NCBI GenBank assembly: GCA_022457155.1
Contig: JAJGOT010001129.1
Coordinates: 1 to 64,000, forward strand
DNA length: 64,000 nucleotides
DNA from: Cladopsammia gracilis
Taxonomy: Eukaryota > Cnidaria > Anthozoa > Scleractinia > Dendrophylliidae
Reading direction: 5' to 3'
Part shown: positions 1 to 64,000 of the stretch, piece after piece
How the letters are laid out: every line of letters begins with the position of its first letter
Numbering within the stretch: the stretch's first letter is position 1
Notes under the pieces: generated by a model
Database searches by the model: none
Told to the model about the DNA's origin: nothing
What the model saw: only the letters and a program-made list of their open reading frames with translations
Translations under genes and position numbers: made by a program

Positions 1-3
1 GCT
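1..3 (+). CDS. 3' end of an LRR exon (partial)
   Basis: The window opens on GCT followed by a consensus donor GTAAGT, the same exon end seen in the complete LRR exons that follow. The rest of the exon lies outside the window. Confidence 0.6.
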
Positions 4-92
4 GTAAGTAGAATTCTTGTTCAGCTACAAAAGCAACATTAATCCTATTCAGATCAGTTTACTGAACTTATCTGTTGATTATTTCTTGGTAG

Positions 93-164
93 GTACTTGC
101 ACAGTAACAAGTTACAGGAATTGCCTCCAGGAGTATTTAGTAACAGCACTCATCTGCAAGAGCT
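93..164 (+). CDS. LRR exon, 72 bp
   Basis: One 24-residue leucine-rich repeat on one exon. It reads YLHSNKLQELPPGVF after the split Leu codon. The acceptor is TTGGTAG, the donor GTAAGT, and both introns are phase 2. The one-exon-per-repeat layout is known from LRR receptors of the LGR/relaxin-receptor type, but nothing here fixes the family. The product is probably extracellular LRR scaffold (inference). Confidence 0.85.
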
Positions 165-261
165 GTAAGTAGAATTCTTGTTCAGCTAAAAAAGCAACAT
201 TAATCTTATTCCTGTTATTCAGATCAGTTTCCTACCTTATCGTTTCATTAATTCTTGGTAG

Positions 262-333
262 GCGCTTGGACAGTAACCAGTTACAGGACTTGCCTCCAAG
301 AGTATTTAGTAACAACACTCAGCTGGAAAAGCT
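262..333 (+). CDS. LRR exon, 72 bp
   Basis: Reads RLDSNQLQDLPPRVF; acceptor GGTAG, donor GTAAGT, phase 2 on both sides. Arg replaces the usual Gly after PP. Confidence 0.85.
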
Positions 334-422
334 GTAAGTAGAATTCTTGTTCAGCTAAAATAGCAACATTAATCCTATTCAGATCAGTTTCCTGAACTGA
401 TCTTTTGTTTATTTCTTGGTAG

Positions 423-494
423 GTACTTGTCCAGTAACCAGTTACAGGACTTGCCTCCAGGAGTATTTAGTAACAACACTCAGCTGCAAGAGCT
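423..494 (+). CDS. LRR exon, 72 bp (consensus-like)
   Basis: Reads YLSSNQLQDLPPGVF, the majority form in the locus; phase 2 on both sides with perfect splice consensus. It is the last exon before a 2.5-kb stretch of inserted repeats. Confidence 0.87.
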
Positions 495-891
495 GTAAGT
501 AGAATTCTTGTGCAGCCACAAAAGCAACATTAAGAGGGCTTTCATTTATTAGTGCATAGCGGGGGGGGGGGGGGGGAGTTGGCAAAATCACTTGGAGTGT
601 CTTCCAAATATTACCCAACTCCCCTTCCTTGGTAGGTAAAAATGTCATATCCCCCCCCCCCCTGTACTTCATCCAGTTTATTTCTCAACCCCACCCCCCC
701 TCCCCTTGGACCACCTCCCCACCATTTCTTGTCAACACACATGGGTATTTGTCACTTCTATCACAGCCAGACCATAATGTGTAACAATACTGGCACTTTT
801 AATATGTTTGCCATAAATTCATTTCACAAAAAAATACAACTCAACAAGTGAACTTGACAAGTTCAAAACTGTATGAAACCCATGTTGTTAA
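495..891 (+). other. intron sequence with homopolymers
   Basis: Intron from the donor at 495. It contains a G run near 561-576 and C runs near 649-662. I see no gene or clear element in it. Confidence 0.5.
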
Positions 892-2012
892 CCCTATTTT
901 GCCTGGGCTTTTATTTGAGTTCCTGTGCCTGGGGGAAGGGGGGGGGGGGGCACATTGTGCCCCCTTCGTAACTTCAAGAATATGAAGGCTGTGACAATGA
1001 AATCTAGAGGGCACATAGTACGTCCCAATTTGTCCCCTTTGCGGTCCGCACAATGGAACAATAACGTCATATGACGTAGTTATTAGGTAATTAGTTATGA
1101 GGCCGCCATCTTGGATCCGCCATCTTGGATTTCTGTAAATTTTCAAAACCTCTTAAAGACCATCCAAATTGACTCAAAATTAATCAAAACCAATAGAGTG
1201 TTTTCACTGACGTCATATCAATATTCATGAGCAGTTTTCGATTCTGAAATGTTTATGGAATTGTAGAGAGTTTAAAACTACACATCTGGGCCAAATTGTG
1301 AAGCGCAAGAGCATTTCATTCAAGGGTTATAGGCGAATGATTATAGACATTTTTAGTAACAAATGTATGGAGCGGCCATCTTGGTGTTCCACTTAGAGAC
1401 ACCAACATGGTGGCCAAAAATTTAAAGACTTTAAAGTCTTAATAACACCAAAACTCTCATCACAAAATATTGTATTCACTATAAGAGGCATGAAATCGGC
1501 TTATAAGCATCTATAATTCATTAATAACTTTCAACTAGTTCAATTTTGTTTATTTTCACGGTTTATCTGAAATAGCGCGACGAATTGCGTGACTTATTTA
1601 CAACTTTTATAAATCGAAAACGAAACATCGTTAAAACCTGAAACTTTTTGTGAAAAATTATAACACTGATATCCACATACCATGTTAGAAACAGCTTTGT
1701 AGGATGTATACTTTACATTTTTTTAATTTTTTATGACGTCATGTGAAAACACTCTATAAATAAACGCTAAATGACGTAAAAATGTAAAAGTTATATCAGT
1801 AAACATTGTTTTTCTTCATTCAAAGGTGAAAATATGCAAATTACAAAAAACATGGCTGTCAAAATCTTGTTGCTATGGAGACATCTAGTCACGTGATCAA
1901 TAAAATGTCATATCAAATTGTTGCCTGTTAAATTTAAAGGAAGTTATAAATGTTGAAAGTTAGCACAGGCCATTTGTGCCCCCCCCCCCCCCCCCCCCCA
2001 GGCAAAATAGGG
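892..2012. mobile_element. piggyBac-like non-autonomous element (TTAA target)
   Basis: Bounded by TTAA on both sides (888-891 and 2013-2016). The 16-bp perfect terminal inverted repeats are CCCTATTTTGCCTGGG and its complement, each running into a C/G homopolymer. No transposase is inside. TTAA duplication and CCC-type termini are established piggyBac hallmarks; assignment to that superfamily is an inference. Confidence 0.7.
1196..1754. mobile_element. MITE with TA target site, nested in the piggyBac-like element
   Basis: Ends GAGTGTTTTCACTGACGTCA and its near complement face each other and are flanked by TA on both sides, so this is a second element inserted inside the first. It has no coding capacity. 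A degraded relative lies near 44670-44840. Confidence 0.6.
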
Positions 2013-2079
2013 TTAATTACAGTTTGAATATTTAAAAATGATGTGATAAGTAAAAGAAGGGAAGCTCAATCTTAATGAC

Positions 2080-2545
2080 GACCAGAGCATTAAATCATTT
2101 GCTGAGAAGTACATAGTTGCGGAAGAACATGTGGTCAATGCTGTGAGGCATATCTATGAAAACACTGTTGCTGCCAATTTACGCAAGAAAGAAAGGGAAA
2201 AACAAACTCAGCATAAAAAGGAAAAGAAATGATTTGGTGATTATGACTGGCAAAAACGTGTTGAAGTTAGACACGTTAGCTGTCTATGAGCTTGATAAAT
2301 ACTTGAGGGCGCACAACATCTGCAATAAGGCGGAATAAGTTGGACGAAATCAAACTCATAATTGCTCATCATGAAAGTGGCAAGAGTGTGTTAAGTCAAA
2401 CTCCTGTGGAAAGTGACACTGATGTTTCTAGTGATTCTACCAAATCAGATTATAGTGACATTGATGAGCTGCAGTACCAAGACTCATCATCTCATTGTGA
2501 CAGCTCAAGTGACTCAGGGGCCGATTACATGCGGGAAGATTGATA
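2080..2545 (+). pseudogene. fragment of an unidentified coding sequence
   Basis: Two short frames (around 2156-2338 and 2340-2543) read like one protein broken by a frame change. They hold DYDWQKRVE-like and ELDKYLRAHNICNKAE segments followed by an acidic Ser/Asp-rich tail. The middle resembles the short SAP-like motif found in many cnidarian transposon-derived proteins. No start, splice sites or catalytic motif are visible, so I treat it as a decayed insertion. Confidence 0.3.
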
Positions 2546-3058
2546 ACGAAAATCAAAATGGCGTCGAAGATTCGACTGCGCATACCCAAATTCACTTTTC
2601 AGCCTGGGCGGAAATTCTGATGCGATTACTTAGCGATTTCAGCCCGTTTGGCAGGGCTGAACATTCCAGCCCAATGTATTTCGGAAGCCGGGCTGAAATT
2701 CACCATGTAATCGGCCCCTCAGAATGATCAGTCTTTAAAACTGCAGATTTTGAACAAAATGATAAGCTTTTGCGATGTGTCTAAATAAATGAGAATATGC
2801 TTTTAATTCAGTATTAAAGTCTACGAACCCCTTCCTCGCCAAGTTAATAAAACACCATTTCTGAAGTTTCAGACAACCCACCCCCCATTAAGCTCCCTAT
2901 AATTTGAAATAACTCCCCTATTTAGCTTCCCAAAATAACGTATATCTCCCCCCCCCCTACAATCTTGCCAACTCCAATCCCAATGAACTAAAAAAAATGA
3001 TAGCCCCATAATCTTATTCAGTTCAGTTTCCTGGACTTATCTTTTGATTCTTTGGTAG
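2546..3058 (+). other. intron sequence, no gene seen
   Basis: Contains a GC-rich stretch near 2600-2715, C-rich runs near 2880-2960 and the branch/acceptor region of the next LRR exon. No supported gene. Confidence 0.5.
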
Positions 3059-3130
3059 GGACTTGTCCTTTAACCAGTTACAGGAATTGCCTCCAGGAGT
3101 ATTTAGTAACAACATTCAGCTGCGAGATTT
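3059..3130 (+). CDS. LRR exon, 72 bp (left breakpoint exon)
   Basis: Reads DLSFNQLQELPPGVF. From about base 3095 onward it is identical to the exons at 7890 and 12719, so the left edge of the 4.83-kb tandem block lies inside this exon. Confidence 0.86.
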
Positions 3131-3228
3131 GTAAGTAGAATTCTTGTTCAGCTACAAAAGTAAAGTTAACCATGATTAATCCTATTTAGATCAGGTTTCT
3201 AACTTATCGTTTGATTAATTCTTGGTAG

Positions 3229-3300
3229 GCGCTTGGACAATAACCAGCTACAGGACTTGCCTCCAGGAGTATTTAGTTACAACACTCAGCTGCAGGATTT
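3229..3300 (+). CDS. LRR exon, 72 bp (block copy 1)
   Basis: Reads RLDNNQLQDLPPGVF with SYNTQLQD following; phase 2 on both sides. Identical to 8060-8131 and 12889-12960. Confidence 0.87.
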
Positions 3301-3388
3301 GTAAGTAAAACTCTTGTTCAGCTACAAAAGATACATTAATTTTTTTCAGATCAGTTTCCTACCTTATCGTTTGATTATTTCTTGGTAG

Positions 3389-3460
3389 GCGCTTGGACAG
3401 TAACCAGATACAGGACTTGCCTCCAGGAGTATTTAGTAACAACACTCAGTTGCAAAAGCT
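3389..3460 (+). CDS. LRR exon, 72 bp (block copy 1)
   Basis: Reads RLDSNQIQDLPPGVF; phase 2 on both sides. Identical to 8220-8291 and 13049-13120. Confidence 0.87.
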
Positions 3461-3541
3461 GTAAGTAAAACTCTTCTTCGGCTACAAGAGCGTAATGTTC
3501 AGATCAGTTTCCTAAGCTTTTATATTAATTATTTTTGGTAG

Positions 3542-3558
3542 GGACTTGTACAGTAACA
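3542..3558 (+). pseudogene. LRR exon truncated by an insertion (block copy 1)
   Basis: A normal acceptor (TTGGTAG) is followed by only about 17 bp of LRR exon (GGACTTGTACAGTAACA). The sequence then changes abruptly to unrelated DNA with no donor. The same break is present at 8373 and 13202, so it predates the triplication. Confidence 0.75.
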
Positions 3559-3790
3559 CGTTTTTATGAACTGTTATGAGCTGTTACTAAAAATGTGGTT
3601 GTTGTTCATCGTGGTGTGTAAGATAGGTAAACGCTTTTTTCGTTTGTCTCACGATGGAGTCACTTTAAGATGTTGATCGCGACGTTTCGACTGCTATTAC
3701 TGCTAGTCTTCATCAGGCGATGAGGTCGATTGGTCGATTGGTTGCGTGTCGCTTATGTAGCACGTTGGCTTGTTGCTATTGTTATGAGCT
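3559..3790 (+). mobile_element. insertion breaking the LRR exon, possibly a Penelope-like or related fragment
   Basis: The segment GCGACGTTTCGACTGC followed by GTCTTCATCAGGCGATGA (about 3676-3724) resembles the 'acgtttcg...cttcatcagg' stretch common at the ends of several metazoan retroelements. There is no coding frame to confirm the class. Copies are at 8390-8621 and 13219-13450. Confidence 0.35.
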
Positions 3791-4518
3791 GTTATGACAT
3801 GTGAACCTTTATTTTATTGCCGTTTTATTGCGTCTCGTATCGTGGGTGTTTCTTGGTGTTGCAGAAGCCATTGTTGGTTAGCTTTTGTGTTGTGGTGTGG
3901 GTATTGTTCAGTGTCTTTTGAATCTTTTGTTTTACGTTATTTGGTGATCACGCCATCCGCAACACTAAGAAACTACCCGTATCGTTTAATTTTTTTCCAG
4001 TCTGTTAGAGAGCTCTTTACTTGTACTAAGAATTTTGTCGCCATAGAATTAGCCTGCCAATAGAGTCCCTCCCCATGATCCCAGCCGCTCGGAAAATGGA
4101 GCAGGAATCAAGCTGAAAGATGAGGGAAGGGAGGCAAGAAGAGGGGAGGAGTAGTATCTCAACTTCAGAAATATGTGATATTGACGACAAGATATATCTT
4201 TCGATTCTGAAACGCGGCTGATTCTTTGATCAGAACTGTTGTTGTACTTTTGCCCAAGGTAATCTTCTACTACAGAAATCATCCTTAATTATTGCAACGT
4301 TGCATAAGATCTATATGAATCATTTCAAGAGTCAGCAGTGCTGTTCTTTGGCGTATATATTGTTATCTCTTGGCAGAGATCTGAACAATAACCTAAAGAG
4401 ATAGCCTCATCGATGATCAAAACAGTTTTATTGATAACGATGAATGAATGTTCTAAATTGAAATGAAAACAACGAAATTACAATACATTCGAACAAAACT
4501 AAATATGACAGATAAAAC

Positions 4519-4797
4519 TTAGACACTACCTCTTACATAAACTCCTTGTCGAGTAACTAAATCCCTCTGTAGGTGACCAAGTTGTCCGCGATCATCAGTC
4601 ACCTTAAAAGCATTGCCACGATCTCCCCTTTTCTTGCTTGCGGAGAAGTTGTCACCAATTGCAACAGTAAATGAACACTCCTGGTACCCTTTCACAACGA
4701 CATCGGATATCACACGGTTAACTTTCCGCTCGCGATGCAGCGTGTCTTGACCAGACATGGTGTTCGGAATTTTGTTACACGAGCTCCGAGAAAACAC
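4519..4797 (-). CDS. 92-residue reading frame with HIRAN-like pattern (copy 1)
   Basis: Minus-strand open frame with an alternative inner Met at MSGQDT. The stretch VVVKGYQECSFTVAIGDNF, then GDRGNAFKVTDDRGQLGH and LQRDLV, follows the spacing of HIRAN domains (a G-N-A-x-x-V core and a G-H/Y-L-x-R-x-L end). In other proteins HIRAN recognises damaged or stalled DNA ends. The frame reaches a possible donor just before its stop (GAGGTAGTG), so it may be one exon of a larger gene. Copy 1 has Arg where copies 2 and 3 have Cys. It may be an expressed gene exon or a transposon-carried fragment. Confidence 0.4.
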   Translation of the reverse strand: MFSRSSCNKIPNTMSGQDTLHRERKVNRVISDVVVKGYQECSFTVAIGDNFSASKKRGDRGNAFKVTDDRGQLGHLQRDLVTRQGVYVRGSV

Positions 4798-4799
4798 GC

Positions 4800-4950
4800 A
4801 AAAATCAATAAAATCGATAATTTTCGGGACATTTTTTGTGATTATCGATTGATCATCGATTGGCCGATATCAATCGATATCAATAAATTAATTTTATCGA
4901 TTGATATCCATTGATTGATTGGATTTCCGATGATCGATTGTCATCGATTT
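4800..4950. promoter_or_regulatory. cluster of ATCGAT motifs upstream of the HIRAN-like frame
   Basis: Seven ATCGAT hexamers lie in about 150 bp directly 5' of the minus-strand frame at 4519-4797, with further near matches. The motif resembles the core of the TATCGATA element recognised by DREF-type factors in insects. Regulatory function here is inference. Copies are at about 9631-9781 and 14460-14610. Confidence 0.35.
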
Positions 4951-5215
4951 AACAGCCGGGTTTATCCACAACAATAAAGGACAGCGAGCGACGAAAAGAA
5001 CAGCAGCAGCGCATCCAGATCCACGTCTTCCATTTTTCCCGCGAAGAGCTTGTTTTCGATTGTGAAATTGACACGGCTTCGAATATCTACTGATTAGGTG
5101 TGTTGACATTTTTTTGACAGGTAGCGTCGTATTTAACCAATGGGAATTTCCCGTTCGTGCAGGAACGGGAAATTTGAACGAATTCGTTGTGTGGAAAGCC
5201 CATTCTCGTTCCCAG

Positions 5216-5315
5216 AGCCGCTTGGTCCTCTTAACCGTCGGAGCCTGAGCACGGGGACCAAGTGGCCACTTGGTCCTCTTGCTTAGGCACCGACGGTTAA
5301 GAGGGCCAAGCGGCT
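5216..5315. repeat. 100-bp inverted repeat (hairpin)
   Basis: About 26 bases starting AGCCGCTTGGTCCTCTTAAC are repeated in reverse complement at 5290-5315 around a central GTGGCCAC palindrome. This looks like a foldback/MITE. It recurs in block copies 2 and 3 (near 10047 and 14876). Confidence 0.6.
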
Positions 5316-5837
5316 ATGGAAAGCCGACAGTCGTATGTTTTAGTGTCTCTCCCCAGTCCCACTCTCCACTCTCAAACCTCTCGTTCAAAGACCGCGCGCA
5401 TTTGTATGATCAACGCAAAAAATACGACTGCTTTGTTGTCTACTTCCGTTACAAAAGCAGCAAGGGGATGGAAATATAGTTCATGGGTTGGAGCAAGCAA
5501 TCATTATTTCTTGGTTGGAGCTAGAATATTTTACGCAATGTTTAGTTGAAATGCTTCTAAAACAGAAACATTTCTTTCTCGAGCCATCTCATGCCACCAG
5601 ATATGGCAAATGTTTTTTTTTATAAAAAAAAAAATTGATCACGTTCTTTTTGTAGGTTACTTACTTTTTTTCAGCTAAAACTTTTATCGTGTTCAGATCA
5701 CTTCCTTGAACGTATTTTCGAAGTAATGCTGTGTTCTCGCTGTAAGCCGCCAGAACTCTTATTCAGCTACAAGAGTATAATTGATATTCTTATTCAGATC
5801 AGTGTCCTGAACTTATATATTGATTATTTCTTGGTAG

Positions 5838-5909
5838 GTACTTGTACAGTAACCAGTTACTGGACTTACCTCCAGGAGTATTTAGTGACAACACTCAGCT
5901 GCAAGCGCT
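5838..5909 (+). CDS. LRR exon, 72 bp (block copy 1)
   Basis: Reads YLYSNQLLDLPPGVF; donor GTAAGC; phase 2 on both sides. Identical to 10668 and 15497. Confidence 0.86.
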
Positions 5910-5998
5910 GTAAGCAGAACTGCACATCAGCTACAAGAGAATTACTAATCTTATTCATATCAGTTTTCTGAGGTTATCTTGTGATTATTTCTCGGTAG

Positions 5999-6070
5999 TG
6001 ACTTGTCTCATAACCAGCTACAGAACTTGCCTCAAAGGATATTTAGTAACAACAATCAGCTTGAGTGCCT
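5999..6070 (+). CDS. LRR exon, 72 bp (block copy 1)
   Basis: Reads DLSHNQLQNLPQRIF; acceptor CGGTAG, donor GTAAGT; phase 2 on both sides. Confidence 0.86.
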
Positions 6071-6151
6071 GTAAGTAGTCTAAGTAGTATCTGATCTTTC
6101 AGCTTTCGTGACTTTCCTACTGAGACTTATCGTTTGATTATTTCTTGGTAG

Positions 6152-6223
6152 GTACTTGTCCAGCAACCAATTACATGATCTGCCTCAAGAAATATTTAGT
6201 TACTACACTCAGCTGGAAGTACT
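6152..6223 (+). CDS. LRR exon, 72 bp (block copy 1)
   Basis: Reads YLSSNQLHDLPQEIF followed by SYYTQLEV; phase 2 on both sides. It is one of the more divergent repeats. Confidence 0.86.
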
Positions 6224-6501
6224 GTAAGTAGAACTCTTCTTCAGCTACAAAAGCAGCATTACAGTTGAAATACTCAGCGCGTTTCGTTAACTATTGGAAA
6301 ATAACTCCATTTATCATATGACCCGTACGGCCCTGCGAACCTTTTCTTTGCAAAACCATTGATGAAAGTCCCGTATGAGGGCCGTACGCATTTGCGCGAG
6401 CGGGGCCGGAAAAAGGCGTACGGCCCTACTACAAACGCGGACGGCCTCGCGCGTTAAAATTTCAAGTAATTTTGTCTCCAATTTGGTCATATGATAAAAT
6501 G

Positions 6502-6549
6502 CTTATTGACTAAGTTAGGTCGGGCCGGATGGGAAAATATTTGGCTCTC

Positions 6550-6584
<35 letters not shown>

Positions 6585-6641
6585 AACGCCATGACCTCGA
6601 GCCAAATATTTTCCCATCCGGCCCTCCCACTTAGTCAATAA
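6502..6641. repeat. 140-bp foldback hairpin
   Basis: The arms starting CTTATTGACTAAG and GGCCGGATGGGAAAATATTT are repeated in reverse complement around a GACCTCGCTGCGCTCGGTC centre. Copies are at about 11332-11471 and 16161-16300. It is a non-coding foldback element. Confidence 0.75.
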
Positions 6642-7290
6642 GTACATATTCCTGAACGTAGTAACAGCCCAGGGGCGTAGCTAGGATTTTCAAAGGAGGG
6701 GGGGGAGGTCACACTGTGTCACACCCTGGGTTCTTACCTGATTGTCATGTCGACATCCACAATGTGTTGTACTAAAATTATCTCACACAAAGGGGGGGGG
6801 GGGGGGGGGGGGGGGTGGTGGCGGGGGTTCCGAGCACCCCAGCTACGCCCATTTAGCTGAAAGTGATGTAAGTAAACCTCTCCTCGTCAAAAGCATTATT
6901 AATATTGTTGGGTATTGTTGGGGCCAAACACAGCAACAATTACAGAAAATGAACTGTATAGGAATTTTATCGATTTTGATCGAAGCTTCGTAACGCCGCT
7001 TAAAATAATTAGGTGCGATTTTCAAAATTTAAATATATTTATCTAACAGTCAGCTTGATGATTCATTCTAATGAACATTTAGGGGTATAAAACGCGACAG
7101 AACGTGTGCTTTTAACATTTTCACATGTTCTTTTTATTTACTTTTTTTTTTTTACCAAATTTGCACAATTGTATTTGAAGGGTTTGTATGAAGTTTCAAA
7201 CTTTTAGCAGTTTTCGCCAAGATCTGTTCCTTACAATTACAGACTTAAATTTGTGATCAGCAGTTGAAAAAGCAACCTGAAATAAATTCA

Positions 7291-7360
7291 GGCTTAACGG
7301 GATTGGAACCCATGACCTTGCGATACCGGTGCAATGCTCTATCCATTGAGCTTTCAAGCC
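7291..7360 (-). repeat. tRNA-like head of a SINE (copy 1)
   Basis: On the minus strand a 70-nt cloverleaf can be drawn. The acceptor pair is GGCTTGA/TTAAGCC, the D-arm GCTCAATGGATAGAGC, and the T-arm has loop TTCCAAT. The anticodon loop CCGGTAT lacks U33, so this is not a working tRNA. Box A and box B are recognisable. A second, inverted tRNA-like copy (GGGTTCGAATCCC) lies at 7413-7425, so two SINE-like units face each other. Copies are at 12120-12189 and 16949-17018. Confidence 0.6.
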
Positions 7361-7698
7361 ACGTGGATAGATGTGTCAACTGAATTGTGACTTGGTTGCT
7401 CAGTGGTTCGATGGGTTCGAATCCCATTCAAACCTGAATTTTTTTAGGTTGCTTTTTCAGCTGCTTAAGTTGATAGCAGACTGTGAGGATCACAAATTTC
7501 ACTCATGTTTATCCGCAGTTCAAATCATGATTTTCATATGCTCATATTCATATATACATTTACTGTTAGATATTTTTGCCGTGTTTGTTCCCCTCCTCCA
7601 CCCCAAACCAATATGAAGTCGTAAATTATACAAAAGGGTTCATTCTATTCATATCAAACGTTAAACGTGAGTTATATTTATTGTTCATCTGTTGGTAG

Positions 7699-7770
7699 GG
7701 ACTTGCGCAGTAACCAGTTAGAGGACTTGCCTCCGGGAGTATTTAGTAACAACACTCGACTGCGATGGCT
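7699..7770 (+). CDS. LRR exon, 72 bp (block copy 1)
   Basis: Reads DLRSNQLEDLPPGVF followed by SNNTRLRW; phase 2 on both sides, donor GTAAGT. Confidence 0.86.
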
Positions 7771-7889
7771 GTAAGTATTTGTAGTACGAAAGAAACTTCA
7801 GATTGAATCAGTTTAATTTTTCCTGTTCAGTTTAGTTTCATTCTGTTCAGATCAATTTCCTGAATTTATTTTTGGTTATTTCTTAAAAG

Positions 7890-7961
7890 GGACTTGCAGA
7901 ATAACCAGCTAAAAAACTTGCCTCAAGGAGTATTTAGTAACAACATTCAGCTGCGAGATTT
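7890..7961 (+). CDS. LRR exon, 72 bp (junction of block copies 1 and 2)
   Basis: Reads DLQNNQLKNLPQGVF; acceptor TTAAAAG rather than GGTAG. Its second half is the start of block copy 2, making it a junction exon formed by recombination. Confidence 0.85.
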
Positions 7962-8059
7962 GTAAGTAGAATTCTTGTTCAGCTACAAAAGTAAAGTTAA
8001 CCATGATTAATCCTATTTAGATCAGGTTTCTAACTTATCGTTTGATTAATTCTTGGTAG

Positions 8060-8131
8060 GCGCTTGGACAATAACCAGCTACAGGACTTGCCTCCAGGAG
8101 TATTTAGTTACAACACTCAGCTGCAGGATTT
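8060..8131 (+). CDS. LRR exon, 72 bp (block copy 2)
   Basis: Identical to 3229-3300: RLDNNQLQDLPPGVF, phase 2. Confidence 0.86.
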
Positions 8132-8219
8132 GTAAGTAAAACTCTTGTTCAGCTACAAAAGATACATTAATTTTTTTCAGATCAGTTTCCTACCTTATCG
8201 TTTGATTATTTCTTGGTAG

Positions 8220-8291
8220 GCGCTTGGACAGTAACCAGATACAGGACTTGCCTCCAGGAGTATTTAGTAACAACACTCAGTTGCAAAAGCT
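8220..8291 (+). CDS. LRR exon, 72 bp (block copy 2)
   Basis: Identical to 3389-3460: RLDSNQIQDLPPGVF, phase 2. Confidence 0.86.
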
Positions 8292-8372
8292 GTAAGTAAA
8301 ACTCTTCTTCGGCTACAAGAGCGTAATGTTCAGATCAGTTTCCTAAGCTTTTATATTAATTATTTTTGGTAG

Positions 8373-8389
8373 GGACTTGTACAGTAACA
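8373..8389 (+). pseudogene. truncated LRR exon (block copy 2)
   Basis: Same break as at 3542: a good acceptor, 17 bp of exon, then inserted DNA. Confidence 0.72.
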
Positions 8390-9349
8390 CGTTTTTATGA
8401 ACTGTTATGAGCTGTTACTAAAAATGTGGTTGTTGTTCATCGTGGTGTGCAAGATAGGTAAACGCTTTTTTCGTTTGTCTCACGATGGAGTCACTTTAAG
8501 ATGTTGATCGCGACGTTTCGACTGCTATTACTGCTAGTCTTCATCAGGCGATGAGGTCGATTGGTCGATTGGTTGCGTGTCGCTTATGTAGCACGTTGGC
8601 TTGTTGCTATTGTTATGAGCTGTTATGACATGTGAACCTTTATTTTATTGCCGTTTTATTGCGTCTCGTATCGTGGGTGTTTCTTGGTGTTGCAGAAGCC
8701 ATTGTTGGTTAGCTTTTGTGTTGTGGTGTGGGTATTGTTCAGTGTCTTTTGAATCTTTTGTTTTACGTTATTTGGTGATCACGCCATCCGCAACACTAAG
8801 AAACTACCCGTATCGTTTAATTTTTTTCCAGTCTGTTAGAGAGCTCTTTACTTGTACTAAGAATTTTGTCGCCATAGAATTAGCCTGCCAATAGAGTCCC
8901 TCCCCATGATCCCAGCCGCTCGGAAAATGGAGCAGGAATCAAGCTGAAAGATGAGGGAAGGGAGGCAAGAAGAGGGGAGGAGTAGTATCTCAACTTCAGA
9001 AATATGTGATATTGACGACAAGATATATCTTTCGATTCTGAAACGCGGCTGATTCTTTGATCAGAACTGTTGTTGTACTTTTGCCCAAGGTAATCTTCTA
9101 CTACAGAAATCATCCTTAATTATTGCAACGTTGCATAAGATCTATATGAATCATTTCAAGAGTCAGCAGTGCTGTTCTTTGGCGTATATATTGTTATCTC
9201 TTGGCAGAGATCTGAACAATAACCTAAAGAGATAGCCTCATCGATGATCAAAACAGTTTTATTGATAACGATGAATGAATGTTCTAAATTGAAATGAAAA
9301 CAACGAAATTACAATACATTCGAACAAAACTAAATATGACAGATAAAAC

Positions 9350-9628
9350 TTAGACACTACCTCTTACATAAACTCCTTGTCGAGTAACTAAATCCCTCTG
9401 TAGGTGACCAAGTTGTCCGCGATCATCAGTCACCTTAAAAGCATTGCCACGATCTCCCCTTTTCTTGCTTGCGGAGAAGTTGTCACCAATTGCAACAGTA
9501 AATGAACACTCCTGGTACCCTTTCACAACGACATCGGATATCACACAGTTAACTTTCCGCTCGCGATGCAGCGTGTCTTGACCAGACATGGTGTTCGGAA
9601 TTTTGTTACACGAGCTCCGAGAAAACAC
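9350..9628 (-). CDS. 92-residue HIRAN-like reading frame (copy 2)
   Basis: Same frame as 4519-4797 with one Arg to Cys change. The frame is intact, with the same ATCGAT cluster upstream. Confidence 0.38.
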   Translation of the reverse strand: MFSRSSCNKIPNTMSGQDTLHRERKVNCVISDVVVKGYQECSFTVAIGDNFSASKKRGDRGNAFKVTDDRGQLGHLQRDLVTRQGVYVRGSV

Positions 9629-10667
9629 GCAAAAATCAATAAAATCGATAATTTTCGGGACATTTTTTGTGATTATCGATTGATCATCGATTGGCCGATA
9701 TCAATCGATATCAATAAATTAATTTTATCGATTGATATCCATTGATTGATTGGATTTCCGATGATCGATTGTCATCGATTTAACAGCCGGGTTTATCCAC
9801 AACAATAAAGGACAGCGAGCGACGAAAAGAACAGCAGCAGCGCATCCAGATCCACGTCTTCCATTTTTCCCGCGAAGAGCTTGTTTTCGATTGTGAAATT
9901 GACACGGCTTCGAATATCTACTGATTAGGTGTGTTGACATTTTTTTGACAGGTAGCGTCGTATTTAACCAATGGGAATTTCCCGTTCGTGCAGGAACGGG
10001 AAATTTGAACGAATTCGTTGTGTGGAAAGCCCATTCTCGTTCCCAGAGCCGCTTGGTCCTCTTAACCGTCGGAGCCTGAGCACGGGGACCAAGTGGCCAC
10101 TTGGTCCTCTTGCTTAGGCACCGACGGTTAAGAGGGCCAAGCGGCTATGGAAAGCCGACAGTCGTATGTTTTAGTGTCTCTCCCCAGTCCCACTCTCCAC
10201 TCTCAAACCTCTCGTTCAAAGACCGCGCGCATTTGTATGATCAACGCAAAAAATACGACTGCTTTGTTGTCTACTTCCGTTACAAAAGCAGCAAGGGGAT
10301 GGAAATATAGTTCATGGGTTGGAGCAAGCAATCATTATTTCTTGGTTGGAGCTAGAATATTTTACGCAATGTTTAGTTGAAATGCTTCTAAAACAGAAAC
10401 ATTTCTTTCTCGAGCCATCTCATGCCACCAGATATGGCAAATGTTTTTTTTTATAAAAAAAAAATTGATCACGTTCTTTTTGTAGGTTACTTACTTTTTT
10501 TCAGCTAAAACTTTTATCGTGTTCAGATCACTTCCTTGAACGTATTTTCGAAGTAATGCTGTGTTCTCGCTGTAAGCCGCCAGAACTCTTATTCAGCTAC
10601 AAGAGTATAATTGATATTCTTATTCAGATCAGTGTCCTGAACTTATATATTGATTATTTCTTGGTAG

Positions 10668-10739
10668 GTACTTGTACAGTAACCAGTTACTGGACTTACC
10701 TCCAGGAGTATTTAGTGACAACACTCAGCTGCAAGCGCT
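10668..10739 (+). CDS. LRR exon, 72 bp (block copy 2)
   Basis: Identical to 5838-5909: YLYSNQLLDLPPGVF. Confidence 0.85.
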
Positions 10740-10828
10740 GTAAGCAGAACTGCACATCAGCTACAAGAGAATTACTAATCTTATTCATATCAGTTTTCTG
10801 AGGTTATCTTGTGATTATTTCTCGGTAG

Positions 10829-10900
10829 TGACTTGTCTCATAACCAGCTACAGAACTTGCCTCAAAGGATATTTAGTAACAACAATCAGCTTGAGTGCCT
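10829..10900 (+). CDS. LRR exon, 72 bp (block copy 2)
   Basis: Identical to 5999-6070: DLSHNQLQNLPQRIF. Confidence 0.85.
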
Positions 10901-10981
10901 GTAAGTAGTCTAAGTAGTATCTGATCTTTCAGCTTTCGTGACTTTCCTACTGAGACTTATCGTTTGATTATTTCTTGGTAG

Positions 10982-11053
10982 GTACTTGTCCAGCAACCAA
11001 TTACATGATCTGCCTCAAGAAATATTTAGTTACTACACTCAGCTGGAAGTACT
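10982..11053 (+). CDS. LRR exon, 72 bp (block copy 2)
   Basis: Identical to 6152-6223: YLSSNQLHDLPQEIF. Confidence 0.85.
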
Positions 11054-11379
11054 GTAAGTAGAACTCTTCTTCAGCTACAAAAGCAGCATTACAGTTGAAA
11101 TACTCAGCGCGTTTCGTTAACTATTGGAAAATAACTCCATTTATCATATGACCCGTACGGCCCTGCGAACCTTTTCTTTGCAAAACCATTGATGAAAGTC
11201 CCGTATGAGGGCCGTACGCATTTGCGCGAGCGGGGCCGGAAAAAGGCGTACGGCCCTACTACAAACGCGGACGGCCTCGCGCGTTAACATTTCAAGTAAT
11301 TTTGTCTCCAATTTGGTCATATGATAAAATGCTTATTGACTAAGTTAGGTCGGGCCGGATGGGAAAATATTTGGCTCTC

Positions 11380-11414
<35 letters not shown>

Positions 11415-12119
11415 AACGCCATGACCTCGAGCCAAATATTTTCCCATCCGGCCCTCCCACTTAGTCAATAAGTACATATTCCTGAACGTAGTAACAGCCC
11501 AGGGGCGTAGCTAGGATTTTCAAAGGAGGGGGGGGAGGTCACACTGTGTCACACCCTGGGTTCTTACCTGATTGTCATGTCGACATCCACAATGTGTTGT
11601 ACTAAAATTATCTCACACAAAGGGGGGGGGGGGGGGGTGGTGGCGGGGGTTCCGAGCACCCCAGCTACGCCCATTTAGCTGAAAGTGATGTAAGTAAACC
11701 TCTCCTCGTCAAAAGCATTATTAATATTGTTGGGTATTGTTGGGGCCAAACACAGCAACAATTACTGAACTGAATTAATGAACTGTATAGGAATTTTATC
11801 GATTTTGATCGAAGCTTCGTAACGCCGCTTAAAATAATTAGGTGCGATTTTCAAAATTTAAATATATTTATCTAACAGTCAGCTTGATGATTCATTCTAA
11901 TGAACATTTAGGGGTATAAAACGCGACAGAACGTGTGCTTTTAACATTTTCACATGTTCTTTTTATTTACTTTTTTTTTTTTACCAAATTTGCACAATTG
12001 TATTTGAAGGGTTTGTATGAAGTTTCAAACTTTTAGCAGTTTTCGCCAAGATCTGTTCCTTACAATTACAGACTTAAATTTGTGATCAGCAGTTGAAAAA
12101 GCAACCTGAAATAAATTCA

Positions 12120-12189
12120 GGCTTAACGGGATTGGAACCCATGACCTTGCGATACCGGTGCAATGCTCTATCCATTGAGCTTTCAAGCC
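12120..12189 (-). repeat. tRNA-like head of a SINE (copy 2)
   Basis: Same degenerate cloverleaf as at 7291-7360. Confidence 0.58.
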
Positions 12190-12527
12190 ACGTGGATAGA
12201 TGTGTCAACTGAATTGTGACTTGGTTGCTCAGTGGTTCGATGGGTTCGAATCCCATTCAAACCTGAATTTTTTTAGGTTGCTTTTTCAGCTGCTTAAGTT
12301 GATAGCAGACTGTGAGGATCACAAATTTCACTCATGTTTATCCGCAGTTCAAATCATGATTTTCATATGCTCATATTCATATATACATTTACTGTTAGAT
12401 ATTTTTGCCGTGTTTGTTCCCCTCCTCCACCCCAAACCAATATGAAGTCGTAAATTATACAAAAGGGTTCATTCTATTCATATCAAACGTTAAACGTGAG
12501 TTATATTTATTGTTCATCTGTTGGTAG

Positions 12528-12599
12528 GGACTTGCGCAGTAACCAGTTAGAGGACTTGCCTCCGGGAGTATTTAGTAACAACACTCGACTGCGATGGCT
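12528..12599 (+). CDS. LRR exon, 72 bp (block copy 2)
   Basis: Identical to 7699-7770: DLRSNQLEDLPPGVF. Confidence 0.85.
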
Positions 12600-12718
12600 G
12601 TAAGTATTTGTAGTACGAAAGAAACTTCAGATTGAATCAGTTTAATTTTTCCTGTTCAGTTTAGTTTCATTCTGTTCAGATCAATTTCCTGAATTTATTT
12701 TTGGTTATTTCTTAAAAG

Positions 12719-12790
12719 GGACTTGCAGAATAACCAGCTAAAAAACTTGCCTCAAGGAGTATTTAGTAACAACATTCAGCTGCGAGATTT
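12719..12790 (+). CDS. LRR exon, 72 bp (junction of block copies 2 and 3)
   Basis: Identical to 7890-7961 and, like it, spans a block junction. Confidence 0.85.
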
Positions 12791-12888
12791 GTAAGTAGAA
12801 TTCTTGTTCAGCTACAAAAGTAAAGTTAACCATGATTAATCCTATTTAGATCAGGTTTCTAACTTATCGTTTGATTAATTCTTGGTAG

Positions 12889-12960
12889 GCGCTTGGACAA
12901 TAACCAGCTACAGGACTTGCCTCCAGGAGTATTTAGTTACAACACTCAGCTGCAGGATTT
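12889..12960 (+). CDS. LRR exon, 72 bp (block copy 3)
   Basis: Same as 3229-3300. Confidence 0.86.
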
Positions 12961-13048
12961 GTAAGTAAAACTCTTGTTCAGCTACAAAAGATACATTAAT
13001 TTTTTTCAGATCAGTTTCCTACCTTATCGTTTGATTATTTCTTGGTAG

Positions 13049-13120
13049 GCGCTTGGACAGTAACCAGATACAGGACTTGCCTCCAGGAGTATTTAGTAAC
13101 AACACTCAGTTGCAAAAGCT
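13049..13120 (+). CDS. LRR exon, 72 bp (block copy 3)
   Basis: Same as 3389-3460. Confidence 0.86.
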
Positions 13121-13201
13121 GTAAGTAAAACTCTTCTTCGGCTACAAGAGCGTAATGTTCAGATCAGTTTCCTAAGCTTTTATATTAATTATTTTTGGTA
13201 G

Positions 13202-13218
13202 GGACTTGTACAGTAACA
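13202..13218 (+). pseudogene. truncated LRR exon (block copy 3)
   Basis: Same break as at 3542 and 8373. Confidence 0.72.
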
Positions 13219-14178
13219 CGTTTTTATGAACTGTTATGAGCTGTTACTAAAAATGTGGTTGTTGTTCATCGTGGTGTGCAAGATAGGTAAACGCTTTTTT
13301 CGTTTGTCTCACGATGGAGTCACTTTAAGATGTTGATCGCGACGTTTCGACTGCTATTACTGCTAGTCTTCATCAGGCGATGAGGTCGATTGGTCGATTG
13401 GTTGCGTGTCGCTTATGTAGCACGTTGGCTTGTTGCTATTGTTATGAGCTGTTATGACATGTGAACCTTTATTTTATTGCCGTTTTATTGCGTCTCGTAT
13501 CGTGGGTGTTTCTTGGTGTTGCAGAAGCCATTGTTGGTTAGCTTTTGTGTTGTGGTGTGGGTATTGTTCAGTGTCTTTTGAATCTTTTGTTTTACGTTAT
13601 TTGGTGATCACGCCATCCGCAACACTAAGAAACTACCCGTATCGTTTAATTTTTTTCCAGTCTGTTAGAGAGCTCTTTACTTGTACTAAGAATTTTGTCG
13701 CCATAGAATTAGCCTGCCAATAGAGTCCCTCCCCATGATCCCAGCCGCTCGGAAAATGGAGCAGGAATCAAGCTGAAAGATGAGGGAAGGGAGGCAAGAA
13801 GAGGGGAGGAGTAGTATCTCAACTTCAGAAATATGTGATATTGACGACAAGATATATCTTTCGATTCTGAAACGCGGCTGATTCTTTGATCAGAACTGTT
13901 GTTGTACTTTTGCCCAAGGTAATCTTCTACTACAGAAATCATCCTTAATTATTGCAACGTTGCATAAGATCTATATGAATCATTTCAAGAGTCAGCAGTG
14001 CTGTTCTTTGGCGTATATATTGTTATCTCTTGGCAGAGATCTGAACAATAACCTAAAGAGATAGCCTCATCGATGATCAAAACAGTTTTATTGATAACGA
14101 TGAATGAATGTTCTAAATTGAAATGAAAACAACGAAATTACAATACATTCGAACAAAACTAAATATGACAGATAAAAC

Positions 14179-14457
14179 TTAGACACTACCTCTTACATAA
14201 ACTCCTTGTCGAGTAACTAAATCCCTCTGTAGGTGACCAAGTTGTCCGCGATCATCAGTCACCTTAAAAGCATTGCCACGATCTCCCCTTTTCTTGCTTG
14301 CGGAGAAGTTGTCACCAATTGCAACAGTAAATGAACACTCCTGGTACCCTTTCACAACGACATCGGATATCACACAGTTAACTTTCCGCTCGCGATGCAG
14401 CGTGTCTTGACCAGACATGGTGTTCGGAATTTTGTTACACGAGCTCCGAGAAAACAC
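14179..14457 (-). CDS. 92-residue HIRAN-like reading frame (copy 3)
   Basis: Identical to the copy at 9350-9628. Confidence 0.38.
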   Translation of the reverse strand: MFSRSSCNKIPNTMSGQDTLHRERKVNCVISDVVVKGYQECSFTVAIGDNFSASKKRGDRGNAFKVTDDRGQLGHLQRDLVTRQGVYVRGSV

Positions 14458-15496
14458 GCAAAAATCAATAAAATCGATAATTTTCGGGACATTTTTTGTG
14501 ATTATCGATTGATCATCGATTGGCCGATATCAATCGATATCAATAAATTAATTTTATCGATTGATATCCATTGATTGATTGGATTTCCGATGATCGATTG
14601 TCATCGATTTAACAGCCGGGTTTATCCACAACAATAAAGGACAGCGAGCGACGAAAAGAACAGCAGCAGCGCATCCAGATCCACGTCTTCCATTTTTCCC
14701 GCGAAGAGCTTGTTTTCGATTGTGAAATTGACACGGCTTCGAATATCTACTGATTAGGTGTGTTGACATTTTTTTGACAGGTAGCGTCGTATTTAACCAA
14801 TGGGAATTTCCCGTTCGTGCAGGAACGGGAAATTTGAACGAATTCGTTGTGTGGAAAGCCCATTCTCGTTCCCAGAGCCGCTTGGTCCTCTTAACCGTCG
14901 GAGCCTGAGCACGGGGACCAAGTGGCCACTTGGTCCTCTTGCTTAGGCACCGACGGTTAAGAGGGCCAAGCGGCTATGGAAAGCCGACAGTCGTATGTTT
15001 TAGTGTCTCTCCCCAGTCCCACTCTCCACTCTCAAACCTCTCGTTCAAAGACCGCGCGCATTTGTATGATCAACGCAAAAAATACGACTGCTTTGTTGTC
15101 TACTTCCGTTACAAAAGCAGCAAGGGGATGGAAATATAGTTCATGGGTTGGAGCAAGCAATCATTATTTCTTGGTTGGAGCTAGAATATTTTACGCAATG
15201 TTTAGTTGAAATGCTTCTAAAACAGAAACATTTCTTTCTCGAGCCATCTCATGCCACCAGATATGGCAAATGTTTTTTTTTATAAAAAAAAAATTGATCA
15301 CGTTCTTTTTGTAGGTTACTTACTTTTTTTCAGCTAAAACTTTTATCGTGTTCAGATCACTTCCTTGAACGTATTTTCGAAGTAATGCTGTGTTCTCGCT
15401 GTAAGCCGCCAGAACTCTTATTCAGCTACAAGAGTATAATTGATATTCTTATTCAGATCAGTGTCCTGAACTTATATATTGATTATTTCTTGGTAG

Positions 15497-15568
15497 GTAC
15501 TTGTACAGTAACCAGTTACTGGACTTACCTCCAGGAGTATTTAGTGACAACACTCAGCTGCAAGCGCT
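15497..15568 (+). CDS. LRR exon, 72 bp (block copy 3)
   Basis: Same as 5838-5909. Confidence 0.85.
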
Positions 15569-15657
15569 GTAAGCAGAACTGCACATCAGCTACAAGAGAA
15601 TTACTAATCTTATTCATATCAGTTTTCTGAGGTTATCTTGTGATTATTTCTCGGTAG

Positions 15658-15729
15658 TGACTTGTCTCATAACCAGCTACAGAACTTGCCTCAAAGGATA
15701 TTTAGTAACAACAATCAGCTTGAGTGCCT
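15658..15729 (+). CDS. LRR exon, 72 bp (block copy 3)
   Basis: Same as 5999-6070. Confidence 0.85.
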
Positions 15730-15810
15730 GTAAGTAGTCTAAGTAGTATCTGATCTTTCAGCTTTCGTGACTTTCCTACTGAGACTTATCGTTTGATTAT
15801 TTCTTGGTAG

Positions 15811-15882
15811 GTACTTGTCCAGCAACCAATTACATGATCTGCCTCAAGAAATATTTAGTTACTACACTCAGCTGGAAGTACT
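15811..15882 (+). CDS. LRR exon, 72 bp (block copy 3)
   Basis: Same as 6152-6223. Confidence 0.85.
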
Positions 15883-16208
15883 GTAAGTAGAACTCTTCTT
15901 CAGCTACAAAAGCAGCATTACAGTTGAAATACTCAGCGCGTTTCGTTAACTATTGGAAAATAACTCCATTTATCATATGACCCGTACGGCCCTGCGAACC
16001 TTTTCTTTGCAAAACCATTGATGAAAGTCCCGTATGAGGGCCGTACGCATTTGCGCGAGCGGGGCCGGAAAAAGGCGTACGGCCCTACTACAAACGCGGA
16101 CGGCCTCGCGCGTTAACATTTCAAGTAATTTTGTCTCCAATTTGGTCATATGATAAAATGCTTATTGACTAAGTTAGGTCGGGCCGGATGGGAAAATATT
16201 TGGCTCTC

Positions 16209-16243
<35 letters not shown>

Positions 16244-16948
16244 AACGCCATGACCTCGAGCCAAATATTTTCCCATCCGGCCCTCCCACTTAGTCAATAA
16301 GTACATATTCCTGAACGTAGTAACAGCCCAGGGGCGTAGCTAGGATTTTCAAAGGAGGGGGGGGAGGTCACACTGTGTCACACCCTGGGTTCTTACCTGA
16401 TTGTCATGTCGACATCCACAATGTGTTGTACTAAAATTATCTCACACAAAGGGGGGGGGGGGGGGGTGGTGGCGGGGGTTCCGAGCACCCCAGCTACGCC
16501 CATTTAGCTGAAAGTGATGTAAGTAAACCTCTCCTCGTCAAAAGCATTATTAATATTGTTGGGTATTGTTGGGGCCAAACACAGCAACAATTACTGAACT
16601 GAATTAATGAACTGTATAGGAATTTTATCGATTTTGATCGAAGCTTCGTAACGCCGCTTAAAATAATTAGGTGCGATTTTCAAAATTTAAATATATTTAT
16701 CTAACAGTCAGCTTGATGATTCATTCTAATGAACATTTAGGGGTATAAAACGCGACAGAACGTGTGCTTTTAACATTTTCACATGTTCTTTTTATTTACT
16801 TTTTTTTTTTTACCAAATTTGCACAATTGTATTTGAAGGGTTTGTATGAAGTTTCAAACTTTTAGCAGTTTTCGCCAAGATCTGTTCCTTACAATTACAG
16901 ACTTAAATTTGTGATCAGCAGTTGAAAAAGCAACCTGAAATAAATTCA

Positions 16949-17018
16949 GGCTTAACGGGATTGGAACCCATGACCTTGCGATACCGGTGCAATGCTCTAT
17001 CCATTGAGCTTTCAAGCC
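16949..17018 (-). repeat. tRNA-like head of a SINE (copy 3)
   Basis: Same degenerate cloverleaf as at 7291-7360. Confidence 0.58.
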
Positions 17019-17356
17019 ACGTGGATAGATGTGTCAACTGAATTGTGACTTGGTTGCTCAGTGGTTCGATGGGTTCGAATCCCATTCAAACCTGAATTTT
17101 TTTAGGTTGCTTTTTCAGCTGCTTAAGTTGATAGCAGACTGTGAGGATCACAAATTTCACTCATGTTTATCCGCAGTTCAAATCATGATTTTCATATGCT
17201 CATATTCATATATACATTTACTGTTAGATATTTTTGCCGTGTTTGTTCCCCTCCTCCACCCCAAACCAATATGAAGTCGTAAATTATACAAAAGGGTTCA
17301 TTCTATTCATATCAAACGTTAAACGTGAGTTATATTTATTGTTCATCTGTTGGTAG

Positions 17357-17428
17357 GGACTTGCGCAGTAACCAGTTAGAGGACTTGCCTCCGGGAGTAT
17401 TTAGTAACAACACTCGACTGCGATGGCT
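17357..17428 (+). CDS. LRR exon, 72 bp (block copy 3)
   Basis: Same as 7699-7770. Confidence 0.85.
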
Positions 17429-17547
17429 GTAAGTATTTGTAGTACGAAAGAAACTTCAGATTGAATCAGTTTAATTTTTCCTGTTCAGTTTAGTTTCATT
17501 CTGTTCAGATCAATTTCCTGAATTTATTTTTGGTTATTTCTTAAAAG

Positions 17548-17619
17548 GGACTTGCAGAATAACCAGCTAAAAAACTTGCCTCAAGGAGTATTTAGTAACA
17601 ACATTCAGCTGCAATTTCT
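17548..17619 (+). CDS. LRR exon, 72 bp (right breakpoint exon)
   Basis: Reads DLQNNQLKNLPQGVF but ends IQLQFL instead of IQLRDL, so the right edge of the triplication falls inside it. The donor is GTAAGT. The next LRR exon is 24 kb away because two mobile elements sit in this intron. Confidence 0.86.
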
Positions 17620-17659
17620 GTAAGTTAAACCGTGATTTCCTCAGCTCCAAAAGTAATAT

Positions 17660-17726
17660 ATTCACACTGGGAGCCCTCACTCCCAAACGCCCCAGGCAAG
17701 GATAAGATATGGGAAGAAGCGAGCCC
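17660..17726 (-). repeat. split direct repeat B2 of the Ngaro-like element
   Basis: 67 bp, beginning ATTCACACTGGGAGCCCTCA on the plus strand. It is repeated at 17983-18049. Confidence 0.8.
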
Positions 17727-17795
17727 GGAGGCGTAAAGGAGCGGGAGCTAGCTAGGATGGGAACAATGGTCATCGCTGCGGGGAGGAGGGAGGGA

Positions 17796-17979
17796 CGCCA
17801 AGCTAACGACTGGCGAACGTTTAACGAAAGGGGAATTAAACAGGCCAAAACAGGCCTATTTATACAAAACCTGTGTGAAACAGAACACCCGGGGGACTAC
17901 GAGCGCGCGGGAATTTTTATCCTTGAATTCCGAAGAGATTTGGGGCGTTTGTACGAGATGGCCCCAGTGAGAATAGTAA
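17796..17979 (-). repeat. split direct repeat A2 of the Ngaro-like element
   Basis: 184 bp, nearly identical to 41189-41372; begins CGCCAAGCTAACGACTGGCG on the plus strand. Confidence 0.85.
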
Positions 17980-17982
17980 TAC

Positions 17983-18049
17983 ATTCACACTGGGAGCCCT
18001 CACTCCCAAACGCCCCAGGCAAGGATAAGATATGGGAAGAAGCGAGCCC
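17983..18049 (-). repeat. split direct repeat B1 of the Ngaro-like element
   Basis: 67-bp copy of 17660-17726, lying 3 bp from A2 and forming the B1A2B2 end. Confidence 0.8.
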
Positions 18050-18269
18050 TACGGCTGCTACTCCCGAAAGCTAGGCAGGGTGGTAAGGTTCCAACAAAAT
18101 ACACAGATGACCGTAACTCTCCTCATAACTCAAAAAGCTCTATTGCAAACTTTACGACCTTAAAGATATGAAGCCACAAAACAGTGAAAGGCAAAACTAA
18201 TACAAACTATGGAAAACCGGAATGAAATGTCGACCCCCCCGGACAATGTAGGATAAAATCTCATCTTTC

Positions 18270-18629
18270 TTAGGGTGTTCTGACAGAATGAACTTCCAGT
18301 AAGACTGGTGCCGATCGAGTCAGTTTCCCAGCCACAAAACTACTGGGATCTCGGAAAATAACACCTTGAGGAGTGGCATGAACGATTCCCTTGGAAACCA
18401 TATAGAGCGAGGGGTTAGGGCCTGCAACGCGAGGCTCTTCCCCTTTTAAATTGCACCACTGAACAAAATTTGACGGGACTTCGTCCGGGCGAAAATCATA
18501 ACGAGGTTTTGCACGGGGGCGTCTAAAACAAAAGGACAACGAAAAAAGGCGCCAATGAAACATGATATAGAAAAGGGGAAAAGCCAACCGCGAAGCAGCC
18601 CCGAAATACCCCGTCCAGGGACAGAGCAA
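18270..18629 (-). pseudogene. retroelement internal ORF fragment
   Basis: Minus-strand open frame whose C-terminal half (from about RRPRAKPRYDFRPDEVPSNF) looks like real protein sequence and ends at a stop 220 bp before B1. I do not recognise a domain. It is the downstream end of the Ngaro-like internal region. The Polinton inserted at 18731 separates it from the Gag knuckle at 38993-39208. Confidence 0.35.
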
Positions 18630-18725
18630 TTAAGGGTATAAGAAGACCCCATCGAAGGCATACCAGCGGTTAACTTAAGGCAAGCGAAACAAACACAAAA
18701 TAATAGACGAAGCAAACTTAAATGA

Positions 18726-18731
18726 GGCGTG
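18726..18731. other. Polinton target-site duplication, left (GGCGTG)
   Basis: GGCGTG directly precedes the AGTAGTATAA terminus and is repeated at 38899-38904 directly after ATACTACT. A 6-bp duplication is the established length for Polinton/Maverick insertion. Confidence 0.93.
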
Positions 18732-19140
18732 AGTAGTATAAAAAAGATTATTCACCGCCAACATCATCATTTCTTACGTTTACCCAAACATAAACCCATG
18801 ACACAAAGCAATAAACTAAAATGTCTGCCAATCGTAACAGCTAAATAATATCATAGCTTATGCGAAAGACGAGGGTAAATTTGGTTCGATGATTTATGCC
18901 AATTCAAATTCAAAAAAATAAATGGCAATTGTCATAATATTTTCAGCTTATTCGAAACACGGGGTGAATTTGGTTCGTTGATGTTAATTTTACATTACAT
19001 GTTAATATCCGCAGAAATAATAATTTATTTCTCAAAATGGTTGTGTGGTTTTTTAGCTTATTTGCTTTGTGTCATGGGTTTATGTTTGGGAAAGCGTAAG
19101 AAATGATGATGTTGGCGGTGAATAATCTTTTTTATACTAC
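18732..19140. repeat. Polinton left terminal repeat, 409 bp
   Basis: Starts AGTAGTATAAAAAAG and ends CTTTTTTATACTAC. About 88 bp at its two ends are inverted copies of each other, so the unit is arm-centre-inverted arm. The 38490-38898 unit is identical in direct orientation apart from about one substitution (near 18911) and the terminal bases. Confidence 0.93.
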
Positions 19141-19574
19141 CGAAAAAGAACCGCTCCACCATTGAAATTAACACAATATTTAAAGCGACTTACCCTGTAT
19201 TTGAAGCGGTTTCACCGAGTCGTTTCACTTCGTTCATTTCGTTCGCTTTCTGTGAGTTTACGCGAAAATTTCACGGGGTTTTGAGATTTTGTTTTCGCAG
19301 AAATACTGGCGAGAAAGGATGAAAGCAGAGAGTGAAATTCACACAAACAAAAGAAAGCAAAACACCTGCTTACACTTTCCACCTGCTTGCATAAAATTAA
19401 CCATTCTTGTGTTTTGCGCAGACGCGGGCGTAAAAGAGTTACCACATGTGAAAGCGTGGCGGTTTTGATCATTATATAAGAGTTGTTCGAACTATATGGT
19501 ATATCGGTGGCGGATGGGTTATGAAACAGCTAGAAAAAGCGAGGGCTGGTTGTTTCATGCCTATCAATCACCCG

Positions 19575-19620
19575 GTATATATATCATAGCTAAAAACCCT
19601 CGCGGCTATGATATATATAC
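19575..19620. promoter_or_regulatory. perfect 16-bp stem hairpin
   Basis: GTATATATATCATAGC (19575-19590) pairs with its exact complement at 19605-19620 around a 14-base loop. Function unknown; it could be an origin, regulatory or terminator structure. Confidence 0.5.
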
Positions 19621-19814
19621 TGCAAGCCTAAGAAAGGGTGTCGGGTTGTTGAGTAGAGCTAAGTCGTGTTCGATGACCGCTTCGAAAGAAGGTTGACAGA
19701 TGTTGACGGGGAGTTCACGGCAGTAGTGCTGGTTCAGCCTCAAGCCTAAGTGGCAAAAAAAAAATGAAAAAAAAAATGAAAAAATGAAAAAAATGAAAAA
19801 TGAAAAAAAAAAAA

Positions 19815-19872
19815 TCTCTCAAGGGAACTGGGTGGGGGAGAAGTGGTGGAAGGAGAGAGTTCCCTTGAGAGA
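19815..19872. promoter_or_regulatory. 15-bp stem hairpin upstream of the polymerase
   Basis: TCTCTCAAGGGAACT (19815-19829) and its complement (19858-19872) enclose a G-rich loop, about 100 bp before the polymerase ATG. Confidence 0.5.
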
Positions 19873-19968
19873 TTCTGTTGGCCAACAGTTTTGCTTTTTT
19901 ATTGATCTGTTATGTTGAGCGGGGAAGAAGAACATAAAATAAAAAAATATTTTATGTTTTCCTGAAAA

Positions 19969-22900
19969 ATGGAACGCATGACAATTAGGGAACTAAGACA
20001 AATTGCCAGGGAAAGATATATCCCTGGCCGCGCTCGCGCTAGAAAAAAGGCTGATTTAATACGTTTAATTACTGCATCTATTGATTCACCCACACCGCCA
20101 GAAACTCAACCACCTCCTCCTCCGCAGCCTGGTATATTGAAAACAATTTCCAATACTTTCCGGTCATGGTGGAATTGGTTAAAAGCCGCGCCACAAACTC
20201 TGGCGAAAAAGGCTGCTAATATGATCACGGATTTTCAACGCAAAGTTGACAGTTATCAACAACCAATAGGAGTTCACGAAAGTACTTCGGCGTTAGAAAA
20301 CTTTACCCGTCAATTCATCTTTGACGGTGTGGAAGGACTGACCCCTGGAAGTTATTTTCAGCGAGTTTCTGATAAACTTCTGACTGTTCTCAATGCTAAT
20401 CGAGACACTAAAATCAAACTGATTCTATCCTGCCGAATGAAACGCCAGAATTTACAAACTGGGGAAATAATTGAGATCGATGCTCCAATCTATTCGGAAG
20501 TAGAATTGAATCTCGCAGCGACGGATCTCGCCGCTCTTTTAAATGAAATGATAGCAGACATTCTTGAACGCATTGCCATTTTCCAACTGAAAGGCTCGAA
20601 TTGGCAATTTGATCGCGTAAATCATTTGGAATTGCATCTGGTTGAATTCAAACCTCTCGGCGGGAGAACATATATTTCTCTTCCGCCATTTCTTGCTAAG
20701 AAGAAGGCCCTCATTAATATGCAAAATACTGATAATCAATGCTTTAAATGGGCCGTAACAAGGGCACTCTTTCCATGTGAAATTCATCCTGAAAGAGTTA
20801 CAAAAGAATTAAAAGCTCAAGCTGATGATGTCAATTGGGATAAAATTTCATTTCCAACGCCCCTGGAGGAAATAGATCGTTTTGAAAGAAATAATCCCGA
20901 CATTGCCGTTAATGTTCTCGGGTATGAATCAGTGGTTCATCCCTTGAGAATTTCAAAACATAAAAAACGTCAACGCCATATAACCCTGCTGCTTTTTGAG
21001 AAAGATGAAATCCAACATTATGCTGTTGTTAACAGCCTGAGTCGCCTTCTCTCAGCTCAAGTTAATCATCACGTCGGTCGCAAACTTTTTTGCCTGCATT
21101 GTCTCAATCATTTTTATGACGAAGCGCATCTAGCTAAGCATGAAGAATTGTGTTGCAGAACTGAAGCGATAAAAGTCGAAATGCCCGCAAAGGGAGAGAT
21201 TTTGCAATTTAAAAACCACAACAGATCTATCAAAGTTCCATTTGTGATTTACGCTGATTTTGAAGCATGCACTGAATCGATCAGTGGTTGTTCCCCAGGG
21301 AACGGTCACAGTTTCACAAATAAATTTCAAAAACACACGCCATGTGGTTTTTGTTTCAAGGTTGTTGGCATGGATGGGGTTGATTTGAATTTCCCTCCAG
21401 TGCTCTTTCGGGCAAAAACAGTGGATGACGACGTTGCACAAATATTTGTGGAGAAGTTAATTGAAACAGTTAAACATATTCACAAGAAATTTGACTTCAG
21501 AAAGAAGATAATTTTCACCAAGGAAGATAAGAAAGAATATGAAGCAACCACAGTTTGTTGGATATGCCAGGGAGAATTTGACGAAGAATTTGGCGAAGAA
21601 TCTGATAAAAAGGTGCGGGATCATTGCCACTTCACAGGAAAATATCGTGGCGCAGCCCATAACAGTTGCAATCTGCAGTTTCGGAAACCAAAGTTCACCC
21701 CAGTCATTTTTCATAATCTTGAGGGATATGATTCTCATCTCTTCATTAAAAATCTTGGCAAAATACCTGGGGATATTAAATGCATCCCCAACAATGAGGA
21801 AAAATATATATCCTTCTCAAAGGCGATCAAGCTTGGAGAATATATTAACAAAAAGGGTAAAACGGTCAACATCACTCATGAACTGAGATTCATCGATTCT
21901 ATGAAATTCATGGCTTCTTCTCTTGAGAATCTAGCAAATAATTTGAAAAAGTCAGGCATGGATAAACTGAAGGAAACCAGGAACGAATTTGGATACAAAG
22001 CCGAGCTTCTTTCCAGAAAAGGAGTCTATCCCTATGATTATATGGATTCCATTGAGAAATTCAAGGAAACACAACTGCCGCCAAAGGAGGCATTCTATTC
22101 TCAAATTAATGAATCGGGAATATCCGATGAAGATTATCAACATGCCCAAAATGTTTGGGATAAAATGGGGATAAACAATTTAGGAGAATATCACGATCTC
22201 TATTTGAAAACGGATGTGATGCTCCTGGCAGATGTTTTCGAAGCATTTCGTAATATCTGCCTGAAGTATTATCAACTAGATCCAGCGTGGTATTATACCA
22301 CCCCTGGTTTGTCATTTGACGCGGGTCTGAAAAAATCAGGGGCAAAGCTTGAATTGTTGATTGATCCAGATATGCTCCTGTTCATCGAGAAGGGAGTCCG
22401 TGGTGGAATTTCAATGATCTCAAATCGCCATGGAAAAGCGAACAATCCATATATGGGAGGTCAATATGACCCAACTCACCCCGCGAAATACATTCTCTAT
22501 CTCGATGCTAACTCCCTTTATTCTTGGGCAATGACTCAACCACTTCCAACGGGAAACTTTCGCTGGATGAAAAATTTCAAGAAATGGCGCCAAATTCCCT
22601 GTGTGCTTGAAGTGGATTTGGAATATCCCAAAGAACTTCATGATTTGCATAATGATTATCCATTTGCCCCCGAGAGAGTGATCTGCGAGAATAATGTTGA
22701 GAAATTAATCCCCAATCTGCGAGATAAGAAACATTATATTATCCATCACAGAGCACTGAAACAAGCTCTGAAACATGGACTGAAACTCACTAAGATTCAC
22801 AGGGGAATATCATTCACTGAAGAACCTTGGCTGAAATCATATATCGAACTCAACATCCAGCTCCGTCAAGCAGCGGAGAATGATTTCGAGAAAGACTTTT

Positions 22901-23694
22901 TCAAACTCATGAATAACGCAATATTCGGCAAAACAATGGAAAATATCCGCAAGAGAGTTGACATCAGACTTGTCAATGATCGAAAGATTGCGACAAAGCT
23001 TGCGGCTAAACCCACCTATCAACATAGCACAATCTTTGACGAGAATCTCATTGCTGTTCATATGAAGCGGAAGAAAATGACATTCAACAAACCAATTTTC
23101 TGTGGAATGTCAATTCTTGAAATATCAAAGGAAATGATGTTCAGATTTCACTATGAATATATGAAACCCAAATACGGGGAGAAAGCTAAGCTGTTGTTCA
23201 CAGATACTGATTCTTTGTGCTATGAAATTGAAACAGCAGACGTCTATCAGGAACTGAAGCCAGATGTAAAGGAGATGTTTGACACATCCAACTATCCCCC
23301 GGATCACCCCTCAGGAATGGCAATCATGAACAAAAAAGTGAACGGCCTCATGAAAGATGAAGCTGGGGGGAAAATAATTGAAGAATTTGTTGGATTACGC
23401 CCTAAATTATACAGCTACAAATTATTTGTAACTGGTGGTGGCAAGAAATGCAAGGGAGTGAAAAAACAAACAATAAAGAAACATATCACCCATGAGGACT
23501 TCAAAGAATGCCTTCTCAGCGGGGAAAGCCAAATGAGAACTATGAATCTCATCCGCAGCCATCACCACGAGATGTTCTCAGAAACAGTCAATAAAACTGC
23601 TCTCTCTGCGGATGATGACAAGCGATTTATCCTTCCAGATAAAATTAGCACTCTTGCTTGGGGTCATTGGAGAATTGGAGAAGAAAAAAACTAA
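19969..23694 (+). CDS. polB: protein-primed DNA polymerase B (pPolB)
   Basis: A 1241-residue replicative polymerase of the Polinton type. A short SAP-like helix pair lies at residues 1-35, followed by a Pro-rich linker. Further in are a C2H2-like finger (from C375) and an HNH/endonuclease VII-like CxxC...DHCH...GKYRGAAH block (about 530-570). The exonuclease motifs are DFEA (D430), NLEGYDSH (about 583-590) and YLKTDVMLLAD (745-755). The polymerase motifs are A DANSLYSWAM (846-), B NNAIFGKTMEN (about 982-992) and C DTDS (D1079, D1081). All catalytic acids are present. Protein priming is known for the family, not shown here. The last sense codons, AAA AAC, together with the preceding A form a slippery heptamer directly before TAA, and the next frame (-1) is open into the gene at 23700. 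Confidence 0.97.
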   Translation: MERMTIRELRQIARERYIPGRARARKKADLIRLITASIDSPTPPETQPPPPPQPGILKTISNTFRSWWNWLKAAPQTLAKKAANMITDFQRKVDSYQQPIGVHESTSALENFTRQFIFDGVEGLTPGSYFQRVSDKLLTVLNANRDTKIKLILSCRMKRQNLQTGEIIEIDAPIYSEVELNLAATDLAALLNEMIADILERIAIFQLKGSNWQFDRVNHLELHLVEFKPLGGRTYISLPPFLAKKKALINMQNTDNQCFKWAVTRALFPCEIHPERVTKELKAQADDVNWDKISFPTPLEEIDRFERNNPDIAVNVLGYESVVHPLRISKHKKRQRHITLLLFEKDEIQHYAVVNSLSRLLSAQVNHHVGRKLFCLHCLNHFYDEAHLAKHEELCCRTEAIKVEMPAKGEILQFKNHNRSIKVPFVIYADFEACTESISGCSPGNGHSFTNKFQKHTPCGFCFKVVGMDGVDLNFPPVLFRAKTVDDDVAQIFVEKLIETVKHIHKKFDFRKKIIFTKEDKKEYEATTVCWICQGEFDEEFGEESDKKVRDHCHFTGKYRGAAHNSCNLQFRKPKFTPVIFHNLEGYDSHLFIKNLGKIPGDIKCIPNNEEKYISFSKAIKLGEYINKKGKTVNITHELRFIDSMKFMASSLENLANNLKKSGMDKLKETRNEFGYKAELLSRKGVYPYDYMDSIEKFKETQLPPKEAFYSQINESGISDEDYQHAQNVWDKMGINNLGEYHDLYLKTDVMLLADVFEAFRNICLKYYQLDPAWYYTTPGLSFDAGLKKSGAKLELLIDPDMLLFIEKGVRGGISMISNRHGKANNPYMGGQYDPTHPAKYILYLDANSLYSWAMTQPLPTGNFRWMKNFKKWRQIPCVLEVDLEYPKELHDLHNDYPFAPERVICENNVEKLIPNLRDKKHYIIHHRALKQALKHGLKLTKIHRGISFTEEPWLKSYIELNIQLRQAAENDFEKDFFKLMNNAIFGKTMENIRKRVDIRLVNDRKIATKLAAKPTYQHSTIFDENLIAVHMKRKKMTFNKPIFCGMSILEISKEMMFRFHYEYMKPKYGEKAKLLFTDTDSLCYEIETADVYQELKPDVKEMFDTSNYPPDHPSGMAIMNKKVNGLMKDEAGGKIIEEFVGLRPKLYSYKLFVTGGGKKCKGVKKQTIKKHITHEDFKECLLSGESQMRTMNLIRSHHHEMFSETVNKTALSADDDKRFILPDKISTLAWGHWRIGEEKN
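23685..23691 (+). promoter_or_regulatory. in-phase A_AAA_AAC heptamer at the polymerase stop
   Basis: The heptamer is in the correct phase, immediately before TAA, and a -1 slip would enter the frame of the 91-residue gene at 23700. No strong downstream stem is visible and the next gene has its own ATG, so this may be a chance match in A-rich sequence. Confidence 0.25.
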
Positions 23695-23699
23695 ATAAA

Positions 23700-23975
23700 A
23701 TGAGTGCCAAAGAAAAACTTTTCACAATCGGAGACAAAGATTTCTTTTCCGTAGAGGAAACGGGAATCCCACTCAAGCAAATGAAAAATTATGCAACTTG
23801 GATTCACCCCAAATTCAAAGAAGCATGTGGTTTGACGGATGAAGACTTGGAATGGTATAAAGGGGTTGAAAATGAAAGAAACTTCCAAAAAGCGGTTGAC
23901 ATGGCCATTGGTTTTCTTCCAGTCCGATCGGAAGAGGATCGCAAGTTCATGGAAAAATGGATTTTCGCGATTTAA
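23700..23975 (+). CDS. small Polinton protein of unknown function
   Basis: A 91-residue protein with no recognised domain. The start is chosen at the ATG in AATAAAATG, 5 bp after the polymerase stop, which matches the start context of the virion genes. It is rich in charged residues, with an EWYKGVENERNFQKAVDM stretch near the C-terminus, and probably alpha-helical. Tight spacing to the polymerase and to the following gene suggests a shared transcript or closely packed promoters. Confidence 0.7.
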   Translation: MSAKEKLFTIGDKDFFSVEETGIPLKQMKNYATWIHPKFKEACGLTDEDLEWYKGVENERNFQKAVDMAIGFLPVRSEEDRKFMEKWIFAI

Positions 23976-24001
23976 TTCATTTTTTTATCTCCTCCCAAAA
24001 A

Positions 24002-24625
24002 ATGAATCCCGCGAAAATATCTATCCCCGACTGCTCTCTCGACAACCCCGTGAAAAAATCTTCCGGAAAAATCTCTTTCTGTCTCCTCCCATGCCTTCAC
24101 AATGACAAATGGCTCAAAGTGAAACTCCAAACCAAATTCAAGATTTTCGCTCATCAAGGCGACTCGTTTTCTCTGGGAATCACTCTTCCGGAAGAAAACA
24201 TCAAATTTTTCAAAGATTTGGAAAAACATCTCAACTCTGCTGCGATGAAAAAGAAGCAGGCAATCAAAGAGATTTCCCCGTCTTTTGCTCGATTTCAGGA
24301 GGGAGATTTCACTCTCGTGAAAATCGACAAATCCGAGCAGGAAAAGATTTATGCCAAGATTTATCCCTCCAAACTCAAGCACACGGATTTCTCGTGTCGA
24401 TTTTGGGAATTGTGCGACGATGGGAAGAAAAAGCCAATCCTGAGGCAAAAAGAGCTCACTGGCGTTCCTCTCCGGGGGCAAGTTGTGTTTTCAATCAAAC
24501 ATCTTTTCTGCGGAAATCTGAAAGCCATCACATGCATCGTGGATGAAGTTTTGGTGGAGGAAAAGGTGGAAGCTGCTTCAGAATTCGATGAGTTTGAGGA
24601 CAAGAATGAGGACGATGAAGTTTGA
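24002..24625 (+). CDS. candidate single-stranded DNA-binding protein
   Basis: A 207-residue protein starting at MNPAKIS (ATG after CCCAAAAA). The body is beta-rich with LVKIDKSEQEKIYAKIYPS and RGQVVFSIKHLFCG segments. It ends in an acidic tail (EFDEFEDKNEDDEV). A compact beta-rich body with an acidic C-terminal tail, placed next to the replicative polymerase, is the usual look of viral and phage ssDNA-binding proteins. No sequence motif proves it, so the function is inference. It could instead be another replication accessory factor. Confidence 0.55.
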   Translation: MNPAKISIPDCSLDNPVKKSSGKISFCLLPCLHNDKWLKVKLQTKFKIFAHQGDSFSLGITLPEENIKFFKDLEKHLNSAAMKKKQAIKEISPSFARFQEGDFTLVKIDKSEQEKIYAKIYPSKLKHTDFSCRFWELCDDGKKKPILRQKELTGVPLRGQVVFSIKHLFCGNLKAITCIVDEVLVEEKVEAASEFDEFEDKNEDDEV

Positions 24626-24688
24626 TCTCGCTGAGATCAGGGAGAAAATCTTTTCCAGAATTCAATTCTGGAAAAGGCAGAACTTTTT

Positions 24689-24895
24689 TCAGATTTGTGC
24701 AGATCCGCAGAATTTGCAATGAGTTGATTCAGTCATCATTTTCTCAAACAATTCAGTTTGTTTTTTCATATCTGCGGCAATCTCTTCAACCCACTTTTCC
24801 AAATTCACATAGCTTTCCATCAGCAGGTCAATGGAATCAATTTCGTCGTCACTTTCACTCAGTTTTTTTCTTTTCGCATTTGAATTTGAAGGCAT
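24689..24895 (-). CDS. small acidic/coiled-coil Polinton protein
   Basis: A 68-residue minus-strand frame starting at MPSNSNAKRKK. The start is chosen because the ATG sits in TTGGAAAGAAAATG, the same leader as three other regulatory genes of the element. A basic patch (AKRKK) is followed by an acidic DDEID segment, a predicted helix (LLMESYVNLEKWVEEIAADM) and a C-terminal CKFC pair that could bind metal with a partner. Function unknown. Confidence 0.6.
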   Translation of the reverse strand: MPSNSNAKRKKLSESDDEIDSIDLLMESYVNLEKWVEEIAADMKKQTELFEKMMTESTHCKFCGSAQI

Positions 24896-24949
24896 TTTCT
24901 TTCCAATCATTTTTTTCCTCAGGGGAAATTTTCCACTCCGGAAAATGAA

Positions 24950-25975
24950 AATGAATCCCCTCCGGAAAATGCATTTTGAATTTCAAAACCCCTCCGGAAA
25001 AAATGGATTTTTCTGGAGCAGATATCTATTCCAGAAAAAATGGATTTTTCTGGAGCAGAAAATGCCTTCCGGAAAAAATGGATTTTTCTGGAGCAGATAT
25101 CTATTCCAGAAAAAATGGATTTTTCTGGAGCAGAAAATGCCTTCCAGAAAAAATGGATTTTTCTGGAGCAGAAAATGCCTTCCAGAAAAAATGGATTTTT
25201 CTGGAGCAGATATCTATTCCAGAAAAAATGGATTTTTCTGGAGCAGAAAATGCCTTCCGGAAAAAATGGATTTTTCTGGAGCAGATATCTATTCCAGAAA
25301 AAATGGATTTTTCTGGAAAAAATATCTGCTCCAGAAAAACGAATTTTTGAATTTTGAATTTTGAATTCTGGAAAAAATATCTGCTCCAGAAAAACGAATT
25401 CGTTTTTCTGGAAAAAATATCTGCTCCAGAAAAATGAATTTGAATTTTGAATTCTGGAAAAAATATCTGCTCCAGAAAAATGAATTTTGAATTCTGGAAA
25501 AAATATCTGCTCCAGAAAAAATGAATTTTGAATTCTGGAAAAAATATCTGCTCCAGAAAAAACCAATTTTGAATTTTGAATTTTGAATTCTGGAAAAAAT
25601 ATCTGCTCCAGAAAAATGAATTTGAATTCTGGAAAAAATATCTGCTCCAGAAAAAACGAATTTTTGAATTTTGAATTTTGAATTCTGGAAAAAATATCTG
25701 CTCCAGAAAAAACGAATTTGAATTTTGAATTTGAAATTTGAATTTGAAAATGAATTCCGGAAAAATGAATTTGAATTTGAATTTGAAAATCCACTCCGGG
25801 GAAATGAATTTGAATTTGAAAATATCCACTCCAGAAAAATGAATTTGAATTTGAATTTGAATTTGAATATCCACTCCAGAAAAATGAATTTGAATTTGAA
25901 TTTGAAAATCCACTCCAGAAAAATGAATTTGAATTTGAATTTGAATTTGAAAATCCACTCAGGAAAATGATTTTC
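24950..25975. repeat. tandem and inverted repeat array inside the Polinton
   Basis: From 24950 to about 25315, units built on GGATTTTTCTGGAGCAGA repeat in one orientation. From about 25315 to 25715 the units CTGGAAAAAATATCTGCTCC repeat in the other, so the array is one large inverted repeat. A TTTGAAT-type short repeat follows to 25975. Open frames through it on both strands are repeat artefacts. It may serve as a recombination or replication structure (inference). Confidence 0.8.
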
Positions 25976-25989
25976 AAATTTTGCTGAAT

Positions 25990-26390
25990 TCAGCATTGTT
26001 CCGGAAACTGATTTTGGAATGAAATTTCCTCCGGAGCATTCCTCCCATATTATTTGGAGGAAAATTTTTTTCCAAATTTTTTTTCCAAATTTAATAAATG
26101 AAGGGATGTCCGGGGGATGAAAAATCTCCCCAAACGGATTTTGTGATGAAAAATCACCCCCAAAAACGGATTTTGGGATGAAAATCCTCCGGGGATTGAA
26201 AATCTCTCCGGGGTTTGAAAATCTTTCGCTGAAAATCAGCGTGAATTGACAATTCAAGAAAACTTTCTGCCCATTTCATCTAAAACTCAGTTAACTAAAT
26301 TGGAGAAATGGTTGGATAACATCACAGTTTATCCAGATAAAATGGGATTTTAATTTTTATTTCCCCTTTTTCTCAGCATAAAAACTGTTG
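25990..26390 (+). repeat. direct repeat of the gene-upstream segment, copy 1
   Basis: About 390 bp from CCGGAAACTGATTTTGGAAT to the TTTATTTCCCC tract, matching 26490-26880 with moderate divergence. Copy 2 ends at a gene start; copy 1 is followed by more repeat and has no gene. Confidence 0.75.
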
Positions 26391-26489
26391 AATTTTCAAA
26401 ATCCCCTCCGGAAAAGGAAAATGATTTTCAAAATCCCCTCTGGAAAATGTTTTTCCTGAATTGACTCAGGGAAAATGAATTTTGTTGAA

Positions 26490-26880
26490 TTTGACATTTC
26501 TCCGGAAACTGATTTTTGGAATGAAATTCCTCCGGACATTATTTCCCCAAATTATTTGAGGAAAAATTTTTTTCCAAATTTTTTGAATGAAATAATGTCC
26601 GGGGGAATGAAAAATCTCTCCAAAAATAGATTTCAGAACGAAAAAACGCCCACAAAAATGGATTTGGGATGAAAAATCTCCCTGAAAACGGATTTTGAGA
26701 TGAAAATCTCTCCGGGGATGAAAATCTTTCGCTGAAAATCAGCGGAAAATTCAAATTCAAGAAAACTTTCTGCCCATTTCATCTAAATCACAGTTGACTA
26801 AATTGGAGAAATGATTGGATAAAATTGAGCTTTATCCAGATAAAATGGGATTTTAATTTTTTATTTCCTTTTTTTCTCCA
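26490..26880 (+). repeat. direct repeat of the gene-upstream segment, copy 2
   Basis: Second copy, leading directly into the AAAGAAAATG start at 26887. It probably contains the promoter of that gene. Confidence 0.75.
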
Positions 26881-26923
26881 AAGAAAATGTCGAAGCCAGC
26901 ACCAACGCATTTTTCAATCTCCG

Positions 26924-27469
26924 ATGGGAAAAAAAACCAAAAATTTCACTTCCATCAATTCAGCGGCAAAAGAATATGGAATCTCAAATTGCGCAATCAC
27001 AAATGCATTGAAAAAGAATAACTCAACCATCACCCGGAGGTCGGACAAGAAAAAATTCTTCCTCGGCGAACCAAAAGCGGAAGATTCACAACTTTCTTGC
27101 GAAATCGATTTTTCTTCACTCCCAATGGATGAGGAATGGTTTGAAAAATTCAAGATCGCTGTTTCATCTTTTGATGAACTTTGTCGAATGATTGCGAATG
27201 AATTATTCGCGGATGAAGATCTCGAATTGGACTGGAAGAAAAAAGAATGCCAATACAATGGTGAAACCGTTTGCTTGATCAAAATCATTTCCATCATCTG
27301 CAGGGTGACTTTTCAGGTGAACAAAGAGAAAGCCCTAGCAGAACTGGAGGAGAAGATGGGAAAAAAAGATTTTCAACCCTTGAAACGATTGTCATTTGTC
27401 TCATCTTTGAGGAAAAATGAAAGAACATTTCACGTTGACATATTCAATAAAATCAGGAAATTCAAATAA
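26924..27469 (+). CDS. NUMOD1/HTH-like Polinton protein (start uncertain)
   Basis: A 181-residue frame from MGKKTKNF. Residues about 8-32 (FTSINSAAKEYGISNCAITN) match the short NUMOD1-type helix-turn-helix that accompanies homing endonucleases and viral regulators. The rest is a charged helical domain I do not recognise. The best start context (CCAAAGAAAATG at 26887) lies 37 bp upstream in another frame. The two frames meet in a run of eight A's (26929-26936), and a different run length would join them. This is either a true frame break in this copy or slippage. The inner ATG at 26924 is a poor-context alternative. Confidence 0.6.
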   Translation: MGKKTKNFTSINSAAKEYGISNCAITNALKKNNSTITRRSDKKKFFLGEPKAEDSQLSCEIDFSSLPMDEEWFEKFKIAVSSFDELCRMIANELFADEDLELDWKKKECQYNGETVCLIKIISIICRVTFQVNKEKALAELEEKMGKKDFQPLKRLSFVSSLRKNERTFHVDIFNKIRKFK

Positions 27470-27519
27470 ATTTTCCCCTGATTTCTTGCATGATTTTTCA
27501 TTTCCCAGAAATGAAAAAA

Positions 27520-28011
27520 TCACTCAAATCTTCCTTCCCATTCCTTCTCAAACTTTTCCAAATCCAACCCCAAATCAATCACAATCCCATCAATCGCTTC
27601 CATTGAAAACAAAAATTCATCCCTGTCGAATTTTCCTCCCCGCAAAGCGAAGCGCAAATCACTCAATGTTTTTTCATAGGTGGTGAAAGCGAACTTCGCC
27701 ATCTCAATTTTGCTTTTCAGATTCTTCATTTCATTCGCGGTTTTGACGACCAAACCCAATCCTGAAATCACTCCCAAAACGATTGGATTCAAAGTCGCGG
27801 CTCCAGCAATCGTCCCGATTGCAACCAGGCCGGAAGAGGTCAAATTCAGGAGCAGATTCATTTTCTTGAATCGACCATGCGCTCGTTTCAGGCACCAGAA
27901 TCTTTTGTGATAAAATCGAAAAAGTTTTTTGATCTCTTCCAGTTCTTCTTCCCGAATTGCGGGGTTGATGTGATTGAAAGCAAAAATGCTTTGTTTTCGC
28001 GCTCGCTTCAT
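27520..28011 (-). CDS. Polinton protein with Gly-rich hydrophobic segments
   Basis: A 163-residue protein. A basic, helical N-terminus (about 1-50) is followed by a long hydrophobic Gly/Ala-rich segment (LVAIGTIAGAATLNPIVLGV onward, about 60-90). That segment could form two membrane passes or an amphipathic hairpin. The C-terminal half is helical and charged. The start ATG follows CCTGAAAA. It is the most distal gene of the minus-strand block with the fibre and ATPase genes, so a virion membrane-active or assembly role is possible (inference). Confidence 0.65.
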   Translation of the reverse strand: MKRARKQSIFAFNHINPAIREEELEEIKKLFRFYHKRFWCLKRAHGRFKKMNLLLNLTSSGLVAIGTIAGAATLNPIVLGVISGLGLVVKTANEMKNLKSKIEMAKFAFTTYEKTLSDLRFALRGGKFDRDEFLFSMEAIDGIVIDLGLDLEKFEKEWEGRFE

Positions 28012-28026
28012 TTTTCAGGGAGAAAA

Positions 28027-29844
28027 TCATTTTTCAATCAGAATTGTCGCTTTTGCTCTTTGAATGGCATTTCCATCCGAGAGAGCCAGATAGAAAGCTT
28101 CTTCCTGCCCAACATGGAGATTGAAGGCGAACTGCAGTGAACCAAATGAATTGGTGGAAGGTCTGACTGCGTTCCGAGTGATGCGATCTCCTTTAACAAC
28201 ACTTGTCATGATGATGGTTGCTCCACTCACTAGGTTGGAACCGCGTTGAAGAATGAAAACCGTGACATTCAAAATCCGGAAGTCAGATCCAAATTGTTGC
28301 CAATAATTTGTTTCATCTTCCTCTTCATTTGGGAAGATCAAACAATCACCGTGTTTTCCTTTCACAAATCTTGCAAAAATGAAGTGTTTTGACGGGCGAA
28401 GCGGCAAATTCAACAAGGAGTGCGAATTCAAATCCAAGTCAGTCTCCATGACCATCTTCCCCGCTTGGAAAACGAAAGGGGAATCATAAACGCTGCTTTC
28501 AACATCAGGTTGAGAACCAGCAATGCCATATATGATCAACTTTGCGGATCCTTCTGCAGCTGACTGGGCAGTGCCTCGCCATTTCAAATCCAGGAAAATA
28601 AATTCAGGTGGGGAAATCCTCCATTTGTGCATGTGGATGATGGATCTGGAATACCCCGAAAACTTCTTAGTTGATTGCTGATTTATATTCAGACTGGCGC
28701 TCACAACGTTGACGCTCACGCCATCCATTGACGCGGGGAAGAATTCCACGCACACGGTGTATTCTCCCTCTGGGAGTTTGAACATATTGAATCCAAGTCT
28801 CCCAGAGTATTCATTAAAAAGATCTTTTGTGATTTCCAAGTCATAGGCCTTCTTGTTGAAATGATGCGGCGAATCTGGAAAATCACTTATCCCAGTCACT
28901 GTCATATGATGTTCAGAGCTGGATTCATCCACATCTTCCATCAGATAGCGGAATGCGTCCTTTGGGTGAGAGGTTGACGTGATATGCGATTCATTTACGT
29001 ATTTTTTGATCTTCTCTTCTAATTCCATCGTGTGGGCTACCACACCTCCTATCTGGTTATCCACATAAGATTTTGACGTGGGTTGTCGCTTCAGAGTTGG
29101 CGTTGCAATATTGTTGATTTGTTGCGAGTTCATATCCAGGTTTCCGGTCATTGTCCCGCCTTCCAACGAAAGCTTTTTCGCGGATTGGGCATCCACATAT
29201 CGCATATTTGCGCCCTGATCGGCAACTTCGGGATCTTTCACGTTAAAAATGGTGTGATTTCCCATATCCAAAGCTGTCTCCATTGGAAACGTCTCTTTGC
29301 GGCTGAGAAAGATATTTTTGGTGTCATTATAAGAAACCAGGTTGTTGTATGCGGCTCCCAAATCATGCCATGTTTGTTGTTTTGAGTTTTTCACGTTGAA
29401 AAGTTCTTTTAAATCAATATCCTTCGTGACTTCATGAGTGTGAGCCGGAGCATCAGGGTGGAATTTCTTCAGAGTGACCATATTCACCGCTGACAAATCC
29501 TGGTTTTCATCCGTGTCCAGATTGACGATCAATTTGCGATTCATTTCTATTTCCCCGGGGTTGATGAGTTTTTGTCCCCTGAGATCAAGATCCCCAGTCA
29601 TATGGGAAGACCCATCCACCTGGAGAGAATCTGCCCGCAATTGCGTTGCAAGCGTGTCAACTTGGTGCTTTGTGATTGCATCCGAATTCCCCGTTCCTTC
29701 AGCGACATTTGTCAGGCGTTTCCTTTGCAGGTCGAAGTCCCCTGCCGGCGTTAGCTTGAAACCAACTCCTGGCAATCCATCTTTTCCATCTCGTCCTCCC
29801 TGGGAGGTGCTTGTTTCAGACAGCAATCCATTTGAATAACTCAT
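28027..29844 (-). CDS. fibre-like virion protein with collagen-like start
   Basis: A 605-residue protein. The start is chosen at MSYSNG because that ATG sits in TTTAAAATG two bases after the ATPase stop; longer upstream frame exists. A short collagen-like run (GRDGKDGLPGVGF) near residue 17 is followed by several tail-fibre-type repeats of the form MTGDLDLRGQKLIN, LDMGNHTIFNVKDP and MTGNLDMNSQQINN. Each repeat is followed by a segment ending in YVD or similar. The C-terminal 250 residues are beta-rich and probably form the knob. The architecture suggests a trimeric attachment fibre on the capsid. No receptor can be inferred. Confidence 0.75.
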   Translation of the reverse strand: MSYSNGLLSETSTSQGGRDGKDGLPGVGFKLTPAGDFDLQRKRLTNVAEGTGNSDAITKHQVDTLATQLRADSLQVDGSSHMTGDLDLRGQKLINPGEIEMNRKLIVNLDTDENQDLSAVNMVTLKKFHPDAPAHTHEVTKDIDLKELFNVKNSKQQTWHDLGAAYNNLVSYNDTKNIFLSRKETFPMETALDMGNHTIFNVKDPEVADQGANMRYVDAQSAKKLSLEGGTMTGNLDMNSQQINNIATPTLKRQPTSKSYVDNQIGGVVAHTMELEEKIKKYVNESHITSTSHPKDAFRYLMEDVDESSSEHHMTVTGISDFPDSPHHFNKKAYDLEITKDLFNEYSGRLGFNMFKLPEGEYTVCVEFFPASMDGVSVNVVSASLNINQQSTKKFSGYSRSIIHMHKWRISPPEFIFLDLKWRGTAQSAAEGSAKLIIYGIAGSQPDVESSVYDSPFVFQAGKMVMETDLDLNSHSLLNLPLRPSKHFIFARFVKGKHGDCLIFPNEEEDETNYWQQFGSDFRILNVTVFILQRGSNLVSGATIIMTSVVKGDRITRNAVRPSTNSFGSLQFAFNLHVGQEEAFYLALSDGNAIQRAKATILIEK

Positions 29845-29845
29845 T

Positions 29846-30478
29846 TTAAATGCTTTCATCAAAGTTTTTGGCAATGAATTTCCTCGGCTTATCCACATAC
29901 AGGAAAGAGAACGGATCATGCGTTGCTTTCCGATAATCTTCTTTGCCGACATTGTTCTCCCTGCAGATCGCCGTAATTTCTTTGTTGCTTGGGAATTCGA
30001 AGATGCAAAAATGCGAGCAATTCAGACGGATATCTTTTGGTGTTCCGAAATAACTTTGCGAAAGATAAATCACAGAACATTTCTTGTGCCTGCCCTGAAT
30101 GAAATAATCAATCAATGGCTTTTGGTTTTTTTCGGAAACAAAATCATCGAAAACAACCAGCTTTTGATTCTCCCCTGACAATTCAGAAACTGGGATGATT
30201 TCATCCGGGGATGCTTCCACGACGTCATACCCAGCTTCTTTGCTGATTGGGCGAAATGTTTTCAGCAGATGTTGATATTTGGTTTGGTCAAGATTTTTCG
30301 CATAGAGGAAAATTTTATCGTAGAAGAGCAGGCGAAAAATCATATCCAGGAGAACATTTGTTTTCCCCGATCCTGAAGGGCCACAGATCAACATTCTGAA
30401 AGTTCGATCCGGCATGAAAGGGTGAAGTTGTTTGAAATTCGTGATTGGATCCTGGCAATCATAATTTGGAATCTTCAT
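29846..30478 (-). CDS. A32-like genome-packaging ATPase
   Basis: A 210-residue FtsK/HerA-superfamily ATPase, the family that pumps DNA into capsids in Polintons and large DNA viruses. Walker A is GPSGSGKT (residues 33-40), Walker B is KLVVFDDF (D111, D112), and an LSQSYF polar motif lies near residue 141. The start is set at MKIPNYD, whose ATG lies in AATAAAATG. Another ATG 15 bases upstream is less likely. It runs divergently from the virion gene at 30569 across a 90-bp gap that must hold both promoters. Length and motifs are normal for the family. Confidence 0.93.
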   Translation of the reverse strand: MKIPNYDCQDPITNFKQLHPFMPDRTFRMLICGPSGSGKTNVLLDMIFRLLFYDKIFLYAKNLDQTKYQHLLKTFRPISKEAGYDVVEASPDEIIPVSELSGENQKLVVFDDFVSEKNQKPLIDYFIQGRHKKCSVIYLSQSYFGTPKDIRLNCSHFCIFEFPSNKEITAICRENNVGKEDYRKATHDPFSFLYVDKPRKFIAKNFDESI

Positions 30479-30568
30479 TTTATTAATGAACATGGCGTTC
30501 TTTATCTTGTTCTACATCTTGTTCTTTATCTTGTTCTACATCCTGAATTCATGTTTCTGGGATATAAA

Positions 30569-31549
30569 ATGAGTTTATTGAAATGGCAAGAAATGGCTAA
30601 AAGCAAATCTGCTTTGGGGAAAAAAATCAACTTTGTTCACAATGCTATCACCCAGAAAAAGTTGAGTGAAGAGACAAGTCAAATCGGACTTGAAAAAACA
30701 TTCAAACCCATCACATCGAAACTGGATGAGGTGATTGAGTCGAATTTGGGGCCGCTTCGGCCACTTCCCCGGAAAAAGAAAAAAGCCAAACCAGCGGAGA
30801 TTGATTATCTCCCCGAAGTCGACGACCCATTTGAAGATATGGATGTCGAAGGCCTGTTTGATGAGGCCGTTCCATCCCAACCCAAGAAGCAAATTCCAGC
30901 AGGGCCGCCAACATATGAAGAAGTTGTGGAAGAGATTGGGGAAGATCCACCTGAATATGAAGAAGACGACTCTCCCGATTATGCTCTTGTGCCGGGAGAT
31001 GAAGGGGAATGGGAAGAGGAAGAGGAAGATGAAGCCAATCAGATATTGGATAGCTTGGACCTCACGAATTATGATACTGCGGAGAAAACTCTCAGTGAAC
31101 CAAATATCACATCAACGAGGAAAATCAATTATCTCAAGGGTCTTGTGACCATTGCAAACTACAGAAGAAATCAGTTGAAGGGCTACAAATCATCTTGGAC
31201 CAAAAAATTCAAGAAAGGGGAAATAACGCAAGAGCAAAAGAATTTGCAACATAGCAGAATAGACCACTCATCCCGAATTTTGAGTGAATACATCAAACAT
31301 TTTCAAGCGAAACAAAAGACATTGGAAGGTTCGGGAATCAGGAGAAAAAAAGGTGGATCCATCCGTTTTTTCTCCAACCCCGCAGATCTCCTCCAGAAAC
31401 TTGAGGTCATTGTTGGCTCCATTCTCGCGGGGAATACGAATCAGGGGATCAGAAACACTGGAGTTGGTATTCTTGATCTTCTCCTGAAAGAGGGAGTCAT
31501 CAATCGTTCCCAGCATGAGAAGCTTTTCAGAAAGTATTTCAAACTCTAA
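30569..31549 (+). CDS. minor virion protein with PPxY late-domain motifs
   Basis: A 326-residue protein starting in ATATAAAATG. A basic KKKKAK patch is followed by a long acidic region containing two PPxY motifs (PPTYEE near 30906 and PPEYEE near 30946). PPxY motifs are established docking sites for Nedd4-type ubiquitin ligases used in budding or endosomal escape. A LEGSG sequence (about 31322-31336) fits the adenovirus-protease consensus (M/I/L)xGx-G. The C-terminal 70 residues form a conserved-looking helical domain (RFFSNPADLLQKLEVIVG onward). Its place next to penton and MCP genes supports a structural role. Exact homology not recognised. Confidence 0.7.
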   Translation: MSLLKWQEMAKSKSALGKKINFVHNAITQKKLSEETSQIGLEKTFKPITSKLDEVIESNLGPLRPLPRKKKKAKPAEIDYLPEVDDPFEDMDVEGLFDEAVPSQPKKQIPAGPPTYEEVVEEIGEDPPEYEEDDSPDYALVPGDEGEWEEEEEDEANQILDSLDLTNYDTAEKTLSEPNITSTRKINYLKGLVTIANYRRNQLKGYKSSWTKKFKKGEITQEQKNLQHSRIDHSSRILSEYIKHFQAKQKTLEGSGIRRKKGGSIRFFSNPADLLQKLEVIVGSILAGNTNQGIRNTGVGILDLLLKEGVINRSQHEKLFRKYFKL

Positions 31550-31550
31550 A

Positions 31551-32327
31551 ATGGAAATCGAAAGAGAAATTGTCCTGTCATCCTTTTCCGTCAAGACTGG
31601 GGGAAACAAACCAGAAAATTTCACAACAAAATTCAATCGGCCCATTGTTTTGGATCCAAATTCCCAATATGTTGTTGGGTTGAACAGAATTATCAATATG
31701 AGTTTTACGTGGTATAACATCAATGCGGCATTGAAAAATCAGCTGATCAGATTCAGCTCTGACGGTGGGAAAACATTTTCCGATATCGCCTTTCCCGCTG
31801 GGGTTTGGGATTATTCCACTTTGAATGCGGCAATTCGAAACGCAACAGGCCCCCTCGCAGGATCCACCCCAGGAAAGAATGAAAAATTCCCAATCAATCT
31901 TGCTTTCTCTCCCACAACTTTCAGAGTAACAATCACGCTGGAAGAAAACTGGCAACTTGATCTCGAGAAATCCAACTTCGGCGATCTCATTGGTTTCGAT
32001 AAAAAGATTCTGAAAGACAAAGTCAACATTGGCCCCAGAGTTCCAAACCTCAGTCAAGATACTGATATGTTGAACGTTCATTGCGATCTCACAAGTGATT
32101 CGCTTGTGGATGGGGAAGAGAGTGATATCATCTTCTCCTTTTCCACATCTGTTCTGCAGGCCTCCTATAGTTTCACTCTTGAACCCATGAGAGTGATGTT
32201 CAGCCCTGTGAATAAAAACAGAATAAGCTCCATTCGGATCTGGATCACCGATGGGAAAAGGCGGGTTGTTGATTTGAATGGGGCTGATACAGCATTCTCG
32301 CTTATCTTGAAAAAACAAATAAAATGA
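31551..32327 (+). CDS. penton / minor capsid protein (single jelly-roll)
   Basis: A 258-residue protein starting at MEIERE in CTCTAAAATG, one base after the previous stop. It is beta-rich with FNRPIVLDPNSQYVVGLN, a WDYSTLNAAIRN motif and a C-terminal SSIRIWITDGKRRVVDL strand pair. Length, position directly before a small virion gene and the MCP, and the Y/W-S-x-L-N pattern fit the Polinton minor capsid protein that forms pentons at the icosahedral vertices. No catalytic motif is expected. Confidence 0.85.
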   Translation: MEIEREIVLSSFSVKTGGNKPENFTTKFNRPIVLDPNSQYVVGLNRIINMSFTWYNINAALKNQLIRFSSDGGKTFSDIAFPAGVWDYSTLNAAIRNATGPLAGSTPGKNEKFPINLAFSPTTFRVTITLEENWQLDLEKSNFGDLIGFDKKILKDKVNIGPRVPNLSQDTDMLNVHCDLTSDSLVDGEESDIIFSFSTSVLQASYSFTLEPMRVMFSPVNKNRISSIRIWITDGKRRVVDLNGADTAFSLILKKQIK

Positions 32328-32743
32328 AAAGTTATGAATTCTCTCGTTATTATCACCCCCAGCTGGGACGGTTTGTCTTCCGGCATAAAGGAACAGGTGT
32401 CATTATGGACAATATTTTCAAACCAATGAGGAAGGTCGCATCAGTCGTCTTCAATAAATTCGCGAAACCCATTGCGAAAAAAGCATTGGAATCAGGAATT
32501 TCTCACGCTGGGGATAAACTCGGCAAAAAAGTAGTTGAAAAATCTGGCGATTTGATCATGAAAAAGCTGGGAAATATGAGAAAGGGGAAGCCACCAGGCA
32601 AAACAAAGCCACCAGCGAGCGAAGCGAGCCGAGCGAAGCTAGCTCGACCACAATCAGCCCCTGCGTCAACCTCCGGAGAAAGTTCTGATGCCATATTGAA
32701 CAGGTTGATCTCTGGGCAGGGAGTCCGAAAAAGAAAAAAATAA
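32324..32743 (+). CDS. small basic virion protein (pVI/pX-like candidate)
   Basis: A 139-residue protein whose ATG overlaps the penton stop (ATGA at 32324-32327), in AATAAAATG context. An amphipathic helix (PIAKKALESGISHAGDKLGK) occupies the middle. A Lys/Pro-rich linker carries an inserted-looking GC-rich motif (SEASRAKLARP). The C-terminus is a basic tail preceded by ISGQG, which fits the adenovirus-protease consensus (I/L/M)xGx-G. An amphipathic helix plus a cleavable basic tail is typical of membrane-lytic minor proteins of protease-containing icosahedral viruses; that role is inference. Confidence 0.65.
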   Translation: MKSYEFSRYYHPQLGRFVFRHKGTGVIMDNIFKPMRKVASVVFNKFAKPIAKKALESGISHAGDKLGKKVVEKSGDLIMKKLGNMRKGKPPGKTKPPASEASRAKLARPQSAPASTSGESSDAILNRLISGQGVRKRKK

Positions 32744-32749
32744 TATAAA

Positions 32750-34030
32750 ATGGCTTTTCGATCGAATGAATATCTTCAAAGAAATGAATTAGTGCGCTTC
32801 CAGCTGAATGACACAATCCGAGCTCCAGCTAATGGGCAACATCAACAAAAAAGTGGTTATAAATTCACGATTAATGACCGATCCGCATTCTATGATTGGT
32901 ATAATGCTTATTTCGAGGTGCAATTTCAACTTCAAAAACTGGCGAATGGTGCTGGGTATGCAGCAGCTGACAGGATCACAGTGATCAATGGCGCTCATTC
33001 CCTGATTAATCACCTGAAGATTAGTTCTGCTGGAAAGATTGTTTATGAGACTGATAATCTGCATAACGTTACTTTTATTAAAAATTTGCTAGAATACTCC
33101 GATGACTTCAGCAGATCAGTCGCCAAGAACAGTTTCTGGTATTTGGATACTGATGCAACAACCGCTAATACGAATCTTGGATTTGAAGCTCGGCGGGTGC
33201 AATCTCAAGCAGTGGCAAACGATGGAGGCGGCGGTGCAAAGAACATTAACACGATCATTCCCCTGAATCGCTTTTCCTTTTTCGAAGAGTTGGAGGATAA
33301 GATGCTTGTGCCTATGCAGCTCCAATTTGAGATTAAGCTTCAACAGGATAATGAATTAATTCATATGGCTAATGGCACTGATGATGGAAGAGTTGTTGTG
33401 AATAGGTTTTTGCTTTGGGTCCCCAGATTGACACCGAAAGATTCTCTTTATGACAAATTTGTCAGCGCATTTATGCGAGAAACACAATGGAAATATCTGA
33501 GGGAGATGTATTCCGAATCAGCTCCTACGCAGTCATCAGGATTCTTCCAGATATCCGCAAGTATTGACAATGTTAAGCATATTTTTGTTTATCTTAAAAG
33601 AACCAATGATGACGCTAAAGAAGAAGATAGCCCTTATCTGATGGACACTTTCAAGCTGAATGCAGCGGATAACGCCTCATCCTTGTCGAACTGCCGGCTG
33701 GAATATGGAAACGGAGTTTTCTACCCGGAAACAGAGTATGACAGTGAAAGCAAAGTGAGGATTTTCCAGGATGTCATGGCTTATGCAATGAGGAAAAATG
33801 ATTATAACACTGGAACGCAGTTGAATCTGGCCAATTTCAAGTCTCTTTTCCCGTTGATCTATTTCAATCTGACTTATCAAACTGAAAAACCAACAAGAGA
33901 TCCCAAGCAGCTGATATTCAGGTATCGATTGAACGCAGATGCAGCGGCAAACTTCAATGTACATGCGATAGTTCTCTATGAAGAACTGGTGAAAATTGAT
34001 AAGATTGGAAATGAGCTGGTTATCGTGTGA
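32750..34030 (+). CDS. major capsid protein, double jelly-roll
   Basis: A 426-residue hexon-like protein starting at MAFRSNEY in TATAAAATG. It has the usual Polinton MCP layout. The N-terminal arm is followed by YDWYNAYFEVQFQLQK strands of the first jelly-roll, then PLNRFSFFEELEDKMLVPMQ, a feature of this family. The second jelly-roll ends with VHAIVLYEELVKID. Length and layout are normal, with no frame damage. It self-assembles with the penton protein into an icosahedral shell in this family (established knowledge); assembly here is inferred. Confidence 0.93.
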   Translation: MAFRSNEYLQRNELVRFQLNDTIRAPANGQHQQKSGYKFTINDRSAFYDWYNAYFEVQFQLQKLANGAGYAAADRITVINGAHSLINHLKISSAGKIVYETDNLHNVTFIKNLLEYSDDFSRSVAKNSFWYLDTDATTANTNLGFEARRVQSQAVANDGGGGAKNINTIIPLNRFSFFEELEDKMLVPMQLQFEIKLQQDNELIHMANGTDDGRVVVNRFLLWVPRLTPKDSLYDKFVSAFMRETQWKYLREMYSESAPTQSSGFFQISASIDNVKHIFVYLKRTNDDAKEEDSPYLMDTFKLNAADNASSLSNCRLEYGNGVFYPETEYDSESKVRIFQDVMAYAMRKNDYNTGTQLNLANFKSLFPLIYFNLTYQTEKPTRDPKQLIFRYRLNADAAANFNVHAIVLYEELVKIDKIGNELVIV

Positions 34031-34066
34031 CGTGTGATCTGTGAAAAACATATCTTGTCATTTAAA

Positions 34067-34936
34067 ATGACAACATATCACCCATATAAAGTAAATCTGT
34101 CGAAAGGGCAAAAAAGCAAGCTTGGAAGAGCATTCAAAGCAAACTGCGCTATCACCCTGAGGCTGAAAAAAAATCAAACACGCGGAAATGATGAACTGAT
34201 GCTGACAGTCAATCAAAAGAACCGAGTTGCCAAAGCCGCATCTCAGGGAAAGGGAGTTGAAATCAAGATATCAAAAACGCAAATCCGAAAGGTAATGAAG
34301 CAAGGTGGAAGTCTTTTCTCTGCTATTGTTCCCCTGGCTCGTTCCCTCGCACCCACCCTAGCAAAGACACTTGGACTGTCAGCATTGGCTGGTTTGGCGA
34401 GTGAAGGAGCGAGTCAAGTCGTGAAAAAGATAAGCGGGAAGGGAGGCGGGCAAACGGGCGGATTTCTCATTCCCCAAGATAAAATTCAAAAACTGATTGA
34501 CAATAAACATTTGTTGACAAATAAGCAGAAACAGGATATTTTGACTGCCCTGAAATCAGGAGGACAACTGACGATAAAACCAACAGCAAAACAATCTGGT
34601 GGATTGTTGGGAACTGTGCTGGCTTCCATCGGAATTCCACTGGCGCTGGATATGGTGAAAAATTTGTTTGGGAAGGGAGCTCCTAGAGTTGGTCGCCCAA
34701 AGGGAAAAGGAGCGCCAAGAGTTGGTCGCCCAAAGGGAAAAGGCGCTCCTAGAGTCCGGCAGCCCAAAGGAAACGGCGCGCCGAGATTGGGGGCGCATCC
34801 GTTTCAACCTCCCCCATTCATCGGAACCTGGGGACGAAAAATTGGGATAGGAAAAAAATCCAAAAAAGGAACGGGACTTCTGCTGGGATCGAAAAGTCCA
34901 TTCAACAACATCCCAGTTCTCGGGGCAATATTGTGA
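34067..34936 (+). CDS. core/minor virion protein with PRVGRPKGKGA repeats
   Basis: A 289-residue protein starting at MTTYHPYKVNLS in TTTAAAATG. A globular N-terminus (1-90) is followed by GGSLFSAIVPLARSLAPTLA, a hydrophobic helix pair. Three near-identical 11-residue basic repeats (GKGAPRVGRPK type, about 34671-34770) look like DNA-condensing tails. The C-terminus is a LLLGSKSPFNNIPVLG tail. This order is typical of the Polinton protein encoded just after MCP and probably serves as a nucleoprotein or internal capsid protein. Its TGA overlaps the presumed start of the protease frame. Confidence 0.75.
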   Translation: MTTYHPYKVNLSKGQKSKLGRAFKANCAITLRLKKNQTRGNDELMLTVNQKNRVAKAASQGKGVEIKISKTQIRKVMKQGGSLFSAIVPLARSLAPTLAKTLGLSALAGLASEGASQVVKKISGKGGGQTGGFLIPQDKIQKLIDNKHLLTNKQKQDILTALKSGGQLTIKPTAKQSGGLLGTVLASIGIPLALDMVKNLFGKGAPRVGRPKGKGAPRVGRPKGKGAPRVRQPKGNGAPRLGAHPFQPPPFIGTWGRKIGIGKKSKKGTGLLLGSKSPFNNIPVLGAIL

Positions 34937-35376
34937 GCGAAACGAAACCCAAATTCGTGAACAAACCACTGACCAACCTTGATCTTCTCCAGTGGATTGA
35001 TTTTCTGAAAATTCCCAATTTCAAAGGGATTTTCGCCAGGGATGAAGCCATGCCCCGAGAACACAGCCCCTGCATTATCAATCTTGATTCGCTTAAAAAT
35101 GCCGGAACTCACTGGGTGTGCTGCGCCCCCGGACAGAAATTCACGTGGTATTTCGACTCTTTTGGGATGGGATTTCCCCAGGAATTCAAAAGTTCCAAAC
35201 CGGTGATTTGGAACAGCAGTCAGTATCAAAACATAGACAGCGTTCTTTGCGGGTATTATTGCCTGTTTTTCCTCCATCAATGGTCGCAGGGGAAAGATTT
35301 CTATGATATTCTCAAACCTCTCAGTCTGACTGACTCGGGGGAGAATGAAAAATTCATAAAAGAATATTTCGATTGA
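34933..35376 (+). CDS. adenovirus-type cysteine protease (non-AUG or coupled start)
   Basis: A C5/Ulp1-fold maturation protease of 147 residues. The catalytic His is in GTHWVCC, the acidic partner in WYFDSFG, and the nucleophile Cys in VLCGYYC. The conserved N-terminal stretch PLTNLDLLQWI has no ATG before it. The frame can begin at GTG (34933), which overlaps the previous gene's stop as GTGA; the first ATG is at residue 40. It is likely to cleave the small virion proteins, which carry consensus sites (ISGQG, LEGSG, LDGGA). An upstream in-phase A_AAA_AAA (34852-34858) would also lead into this frame by a -1 slip. Confidence 0.88.
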   Translation: MSETKPKFVNKPLTNLDLLQWIDFLKIPNFKGIFARDEAMPREHSPCIINLDSLKNAGTHWVCCAPGQKFTWYFDSFGMGFPQEFKSSKPVIWNSSQYQNIDSVLCGYYCLFFLHQWSQGKDFYDILKPLSLTDSGENEKFIKEYFD

Positions 35377-35378
35377 AA

Positions 35379-35603
35379 ATGAAAATTTTCTATCCCAAAG
35401 AATCCCGCCTGAGTTATTTGAACGCAAAAAATCTTTATCCTTTTAACAAAAACACAGAGTGGCACCAGAGAGAATTATTCAAGCTGTTGAACAGCTCTGG
35501 GTTTGGAAAAATCATGGAAATCAAGTCAGGAGAAGGAAAAATTCAAAAGAATATTTCGATTGAAAATGAAGTCATATTGCGTGAAAGAGAAAAAACAAAC
35601 TGA
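35379..35603 (+). CDS. short Polinton reading frame of unknown function
   Basis: 74 residues starting MKIFYPKES, three bases after the protease stop. The leader around its ATG (AGAATATTTCGATTGAAAATG) is duplicated at 35549-35568, where it precedes the zinc-ribbon frame. The frame's own C-terminal third is therefore produced by that duplicated piece. It may be a degraded or recently formed gene. No domain recognised. Confidence 0.4.
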   Translation: MKIFYPKESRLSYLNAKNLYPFNKNTEWHQRELFKLLNSSGFGKIMEIKSGEGKIQKNISIENEVILREREKTN

Positions 35604-35742
35604 ATGCGTGAAACCAACTGGGTATATGACCGCAAAAAATGGCAGAAAAATGTGGTTTTGTCATTGCGCTTCCTGCGGAATCAAGAAAACAAGATTTGTG
35701 AAAGCGAGCGGAGCGAGCCGCGGAGCGAAATCGGGAAACTGA
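35566..35742 (+). CDS. DUF5679-like zinc-ribbon domain
   Basis: 58 residues starting MKSYCVKEKKQTEC. Cysteines in the N-terminal knuckle and in FCHCASCG, with the TAKNGRKMW signature between, match the small DUF5679 zinc ribbon found in many Polintons and large DNA viruses. The second Cys of the first pair is replaced by Glu (YCVKE), which is unusual. The frame ends GGA AAC TGA, an in-phase slippery heptamer followed by a strong stem-loop. Some ribosomes could thus shift to -1 and continue into the PLA2 frame, placing this domain at the N-terminus of a fusion. Confidence 0.7.
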   Translation: MKSYCVKEKKQTECVKPTGYMTAKNGRKMWFCHCASCGIKKTRFVKASGASRGAKSGN

Positions 35743-35765
35743 ATCTGCCCCCACAAGGTGGGGGC
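35733..35765 (+). promoter_or_regulatory. candidate -1 ribosomal frameshift signal (zinc ribbon to PLA2)
   Basis: The heptamer G_GGA_AAC (35733-35739) lies in the correct phase. A 7-nt spacer containing the stop TGA follows, then an 8-bp GC-rich stem GCCCCCAC/GTGGGGGC (35747-35754 with 35758-35765). A -1 slip enters exactly the PLA2 frame. G_GGA_AAC is an established slippery sequence of retroviral gag-pro junctions. Function here is inferred. Confidence 0.7.
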
Positions 35766-36428
35766 TTTGGTGAACTTGCGCTGACTGGCGTGGCTCATGC
35801 GCTGCCTTGGATTGGGAAAAAAACAGTTGAAATGGGTCGTTATGGAGCTAGTGAATTGTTGCGAAACAAAAACGCTCAAAAGAAAGCATTGGATTTTGCC
35901 CTGGACAAGATGAAACCATTTCTTGCCAAAACCTCTGCTGATATGATGAATGAGCTGAGCACAGCGATTAGACCAAACAGAAAATATAAGACAGATCGAG
36001 CAGATTTGGATGGCGGTGCTTTAGATATTCATTCCCTGATTGGGAAGCTGCCAAGACCAAAGAAAGGTTTCACCCTCCCAGGGCATAATTATACAGGCCC
36101 CTGGAACCCACTCGAAAAACAAGTCAGATTTGATGAAAAGGGAAAAATTCTCGAAATTATGCAGCAGCCCACAGGAAAAACAGACGCAGTTGCTATGCAG
36201 CACGATGTTGATTATTCAGTCTGCGCAAAGAAAGCGGATCCGCGCAAATGCAAGAACGAAGCAGACAGGAAAATGGTTGCCGCTTTGGATGCCATTCCCT
36301 GGAAAGAAAGGCAATGGGGGCATGCTTTGGCGAGAAACACAATTCAAGCAAAACAAAAACTGGGTCTCGGCTTCGCCTCGGCCCGCTCCGCTGGCCTCGG
36401 TGCCCCAAAAAACGGGAAAAGATTTTGA
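35739..36428 (+). CDS. phospholipase A2-like virion protein
   Basis: The frame begins where the -1 shift would enter (CTG after GGGAAAC) and runs 229 residues. A Gly-rich start (PPQGGGFGELALTG) is followed by a helical region. LDGGA (about 36005-36019) fits the protease consensus (L)xGG-x. The PLA2 core has calcium-loop sequence YTGPWNP (near 36090) and the catalytic HD pair in AMQHDVDYSVC (near 36196). This pattern is known from parvovirus VP1 N-terminal regions, where PLA2 helps endosomal escape. No ATG precedes the conserved part in this frame except in sequence that codes for the zinc ribbon. The C-terminus carries a GC-rich motif (FASARSAG) and the second frameshift signal. Confidence 0.75.
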   Translation: MNLPPQGGGFGELALTGVAHALPWIGKKTVEMGRYGASELLRNKNAQKKALDFALDKMKPFLAKTSADMMNELSTAIRPNRKYKTDRADLDGGALDIHSLIGKLPRPKKGFTLPGHNYTGPWNPLEKQVRFDEKGKILEIMQQPTGKTDAVAMQHDVDYSVCAKKADPRKCKNEADRKMVAALDAIPWKERQWGHALARNTIQAKQKLGLGFASARSAGLGAPKNGKRF

Positions 36429-36450
36429 GTGAAGGCTGGGCTCAAAATCT
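36407..36450 (+). promoter_or_regulatory. candidate -1 ribosomal frameshift signal (PLA2 to integrase)
   Basis: A_AAA_AAC (36407-36413) is in phase with the PLA2 frame, twelve bases before its TGA. After a 6-nt spacer comes a perfect 10-bp stem, AGATTTTGAG (36420-36429) with CTCAAAATCT (36441-36450), and an 11-nt loop. A -1 slip enters exactly the integrase frame. A_AAA_AAC is among the most efficient known slippery heptamers (mammalian-type retroviral gag-pro). Confidence 0.72.
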
Positions 36451-37375
36451 GGCAAATGAACTTCACCGGCCAATCAGGCGGCGCTTTCCAAAGAGGCGAG
36501 TCATAGCATATGGGATTGACAACATCTGGGCGGCTGATCTGGTTGAGATGGGGAAATTTTCGAGGTGGAATAAAGGGATCAGATACCTGCTGATGGTGAT
36601 CGATGTTTTCTCAAAATTCGGTTGGATTCGTCCCCTGAAAGACAAGCGAGGTCAAACAGTGGCTGATGCTTTCCGAGATATATTTAAAACGAAGCGAAAA
36701 CCGAAAATGCTTTGGACTGATAAAGGAAGTGAGTTTTTCAACGCAACAATGAAAGATCTGCTTGATAAGAATGGGGTAAAATTGTATACAACGGAAAATG
36801 AAGAGAAATCGTCTGTTGTTGAACGCTGGAATCGGACCATGAAGGAGAAACTCTTCCGGATGTTTTCTGCTAACAATAATACAATTTTCTTTGATAAACT
36901 TGATAAATTAGTGGATGAATATAACCGTCGTTTTCATTCGAGCATTCGGATGAGCCCCGCAGAGGCGAGCAAACAGAAAAATGAGAAAAAGGTTTTCGCA
37001 AATCTTTTCAGCGATATGATTTATGCAAAACATGCCCCAGCAAAATTCAAAGTCGGCGACAGGGTTAGAATTTCAAAATATAAGCGAAAGATATTTGACA
37101 AAGGTTTCACCCCGAACTGGACAGAGGAGATATTTGTGATTGATGAAATATTGAGCACAAATCCTGTAACGTATAAATTAGTTGATCTGCTGGGAGAGAA
37201 AATCACTGGATCGTTTTACGAAGCAGAATTGTCGCATACTGGGCAAGATGTTTTCCGCATTGAAAAAGTTCTTCGCCGCGATCACAAGAAAAAGAAAGCT
37301 TTGGTAAAATGGAAAGGCTATTCCGATAAATTCAATTCTTGGATTCCGCTGAGTGATGTGGAAAAACTTGGCTGA
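36413..37375 (+). CDS. retroviral-type integrase with C-terminal chromodomain
   Basis: About 320 residues from the frameshift entry point. The rve core has catalytic D in WAADLVEM (near 36536), D in LWTDKGSEF (near 36719) and E in VVERWNRT about 33 residues later. After a KFKVGDRVRISKYK SH3-like DNA-binding segment comes a chromodomain (YxVEKVL-type: FRIEKVLRRD...VKWKGYSDKFNSW, 37252-37372). Integrase inserts the element with a 6-bp stagger, matching the GGCGTG duplication. There is no in-frame ATG between the heptamer and the first catalytic Asp. The only upstream ATGs (36248, 36314) lie inside the PLA2 coding region, so expression through the frameshift is the simplest route. Confidence 0.93.
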   Translation, partial: REKILSEGWAQNLANELHRPIRRRFPKRRVIAYGIDNIWAADLVEMGKFSRWNKGIRYLLMVIDVFSKFGWIRPLKDKRGQTVADAFRDIFKTKRKPKMLWTDKGSEFFNATMKDLLDKNGVKLYTTENEEKSSVVERWNRTMKEKLFRMFSANNNTIFFDKLDKLVDEYNRRFHSSIRMSPAEASKQKNEKKVFANLFSDMIYAKHAPAKFKVGDRVRISKYKRKIFDKGFTPNWTEEIFVIDEILSTNPVTYKLVDLLGEKITGSFYEAELSHTGQDVFRIEKVLRRDHKKKKALVKWKGYSDKFNSWIPLSDVEKLG

Positions 37376-37430
37376 AAAAGTCAATCATTGAAATTAAAAA
37401 TATTAGAATATGAATGTTTGCCATTCATAT

Positions 37431-37775
37431 TCATGATTTCAAATCACCGCTTTCTTTCAATTCCCGGTGGATTTCCCAGAGGAGACAACTTTGCTTTTGG
37501 AGTTCCTTTTTGAGAATCTTGTATTCCTTTTTGAGAATCTCATGTTCCTCCTGGAGATTGGCAAAAGATTCAAAAAGTTTTTCAATTTCATCGTCTCCCC
37601 ACTCCTCTTCTTCAGCTTCCTCCATCTCTGAATCAGAGACAATGAATTCCTCGTCAGAGGTTGTTGGGGTTTCATCTTCGCTTCTTGTTTCTTCCTCTGA
37701 GCATGTGGAACAATTTTCATGGTCACTGGCTTCGCTTTGCTCAGCTTCATTGGAAAATGATTTTTCAAGATCCAT
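37431..37775 (-). CDS. acidic coiled-coil Polinton protein
   Basis: 114 residues from MDLEKSFSNEA. The start is supported by TTGGAAAGAAAATG. The N-terminal 75 residues are Glu/Ser-rich and very acidic. The C-terminal part (LQEEHEILKKEYKILKKELQ) is a clear heptad coiled coil. It overlaps the end of the VLTF3-like gene by 11 bp. A multimerising acidic regulator or DNA mimic is possible; function unknown. Confidence 0.62.
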   Translation of the reverse strand: MDLEKSFSNEAEQSEASDHENCSTCSEEETRSEDETPTTSDEEFIVSDSEMEEAEEEEWGDDEIEKLFESFANLQEEHEILKKEYKILKKELQKQSCLLWEIHRELKESGDLKS

Positions 37776-38340
37776 TTTCTTTCCAATGACATTTTTTGAA
37801 GATTGTTTGGATTATTTTTTCTTGTTTCGCCCGGCTGGATGGAGTTTTGAGCAGTTTGAAATCATCTTCATTGGGGCTGAAACCGTTCTTCTTCAACAGG
37901 GCGAAAAGAATTTGATTGCAATTGAGAAACTTGTCTCTGCTGAGAAACTTGTCTCTGCTGAGATGAAGGTCATTATATGCAAGTGAAAAATATTTAAAGT
38001 CGTCAATGAGAAATTTTTCCAGGTGTTCATAATCATTTCCGTCGTGACCTGTTATGTGATTAAAAATTGCATGATCGTTGCCATGGACTTTTTTCCACTT
38101 GGAAGCTTTGACGAAATCCCTGACTTTTTTTCTTGTGATTTCATCACGGGGAATTTGGGAGAGAATTTCTTTTTCATAAAATTCGAGATCTTTGAGTGGA
38201 ATTTGATTTTTCCCCTGATTTTTGCGGATGATATTTTTGAAATGTTCCAGCCTGGGATTTTTGTGAGATTGCCATGTTGTGCGGATTTCTCGAATAATTT
38301 CAGGAGTATCATCTATTTCTTCTTCTTCGGAATCAGACAT
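37765..38340 (-). CDS. VLTF3-like late transcription factor candidate
   Basis: A 191-residue protein starting MSDSEEEE in CGGAAAGAAAATG. After an acidic N-terminus, the body follows the order of poxvirus/NCLDV late factor VLTF3. That order is LEHFKNIIRKNQGKNQIPL, then a charged helical stretch, then RDKFLNCNQILFALLKKNGF, and a C-terminal DDFKLLKT...IIQTIFKKCHW segment. The zinc-binding part of larger homologues is missing. An internal 6-residue repeat (SRDKFLSRDKFL) is present. If correct, it would drive the virion genes that share the TAAAATG start context. The family call is from pattern recognition only. Confidence 0.6.
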   Translation of the reverse strand: MSDSEEEEIDDTPEIIREIRTTWQSHKNPRLEHFKNIIRKNQGKNQIPLKDLEFYEKEILSQIPRDEITRKKVRDFVKASKWKKVHGNDHAIFNHITGHDGNDYEHLEKFLIDDFKYFSLAYNDLHLSRDKFLSRDKFLNCNQILFALLKKNGFSPNEDDFKLLKTPSSRAKQEKIIQTIFKKCHWKENGS

Positions 38341-38489
38341 TTTCTTTCCGGGAGAGAATTTTTATCGTCACCACTGACAGAATTTGGCAGAGATTTTCCA
38401 CCACCGCTGCCGGAATTTGGGAGAGATTTTCCACTGCTAGAATTGGGGGAGATTTTCCACTGCTAGAATTGGGGAGAGAGATTTCATCG

Positions 38490-38898
38490 GTAGTATAAAA
38501 AAGATTATTCACCGCCAACATCATCATTTCTTACGTTTACCCAAACATAAACCCATGACACAAAGCAATAAACTAAAATGTCTGCCAATCGTAACAGCTA
38601 AATAATATCATAGCTTATGCGAAAGACGAGGGTAAATTTGGTTCGATGATTTATGCCAATTCAAATTAAAAAAAATAAATGGCAATTGTCATAATATTTT
38701 CAGCTTATTCGAAACACGGGGTGAATTTGGTTCGTTGATGTTAATTTTACATTACATGTTAATATCCGCAGAAATAATAATTTATTTCTCAAAATGGTTG
38801 TGTGGTTTTTTAGCTTATTTGCTTTGTGTCATGGGTTTATGTTTGGGAAAGCGTAAGAAATGATGATGTTGGCGGTGAATAATCTTTTTTATACTACT
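38490..38898. repeat. Polinton right terminal repeat, 409 bp
   Basis: Begins GTAGTATAAAAAAG and ends TTTTTTATACTACT. It is almost identical to the left unit in the same (direct) orientation, yet still inverted at its outer 88 bp because each unit carries inverted arms. Confidence 0.93.
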
Positions 38899-38904
38899 GG
38901 CGTG
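38899..38904. other. Polinton target-site duplication, right (GGCGTG)
   Basis: Matches 18726-18731. Confidence 0.93.
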
Positions 38905-38992
38905 GACTTCATACAGAAGAACACAGAAATATCTAACAAGGCAAACGATCAAAGGCACTGAAACTCCAATATATGGCAAAGAAACGTAACTT

Positions 38993-39208
38993 TTAAACAG
39001 CCTTGGAGACTAATGGGCAATCCCTAGCAAAATGACCAACTCTTCTACAATTAAAACAGCGTCGGGGAAAGGTTCCCGGCCGGTAGTGCTGTGGCCTGAA
39101 ACGTCCATCGTGACCGGATGGACCTCCAGGATAGGGGCCTGGACGCGGGACGACGGTATTGTCGACCCCCGTAAAAACTAACGGGGAGGCCCAAAAACCG
39201 TCACACAA
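38993..39208 (-). pseudogene. Gag fragment with CCHC zinc knuckle (Ngaro-like element)
   Basis: 71 residues ending RRCFNCRRVGHFARDCPLVS, a canonical Cx2Cx4Hx4C nucleic-acid-binding knuckle preceded by a Pro/Gly-rich linker. It is the Gag end of the retroelement interrupted by the Polinton. The upstream part of the gene is replaced or separated by the minisatellite. Confidence 0.6.
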
Positions 39209-39229
39209 ACAGGAACGAGAAGACTAAAA

Positions 39230-40860
39230 CACAGACGCGATAACTAAAGCTTGTCACACTGACGGGAAAACTGAACTTGTCACACAGACTTGTCACACGA
39301 ACGGGGAACCAAAGTTGACAAGCAGACGCGGGAACTAAATTTGCCACAGACTCAAAAACTAAACTTGTCACACAGACGGAAAACTAAAGTTGTCACACAG
39401 ACGCGAAAACTAAGCTGACACACAGACGGGAAACCCAAACTTGTGACACAGACGGAAGGCTAAACCTGTCACACTGACGCGAAAACTAAATTTGTCACAC
39501 AGACTCGCCACACAGACGGAAAACTAAAGTTGTCACACAGACGCGAAAGCTATATTTGTCACACAGACTCGCCACACAGACGGAAAACTAAAGTTGTCAC
39601 ACAGACGCGAAAGCTAAATTTGTCACACAGACTTGTCACACAGACGAAGAACTAAATTTGTCACACAGACGCAAAACTAAAATATGTCACACAGACTTGT
39701 CACACAGACGGAGAACTTAAGTTGTCACACAGACGCGAAAGCTAAATTTGTCACACAGACGCAAAACTAAAATATGTCACACAGACTTGTCACACAGACG
39801 GAAAACTAAAGTTGTCACACAGACGCGAAAGCTAAATTTGTCACACAGACGCGAAAACTAAATTGGTCACACAGACTTGTCACACAGACGAAGAACTAAA
39901 TTTGTCACACAGAGACGCGAAAATAAAATACGTCACACAGACTTGTCACACAGACGGAGAGCTTAAGTTGACACACAGACGCGAAAACTAAATTTGTCAC
40001 ACAGACGCGAAACTCAAACTTGTCACACAGACGGAAAACTAAATTTGTCATGCAGACGCGAAAACTAAGTTTGCCACACAGACTTGTAACACAGACAGAA
40101 AACTACAGTTGGCACACAGACGCGAAAGCTAAATTTGTCACGCAGACGCGAAAACTAAATTTGTCACACAGACTTGACGTGAAAACTAAATTTGTCACAC
40201 AGACTCGCCACACAGACGGAAAACTAAAGTTGTCACACAGACGCGAAAACTATATTTGTCACACAGACTCGCCACACAGACGGAAAACTAAAGTTGTCAC
40301 ACAGACGCGAAAGCTAAATTTGTCACACAGACGCGAAAACTAAATTGGTCACACAGACTTGTCACACAGACGAAGAACTAAATTTGTCACACAGACGCGA
40401 AAATAAAATACGTCACACAGACTTGTCACACAGACGGAGAGCTTAAGTTGACACACAGACGCGAAAACTAAATTTGTCACACAGACGCGAAACTCAAACT
40501 TGTCACACAGACGGAAAACTAAATTTGTCACACAGACTTGTCACACAGACGGAAAACAAAATTTTGTCACACAGACGCGAAAATTAAATATGTCACACAG
40601 ACTTGCCGCACAGACGGAAAACTTAAGTTGTCACACAGACGGAAAATTAAGTTGTAACAAAGATGCGAAAACTAAATTGGTAGCATAGACGCGAAAACTA
40701 AACTTGCCACACAGACGAGAAACTAAAATTGTACACAGACGCGAAAACCAAATTTGTACACAGACGCCAAAACTAAAGTTGTAACACAGACGCGAAAAAT
40801 AAAATTGTAACACCGACGCGAAAACTGTAAGCTTGTACACAGATGCGAAAACCAAACTAG
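39230..40860. repeat. minisatellite, about 26-bp units (CACACAGACGCGAAAACTAA type)
   Basis: About 1.6 kb of imperfect repeats mixing CACACAGACGCGAAAACTAA plus ATTTGT with shorter CACACAGACTTGT units. It lies within the Ngaro-like element between Gag pieces. Short frames through it are repeat artefacts. Confidence 0.9.
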
Positions 40861-40923
40861 TAGTACAAAAGCGAGAACTAACCTAATACAGAAGCGAGAA
40901 CCAAGCTAAAAGACCAACAACGC

Positions 40924-41241
40924 CTAGCCCGAAAAACGGGCGAAGGGGACGGATACAAGGAGAACTGACTGAACACTAACCACCTGAGCCGCAGGTTGGG
41001 GCACAGGAACCTCGTTGTCGTTAGCGTTCTGTGCGTTGTTATCACCGGCAGCGTTGGCTGGAGCTGGAGGCACGACAGCTGGAGGCTCGACGGCCGCTGC
41101 AGGGACTTGGTCCGGCGTGGAGAACGAAGAACGAAGAACGAAGAAAACCTTCGAAGATGGCGCAGCGATGACCGGGCGAGAGAAAAAACGCCAAGCTAAC
41201 GACTGGCGAACGTTTAACGAAAGGGGAATTAAACAGGCCAA
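40924..41241 (-). pseudogene. N-terminal Gag frame of the Ngaro-like element
   Basis: A minus-strand frame starting inside repeat A1 (MACLIPLSLNVRQSLAWR), followed by a Pro/Ala-rich, low-complexity stretch. The same start is copied in A2 at 17567-17848 because the repeat contains it. The frame ends near the minisatellite. Confidence 0.45.
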
Positions 41242-41372
41242 AACAGGCCTATTAAAACAAAACCTGTGTGAAACAGAACACCCGGGGGACTACGAGCGCG
41301 CGGGAATTTTTATCCTTGAATTCCGAAGAGATTTGGGGCGTTTGTACGAGATGGCCCCAGTGAGAATAGTAA
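41189..41372 (-). repeat. split direct repeat A1 of the Ngaro-like element
   Basis: 184-bp partner of 17796-17979. It forms the 5' end of the element on the minus strand, and host intron sequence resumes at 41373. Confidence 0.85.
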
Positions 41373-41932
41373 CATTATACAGCCAAAATACTCAGCGCGT
41401 TTCGCTTACTATTCGAAAGACTCCTTATCAGCTTCCTGAAGGTAGTATACGTAACAGCTGCAACTGCTGTGACCCACTTAATACGGACACCCCACTACTT
41501 ACAGTTTTCTTGGTCCCGGCCGAAAGCCCGTACATTTTCTCAATACGGACATCCGTTAATATGGACGACTAGTTTCGGAATCTGTAATTAGAACTCTTCT
41601 TCGGCTACAAAAGAAATATTATGTACAGTAAAAAAACTCAGCGCATTACGCTTATTATTTGAGAATAATTCTTTGTCTATAATTGGTTATTTCTCACAAG
41701 GAAATTGTATAGATATGTATAGAAGCAACATCGCTTCTATTTAGACTAGTTTCATTAGTTATGCATACCGTTCTTAAAACTAAAACAAAAGCTAAAACAA
41801 TAGAAAACCAAATGCAAAACAATAGCGCGCACGCCCGGAGCAAATGTCTCGTCTGAGGGATCAATATCTGGCATTAATTGCGCCCATCACTGTGAGGATC
41901 ATTTCATCATCTCCTTGATCATTTTCTGATAG
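41373..41932 (+). other. LRR intron with exon remnants
   Basis: Host intron. A CGGAATCTGTAATTAG end near 41576 and a TTATTTCTCACAAG acceptor-like stretch near 41686 look like decayed LRR exon edges. Part near 41480-41570 resembles an old DNA-transposon remnant. Confidence 0.4.
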
Positions 41933-42004
41933 GAGCCTGTCCAATAACCAGTTACAGGAATTGCCACTTGGAGTTTTTAGCAGCAACACTCAGCTGAGCT
42001 TGCT
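41933..42004 (+). CDS. LRR exon, 72 bp
   Basis: Reads SLSNNQLQELPLGVF followed by SSNTQLSL; acceptor GATAG, donor GTAAGT, phase 2. It is isolated between two large insertion clusters. Confidence 0.85.
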
Positions 42005-42234
42005 GTAAGTAAAATTCTTCTTTAACTACAAAATTATCCAAAATACATTCAGCTTCAAAAGAATCATAAATAACTCAAGTCCCGTAGGTTTGTTTTGCAA
42101 ACCGAAATATCGGGCAAATATATTCAACTGTTTTTTTTTTTTAATTTTACTTCTGTCTCTATCTTTTCTTCTTGCCGTAATGATCAGTTTGCCGTTTATA
42201 CCTTTACCATCCATGTCCAATACTGTCGACTTGA

Positions 42235-42475
42235 AACGACCCGAAAAAATCAAAGTACGATCCGTACGGATCGACAAGATGAGACGACCCGTAAAGTGTA
42301 GTTGTCGACCCGAAAATTGCATCTCATTGAAGACGCATCCCAGATGAGAGACCCTGGGAACGAGGTTAACAGGCCCTCGTGAAGGTTGTCGACTCGTACG
42401 AGTCGTACGGATCGAAAAAATTATTGTCAACCCGAAAGACTTGTCGATCCAAAAAATGCATCTCATTAAGAAGAG
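42235..42475 (-). repeat. CGTACGA-rich repeat, inverted relative to 50990-51390
   Basis: Two units of a roughly 139-bp repeat containing GTCGACTCGTACGAGTCGTA and ending AAAATGCATCTCATT. The reverse complement of this family forms three tandem units at 50990-51390. Confidence 0.6.
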
Positions 42476-42539
42476 AAGTGAGTTACGCGAAAGGTTAATC
42501 GCCGAATACATGTAGTATTACTCGTTTAAAAGTGTGTTG

Positions 42540-43800
42540 CGTAAAAGGTGGCTAGATCACGGCAGATATATTACTCGTTATAAAAGTCTGTTGCGTGAAA
42601 GACTTATGAAGTACATGGATATTTCTCGTTCTAAACGCGAGTTACTCGAAAGGTTAATGGAGTACATGCATATTCCACGTTCTAAAAGCGTGTTGCGCGA
42701 AAGGTCAATGGAGAACATGTATATTCCTCGTTCTAAACGCGAGTTACTCGAACGGTTAATGGCATACATTTATATTCCTCGTTCTAAAAGGGTGTTGCGC
42801 GAAAGGTCAATGGAGTGCATATATATTCCTTGTTCTAAAAGCGAGTTTACTCGAAAGCTAAGACTAATAAAGTACATGGATATTCCTCGTTCTAAAAGCG
42901 AGTTAGTCAAACGGTCAATGGAGTGCATGTATATTCCTCGTTCTAAACACGAGTTACTCGAACGGTTAATGGCATACATTTATCCCGGGACATTTATATT
43001 CCTCGTTCTAAAAGCGTGTTGCGCGAAAGGTCAATGGATTACATGTATATTCCTCGTTCTAAAAGCGTGTTGCGCGAAAGGTCAATGGAGAACATGTATA
43101 TTCCTCGTTCTAAAAGCGAGTTACTCGAACGGTCAATGGAGAACATGTATATTCCTCGTTCTAAAAGCGAGTTACTCGAACGGTCAATGGAGAACATGTA
43201 TATTCCTCGTTCTAAAAGCGAGTTACTCGAACGGTCAATGGAGAACATGTATATTCCTCGTTCTAAAAGCGAGTTACTCGAACGGTCAATGGAGAACATG
43301 TATATTCCTCGTTCTAAAAGCGAGTTACTCGAACGGTTAATGAAGTACATGTATATTCCTCGTTCTAAAAGCGTGTTGCGCGAAAGGTCAATGGAGTGCA
43401 TGTATATTCCTCGTTCTAAAAGCGAGTTTACTCGAAAGCTAATACTAATAAAGTTCATGGATATTCCTTGTTCTAAAAGCGAGTTACTTGAACGGTCCGA
43501 ATGGAGTAAATGTGTATTCCTCGTTCTAAAAGTGTGTTGAGCGAACGGTCAAAGGATTACATGGATATTCCTCGTTCTAAACGCGAGTTACACAAAAGGT
43601 TAATGGAGTAGATGTATATTCCTCGTTCTAAAAGTGTGTTGAGCAAAAGGTCAATGGAGTGCGTATATTCCTTGTTCTAAAAGCGAGTTAACCAAAAGGT
43701 TAATGGATAGTACATGTATATTCCTCGTTCTAAAAGCTAGTTACACGAAAGGTTAATGGAGTACATCATGATGTATATTCCTCGTTCTAAAAGCGAGCAA
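42540..43800 (+). repeat. 51-bp minisatellite, open on both strands
   Basis: About 24 units of a 51-bp repeat built on TATTCCTCGTTCTAAAAGCG. The period is a multiple of three, so long frames exist on both strands. Plus: units of RSMENMYIPRSKSELLE. Minus: units of RGIYMFSIDRSSNSLLE. A core of five almost identical units lies at 43080-43335; outer units are variable. No start context or splice signals, so coding is doubtful. Confidence 0.9.
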
Positions 43801-43875
43801 GAACTCTTAAGCTTAAGCCACTGTTCGTATTCACTTGATGCAAATTCTTATGCTTCCCTTATGCTAATGTCGCTA

Positions 43876-44441
43876 TATACAGCTATTTCAATTAACGTTG
43901 TCGGATGAAAGGGTCTTTCTGCATGTACCGATATCCATGAACCACTCATTGTCTTCTATTGTTTGTGAGGTATTGCATTTTTGGTCTTGTTTTGCATTTG
44001 TATTATTGTCGTTCTTTGTTCCTTTTGTTTTACGTAATATGTGACCGGTACATGCAGAATCTACCGGATGAAAGCTTAAAGCTACAAGCCAAGATAGTTG
44101 GGAGCGGCGCAAAATTAAGAAAGTAACGTTTTTCGAGTGAAGTGCGGGATTGCGGAAAATTTGTTCTATTCTTTTCAATTCTTTTTAGAACGAGGCATTG
44201 AGACAATGAGCTCTATTCTTATTCAATGAGATGCAAATTAGTATATTCCAATTTTCTGCAATCCCGCACCATGGAGCGTTTTTCCCGCTCGTCGCATCGC
44301 TCATTCGCGACGTTCAACGTCAACAGTGTTTTCGTTTCGCCGCTCCCAACTATCTGCATGCCTGGAACAGGTGCTCGGTTTATTCGTTCGGTCTTGAGCT
44401 ACGAGCTTTCACCCGACAACGTTAATTGAAATAGCTGTATA
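43876..44441. mobile_element. foldback MITE, 566 bp
   Basis: Outer arms TATACAGCTATTTCAATTAA are inverted at both ends. Further inner inverted pairs (GATAGTTGGGAGCGGCG with its complement; GCGGGATTGCGG with its near complement) make most of it a long hairpin. It has no transposase. Confidence 0.7.
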
Positions 44442-44669
44442 GTGAAAACCAGGCTTTAAATGACGTACCATGCACAAAAGGCAGTGTGTCATGCCAAACT
44501 TAAAATATAACATCCGACGATGGATTAATTGTCATGCGTACTTGTCTCTTTTTATGTTTTAACGCAATAAAACTGTTTTCTTCTCTCTGGGGATTTTTAA
44601 ATTTGAACATTAACTGTATATATAAACCGCAAGCATTAAAAAATATAGCTTTCAAATTGTGTATTACTA

Positions 44670-44840
44670 TAGAGTGTTTTCACTCACGTGGTCTGCAGCT
44701 ATACTAATTTATTTGAACAAAGCAAAGTGTTTGCATTAGAAAAGAGTTCAATCCCCACAGGATTAGCTTGGGACACTAATATGGCCGCCGTTTTATTGTT
44801 TTGGGACACCAACATGGCCGCCGTGACGTCATGTGAAAAG
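44670..44840. mobile_element. remnant of the GAGTGTTTTCAC MITE family
   Basis: Begins AGAGTGTTTTCACTCACGTG and ends TGACGTCATGTGAAAAG, like the element at 1196-1754. Two ACACTAATATGGCCGCC-type repeats lie inside. Confidence 0.5.
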
Positions 44841-44841
44841 A

Positions 44842-45564
44842 CTATTACCATATTCAGTACGGCAGGTACAAAAGTCGGACCGGATCACTCGGACCGGATT
44901 GGACTGGATCAACTCAGATCAATCAGTCCAGGTCGGATCAACTCGGATCGACTCGAACTAGGCTAAAATTAATTAAAAACAATCAACTCAGACTAAAGAC
45001 TGAAGACTATACTTAGTATCTAAGAAGATACTAGAAGCCTTTAAGCTCCATCAATATTTTTTAAAACACCAAGCATTCTATATTTCTTTAAATCACACTT
45101 GCCAAACAAGCAATTTTTCGTATGCTAAATGAAAAAAGTATAAGCTCGGGCCTACAAAGAAGTGCTCTTTAGTATACTGAAAAACGTTCTTCCAGCCCAG
45201 GAAGGCCACTGGAACAGGCACCAAAAAGCGTCCCAATTAATTAAACTGAAAAGCTCCTTTCTTTTCTCTACGACTTCATCGCGGCTTCAAGTTACCCCAT
45301 GCAGTTCGTGTACCACTCTAAAATAGACATGTTACTGCGAAAACGTCTTGATCTCAATGAACAGGTGTTCGGTTCACGGTCTTGCTTCGCTTGGGTTTTT
45401 ACGTTCCCTTGAGGGATCCACAACAACAACAGTTCCTGCTATGGCTTTTCTTCCTTTGTTAACCAGTTCAACCTGATGGCATTCGCAACAATGGATTGAA
45501 TGTTCGCACATTTCTAACACCTATGATTCATTTTTAATCTTGATCTGTTATAAATTTTCGATTT
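44842..45564 (+). other. intergenic/intron sequence
   Basis: GGATC-rich short repeats at 44875-44960, then unique sequence. No supported gene. Confidence 0.5.
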
Positions 45565-45676
45565 CATTCTACCTCGCCAAGCTCGTACGAAGGAAAATTA
45601 TTTTCCTTCTACAGAACGCTGAAGCATAAACACACGCTACAACAATGTAAAGGCAGGCAGTGTGCGAACATTTGCC
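45565..45676 (-). repeat. split direct repeat B2 (PAT-like)
   Basis: 112 bp, beginning CATTCTACCTCGCCAAGCTC on the plus strand; matches 49131-49242. Confidence 0.85.
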
Positions 45677-45869
45677 CGACGGTATTTTAATAACAATCTC
45701 AAAGGAAAATTTTACAATCATAGAATAGACAAAAGGAAAAGGCACAACAATGTAAAGGCAGAGCAGTGTGCGAACACTTGCCTGAGAAAAGGAGACACAC
45801 TATCGATTACGTATTAAAGCCTATCACAATATAGAAAAAACGCAAAGCGAAATAAAGAAAAACTCAAGC

Positions 45870-46883
45870 CTAACAAGAGGTAACATGTTTAGTCAACAGT
45901 AATCTGCTTTCGATAGAATCTTTAACATACATGTTTTTCGCCTCAACGGATTTCCAGCGACCGTGGAGCATAAGTAACCTATCTGAGCAATCCGATCTAG
46001 AAAGCTTATTCGCAATAAAGGTCGCCCCGCCAGACCTAAGACTATGAGTGCTATAACCTTTGGAATCCGCGCCTATAGCTGACAAAGCCTCCTTAAGCAA
46101 TTCCCTAGCCCTCGTATAACTTAACCTATTCGAACATACTACGTAACCATTAAGTTTCTTAGAGAATATTACTGCGCTAAAGATGTAAGCTGTGGTATTA
46201 CTAACAAAACCAGAGGAGGCAAGAAAACGACAAAAAAGGGCATGAGGACAATCAACACCCCTGGTCTTGGAAATAAAAACCTTGTTGCCCTCCCGGTATT
46301 GATCGGTTTTGCTAGACTTCACAAAAATCTCCAAGTAGTCGTCCTGAACAGAAACGTCCGAAAAGCGCAAATCTAATAATTCATTAATCCTAAAGAGACC
46401 ATAGAAACCTAAAACAAACAGTAAAGCTGAACGTAAATCCTTGAGACTACTATCCCTCTGAGCAAATGCGGAACATATGGAACAAATCATATCAGGCGTA
46501 ACAGGCTCTTTCTTACAAACAGGCCTCCTAAATAAGCGCTTACTAGACTCTACAATATTGCGTGAAATAGCGGTGTCAACTGGGTTACCCTGAGAAGGAT
46601 GCGGAATAATATCATGTACCCAATTCAAGGCGGAAAAAACCGAGGAGAGAACCGCATAAGAACTTTTAGTGTCGTGAAGAAACGAAAAATATTCTAATAG
46701 TAACAAACTATCGCATGGAAGGATAAGAGCAATACCCTTTGACTCTAAATAGGCACGAAAACCCCTATAATGAAAAACATAACTCTTCACGGTGGCGCTA
46801 GCCCTTGACGATAACAACTGTCGTACAATCCTTTCTCTCTGCGTCCGGCGGACCTTGCCCCAGGACGAAGCCTTCAACAAATC
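45870..46883 (-). CDS. tyrosine recombinase of the PAT-like element
   Basis: About 337 residues from DLLKASSWGK to the stop. The start is set at a strong 3' splice site (pyrimidine tract then CCCAG at 46884). The phage-integrase fold is visible: an N-terminal SAM-like part (SATVKSYVFHYRGFRAYLES), catalytic Arg in GLFRINELLDLR, THSLRSGGAT (the H-x-x-R box), LHGRWKS, and the nucleophile Tyr in NMYVKDS. All catalytic positions are intact. It would integrate circular cDNA without target duplication. The frame continues upstream to 47093, but that part is hydrophobic intron-like sequence. Confidence 0.82.
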   Translation of the reverse strand, partial: DLLKASSWGKVRRTQRERIVRQLLSSRASATVKSYVFHYRGFRAYLESKGIALILPCDSLLLLEYFSFLHDTKSSYAVLSSVFSALNWVHDIIPHPSQGNPVDTAISRNIVESSKRLFRRPVCKKEPVTPDMICSICSAFAQRDSSLKDLRSALLFVLGFYGLFRINELLDLRFSDVSVQDDYLEIFVKSSKTDQYREGNKVFISKTRGVDCPHALFCRFLASSGFVSNTTAYIFSAVIFSKKLNGYVVCSNRLSYTRARELLKEALSAIGADSKGYSTHSLRSGGATFIANKLSRSDCSDRLLMLHGRWKSVEAKNMYVKDSIESRLLLTKHVTSC

Positions 46884-47178
46884 CTGGGAAAGAAAAAAGA
46901 CGAAAAAAGACAAACATAGTAAAAAGGAAAAGAAAACAAAAAATATCAATATCTGCAAACAGAAGCATGCACACACAAACAAATGGAAAAAAAAAACAAC
47001 CTCTACGCAAGGTTGGACATATAGAGAGAAAATCCAATAACATTGGCCTAAAACCGGCCGAGAAAAAACTGTCAACCGACGTGATAAAGCCACCCGGCTA
47101 AAAAACAGGGGCCAACATGGGCGAAAAAACTACAGAGCCATCCGGCAACAAACAAACAAGGCCATCCGGCAAAAATAA
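46884..47178 (-). other. probable intron of the PAT-like element
   Basis: Pyrimidine-rich on the minus strand up to the CCCAG acceptor. The frames inside are low-complexity Phe/Leu runs. Confidence 0.4.
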
Positions 47179-47565
47179 TTAAAAAACAAGCCGAACAGCA
47201 ACAACGTGGCCATTCCATGACGGGGAGCCCAAAAGGGAATTGGTGTTACGCCCCTGCCGTAGGGCCGAGGTGCCTTTGAAAAACTGGTAACCAACCACAA
47301 AACCCCAAAACTCCCTAACCAAAAGGGGCCAAAAAGGGGAAGAAGGCCAATATGGCAAGACTAATGTACCCTGAGCCTTGGAGAGGAACATAAACCTAAG
47401 CACCTTAGAAAGGAGAACGACTGGGGGTACCACCCAACAGTTTTCATTCTGCCATGCCTGAAAAAATGCATCCACCCCGGAGGAGCCAGGATTCCAAAAC
47501 CTAGAATAAAATCTAGGAACCTTGTTGTTGTAAAAAGTGGCAAAACAGTCTATGGTGTGGGGCCC
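47179..47565 (-). pseudogene. post-RNase H domain of the Pol gene
   Basis: In-frame continuation after a TGA at 47566-47568. It contains VDAFFQAWQNENCWVVPP and YWPSSPFWPLL, the conserved segment between RNase H and recombinase in this retrotransposon group. The TGA probably replaces a Trp codon. Confidence 0.6.
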
Positions 47566-48117
47566 TCAACGAGTGTCCAATAAACGGAAAATCTCAGGCG
47601 CAACCTCCCAACCATCGTAATCAATAACCTTACTCAAATAGTCCGCCTTCTCATTCAAGGAGCGTGGGACCCACTCAATCTCCAGGCAAATGTGATGGTT
47701 AAAACAAAAGGAGAAAATGTCAGAAGCCATTTCATGAAGGTCAAACTTCATACTCCCAACCTGAACAATCCTTGCCGCTGCTTGACTGTCGGTGAACCAT
47801 TTCACCCTGGAATTGAAAAGAGACGTACTCAGTGAACGCAAAACAAAACGGATGGCCGCTAATTCCCGATAGGTTGAACTCTGAGCTCGTTCCGCAGAAG
47901 TGAGCATCCTATGAACATAAATGTCTTGCCCAAGGACATGACCGCCACAGGCAAAGTCACTGGCATCCGAGAAAACTGAAATAAACGAAGAATTACAAGA
48001 GGAGAAGCTCCTGGCGTTAACATGACGAAGATTATCCCTCCAAAATTGAAGCTCCACAATACAGTATCTGTCTACTGGAAAAAGAGTATCCCAATCTTGC
48101 GCTGCTGCAACGGACAT
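47566..48117 (-). CDS. RNase H domain of the PAT-like element
   Basis: 183 residues. The SVFSDASDFACGGHV start (catalytic Asp), YRELAAIRFVL (Glu) and VKWFTDSQAAARIVQVG (Asp) define a retrotransposon RNase H. WVPRSLNEKADYLS is the C-terminal Asp motif. It is separated from the RT remnant by an in-frame TAA at 48127-48129 and is closed by a TGA at 47566, both likely point mutations. Confidence 0.75.
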   Translation of the reverse strand: MSVAAAQDWDTLFPVDRYCIVELQFWRDNLRHVNARSFSSCNSSFISVFSDASDFACGGHVLGQDIYVHRMLTSAERAQSSTYRELAAIRFVLRSLSTSLFNSRVKWFTDSQAAARIVQVGSMKFDLHEMASDIFSFCFNHHICLEIEWVPRSLNEKADYLSKVIDYDGWEVAPEIFRLLDTR

Positions 48118-48126
48118 CTGACAATG

Positions 48127-48664
48127 TTAACGTTTAGTCATAATATTGCTGAGGTTCATTAAAACAGGGCCCATGGAAATAATTTGGCCCACAAGAGAGG
48201 CCAGAGCCCTCGCGGACAAATGAGGGTCTGACAGAGCTTTGCTGATACCGGACAAACCCTTTTGAAGCCGGGGTTCTGTGATGCTAATGGAGAGAGGATA
48301 AACAACCGTAAGGCAGGACCCGGGAACGCGAACCACCCGCTTGCTGGAAAGTAACTCCAAGATAGACTCACTAACAAACTCTGAGTTATCCAAAGAAGAA
48401 CGATTGTTCTTAAAAAAGGCGTAAACAGGAGTAACGTAAAAAGGTATCTTATAACCCTCCGTAATACAATCAATAATGAAAAGAGGAGCATGGATCTCCT
48501 TCCAAAAACCCACATGGGCCTTAAGTCTACCCTTAACGTTCAAGTTGGCAAGAGAATCTGGCTTCTCAGATTCTATCTCAAAAACCTCAAGAGAACTATC
48601 TACCTCAACAAAATCGTCATAAGGTCCAGGCGCAACATCGGCATGGGTACTGAATTCGACATCG
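48127..48664 (-). pseudogene. reverse transcriptase remnant, palm deleted
   Basis: The N-terminal finger segment (LKAHVGFWKEIHAPLFIIDC, then VTPVYAFFKNNRSSL) is joined in frame to the thumb/connection part (SARALASLVGQIISMGPVL). The palm with the catalytic Asp pair is absent. The join falls near PLSISITEPRLQ (about 48265-48295). The frame stays open across the deletion. Confidence 0.7.
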
Positions 48665-48837
48665 TCAATTCGATTTGCTGCTTGACTGATTTCCTTGGGA
48701 ACTGACAAAGGTACTTTTGACTGAAGGCCTGAAGCTTGCAGGCTTGTATCCACCCCCGAAACGTCCACATTCGGCACTCCAATGCCCCTGTCTTCCGCAG
48801 CGAAAGCAGGTGTCAGTTGAAGAAGGGAGTCGACGGC
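48665..48837 (-). CDS. zinc-knuckle exon of the PAT-like Gag
   Basis: Starts after a strong acceptor (TTTTTTCAG at 48838-48846) and contains DTCFRCGRQGHWSAEC, a CCHC knuckle, then a Ser/Gln-rich tail to a stop at 48665. Pol occupies a different frame over the same stretch, so Gag-Pol would need a frame change. Confidence 0.6.
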
Positions 48838-48954
48838 CTGAAAAAAGAAACAGAATAAAAAAGGGAGAAGAAGGAAAAGTAGAAAAAGGACTAAAAAACA
48901 TAAAACAGATAAAAATATACAAACTCTATTAAATATACACACAAATAAAGCTTA

Positions 48955-49130
48955 AAAAAAGCCAAACTACCGTCGAGTAGTGATGCACGTGATGACAACC
49001 TTGACGCTAAAACCTCCTTATATCCCTTAGTGGGGTCTCAAGAGACCCCACGCGCTAACGGCGCTAACACAATGTGTTAGCTGGCATGCATAGCATGCTC
49101 ACGCTGAACTTCCGAAGGAAAATACATTTT
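48955..49130 (-). repeat. split direct repeat A2 (PAT-like)
   Basis: 176 bp, matching 49870-50045. It contains a short hairpin GGGGTCTCAAGAGACCCC. Confidence 0.87.
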
Positions 49131-49242
49131 CATTCTACCTCGCCAAGCTCGTACGAAGGAAAATTATTTTCCTTCTACAGAACGCTGAAGCATAAACACA
49201 CGCTACAACAATGTAAAGGCAGGCAGTGTGCGAACACTTGCC
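49131..49242 (-). repeat. split direct repeat B1 (PAT-like)
   Basis: 112 bp, matching 45565-45676. Together with A2 it lies inside the presumed intron 48838-49278. Confidence 0.87.
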
Positions 49243-49278
49243 TACAACGTGACATTCAAAGAAGGGGGAACGAAATAC

Positions 49279-49852
49279 CTCGAAAAAGCTGCCTATCGTC
49301 ATTAGAAGTACTAGCACGCATCCGAGAAGCGCCAAAGGACGAGCTTCTATCTCTGTCGGCCCTCTTCGGAACATTTTCCTTCTTCTTTTTGAGCGCTCGC
49401 TGCTGTGCTTTTCTGATCCTCTTTTTGTCTTCGGAATCGCTCACTAGCTCCTCGGCCTGATACTCTTTAACTGCAAGCCAACCCGCCTCGCTTTTGTCGG
49501 CAAGTTTGATGATTTTCTGTCGACGCTTGAGACTCTTGTCTAAGTCTGCTAACTTCTCCTGCGCTCGGTCGACGTCTTGGGCTGCCAGGAAGTTTTTAGC
49601 TTCGTCCAGAGTACCTGCAAGTTCTGAATTAAACAGAAATTGGTCCTTGTTTCCAGCAAACTTGAGTTTCTCCGCTTCAGCGACTCTGGTTAGCTTTTGC
49701 GTCTCCGACGAAGAAAGGGAAACGAGCCCGGACGAAATAGATTCCACCTTCTCGTCAAGATAACTCTTGAATCGCTTGAATACTGCGTCCACCGGAGCAC
49801 TATATTTATCGGCGCTTTTAGAAGACGATTCCCGTTCCGGCGAAGACGGCAT
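49279..49852 (-). CDS. Gag-like exon of the PAT-like element
   Basis: About 190 residues from MPSSPERESS. It is a helical, charged protein (FKRFKSYLDEKVESISSGLV, LDEAKNFLAAQDVDRAQEKL) ending in a Lys/Arg-rich segment (RKAQQRALKKKKENVPKRA). The 3' end is set at a GAG|GTATTT donor at 49279/49278, which would splice to the zinc-knuckle exon at 48837. Without splicing the frame stops at 49256. It is typical of Gag in this retrotransposon group. Confidence 0.6.
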
Positions 49853-49869
49853 AACGAAACCAGCGAACT

Positions 49870-50045
49870 AAAAAAGCCAAACTACCGTCGAGTAGTGATG
49901 CACGTGATGACAACCTTGACGCTAAAACCTCCTTATATCCCTTAGTGGGGTCTCAAGAGACCCCACGCGCTAACGGCGCTAACACAATGTGTTAGCTGGC
50001 ATGCATAGCATGCTCACGCTGAACTTCCGAAGGAAAATACATTTT
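49870..50045 (-). repeat. split direct repeat A1 (PAT-like)
   Basis: 176-bp 5' terminal repeat on the minus strand; matches 48955-49130. Confidence 0.87.
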
Positions 50046-50989
50046 TTGCCCATTCTTTGCCGTTATTTAGTTCAAGACGATTATAAGCCCTAAGATTCTA
50101 ATCATCGTTGTTTTTGATTTTTGATTAGACCAGTGCCTCTACCATCTGCAAGGTAATATGTTCGGCTCATCCTCAGTGTAAAAACCTGTCTATGTTTTCT
50201 ACCTATGAAGAATGTCCGCTTTTTCAAGACCTGTTCCTGAAAAGTCCCTCAAAAGGGGGACATACTCTTTCCGAATTGACCAGTTTAGCCGACCAGTTTT
50301 GAAAAAATAATGGCATAATTTTTACGAACTGAGTGATCTGGCCAGTTCTGACAAATGGTAGAGAATGGCAAGCGCTAACACTGTCAAATTGAATAGCAGC
50401 GGTTTTCAATCGACTTTATTCTCCTTCGAACGAAGACAAATCTCCATATTATGACCGCAAATCAACCGCAGAACTGCTGTCACACACTTTATGGGTTCAC
50501 TTCGTAGTAACGCTTTGGGCCATTTTCAAGCTATCTTCTGAGAATAAAACAAAAATAGCGTTCTCTCGCGGTGTCGTGCGAAAGCCGGCCCGAACATAAG
50601 ACAACTTTGTTGTCTTGCACTCTATTATTTCAGTACCTCTTTCGTTGTTTTAAGTCAATCGTGAGTTTGGCAGGTTTTTTCACCGGTGATGAGCCACTTT
50701 CGGCACGTCATCTTCTTGTTGCTTGATATATTTCCTATCGAAAACTGTTATTGGTTGGATGAGAAAGCTTTAATCCTTCATGTAAAAAGCGAACGATAAC
50801 TTTAGCGCCCAGAGCCGGTTCGTACTTTAATAATCGCGGCCTCGCCGCTCGCACAATTGTTCGTCCTCTAAGATATAACAAGTCTGCAACTATAAAACTA
50901 AGGATCCTTCCGTCTAGCTTTTCCAAACCTTAATTTACCGTTTAACACCATTTCTTTCACAAACTAACTTTATGCTACAATGATGATCC
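50046..50989 (+). other. intron/intergenic sequence, no gene seen
   Basis: No splice-bounded frames or repeat structure that I can support. Confidence 0.5.
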
Positions 50990-51390
50990 TTAATAAGATG
51001 CATTTTTCCGATCGACAATTCTCTTTTTCGGGTCGACAATTATTTTGTCGATTCGTACGACTAATACGAGTCGACAACCTTGCAGCAGGGTCCAACTCGC
51101 AAACATGTTAAATAATTTCTGTGTCCCTAATGAGATGCATTTTTCCGATCAACAATTCTCTTTTTCGGGTCGACAATTATTTTGTCGATTCGTACGACTC
51201 GTACGAGTCGACAACCTTGCAGCAGGGCACAACTCGCAAACATGTTGTCATGAATAATTTCTAAATGTCTCTAATGAGATGCATTTTTCGGATCGACAAT
51301 TCTCTTTTTCGGGTCGTAACAAGTTGTCGACCCGTACAGATCGAAAACTGTCTTTTTCAGGTCGTAAACAGTTTATTTGTGATAACTTTA
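50990..51390 (+). repeat. three tandem units of a 139-bp CGTACGA-rich repeat
   Basis: Units start TAATGAGATGCATTTTTCCG and contain the palindrome CGTACGACTCGTACG. The third unit diverges after its first 70 bp. The same family lies inverted at 42235-42475. Confidence 0.7.
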
Positions 51391-52001
51391 ACAAAGGGAA
51401 TGGAACTGGATCGAAATTTGGCACATGGAAAAGTCTTATAGTCCTTAACATTTTAAGTATAATAAGTCCCATTAGTCACGGGACATGTCACGTGGCCATT
51501 TTTCTCGAAATATCAAATATTTGACGAATTGGTGACGGGTTTAAGAGAAAATATAAAATAAAAACGCTTTTCTGATGCAGATTAAATATTTCCAGCCCTT
51601 CACGTTTAGAGTGATCGTCCATTGTTCTCTTCAGTAAAACAATTTTGTGAGGACAAGATTTTTAAGTCCAAAAATTCAACCTTTGATTATCTATAACTGT
51701 AATTTTAAAACTCGAGGACAATGATTCCAAATGTAGAAGGATAAATGTGTTAAACCTTCATCGGAAAAGCTAATTTATTTAACTACACAATGAAAATTCG
51801 CTGGCATATGGCCGATTTGCTTAATTTTAAAATTTCTATCACGTGACATGTCACGTGACCAAACTTATGCGTTGAGACAGAAGAAGACGTCAAGATTTAT
51901 ATTCAGGGAGAATGTTAACCTGTTCTATGCAATCTAGCCGAAGTTTAGAATATTCAGATCAATTTTTCAGAGCTCAGTATTTACTGGTTATTTCTTGATA
52001 G

Positions 52002-52073
52002 ATACTTACACAGTAACCAGTTACAGGACTTGCCTCCAGGAATATTTAGTAACAACACTCTGTTGCAAAAACT
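52002..52073 (+). CDS. LRR exon, 72 bp
   Basis: Reads YLHSNQLQDLPPGIF followed by SNNTLLQK; acceptor TTGATAG, donor GTAAGT; phase 2. Confidence 0.84.
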
Positions 52074-52113
52074 GTAAGTTAACTCATCTTTAAATCCGTA
52101 TTTATTCGATTAA

Positions 52114-52784
52114 GGTGGCTCTCAACAGTTTCGAGCACTTTTTAAGACTTAGAATTTGATGGGTCATTATAACCACTCTTTATCAGTTGATGCTACAATC
52201 ATGATATCAAACGAATGCCCAATGATTGGTGAACACGTTGTTATCATTTTTGTGACACAATATGTTACTATAGGAACAGTATAACGTACTAAAAACACCC
52301 TTAATTTTAGCCTTAGGTGTTAATTACTAAAAAATGACTCGGTGAACCCCCTTTATTATTATCTTTTTTTGATCAGTAGGATTAGATGCAACTTTTTGCA
52401 AAGTTTGAAAAACTTTTGTAGGTGGGGTTTAGAGCCACCATAAATTTTCGAAAATTTAAGGTGGCTCTGAACCCCACCTACAGATTTTTTTTAAACTTTA
52501 CCAAAAGTTGCATTTTATCCTACTGATCAAAATAATACAATAAAAAATGGGGTCACCGAGTCACTTTTTAGTTATTAACACTTAAAGCTAAAATTAAGGG
52601 TGTTTTCACCACGTTATACTATTGCTATAGTAACATATTGTGTCACAAAAATGATAACAACGTGTTCACCAATCATTGGGCATTCGTTTGATATCATGAT
52701 TGTAGCACCAACTGATAAAAAGTGGTTTTAATGACCCATCAAAATCTAAGTCTTGGAACGTGCTGGAAACTGTTGGGAACCAGC
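52114..52784. mobile_element. 671-bp foldback element at a TTAA target
   Basis: Two arms of about 300 bp are inverted copies (ends GGTGGCTCTCAACAGTTTC and the near complement GTTGGGAACCAGC) around AAATTTTCGAAAATTT. It is flanked by TTAA (52110-52113, 52785-52788). The duplicated locus at 53255-53258 has a single TTAA and no insertion, which defines the exact boundaries. Confidence 0.88.
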
Positions 52785-52980
52785 TTAAGCACCTTGGGCG
52801 CTTATTAAATTTGTGGACCTTGAGAGTGGGCGCTTATTCCGTTGTTCGAGGTGGGCGCTTATTCGAGGCTGGGCGCATATTCACCATTTTCAGCAAGTAG
52901 TAAGTTTATTTTGCAACAAAACAATAAATAATAGCAAAACGTGAACATGTACCAAAGCAGAATTTTAACTGTCCATTGAA

Positions 52981-53450
52981 AGTGACATGTCACGTGACCA
53001 AACTTATGCGTTGAGACAGAAGAAGACGTCAAGATTTATATTCAGGGAGAATATTAACCTGTTCTATGCACTCTAGCCGAAGTTTAGAATATTCAGATCA
53101 GTTTTTCAGAGCTCAGTATTTACCGGTACTGATTATTTCTTGGTAGGTACTTGCACAGTAACCAGATACAGGACTTGCCTCCAGGAATATTTAGTAACAA
53201 CACCCTGTTGCAAAAACTGTAAGTTAACTCATCTTTAAATCCGTATTTATTCGATTAAGCGCCCTGGGCGCTTATTAAATTTGTGGACCTTGAGCGTGGG
53301 CGCTTATTCCGTTGTTCGAGGTGGGCGCTTATTCGAGGCTGGGCGCATATTCGCCATTTTCAGCAAGTAGTAAGTTTATTTTGCAACAAAACAATAAATA
53401 ATAGCAAAACGTGAAGATGTACCAAAGCAGAATTTTAACTGTCCATTGAA
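52981..53450 (+). repeat. local duplication with an LRR exon, copy 2 (empty site)
   Basis: Same sequence as copy 1 without the foldback element. Confidence 0.85.
53147..53218 (+). CDS. LRR exon, 72 bp
   Basis: Reads YLHSNQIQDLPPGIF; duplicate of 52002-52073 with a better acceptor (TTGGTAG). Confidence 0.85.
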
Positions 53451-53539
53451 AGTTTATTTAAAATACTAAGAAAACTCGGTCTTCATTTGTTTTTGTTTTT
53501 TGTTGTTGTTGTTTTTTTCGGGGGGGGGGGAATGCTTAT

Positions 53540-53835
53540 TAGAGGCTGGGCGCTTATTAACATTTCCTACCTACAGGGTGGGCGCTTATTAACATCTCCT
53601 ACCTACAGGGTGGGCACTTATTAACATCTCCTACCTACAGGGTGGGCACTTATTAACATCTCCTACCTACAGGGTGGGCACTTATTAACATCTACCTACC
53701 TACAAGGTGGGCACTTATTAACATCTCCTACCTACAGGGTGGGCACTTATTAACATCTCCTACCTACAGGGTGGGCGCTTATTAACATCTCCTACCTAGA
53801 GGGTAAACACTTATTAACATCTCCTATGTATATTT
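53540..53835. repeat. 32-bp minisatellite (about 9 units)
   Basis: Units of GGGTGGGCACTTATTAACAT plus CTCCTACCTACA. It grows out of the GGGCGCTTATT motif of the duplicated segment. Confidence 0.88.
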
Positions 53836-54062
53836 ATAATTTAACACATTGTTACACTAGCTGCCCAAATAAGGTCATAAAGCTCTCGATGTACGTTAGG
53901 TCTACATGACGTACATCCAGCAATGGAGGAAAATTTCGCATTTTGGAGGAAAGTGAAAATGACCGCTTGCGCAATATCGCCTGATTCACAGTATTCGGCG
54001 ATATAGCGCTTTGCTTTCGTACTATAACTATTAAATGTATGACTGTATGTATTTCTTGATAG

Positions 54063-54134
54063 GTCCTTGTCCAGTAACCAGTTGCAGGACTTGCCTCCAG
54101 GAATATTTAGCTACAACACTCTGTTGCAAAAACT
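54063..54134 (+). CDS. LRR exon, 72 bp
   Basis: Reads SLSSNQLQDLPPGIF followed by SYNTLLQK; phase 2. Confidence 0.85.
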
Positions 54135-54217
54135 GTAAGTAAACTCATCTTTAGCTAAGACAGTAAGACAAATCCTGTCTCACTTAATTTCGCTCACGTA
54201 TTGATTATTTCTTATAG

Positions 54218-54289
54218 GGACTTGTCCAGTAACGAGATACAGAACTTGCTCGCAGGAGTATTTAGTTACAACACTGAGCTGCAAGAGCT
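54218..54289 (+). CDS. LRR exon, 72 bp
   Basis: Reads DLSSNEIQNLLAGVF; acceptor TTATAG, donor GTAAGT. The PP pair is replaced by LA. Confidence 0.84.
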
Positions 54290-54377
54290 GTAAGTAGGAT
54301 ACTTACTTTTTTCAGCTACAACTTTTATCCTGTTTAGATCACTTCCCTGAACGTATTTCCTGATCAATCCTTGGTAG

Positions 54378-54449
54378 GGACCTGTCCAGTAATCAGTTAA
54401 AGGAATTGCCTCAAAGAATGTTTAGTAATAATATCAAGCTGTCATTTCT
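54378..54449 (+). CDS. LRR exon, 72 bp
   Basis: Reads DLSSNQLKELPQRMF followed by SNNIKLSF; phase 2. Confidence 0.84.
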
Positions 54450-54674
54450 GTAAGTAACTCCGTTTTCTGTTGCTCCGCTCACTAGTACTTGTCACGTAAA
54501 ACTGTCGAAGACATGAAATGTTACAAAGTTTTAAAGTGTTGCCCGATTGAAACTCTTAGTTCTCATTGTTTGACCTTTTGCTGTATAATCTGTTTCTAAA
54601 CCTCGTCTTAAGCTACGACAGCAAGATAAATCCTGCCTCAATTTCCTTTATATATTCGGATTATTTCTTGGTAG

Positions 54675-54751
54675 GTACTTGTCCAGTAACAAGCCAAGTT
54701 ACAGAACTTGCCTCCAGGAGTATTTAGTAACAACACTCAGCTGTAATAGCT
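54675..54751 (+). pseudogene. degenerate LRR exon, 77 bp
   Basis: Five extra bases after AGTAAC shift the frame, and the donor is GTAACT instead of GTAAGT. Inclusion would disrupt the protein, so it is probably skipped. Confidence 0.7.
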
Positions 54752-54837
54752 GTAACTAGGTTACCAATCTTCAGCTACACTTTTTATCGTGTTATGACTC
54801 ACTTCCCCAAACGCATTTCCTGATTAATCAATGCTAG

Positions 54838-54909
54838 GGACCTGTCCAGTAACCAGTTAAAAGAGTTGCCTCAAACAGTTTTTAGTAACAACACCAAGCT
54901 GTTATTTCT
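54838..54909 (+). CDS. LRR exon, 72 bp
   Basis: Reads DLSSNQLKELPQTVF; acceptor GCTAG, donor GTAAGT. It is closely related to 58921-58992, and the flanks are duplicated too. Confidence 0.84.
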
Positions 54910-55239
54910 GTAAGTAGAACGTTTTTAGTGTCTCAACTCCGCTCCCTAGCTTGTACCTGTCATGTCAAACTGTCGAAGCATTAAAATGGTAACAAGTTTT
55001 AAATGACACGCGAGCAGAGTGTCCGCGCTCAATTGAAACTCCCATTTCTCATTGGTTCAATTTGACCAGTTTTGCTATATAATCTTAAGTAAAGCTCGTC
55101 TTAACCCTTTTTAATGCTACAGACTAAAGCCTTCGAGTCTACATTTTCCATGTGCTCACCAACGTCATACGCGCCTGCACGACACCTATGGTGCTTACCA
55201 TTTGTTTGAACTGGACGGTCGGGCCGGTTAATTCGTAAA

Positions 55240-56095
55240 TACCTTATTCGTACTAATTTTCGCGAGGCTTTAATTTCGCGATTTTCGCGATTTGTAAAAA
55301 ATCGCGAAATAAAAGACTCGCTAAAATTAGGATACGCGAAAATTAAACACGCGAAATTTAATACACTTCTATAATTGCTTTAATCAATGATTAACTGCGT
55401 TTATAGCTACATGGTTATTGTCATCGGTCTATTTATCTTCTATTTCGGCACTTTCTTCATCCGAATCACTCATTTCTTCTTCTTGTACATGTAGCTCTTT
55501 TAAAACATCTTTCGTGCAGCTATCAAAATGTCCATTTAGGTCAGGCTCTTTATAATTAGCCAACACAAGCTCTTAGCTCCGTCTGAGGACCCATTTAAAG
55601 ATATAGACAGTGCACCACAGTAATAATATAGACATTGCACAAGGCTGTATCGGAAGACATACTTAAGTTGTATTTCATTATTATTCATCTATAGTTTTGT
55701 TCTGTTTCAAGTGTGTTAAGCATTTATAATCATTCGGCAGAACTGTATGGCAAAGATATTTAAAATCATATTTTTTACAATTGACTTTTACAATTGACTT
55801 TTATTAAGTACAATATTGCATTAGCATTTGATTGATTTGCAGTATTTGCTTGATTTGTCTGATTATAAACGCTATTTCTATTACCTAATTGCAAATCATT
55901 ATTGCAAATCAATCGTCATTTAAGTAATCATTCAATAAAAAACGGTTTTCTAAGTCTGTCTTTTGTCAATTTTCGCGAAATTAAATGCCCTAAATTTATC
56001 ATTTTTTGCAAAATCGCGAAAATTAATGCTCGCGAAATATTCGTGTTCCAAATTCGCGAAATTAAGTGCCCGCGAAAATTAGTACGAATAAGGTA
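55240..56095. mobile_element. 856-bp TIR element, CGCGAAA-rich
   Basis: Termini TACCTTATTCGTACTAATTT and CGCGAAAATTAGTACGAATAAGGTA are inverted repeats of 25 bp. TTTCGCGA motifs fill both sub-terminal regions, a pattern seen where a transposase binds repeated sub-terminal sites. No transposase. Confidence 0.75.
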
Positions 56096-56743
56096 GTAGA
56101 ACTGACCGCCCGGATCGGTCAATATGTAGATAGAATGCATCATTATGATGGACTTGTAGGAAAAGGTCTTCAAAAAGGGACATTCTGATTACAAACTTAT
56201 ACCGATCTGGGCCGCCAATTCTGTCAAATGGTAAAATGGTAAGTGCCCAAGTTTTGTAACATCTTTCCCTTGAAATAAAATCGTCAGAAAATAAATCAAC
56301 AAGAACTGTGAGCCAAAAAAAAAAAACAACAAACAAACAACTTTTGCCTGTAGTATTATAATATGTCCAAAGAGTTTATAAGAGAGTTTATAACTATTGG
56401 TTGTTATACGAATGCCATGACTTTCACCAGCAGTTGTGGCTGGCTAGTTAATGTGGTGTCTTTGTATTTTGGGGGACAGGGCTCTGGTTTGGACAGACTT
56501 TGGAGTGCAAGGCTCGAATGTAGAGCAGTTTTCTGTCCAAAACAGGCAGTCATTTGCTCTCAGGAGACATTTCTTTGGACGCAGTTTCAGTTTGAAGGCG
56601 CGAGGCGATGTCCCTTCAGTACAAGGCCATTTTCGACACTTAAGTCTTGTCTAAAATTCCAGAACTCTTACAGGTCTGGGGGACACTCGTTGGTATATTC
56701 TGGCCATCCGTGGTGCACAATGTCTTTTAGGTGGCGTCGTACA

Positions 56744-57448
56744 TCATCCTGGAATGTGCAATCTCGTATTTCGTCTTAGTTTGTTTATTGCTGGTGTGGT
56801 GCTTGTTATTGCATTCACTTCAACCAATGGCAACTCGTTATTGCTTTTAGGAGGTTCCACGTGGCTGACTTTAGAAAGGGCATCAGCTATCGCGTTGGTC
56901 GTGCCCTGAATGTATCTCATCTTCACGTCATATTTTGTCATTTTCAGTGGAAGCCTTTGTAAGCATGGTGAGACACTTGGTATGCTCTTCTTCCATACGC
57001 TTTCAAGCGGTTTGTTGTCTGTTTAGATCATCACGCTCTTGCCAAAGACATAATGGTTGAAGTTTTCTTGTGATCAGCAGGCGGAAATTAGCTCTCTCTC
57101 CATGTTTCTGTATCGCGATTCGGTTTTGTTCAGTGACAAGCTTGCAAAGCACACTAGTCTACCATACTATATTAACATGCATTCAATACCTTTTAAGTTG
57201 GCATCTGACTGAATAAGGTTTTCCTTTACTACGTTTTAGTAGGCCAGGACTGGTCCTTAAGTCACTGTGATGATCTGCTTGAACGATTGAAACGCGTTTT
57301 GATGCTCTAGCTGCCACACATACGGTACATCTTTCAGTTCATCAAATGTCTTAAAGGCTCTGAGTTCTGGGCAAAGATAGGCGAGAAACGGTTGATCATG
57401 CCCAAGAAGGATTGCAGCTTTGCCAGGTTCTGTGGGCCGGGTAGGCAT
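56744..57448 (-). pseudogene. Ty3/gypsy Pol fragment (RT/RNase H), decayed
   Basis: Minus-strand pieces. LAYLCPELRAFKTFDELK with WQLEHQNAFQSFKQIIT (57257-57448) comes from the RT-RNase H connection. YDVKMRYIQGTTNAIADALS (56744-56941) is the RNase H end. Stops and frame changes lie between them. Confidence 0.65.
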
Positions 57449-57671
57449 ATCTTTGATCTCTTTTACTTTGTGTTCATTGGGTCTGATTCCATCGGGGGTC
57501 CACTTAAGCTCAAAGAAGGAAGTCTTGCTTACCTTGAATTGGAATTGATCTGTATTAAATCTTTCTTTGTTGCCCCTTGCTGTTTTAAGGACGTTTAATA
57601 TGCGTTTGTCGTGTTCAACGTCGCTAGTGCCGTAGAAAAACGTGTCGTCAGCAATTCTACTTATTCCCTTA

Positions 57672-57881
57672 CTAGTAGATTATTTGATCGAAATCTGCGA
57701 GCCTCGCTGGGGGTCTCCTTTGTCTCTGTGACCTCCGCAGGCCGCCGTCATTTCCGCTTGGAAGGCTTGGATCTTTGTCCTGTGTCGTGACTTTGGCTTG
57801 CTGTGCAGAGAAGTCCTCTGGTTCTTCCTGTTCCCTGCGTTCTCCTTTGGCCTTCAGGTTTCTCGGGATGACTTTGAACAT
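57672..57881 (-). pseudogene. C-terminal end of a Ty3/gypsy Pol
   Basis: Ends RRSQRQRRPPARLADFD, the basic Pro-rich tail that closes many Ty3/gypsy integrases. Its upstream part is cut off at 57881 where LTR-like sequence starts. Confidence 0.5.
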
Positions 57882-58094
57882 GGACGAGTCAATAAATCAA
57901 AGTTGCGTTTGACTTACGGTTGTCTTTACTTGAACGGTACGACACCATATCTGGCGACGAGGACCCACGAAGCGTGTCCAGAAAGAAAATTCAAGTCCCA
58001 AAGCGCGGACAAAGCAATTTAAGTCCCAAAGTGCGGACAAAGCAACTCAAGTCCCAAAGCGCGGACAAGATAAACTTGACAAATATTCGACAGC
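57882..58094 (+). repeat. LTR/leader fragment with 28-bp repeats
   Basis: Contains AGTCAATAAATCAAAGTTGC, repeated in reverse complement at 58511-58539. A TGGCGACGAGGACCC stretch resembles a retroelement leader and primer site. Three AAGTCCCAAAGCGCGGACAA units follow. Confidence 0.5.
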
Positions 58095-58538
58095 ATGGCA
58101 GTCTCGCTCCCGACTTTCCCGGCTTTCCAAGTGCATCTAGACGACAATGTAGTCCCCAGGTGGAAAAAATGGCAGGCCAGATTCGAGAATTTAATTGTAG
58201 GAATGGGAATCAAAGACGAAACACGAAAACGTGCTCTTCTGCTACATTATAGCGGTCCCGAAGTCGACGAGATTTTCGATACGCTTGAAGACACCGGCGA
58301 AGACAGAGATTACAAAACGGCCGTCGAAAAACTTACCGCCCATTTCAATCCCCAAGTCAACACAACTTACGAGGTCTATAATTTCAGGAATGCTCAGCAA
58401 AATGAAGCCGAGAGTTTGGACAGTTACCATACAAGACTCAGAACTCTTGCGAAGACCTGCGAATTTACAAACGCCGATAAAGAAATCAAGGAGCAAATTA
58501 TTCTAAGCTGTAAGTCAAACGCAACTTTGATTTATTGA
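58095..58538 (+). pseudogene. Ty3/gypsy Gag, truncated
   Basis: 147 residues from MAVSLPTFPAFQVHL. The retrotransposon Gag fold is visible in PRWKKWQARFENLIVGMG, RALLLHYSGPEVDEIFDTL, and YNFRNAQQNEAESLDSYHTR. It lies on the opposite strand to the Pol fragments. It is cut off at about 58510 by an inverted LTR-like piece that even supplies a false donor-like GTAAGT. Confidence 0.65.
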
Positions 58539-58794
58539 CTCCATGCTCGCACCGACTACAAGAGTACTAGTTCTTCTCGACATATGCTCATATGATTGAC
58601 AGATGTCACAACACTACACTTACCGATCCAATTCCACGTCTGACGTCATGTAAACACACGTAAGTGGGTTCGTTTAAGGTCGACCAAAGCCTTCGAATCT
58701 ACATTTTCCATGTGCTCATCAACTACATAAACGTGGATGGTATAGGTCTAGTTGTATGACATCGCATGTCCGATACCTAGTTATGTAACAGTAG

Positions 58795-58864
58795 GTCCTT
58801 GCACAGTAACCAGTTACAGGACTTGCATCCAGGAATATTTATAGCATGCTGAGCTGCAAGATCT
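58795..58864 (+). pseudogene. degenerate LRR exon, 70 bp
   Basis: Two bases short near ATTTATAGCATGC and followed by ATAACT, with no GT donor. Not usable as an exon. Confidence 0.7.
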
Positions 58865-58920
58865 ATAACTAAGTTATCTTTATTCAGCTACATTTTTTTA
58901 TTGTGTTCAACCCCTGCAAG

Positions 58921-58992
58921 ATTATTGTCAAGCAACCAGTTAAAGGAATTGCCTCAAACAGTTTTTAGTAACAACACCAAGCTGGTATTCCT
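58921..58992 (+). CDS. LRR exon, 72 bp
   Basis: Reads LLSSNQLKELPQTVF; acceptor CTGCAAG, donor GTAAGT; phase 2. Confidence 0.78.
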
Positions 58993-59033
58993 GTAAGTAG
59001 AACATTTTGTAAGTGTCTCAACTCCGCTCATAT

Positions 59034-59582
59034 CTCAAGCATGTTAAGGCATGGGCTGTCCTTTGATCTTAGACCCCCTAACCCCCCCCCCCCCCCCCCC
59101 CCCCCCCGCGAAGGAAACTATTTTTTCTAGTAGGAGTAATGTTCTTTTGGTCTTAACGACCATAAAAAGTGCAAACAGAAATATTTCAACGTCCTTAAAC
59201 CTTTGAGTGTTAACAACTGTGGTCACGTGACTGATGACGTCATAATTATGGGAAAAAGAGCAATCTGAAACGGGCCAAGAATGGTTTATTGTGGCGGCCA
59301 AATAACCATGCGGTATTTATTGGCTTGGTGCAAGATACAATCCGTGTCCTGTATGGAGAAATATCTTCTTTCATTAAGAAGTTATTAAAAGTCACGTGAC
59401 CTATTTTTGAAAATTACTCTTTTACGGTAAATCGCAGTCAGCCATTCAGGACACTAATTTAAGGACATCAAGTTTTATGTTATTACCAAGTTTGAGGTTG
59501 TTTATGTATATCTTTTTAAAGTAATGACTCTTGACGGATTTTATGTAAATTAGGCTCTGCGTTATGCCTTAACATGCTTGAG
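59034..59582. mobile_element. 549-bp MITE with TAT target duplication
   Basis: Ends CTCAAGCATGTTAAGGCAT and its perfect complement, flanked by TAT on both sides. A C homopolymer (about 59084-59106) lies inside. A 3-bp T-A-N duplication is compatible with PIF/Harbinger-type MITEs (inference). Confidence 0.75.
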
Positions 59583-59766
59583 TATTAGTATTTGTCATGT
59601 CAAACTGTCGAAGCATTAAAATGGTAGCAGGTTTCAAATGACACGAAGGAGAATGTCGCCCAATTGAAACTCCCAGTTCTCATAGGTTTAGTTTGACCTT
59701 TTGATGCACAATAGCAAGGTAAATCCTGCCTCAATTTTCTTCGTATATTCCGATATTTCTTGGTAG

Positions 59767-59838
59767 GAAATTGCACAGTAACCAGCTACAGGACTTGCCT
59801 ACAGGAGCATTTAGTAACAACACTCAGCTGCATAAGCT
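59767..59838 (+). CDS. LRR exon, 72 bp
   Basis: Reads KLHSNQLQDLPTGAF followed by SNNTQLHK; acceptor GGTAG, donor GTAAGT. Confidence 0.85.
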
Positions 59839-60312
59839 GTAAGTAGAACTCTTGTTCAGCTATAAACATTGGTTTTGGAAAGAGAAAACGTCGGAATTGG
59901 TAGTAATGCTGTGACCCAATTGCTTTACAAATGCTGAAAACACATGAAACAAGCGGCATTCATGCAAGTGTCCCAATGACTTCTGTCGAATATTGTGTCT
60001 ATCGCTAATTGTTTCACAGACGGAACGAAATGAGTTACAGATCATCAGAAAACTGCCTGGTTTGTTATCCATAAGTAGTTTGAAAAGTAAATTTTTTTTT
60101 GTCAACAACTTTGTTTTTTAACGTTTTTTTTTTGTTGTTGTCAAAAATATTTTGTAATCGACAACTAGATAGACCTGGATAGTTATCGATAACGATTCCC
60201 CTTGTCTGTCGAGTTGCCTGTCGATTTAATCGAACGTTAATAAATCATATCATACCACGTGATAGGGATAGTCAAGTTCCTTTGATGTGAATTTATATAA
60301 TTATGTCTGTAG

Positions 60313-60384
60313 ATATTTGTCCCATAACCAGTTGGAATATTTATGGTCCAGGATTTTCAATAACAATAGAGAGCTACAGTTTCT
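60313..60384 (+). CDS. LRR exon, 72 bp (divergent)
   Basis: Reads YLSHNQLEYLWSRIF followed by NNNRELQF; acceptor CTGTAG, donor GTAAGC; phase 2. Confidence 0.78.
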
Positions 60385-61744
60385 GTAAGCACGAAAACAC
60401 TTTCAACCAATTAAATTATTCAGAATGTTTCTTCTTTTCTTGTACACATAGTAAACGAAGTTAATCTCTCTAAAAAAACTCATGCCAAACATTGAGTAGA
60501 AACCGTGTCAGCTCGTCTAAAGAGAAATCAATATTGTAAAACTACAGAGTAACGTCTCTTTTCCTTTTGATCAAGTTAAACTGAAAAGCATGCTGTTTCT
60601 CGATACTTGGTTGAACCAAATGTTATCACGTCAAACAAATCCATACTCAACCTTGGCTCTGGCTACCTGCGCTTGGAACCGGTAGTATGTTATTTTTACT
60701 CGGGCCAGTAGACGCCGAGTCAAGATTTGCCCCCGCTTTTTTTTTTTTTTTTTTTTTTTTTTGCTTTTCACCTTCCTCGAGCCCACGAAACTTAACCTGA
60801 CCAAAACGCCTTAGGCAACCGACCACGCGGAGAAAATTGGATTCTTCTCTGCAATTGAATGTGCTGTTGCCTTTTTACATATAAGTGCTTGCCCTCGATT
60901 CACATACATTACGCATACACATCGTTACTATCAAAGCAACTTGATCGATAAACAAGGTCGACCCTACTTCTATTTGAATATTTGTTTCTTTATTTAGTGT
61001 CCCCAATTAGTGCTCGCGCGCTAAATACCTTGACACTTAAATAAAGTTATTATTATTATATATATATATATACCGTCGTCAAAATAGAGACACTGTATTT
61101 GCTTTTAGTTTTGATTGCTTTTGTATTCGTTTTAATGGTCGAATGTGATTATTTTAGTTTTACAACAGTCACTTAATTGACATGCTGTGTGAAGCAAATA
61201 TAAACCACGTGCACATTCTGAAATCAGTGCAAACTAAGAAATTTCCTGAAATGATGTAGAATTTTGAATAACAACAATCCGCAGAAGATACAAGACAGTG
61301 CTCTGTTTCGTGGCTTGTCGAACTAAGAGGAATTGGAAGTGAAAAACGTTTTCTAGAGAGATAATATTGAGTACATAAATTAGCGATAAGATATCCTGAC
61401 TTCCTTTCGTGTAAATTGAACTGAGCTACCCATCCTTAAAGGCCCACCTTCACTCAAAATGCTGTGCGCGCCACTTTCTGTGTTGAATTTTGAGTATCAT
61501 GAAATTCACGCTTGAATGCATGCAACCAATCAGATCATGCGCAAAAACAAACGACCGCAACATCTTTTGGCCGATGACTTTAATACATCGTTTCATCTAG
61601 TATCTTATCACTAACTTTTGTTCTCGATGATTACTTTAGCAAAAAGTATACTAATTCTACTCTAACTGAAGAACTGATTATTAATTTTAATACTAGATTT
61701 CCAAGATTTTCACATTGCAAACCGCATACTCATTTTGTCCGTAG
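60385..61744 (+). other. long LRR intron
   Basis: Contains a T homopolymer near 60737-60762 and a TA microsatellite near 61057-61073. No gene seen. Confidence 0.5.
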
Positions 61745-61816
61745 ACATTTACAGGACAACAATATCACGAAGCTAGCTCCTGATGTGTTTACGAATTTGA
61801 CCAGCCTGGAAACACT
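61745..61816 (+). CDS. LRR exon, 72 bp (distinct subfamily)
   Basis: Reads HLQDNNITKLAPDVF followed by TNLTSLET; donor GTGAGT. Unlike the NNTQLQ type, it resembles ordinary LRR receptor repeats, so it is probably one of the ancestral, non-amplified exons. Confidence 0.84.
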
Positions 61817-62332
61817 GTGAGTGACGTCCGTAAATTGACTAAAATTCCGAGAGCAACTCTGAGGTCTGAGGCAAAAGAAGGGAGGCACCCCCTCCCTAAT
61901 AGGTCGCGTTTTGTCCTCTTTACCAGTCTCTCGTGTAGCCCTTTACTCGGCCTTACATTTTATACTTTACTTACTCGGCTTTACTTTATGGGTGAAGCTT
62001 AATTGTAGTGAACTGGGATATCCTTTCACAAAGTGGCTTTTCTTTTAGTTATTCTTGCCAAGATTCCACGCTTTTAACCCTTAGATGCACAAATTGGCTG
62101 CAAAGTAATAAAAGTCTACAAAAACATACTAAAATGATCTTGTATGGTAATCGTTACTGAGAAAAATTAAACAAACACTTAAAACATTTCTGGATTAAGT
62201 TATCAATGTTTAAAGTCAGGGCATGCACTTTCCCCCTCTCCCCCTCGGTCTGAATAAGATTCCAAAAAGTTAAGCGTATATTTCTTAAGCACTAAGAGTA
62301 GATTAATTTAAATTCTTAACTTTTATTTTTAG
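61817..62332 (+). other. LRR intron, no gene seen
   Basis: Ordinary AT-rich intron ending in a TTTTATTTTTAG acceptor. Confidence 0.5.
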
Positions 62333-62404
62333 GGATTTGTCTGGCAACAAAATGCAAAGTTTGCCACCAGGGATATTTACCGGCTTAGCTAAGCTAATAT
62401 GGCT
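62333..62404 (+). CDS. LRR exon, 72 bp (distinct subfamily)
   Basis: Reads DLSGNKMQSLPPGIF followed by TGLAKLIW; strong acceptor, donor GTAAGT. It is the last exon seen; the gene continues beyond the window. Confidence 0.86.
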
Positions 62405-64000
62405 GTAAGTAGTGATCAGATTAGCAAGTTAACTTATTTGAACAAATAAATAAAACAAATAAAAGTAATAAATAAATTGTTGTTGTTGACATTACTGATA
62501 CTGGTGGTTCATTCGTTTAGTTCATATTGTCAGTGAGTTCAGCCAGTCTATTCCGGTTTATCTGTTCTGCTGATTTCGGTGAGAAGTAGTTTGTTCTCAG
62601 GTAGCTGTTGGCATCGGTTGCAGTAATGTTTTTTCTAAGTAAACTGATGGAAATAAAAAAAAAACATGGATCGAAATGGACTAATCACTGCATGACTTGG
62701 GTTTCAACAGCGAATAACATTATGGCTAAACTGACCAATGGTAATAACGGCCAGACATTAATACCATCAATTGACGATCAGTTTCAATTCACACGAATCT
62801 AAAGATTACTTAGGCTTAGGTCACGGTCGAAACGTCAGTCATTGCAACAACATTTTTGTCTCAAATAGGCCAACTTTGAGGAAAGAAAAAAAAGTAGATT
62901 ACGTTCTTGACCATAACTTAAATTGAAAAATTATGAATCAGTGGAACATGGACTTCAATTTTTTGTATAAAAAACGGGTCGAAAATTTCATTTCATAGCG
63001 GAGCACTCGCCGGGCCAAAGGCCCGGCTGCGCAGCCCCATACACATAGAACCCATGCCCATCATATTTCATGGTCATGGCTAGCGGAATGTTTCACGGGC
63101 GCATCAGTTCGTCCGCGCCACGCCGTTGGGCATGCTAGCTCGGTAAACACTTTAAAAGTTGGATCATTCGCAGTGTTTAGCGGAGCACTAAAGTCGTTAT
63201 TTCCCTGCTTTTTTTCGCGGTTTGCTACTTAAGACAGAGATACTAATTAAGGGATACTCAGAAGCCGCTTTAGTGGAAAAAGAAGAGCTTTCAGGGATAA
63301 AATCTTGCTTCGAGGAACCCTCATACGTTTTTATCAATGCAGGGCAATGCGGGAAGATGCCTTGTTTTTATTACGGATTTTAGAACCGAAGAAGCGGAGT
63401 TTTAACGAATTTCCAAGCAGTCCAGTGACTTAAATGTAAAATGAATCACATTTTTCGATGGGAATTTATGTTGATATCAATTTTTGATTGACTTTTCCTT
63501 TGTGTTCTCTTAAGTTTTAGAGACATGTTTATGAAACGTGCTGAAATTAAGTCGTGTTGTTATCTTGAATTTCATCGAGGACAGCTCTGCCTTGATGCGC
63601 TATAAATGGTACATGTTTTGCTTTCAAACATAAACTAATGGAGATTTGAATAAAATTTTTCGAAGAAGATTGTGTTGTCCATTTTTATGTGTTTGTTCAT
63701 TCATTACATAGATTGAAAACCGATTTTATGTAAACAAAACAAGACTTAGATTTTCTGTCTTCAATCGCGTCGCCTTATGCAAATATGTTTGTGTATTTTT
63801 GCAATTTTAATTTCCAAATCAGTTTCTTGGGCAATTTTTGACAAACAAAAACTGTATTTTATTCGGAAAGTAGTCGTACTAGTTATTCTAGACAGAGAAA
63901 AGCTGTTTTTGTGAACTTTTGTACGGTCTAAATGTACTGTGCAGACGGCCGCGTAATACAGTAAAAACCCGCGTGAAACAACCTACATTTTTTGAAGTCT
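62405..64000 (+). other. intron or intergenic sequence with a common foldback repeat
   Basis: A short palindrome GCCGGGCCAAAGGCCCGGC at 63009-63027 sits in a dispersed-looking repeat (GCGGAGCACT start, about 62998-63200). No exon is seen to the end of the window. Confidence 0.5.

Follow-up and report, generated by a model that had tools for sequence, protein, structure and literature searches.

Polinton gene content and reading frames

The window analyzed here, which is the whole stretch of 64,000 nucleotides, contained a Polinton (Table 1). We identified it by its long terminal inverted repeats, a 6-bp target-site duplication, an rve integrase with a chromodomain, and a packaging ATPase that matched Pfam Pox_A32 (E 5.8e-14) in a Pfam search of the element ORFs. 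The candidate for a protein-primed DNA polymerase B was a 1241-aa ORF with what we take to be polymerase-like motifs. Its Pfam and PHROGs matches were to endonuclease VII, Rho_N, and weaker ones, and it had no PDB match at E 0.01. The candidate for an adenain-like protease showed a weak adenain match (E 0.026), ranked under antibody chains that are presumably chance matches, and no Pfam or PHROGs match. A 426-aa ORF occupied the usual place of the double jelly-roll major capsid protein and had no match in the profile libraries.

Close to the right end of the Polinton, three ORFs on the + strand encoded a zinc ribbon, a PLA2-like protein, and the integrase. These make up the content of 35566–37375, within which no reverse transcriptase match was found; this region may work like gag-pro-pol, yet it is not a member of the retroviral gag-pro-pol.

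Table 1. Coordinates of the Polinton and of the features at its zinc-ribbon, PLA2, and integrase frames.
Feature	Coordinates	Strand	Description
Polinton	18732..38898	.	20,167 bp; terminal inverted repeats; element ends AGTAGTAT
Terminal inverted repeats	18732-18811 / 38819-38898		98% complementary; plus inner copies
Target-site duplication, left copy	18726..18731	.	GGCGTG, 6 bp
Target-site duplication, right copy	38899..38904	.	GGCGTG, 6 bp
Zinc-ribbon ORF (DUF5679)	35566..35742	+	frame 0; Pfam PF18930 E 1.5e-6; ATG 35566
PLA2-like ORF	35604..36428	+	-1 frame vs. zinc ribbon; Pfam PF08398 E 4e-9
Integrase ORF (rve + chromodomain)	36248..37375	+	-1 frame vs. PLA2; Pfam rve E 2.3e-11, Chromo E 3.9e-7
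Heptamer 1, G_GGA_AAC	35733..35739	+	in phase with the zinc-ribbon ORF; stop TGA directly after
Hairpin 1	35747..35765	+	8-bp stem, 3-nt loop; 7-nt spacer after heptamer 1; -16.7 kcal/mol, z -3.2
Heptamer 2, A_AAA_AAC	36407..36413	+	in phase with PLA2; 12 nt 5′ of the PLA2 stop
Hairpin 2	36420..36450	+	11 pairs, 10 Watson-Crick and one G-U; 6-nt spacer; spans the PLA2 stop; -12.7 kcal/mol, z -3.3
TTGA	36425..36428	+	PLA2 stop overlapped by the integrase-frame TTG; site for the reinitiation alternative

The zinc-ribbon stop (TGA, 35740–35742) lies immediately 3′ of heptamer 1, and the PLA2 ORF ends at TGA 36426–36428. The region shared with other PLA2 proteins begins approximately at the first slip site, and the integrase frame is expected to be entered at 36413. 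An earlier reading of this DNA from its letters and ORFs (hereafter the original prediction) stated that the −1 entries lead into the next frames, and this was borne out, with PLA2 running to 36428 and the integrase to 37375. It also stated that the integrase has no ATG between the second heptamer and its first catalytic Asp. Indeed, the first ATG of that frame 3′ of heptamer 2 is at 36548, beyond the Asp codon at 36536 that was taken as the first catalytic Asp.

Upstream of the slip sites, both downstream frames are open as well and contain ATGs, at 35604 in the PLA2 frame and at 36248 and 36314 in the integrase frame. The original prediction left these ATGs out. The upstream openness exceeded the expectation from synonymous recoding (43 codons, P 0.028; 65 codons, P 0.008), and we therefore counted it as evidence for separate starts.

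Slippery heptamers and hairpins at the two junctions

The signals originally described at the junctions were a G_GGA_AAC heptamer with a 7-nt spacer and an 8-bp stem at the zinc-ribbon stop, and an A_AAA_AAC heptamer with a 6-nt spacer and a 10-bp stem 12 nt before the PLA2 stop. Coordinates and folding agreed at both sites, with one G-U pair to be added to the second stem. Both structures fall in the expected range of 5–9 nt downstream of the heptamer (7 and 6 nt), a spacing that applies to this element only. The z-scores in Table 1 were calculated against 200 shuffles and refer to short segments, in which both hairpins folded better than almost all of the shuffles; on longer segments they drop to −1.7 for hairpin 1 and −1.3 for hairpin 2. 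G_GGU_UUU is listed among the most shifty heptamers on mammalian ribosomes in the available part of a review (PMC5009743).

Chance occurrence was estimated by synonymous recoding of the element's own proteins, scoring five strong heptamers in the last 24 nt. A strong heptamer arose there in 1.8% of draws for the zinc ribbon and in 10% for PLA2. Across 12 ORFs of the element, in-phase heptamers were enriched near stops, with 4 of 20 lying ≤21 nt from a stop (hypergeometric P 0.0013), although one of these four, at 32734, reached no known −1 frame. The heptamers alone are thus only mildly unlikely, and a single element is suggestive, the weight coming from the relatives. Single-element significance was dropped as the main argument because it is weak under synonymous recoding.

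Further −1 junctions may exist in the same element. One concerns the frame upstream of the protease, with no ATG ahead of 35050, and another an A_AAA_AAC near the stop of the polymerase-like ORF.

The junctions in related proteins

PLA2 relatives numbered 1904 at E 0.001, and integrase relatives 4697 at the same threshold; the best 120 of each were used. Many of the relatives are closely related to each other, and their counts are not independent. Searches for viral-contig and genome-contig loci, and an integrase tblastn against phages and plasmids, confirmed no DNA of the relatives, and heptamers in them were deduced from amino acids.

At the first crossing, from zinc ribbon to PLA2, the end of the zinc ribbon was sought by back-translating PLA2 N-termini (for example, CGI-KT-F in the other frame). 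By this approach, 34 of the best 120 of 1904 PLA2 ORFs overlapped, in the −1 frame, the end of a zinc ribbon, compared with 13 of 6000 in the shuffled control, which indicates that in those relatives the two frames are offset by the same −1 step. The crossing carried [G/K]K[L/R/W] in each of the 34 (GKL 20, GKR 12, GKW 1, KKL 1); the scoring pattern required the middle K alone, and the 34 proteins had been chosen by their zinc-ribbon overlap. Residues immediately 5′ of the motif varied in both sequence and number. A count of [GK]K in 50 of the 120 PLA2 proteins plus the window was not relied on, because its pattern already demanded [GK]K.

The zinc-ribbon proteins themselves (n = 36) pointed to the same site. 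Seventeen ended in GN, six had GN followed by a tail, two ended in KN, and one in EN; three ran through to the PLA2 start motif without a frame change, and seven were of other kinds. GN, which is how heptamer 1 reads in the zinc-ribbon frame (GK in the −1 frame), was therefore present at the crossing in 23 of 36, and in 23/23 of these the preceding residue has a G-ending codon. In the six tailed proteins (P0252, P0254, P0259, P0266, P0267, and P0269), the PLA2 start motif can be read in the −1 frame at GN. This motif is loose: among shuffled zinc-ribbon ends, 262 of 3600 matched it. About half of the 36 zinc ribbons also matched it in the +1 frame, at an unrelated N-terminal position, and P0268, P0269, and P0275 matched it at other positions of the −1 frame. 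Consequently, the tailed proteins lend modest support only.

Of the best 120 PLA2 ORFs, 70 do not show crossing 1. Most of these 70 begin further downstream, and 14 of them (the P0013 type) have a different, longer N-terminus, mostly with its own start; in the latter the crossing need not be a slip. One P0013-type protein, P0091, has a zinc ribbon fused in frame. On a tree of 40 rows, four changes between the in-frame and out-of-frame states were needed.

At the second crossing, from PLA2 to integrase, the PLA2 tails carried KN (77) or LN (34) after a KLGLG-type core in 111 of the best 120 of 1904. Excluded from this count were P0012, which is frame-scrambled; P0071 and P0103, with other tails; P0094, with KD; P0100, with no KN; P0112 and P0120, which end early; and P0115 and P0117, which are continuous with the integrase. 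As a raw pattern count that takes in four proteins outside the 111, [KL]N was present in 59 of 62 distinct tails, where shuffling expects 26 and reached a maximum of 37. In all 77 KN proteins, the residue preceding KN has a codon ending in A. A lone D-KN among 81 KN-bearing tails belongs to P0115, an in-frame PLA2–integrase fusion in which no slip is needed. The KN/LN state changes approximately 10 times on the PLA2-core tree, at least 5 of them on well-supported branches. Judged from these residues, an exchange of two amino acids as dissimilar as K and L next to a constant N appears hard to explain by protein function.

Among the best 120 of 4697 integrases, seven extended 5′ of the usual start and carried KKR (6) or GKR (1), the −1 reading of the heptamer; these seven were found with the KR pattern itself. 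The other 113 comprised 108 that begin at the NTG place and 5 that begin further downstream (P0121, P0135, P0137, P0140, and P0169).

In some relatives the frames were joined without a phase change. The zinc ribbon and PLA2 formed one ORF in P0011, P0016, P0072, P0091, and P0101. PLA2 and integrase were continuous in P0115 and P0238, were represented by pieces in P0117 (integrase start only) and P0176 (PLA2 end only), and were continuous in P0136 following an upstream frame change. These fusions indicate that the fused product occurs naturally. A usable heptamer is missing from P0115 and P0117, in keeping with a need for it only where the phases differ, and P0176 and P0238 still have KKR. The GK motif is kept in the in-frame zinc ribbon–PLA2 fusions P0016, P0072, and P0101, which is somewhat against a purely RNA role, and its conservation may be partly for protein reasons.

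The check originally proposed was for conservation of heptamer phase across relatives; at the amino-acid level, residues that fit the slippery sites were conserved more than their flanks. The fusions originally predicted do occur in frame in a small number of relatives.

Interpretation and comparison with known systems

We consider it likely (probability about 0.8), judging from sequence, that two programmed −1 frameshifts join the zinc-ribbon, PLA2, and integrase frames. Two successive −1 signals were also the central reading of the original prediction; they fit the window and, more strongly, the residue pattern in the relatives.

The strongest rival, which applies mainly at the integrase and which we regard as improbable, is coupled termination–reinitiation. 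Here PLA2 would end at its TGA and translation would restart at the overlapping NTG to give a separate integrase, with the step from zinc ribbon to PLA2 being a separate matter. It gains from the 108 of the best 120 of 4697 integrases that are called from the NTG place, the one that here overlaps the PLA2 stop (called starts MS 88, MR 15, MN 3, and 2 "M S (D)"), and from junctions of like shape elsewhere in the element (ATGA at 32324 and GTGA at 34933). However, the overlapping codon in this element is TTG, and the 108 called starts may themselves be TTG or GTG and need not be ATG. In 73 of 112 PLA2 proteins (a set that includes P0094), the last codon can end only in C or T, which makes an overlapping ATG or GTG impossible, assuming complete ORFs. 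Of 41 long PLA2 tails, 25 can be read as the integrase DW motif in the −1 frame already ahead of the stop, compared with 45 of 8200 in the shuffled control, and reinitiation leaves the K/L-N pattern unexplained.

Slightly less probable still is translation of each frame from its own ATG, by leaky scanning or internal promoters, with PLA2 starting at 35604, the integrase at 36248 or 36314, and long out-of-frame overlaps. The ATGs are present, and the frames are open there for longer than synonymous recoding predicts. The PLA2 ATG is common to P0001–P0003 and P0081, P0171 starts at the equivalent of 36314, and the 14 PLA2 proteins of the best 120 with another N-terminus also favor it. However, the PLA2 ATG falls on Glu-Cys codons of the zinc ribbon and the common MW/MR start of the relatives on Cys-Gly codons; lying on cysteine codons, these ATGs may be by-products. 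An upstream ATG is not general, given that 70 of the best 120 of 1904 PLA2 ORFs do not show the crossing and for the most part have a later start. The purine at −3 of the zinc-ribbon ATG speaks against this explanation, which also leaves the slippery residues unexplained. We give very little weight to broken frames, whether through indels or assembly error, or to introns that remove the stops, with the heptamers being coincidental. A six-A run is error-prone, the chance of the heptamers in the single element is 1.8% and 10%, and P0012 and P0028 look frame-scrambled; against this, tens of protein clusters have the same −1 arrangement and the element retains its target-site duplication and long ORFs.

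Returning to the two-frameshift reading, we infer slippage, a stimulatory role of the hairpins, falling product amounts, integrase packaging, and a purpose, as follows. One Polinton mRNA would carry the zinc-ribbon, PLA2, and integrase frames in succession, and the majority of ribosomes would terminate after the zinc ribbon. Some would slip −1 on G_GGA_AAC, assisted by hairpin 1, to produce a zinc ribbon–PLA2 fusion, and some of those would slip again on A_AAA_AAC to produce zinc ribbon–PLA2–integrase. Product amounts would then fall from zinc ribbon to zinc ribbon–PLA2 to the triple fusion. The likely purpose would be to limit the amount of integrase and to hold it physically to PLA2, which is presumably a particle protein; a tethered integrase could enter particles, as retroviral integrase does via Gag-Pol. 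Protease cleavage sites at the junctions would be speculation.

PEG10 and PNMA are retrotransposon-derived host genes with a single shift, unlike the present element. They are similar in being eukaryotic genes of mobile-element origin that use −1 frameshifting, as covered in the available part of the review cited above (PMC5009743), which there makes no mention of Polinton or Maverick. Polinton-like animal viruses offer a closer parallel: a 2024 preprint, in the part available, used KnotInFrame to predict −1 slippery sites close to where adintovirus Penton genes end, and proposes an analogous relationship, a fusion, for Hexon-Adenain (PMC11071296). These predictions concern other genes, and that part of the preprint does not mention PLA2/integrase junctions or a conservation test. 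A parvovirus-like PLA2 with a proposed role in entry is known from some Polintons, and the accessible text does not connect its frame with that of an integrase or a zinc ribbon (PMC4642659). In the Polinton, adintovirus, and DUF5679 literature, mainly at the level of titles and abstract openings, we found no account of a zinc ribbon–PLA2–integrase frameshift arrangement. The original remark that no description of this in Polintons was known needs qualifying, since adintovirus slippery sites, though of other genes, had already been predicted (PMC11071296).

If the two-frameshift reading is true, treating Polinton integrase and PLA2 as two separate proteins may be a mistake across a large family, and tandem frameshifting, known from retroviruses, would also control how much integrase a eukaryotic DNA element makes. 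Tests would become possible of the way in which Polintons hold integration at a low level and of how integrase might enter particles, the latter being linked to the question of whether Polintons are viruses. A wider and more tentative claim, which we hold to be rather doubtful, is that a whole class of eukaryotic DNA transposon-viruses independently reached the gag-pro-pol logic, with tandem shifts yielding a little integrase fused to a membrane-active particle protein, so that the integrase would be packaged and would reach the target together with the genome.

The IS3-type bacterial transposases, in which a −1 shift (OrfA/OrfAB) limits an rve-type enzyme, also belong to a mobile DNA element. 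Unlike the Polinton, they are bacterial, have one shift and two ORFs, and are without virion-type partners. Two −1 frameshifts are used in retroviral gag-pro-pol of the MMTV/HTLV type. The Polinton differs in being a DNA element that would fuse a zinc ribbon and PLA2 instead of Gag, in having its protease frame as a separate upstream gene, and in having no reverse transcriptase in the region. The two are alike in their two successive −1 shifts (predicted here), the same heptamer class, a distal DDE integrase, and a particle-type protein upstream.

Junctions before the protease frame and after the polymerase-like ORF

The putative adenain-like protease frame lies at −1 relative to the preceding ORF, whose stop is overlapped by GTGA, and an in-phase A_AAA_AAA heptamer falls within the overlap of the two. 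The first ATG of the protease frame does not occur before 35050. This junction is a possible further site of frameshifting or reinitiation. The polymerase-like ORF ends in GAA AAA AAC TAA, with an in-phase A_AAA_AAC immediately 5′ of the stop, and the ORF that follows begins in frame −1.

Coordinates of features in the Polinton and its neighbourhood
Feature	Position	Strand
A_AAA_AAC, polymerase-like ORF	23685-23691	
ATG of following ORF	23700	
ORF preceding protease frame	34067-34936	
Protease frame	34753-35376	
A_AAA_AAA	34852-34858	
26-nt repeat, copy 1	35358-35383	
ATG, 74-aa ORF	35379	
26-nt repeat, copy 2	35545-35570	
ATG, zinc ribbon	35566	
PLA2 N-terminal part	~35760-35980	
Retroelement-like region	45870-48117	minus

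Repeat, zinc ribbon and neighbouring region

An exact 26-nt direct repeat is present in only two copies within the window, one reaching into the ATG of the 74-aa ORF and the other into that of the zinc ribbon; it may be a promoter, a leader element or the result of a small duplication. Three zinc-ribbon relatives (P0268, P0270 and P0273) carry a fused GLLLGKxSPF.. tail, the counterpart of which in the window is the end of the ORF immediately before the protease, and from these tails the zinc ribbon seems to shift between junctions. In the retroelement-like region, a tyrosine recombinase match adjoins a reverse-transcriptase RNase H match, perhaps marking a DIRS-like retroelement.

PLA2 N-terminal part

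A helical stretch precedes the PLA2 domain, and a conserved G-x-G stands shortly past the slip site. These features look similar to adenovirus pVI and adenain cleavage sites.
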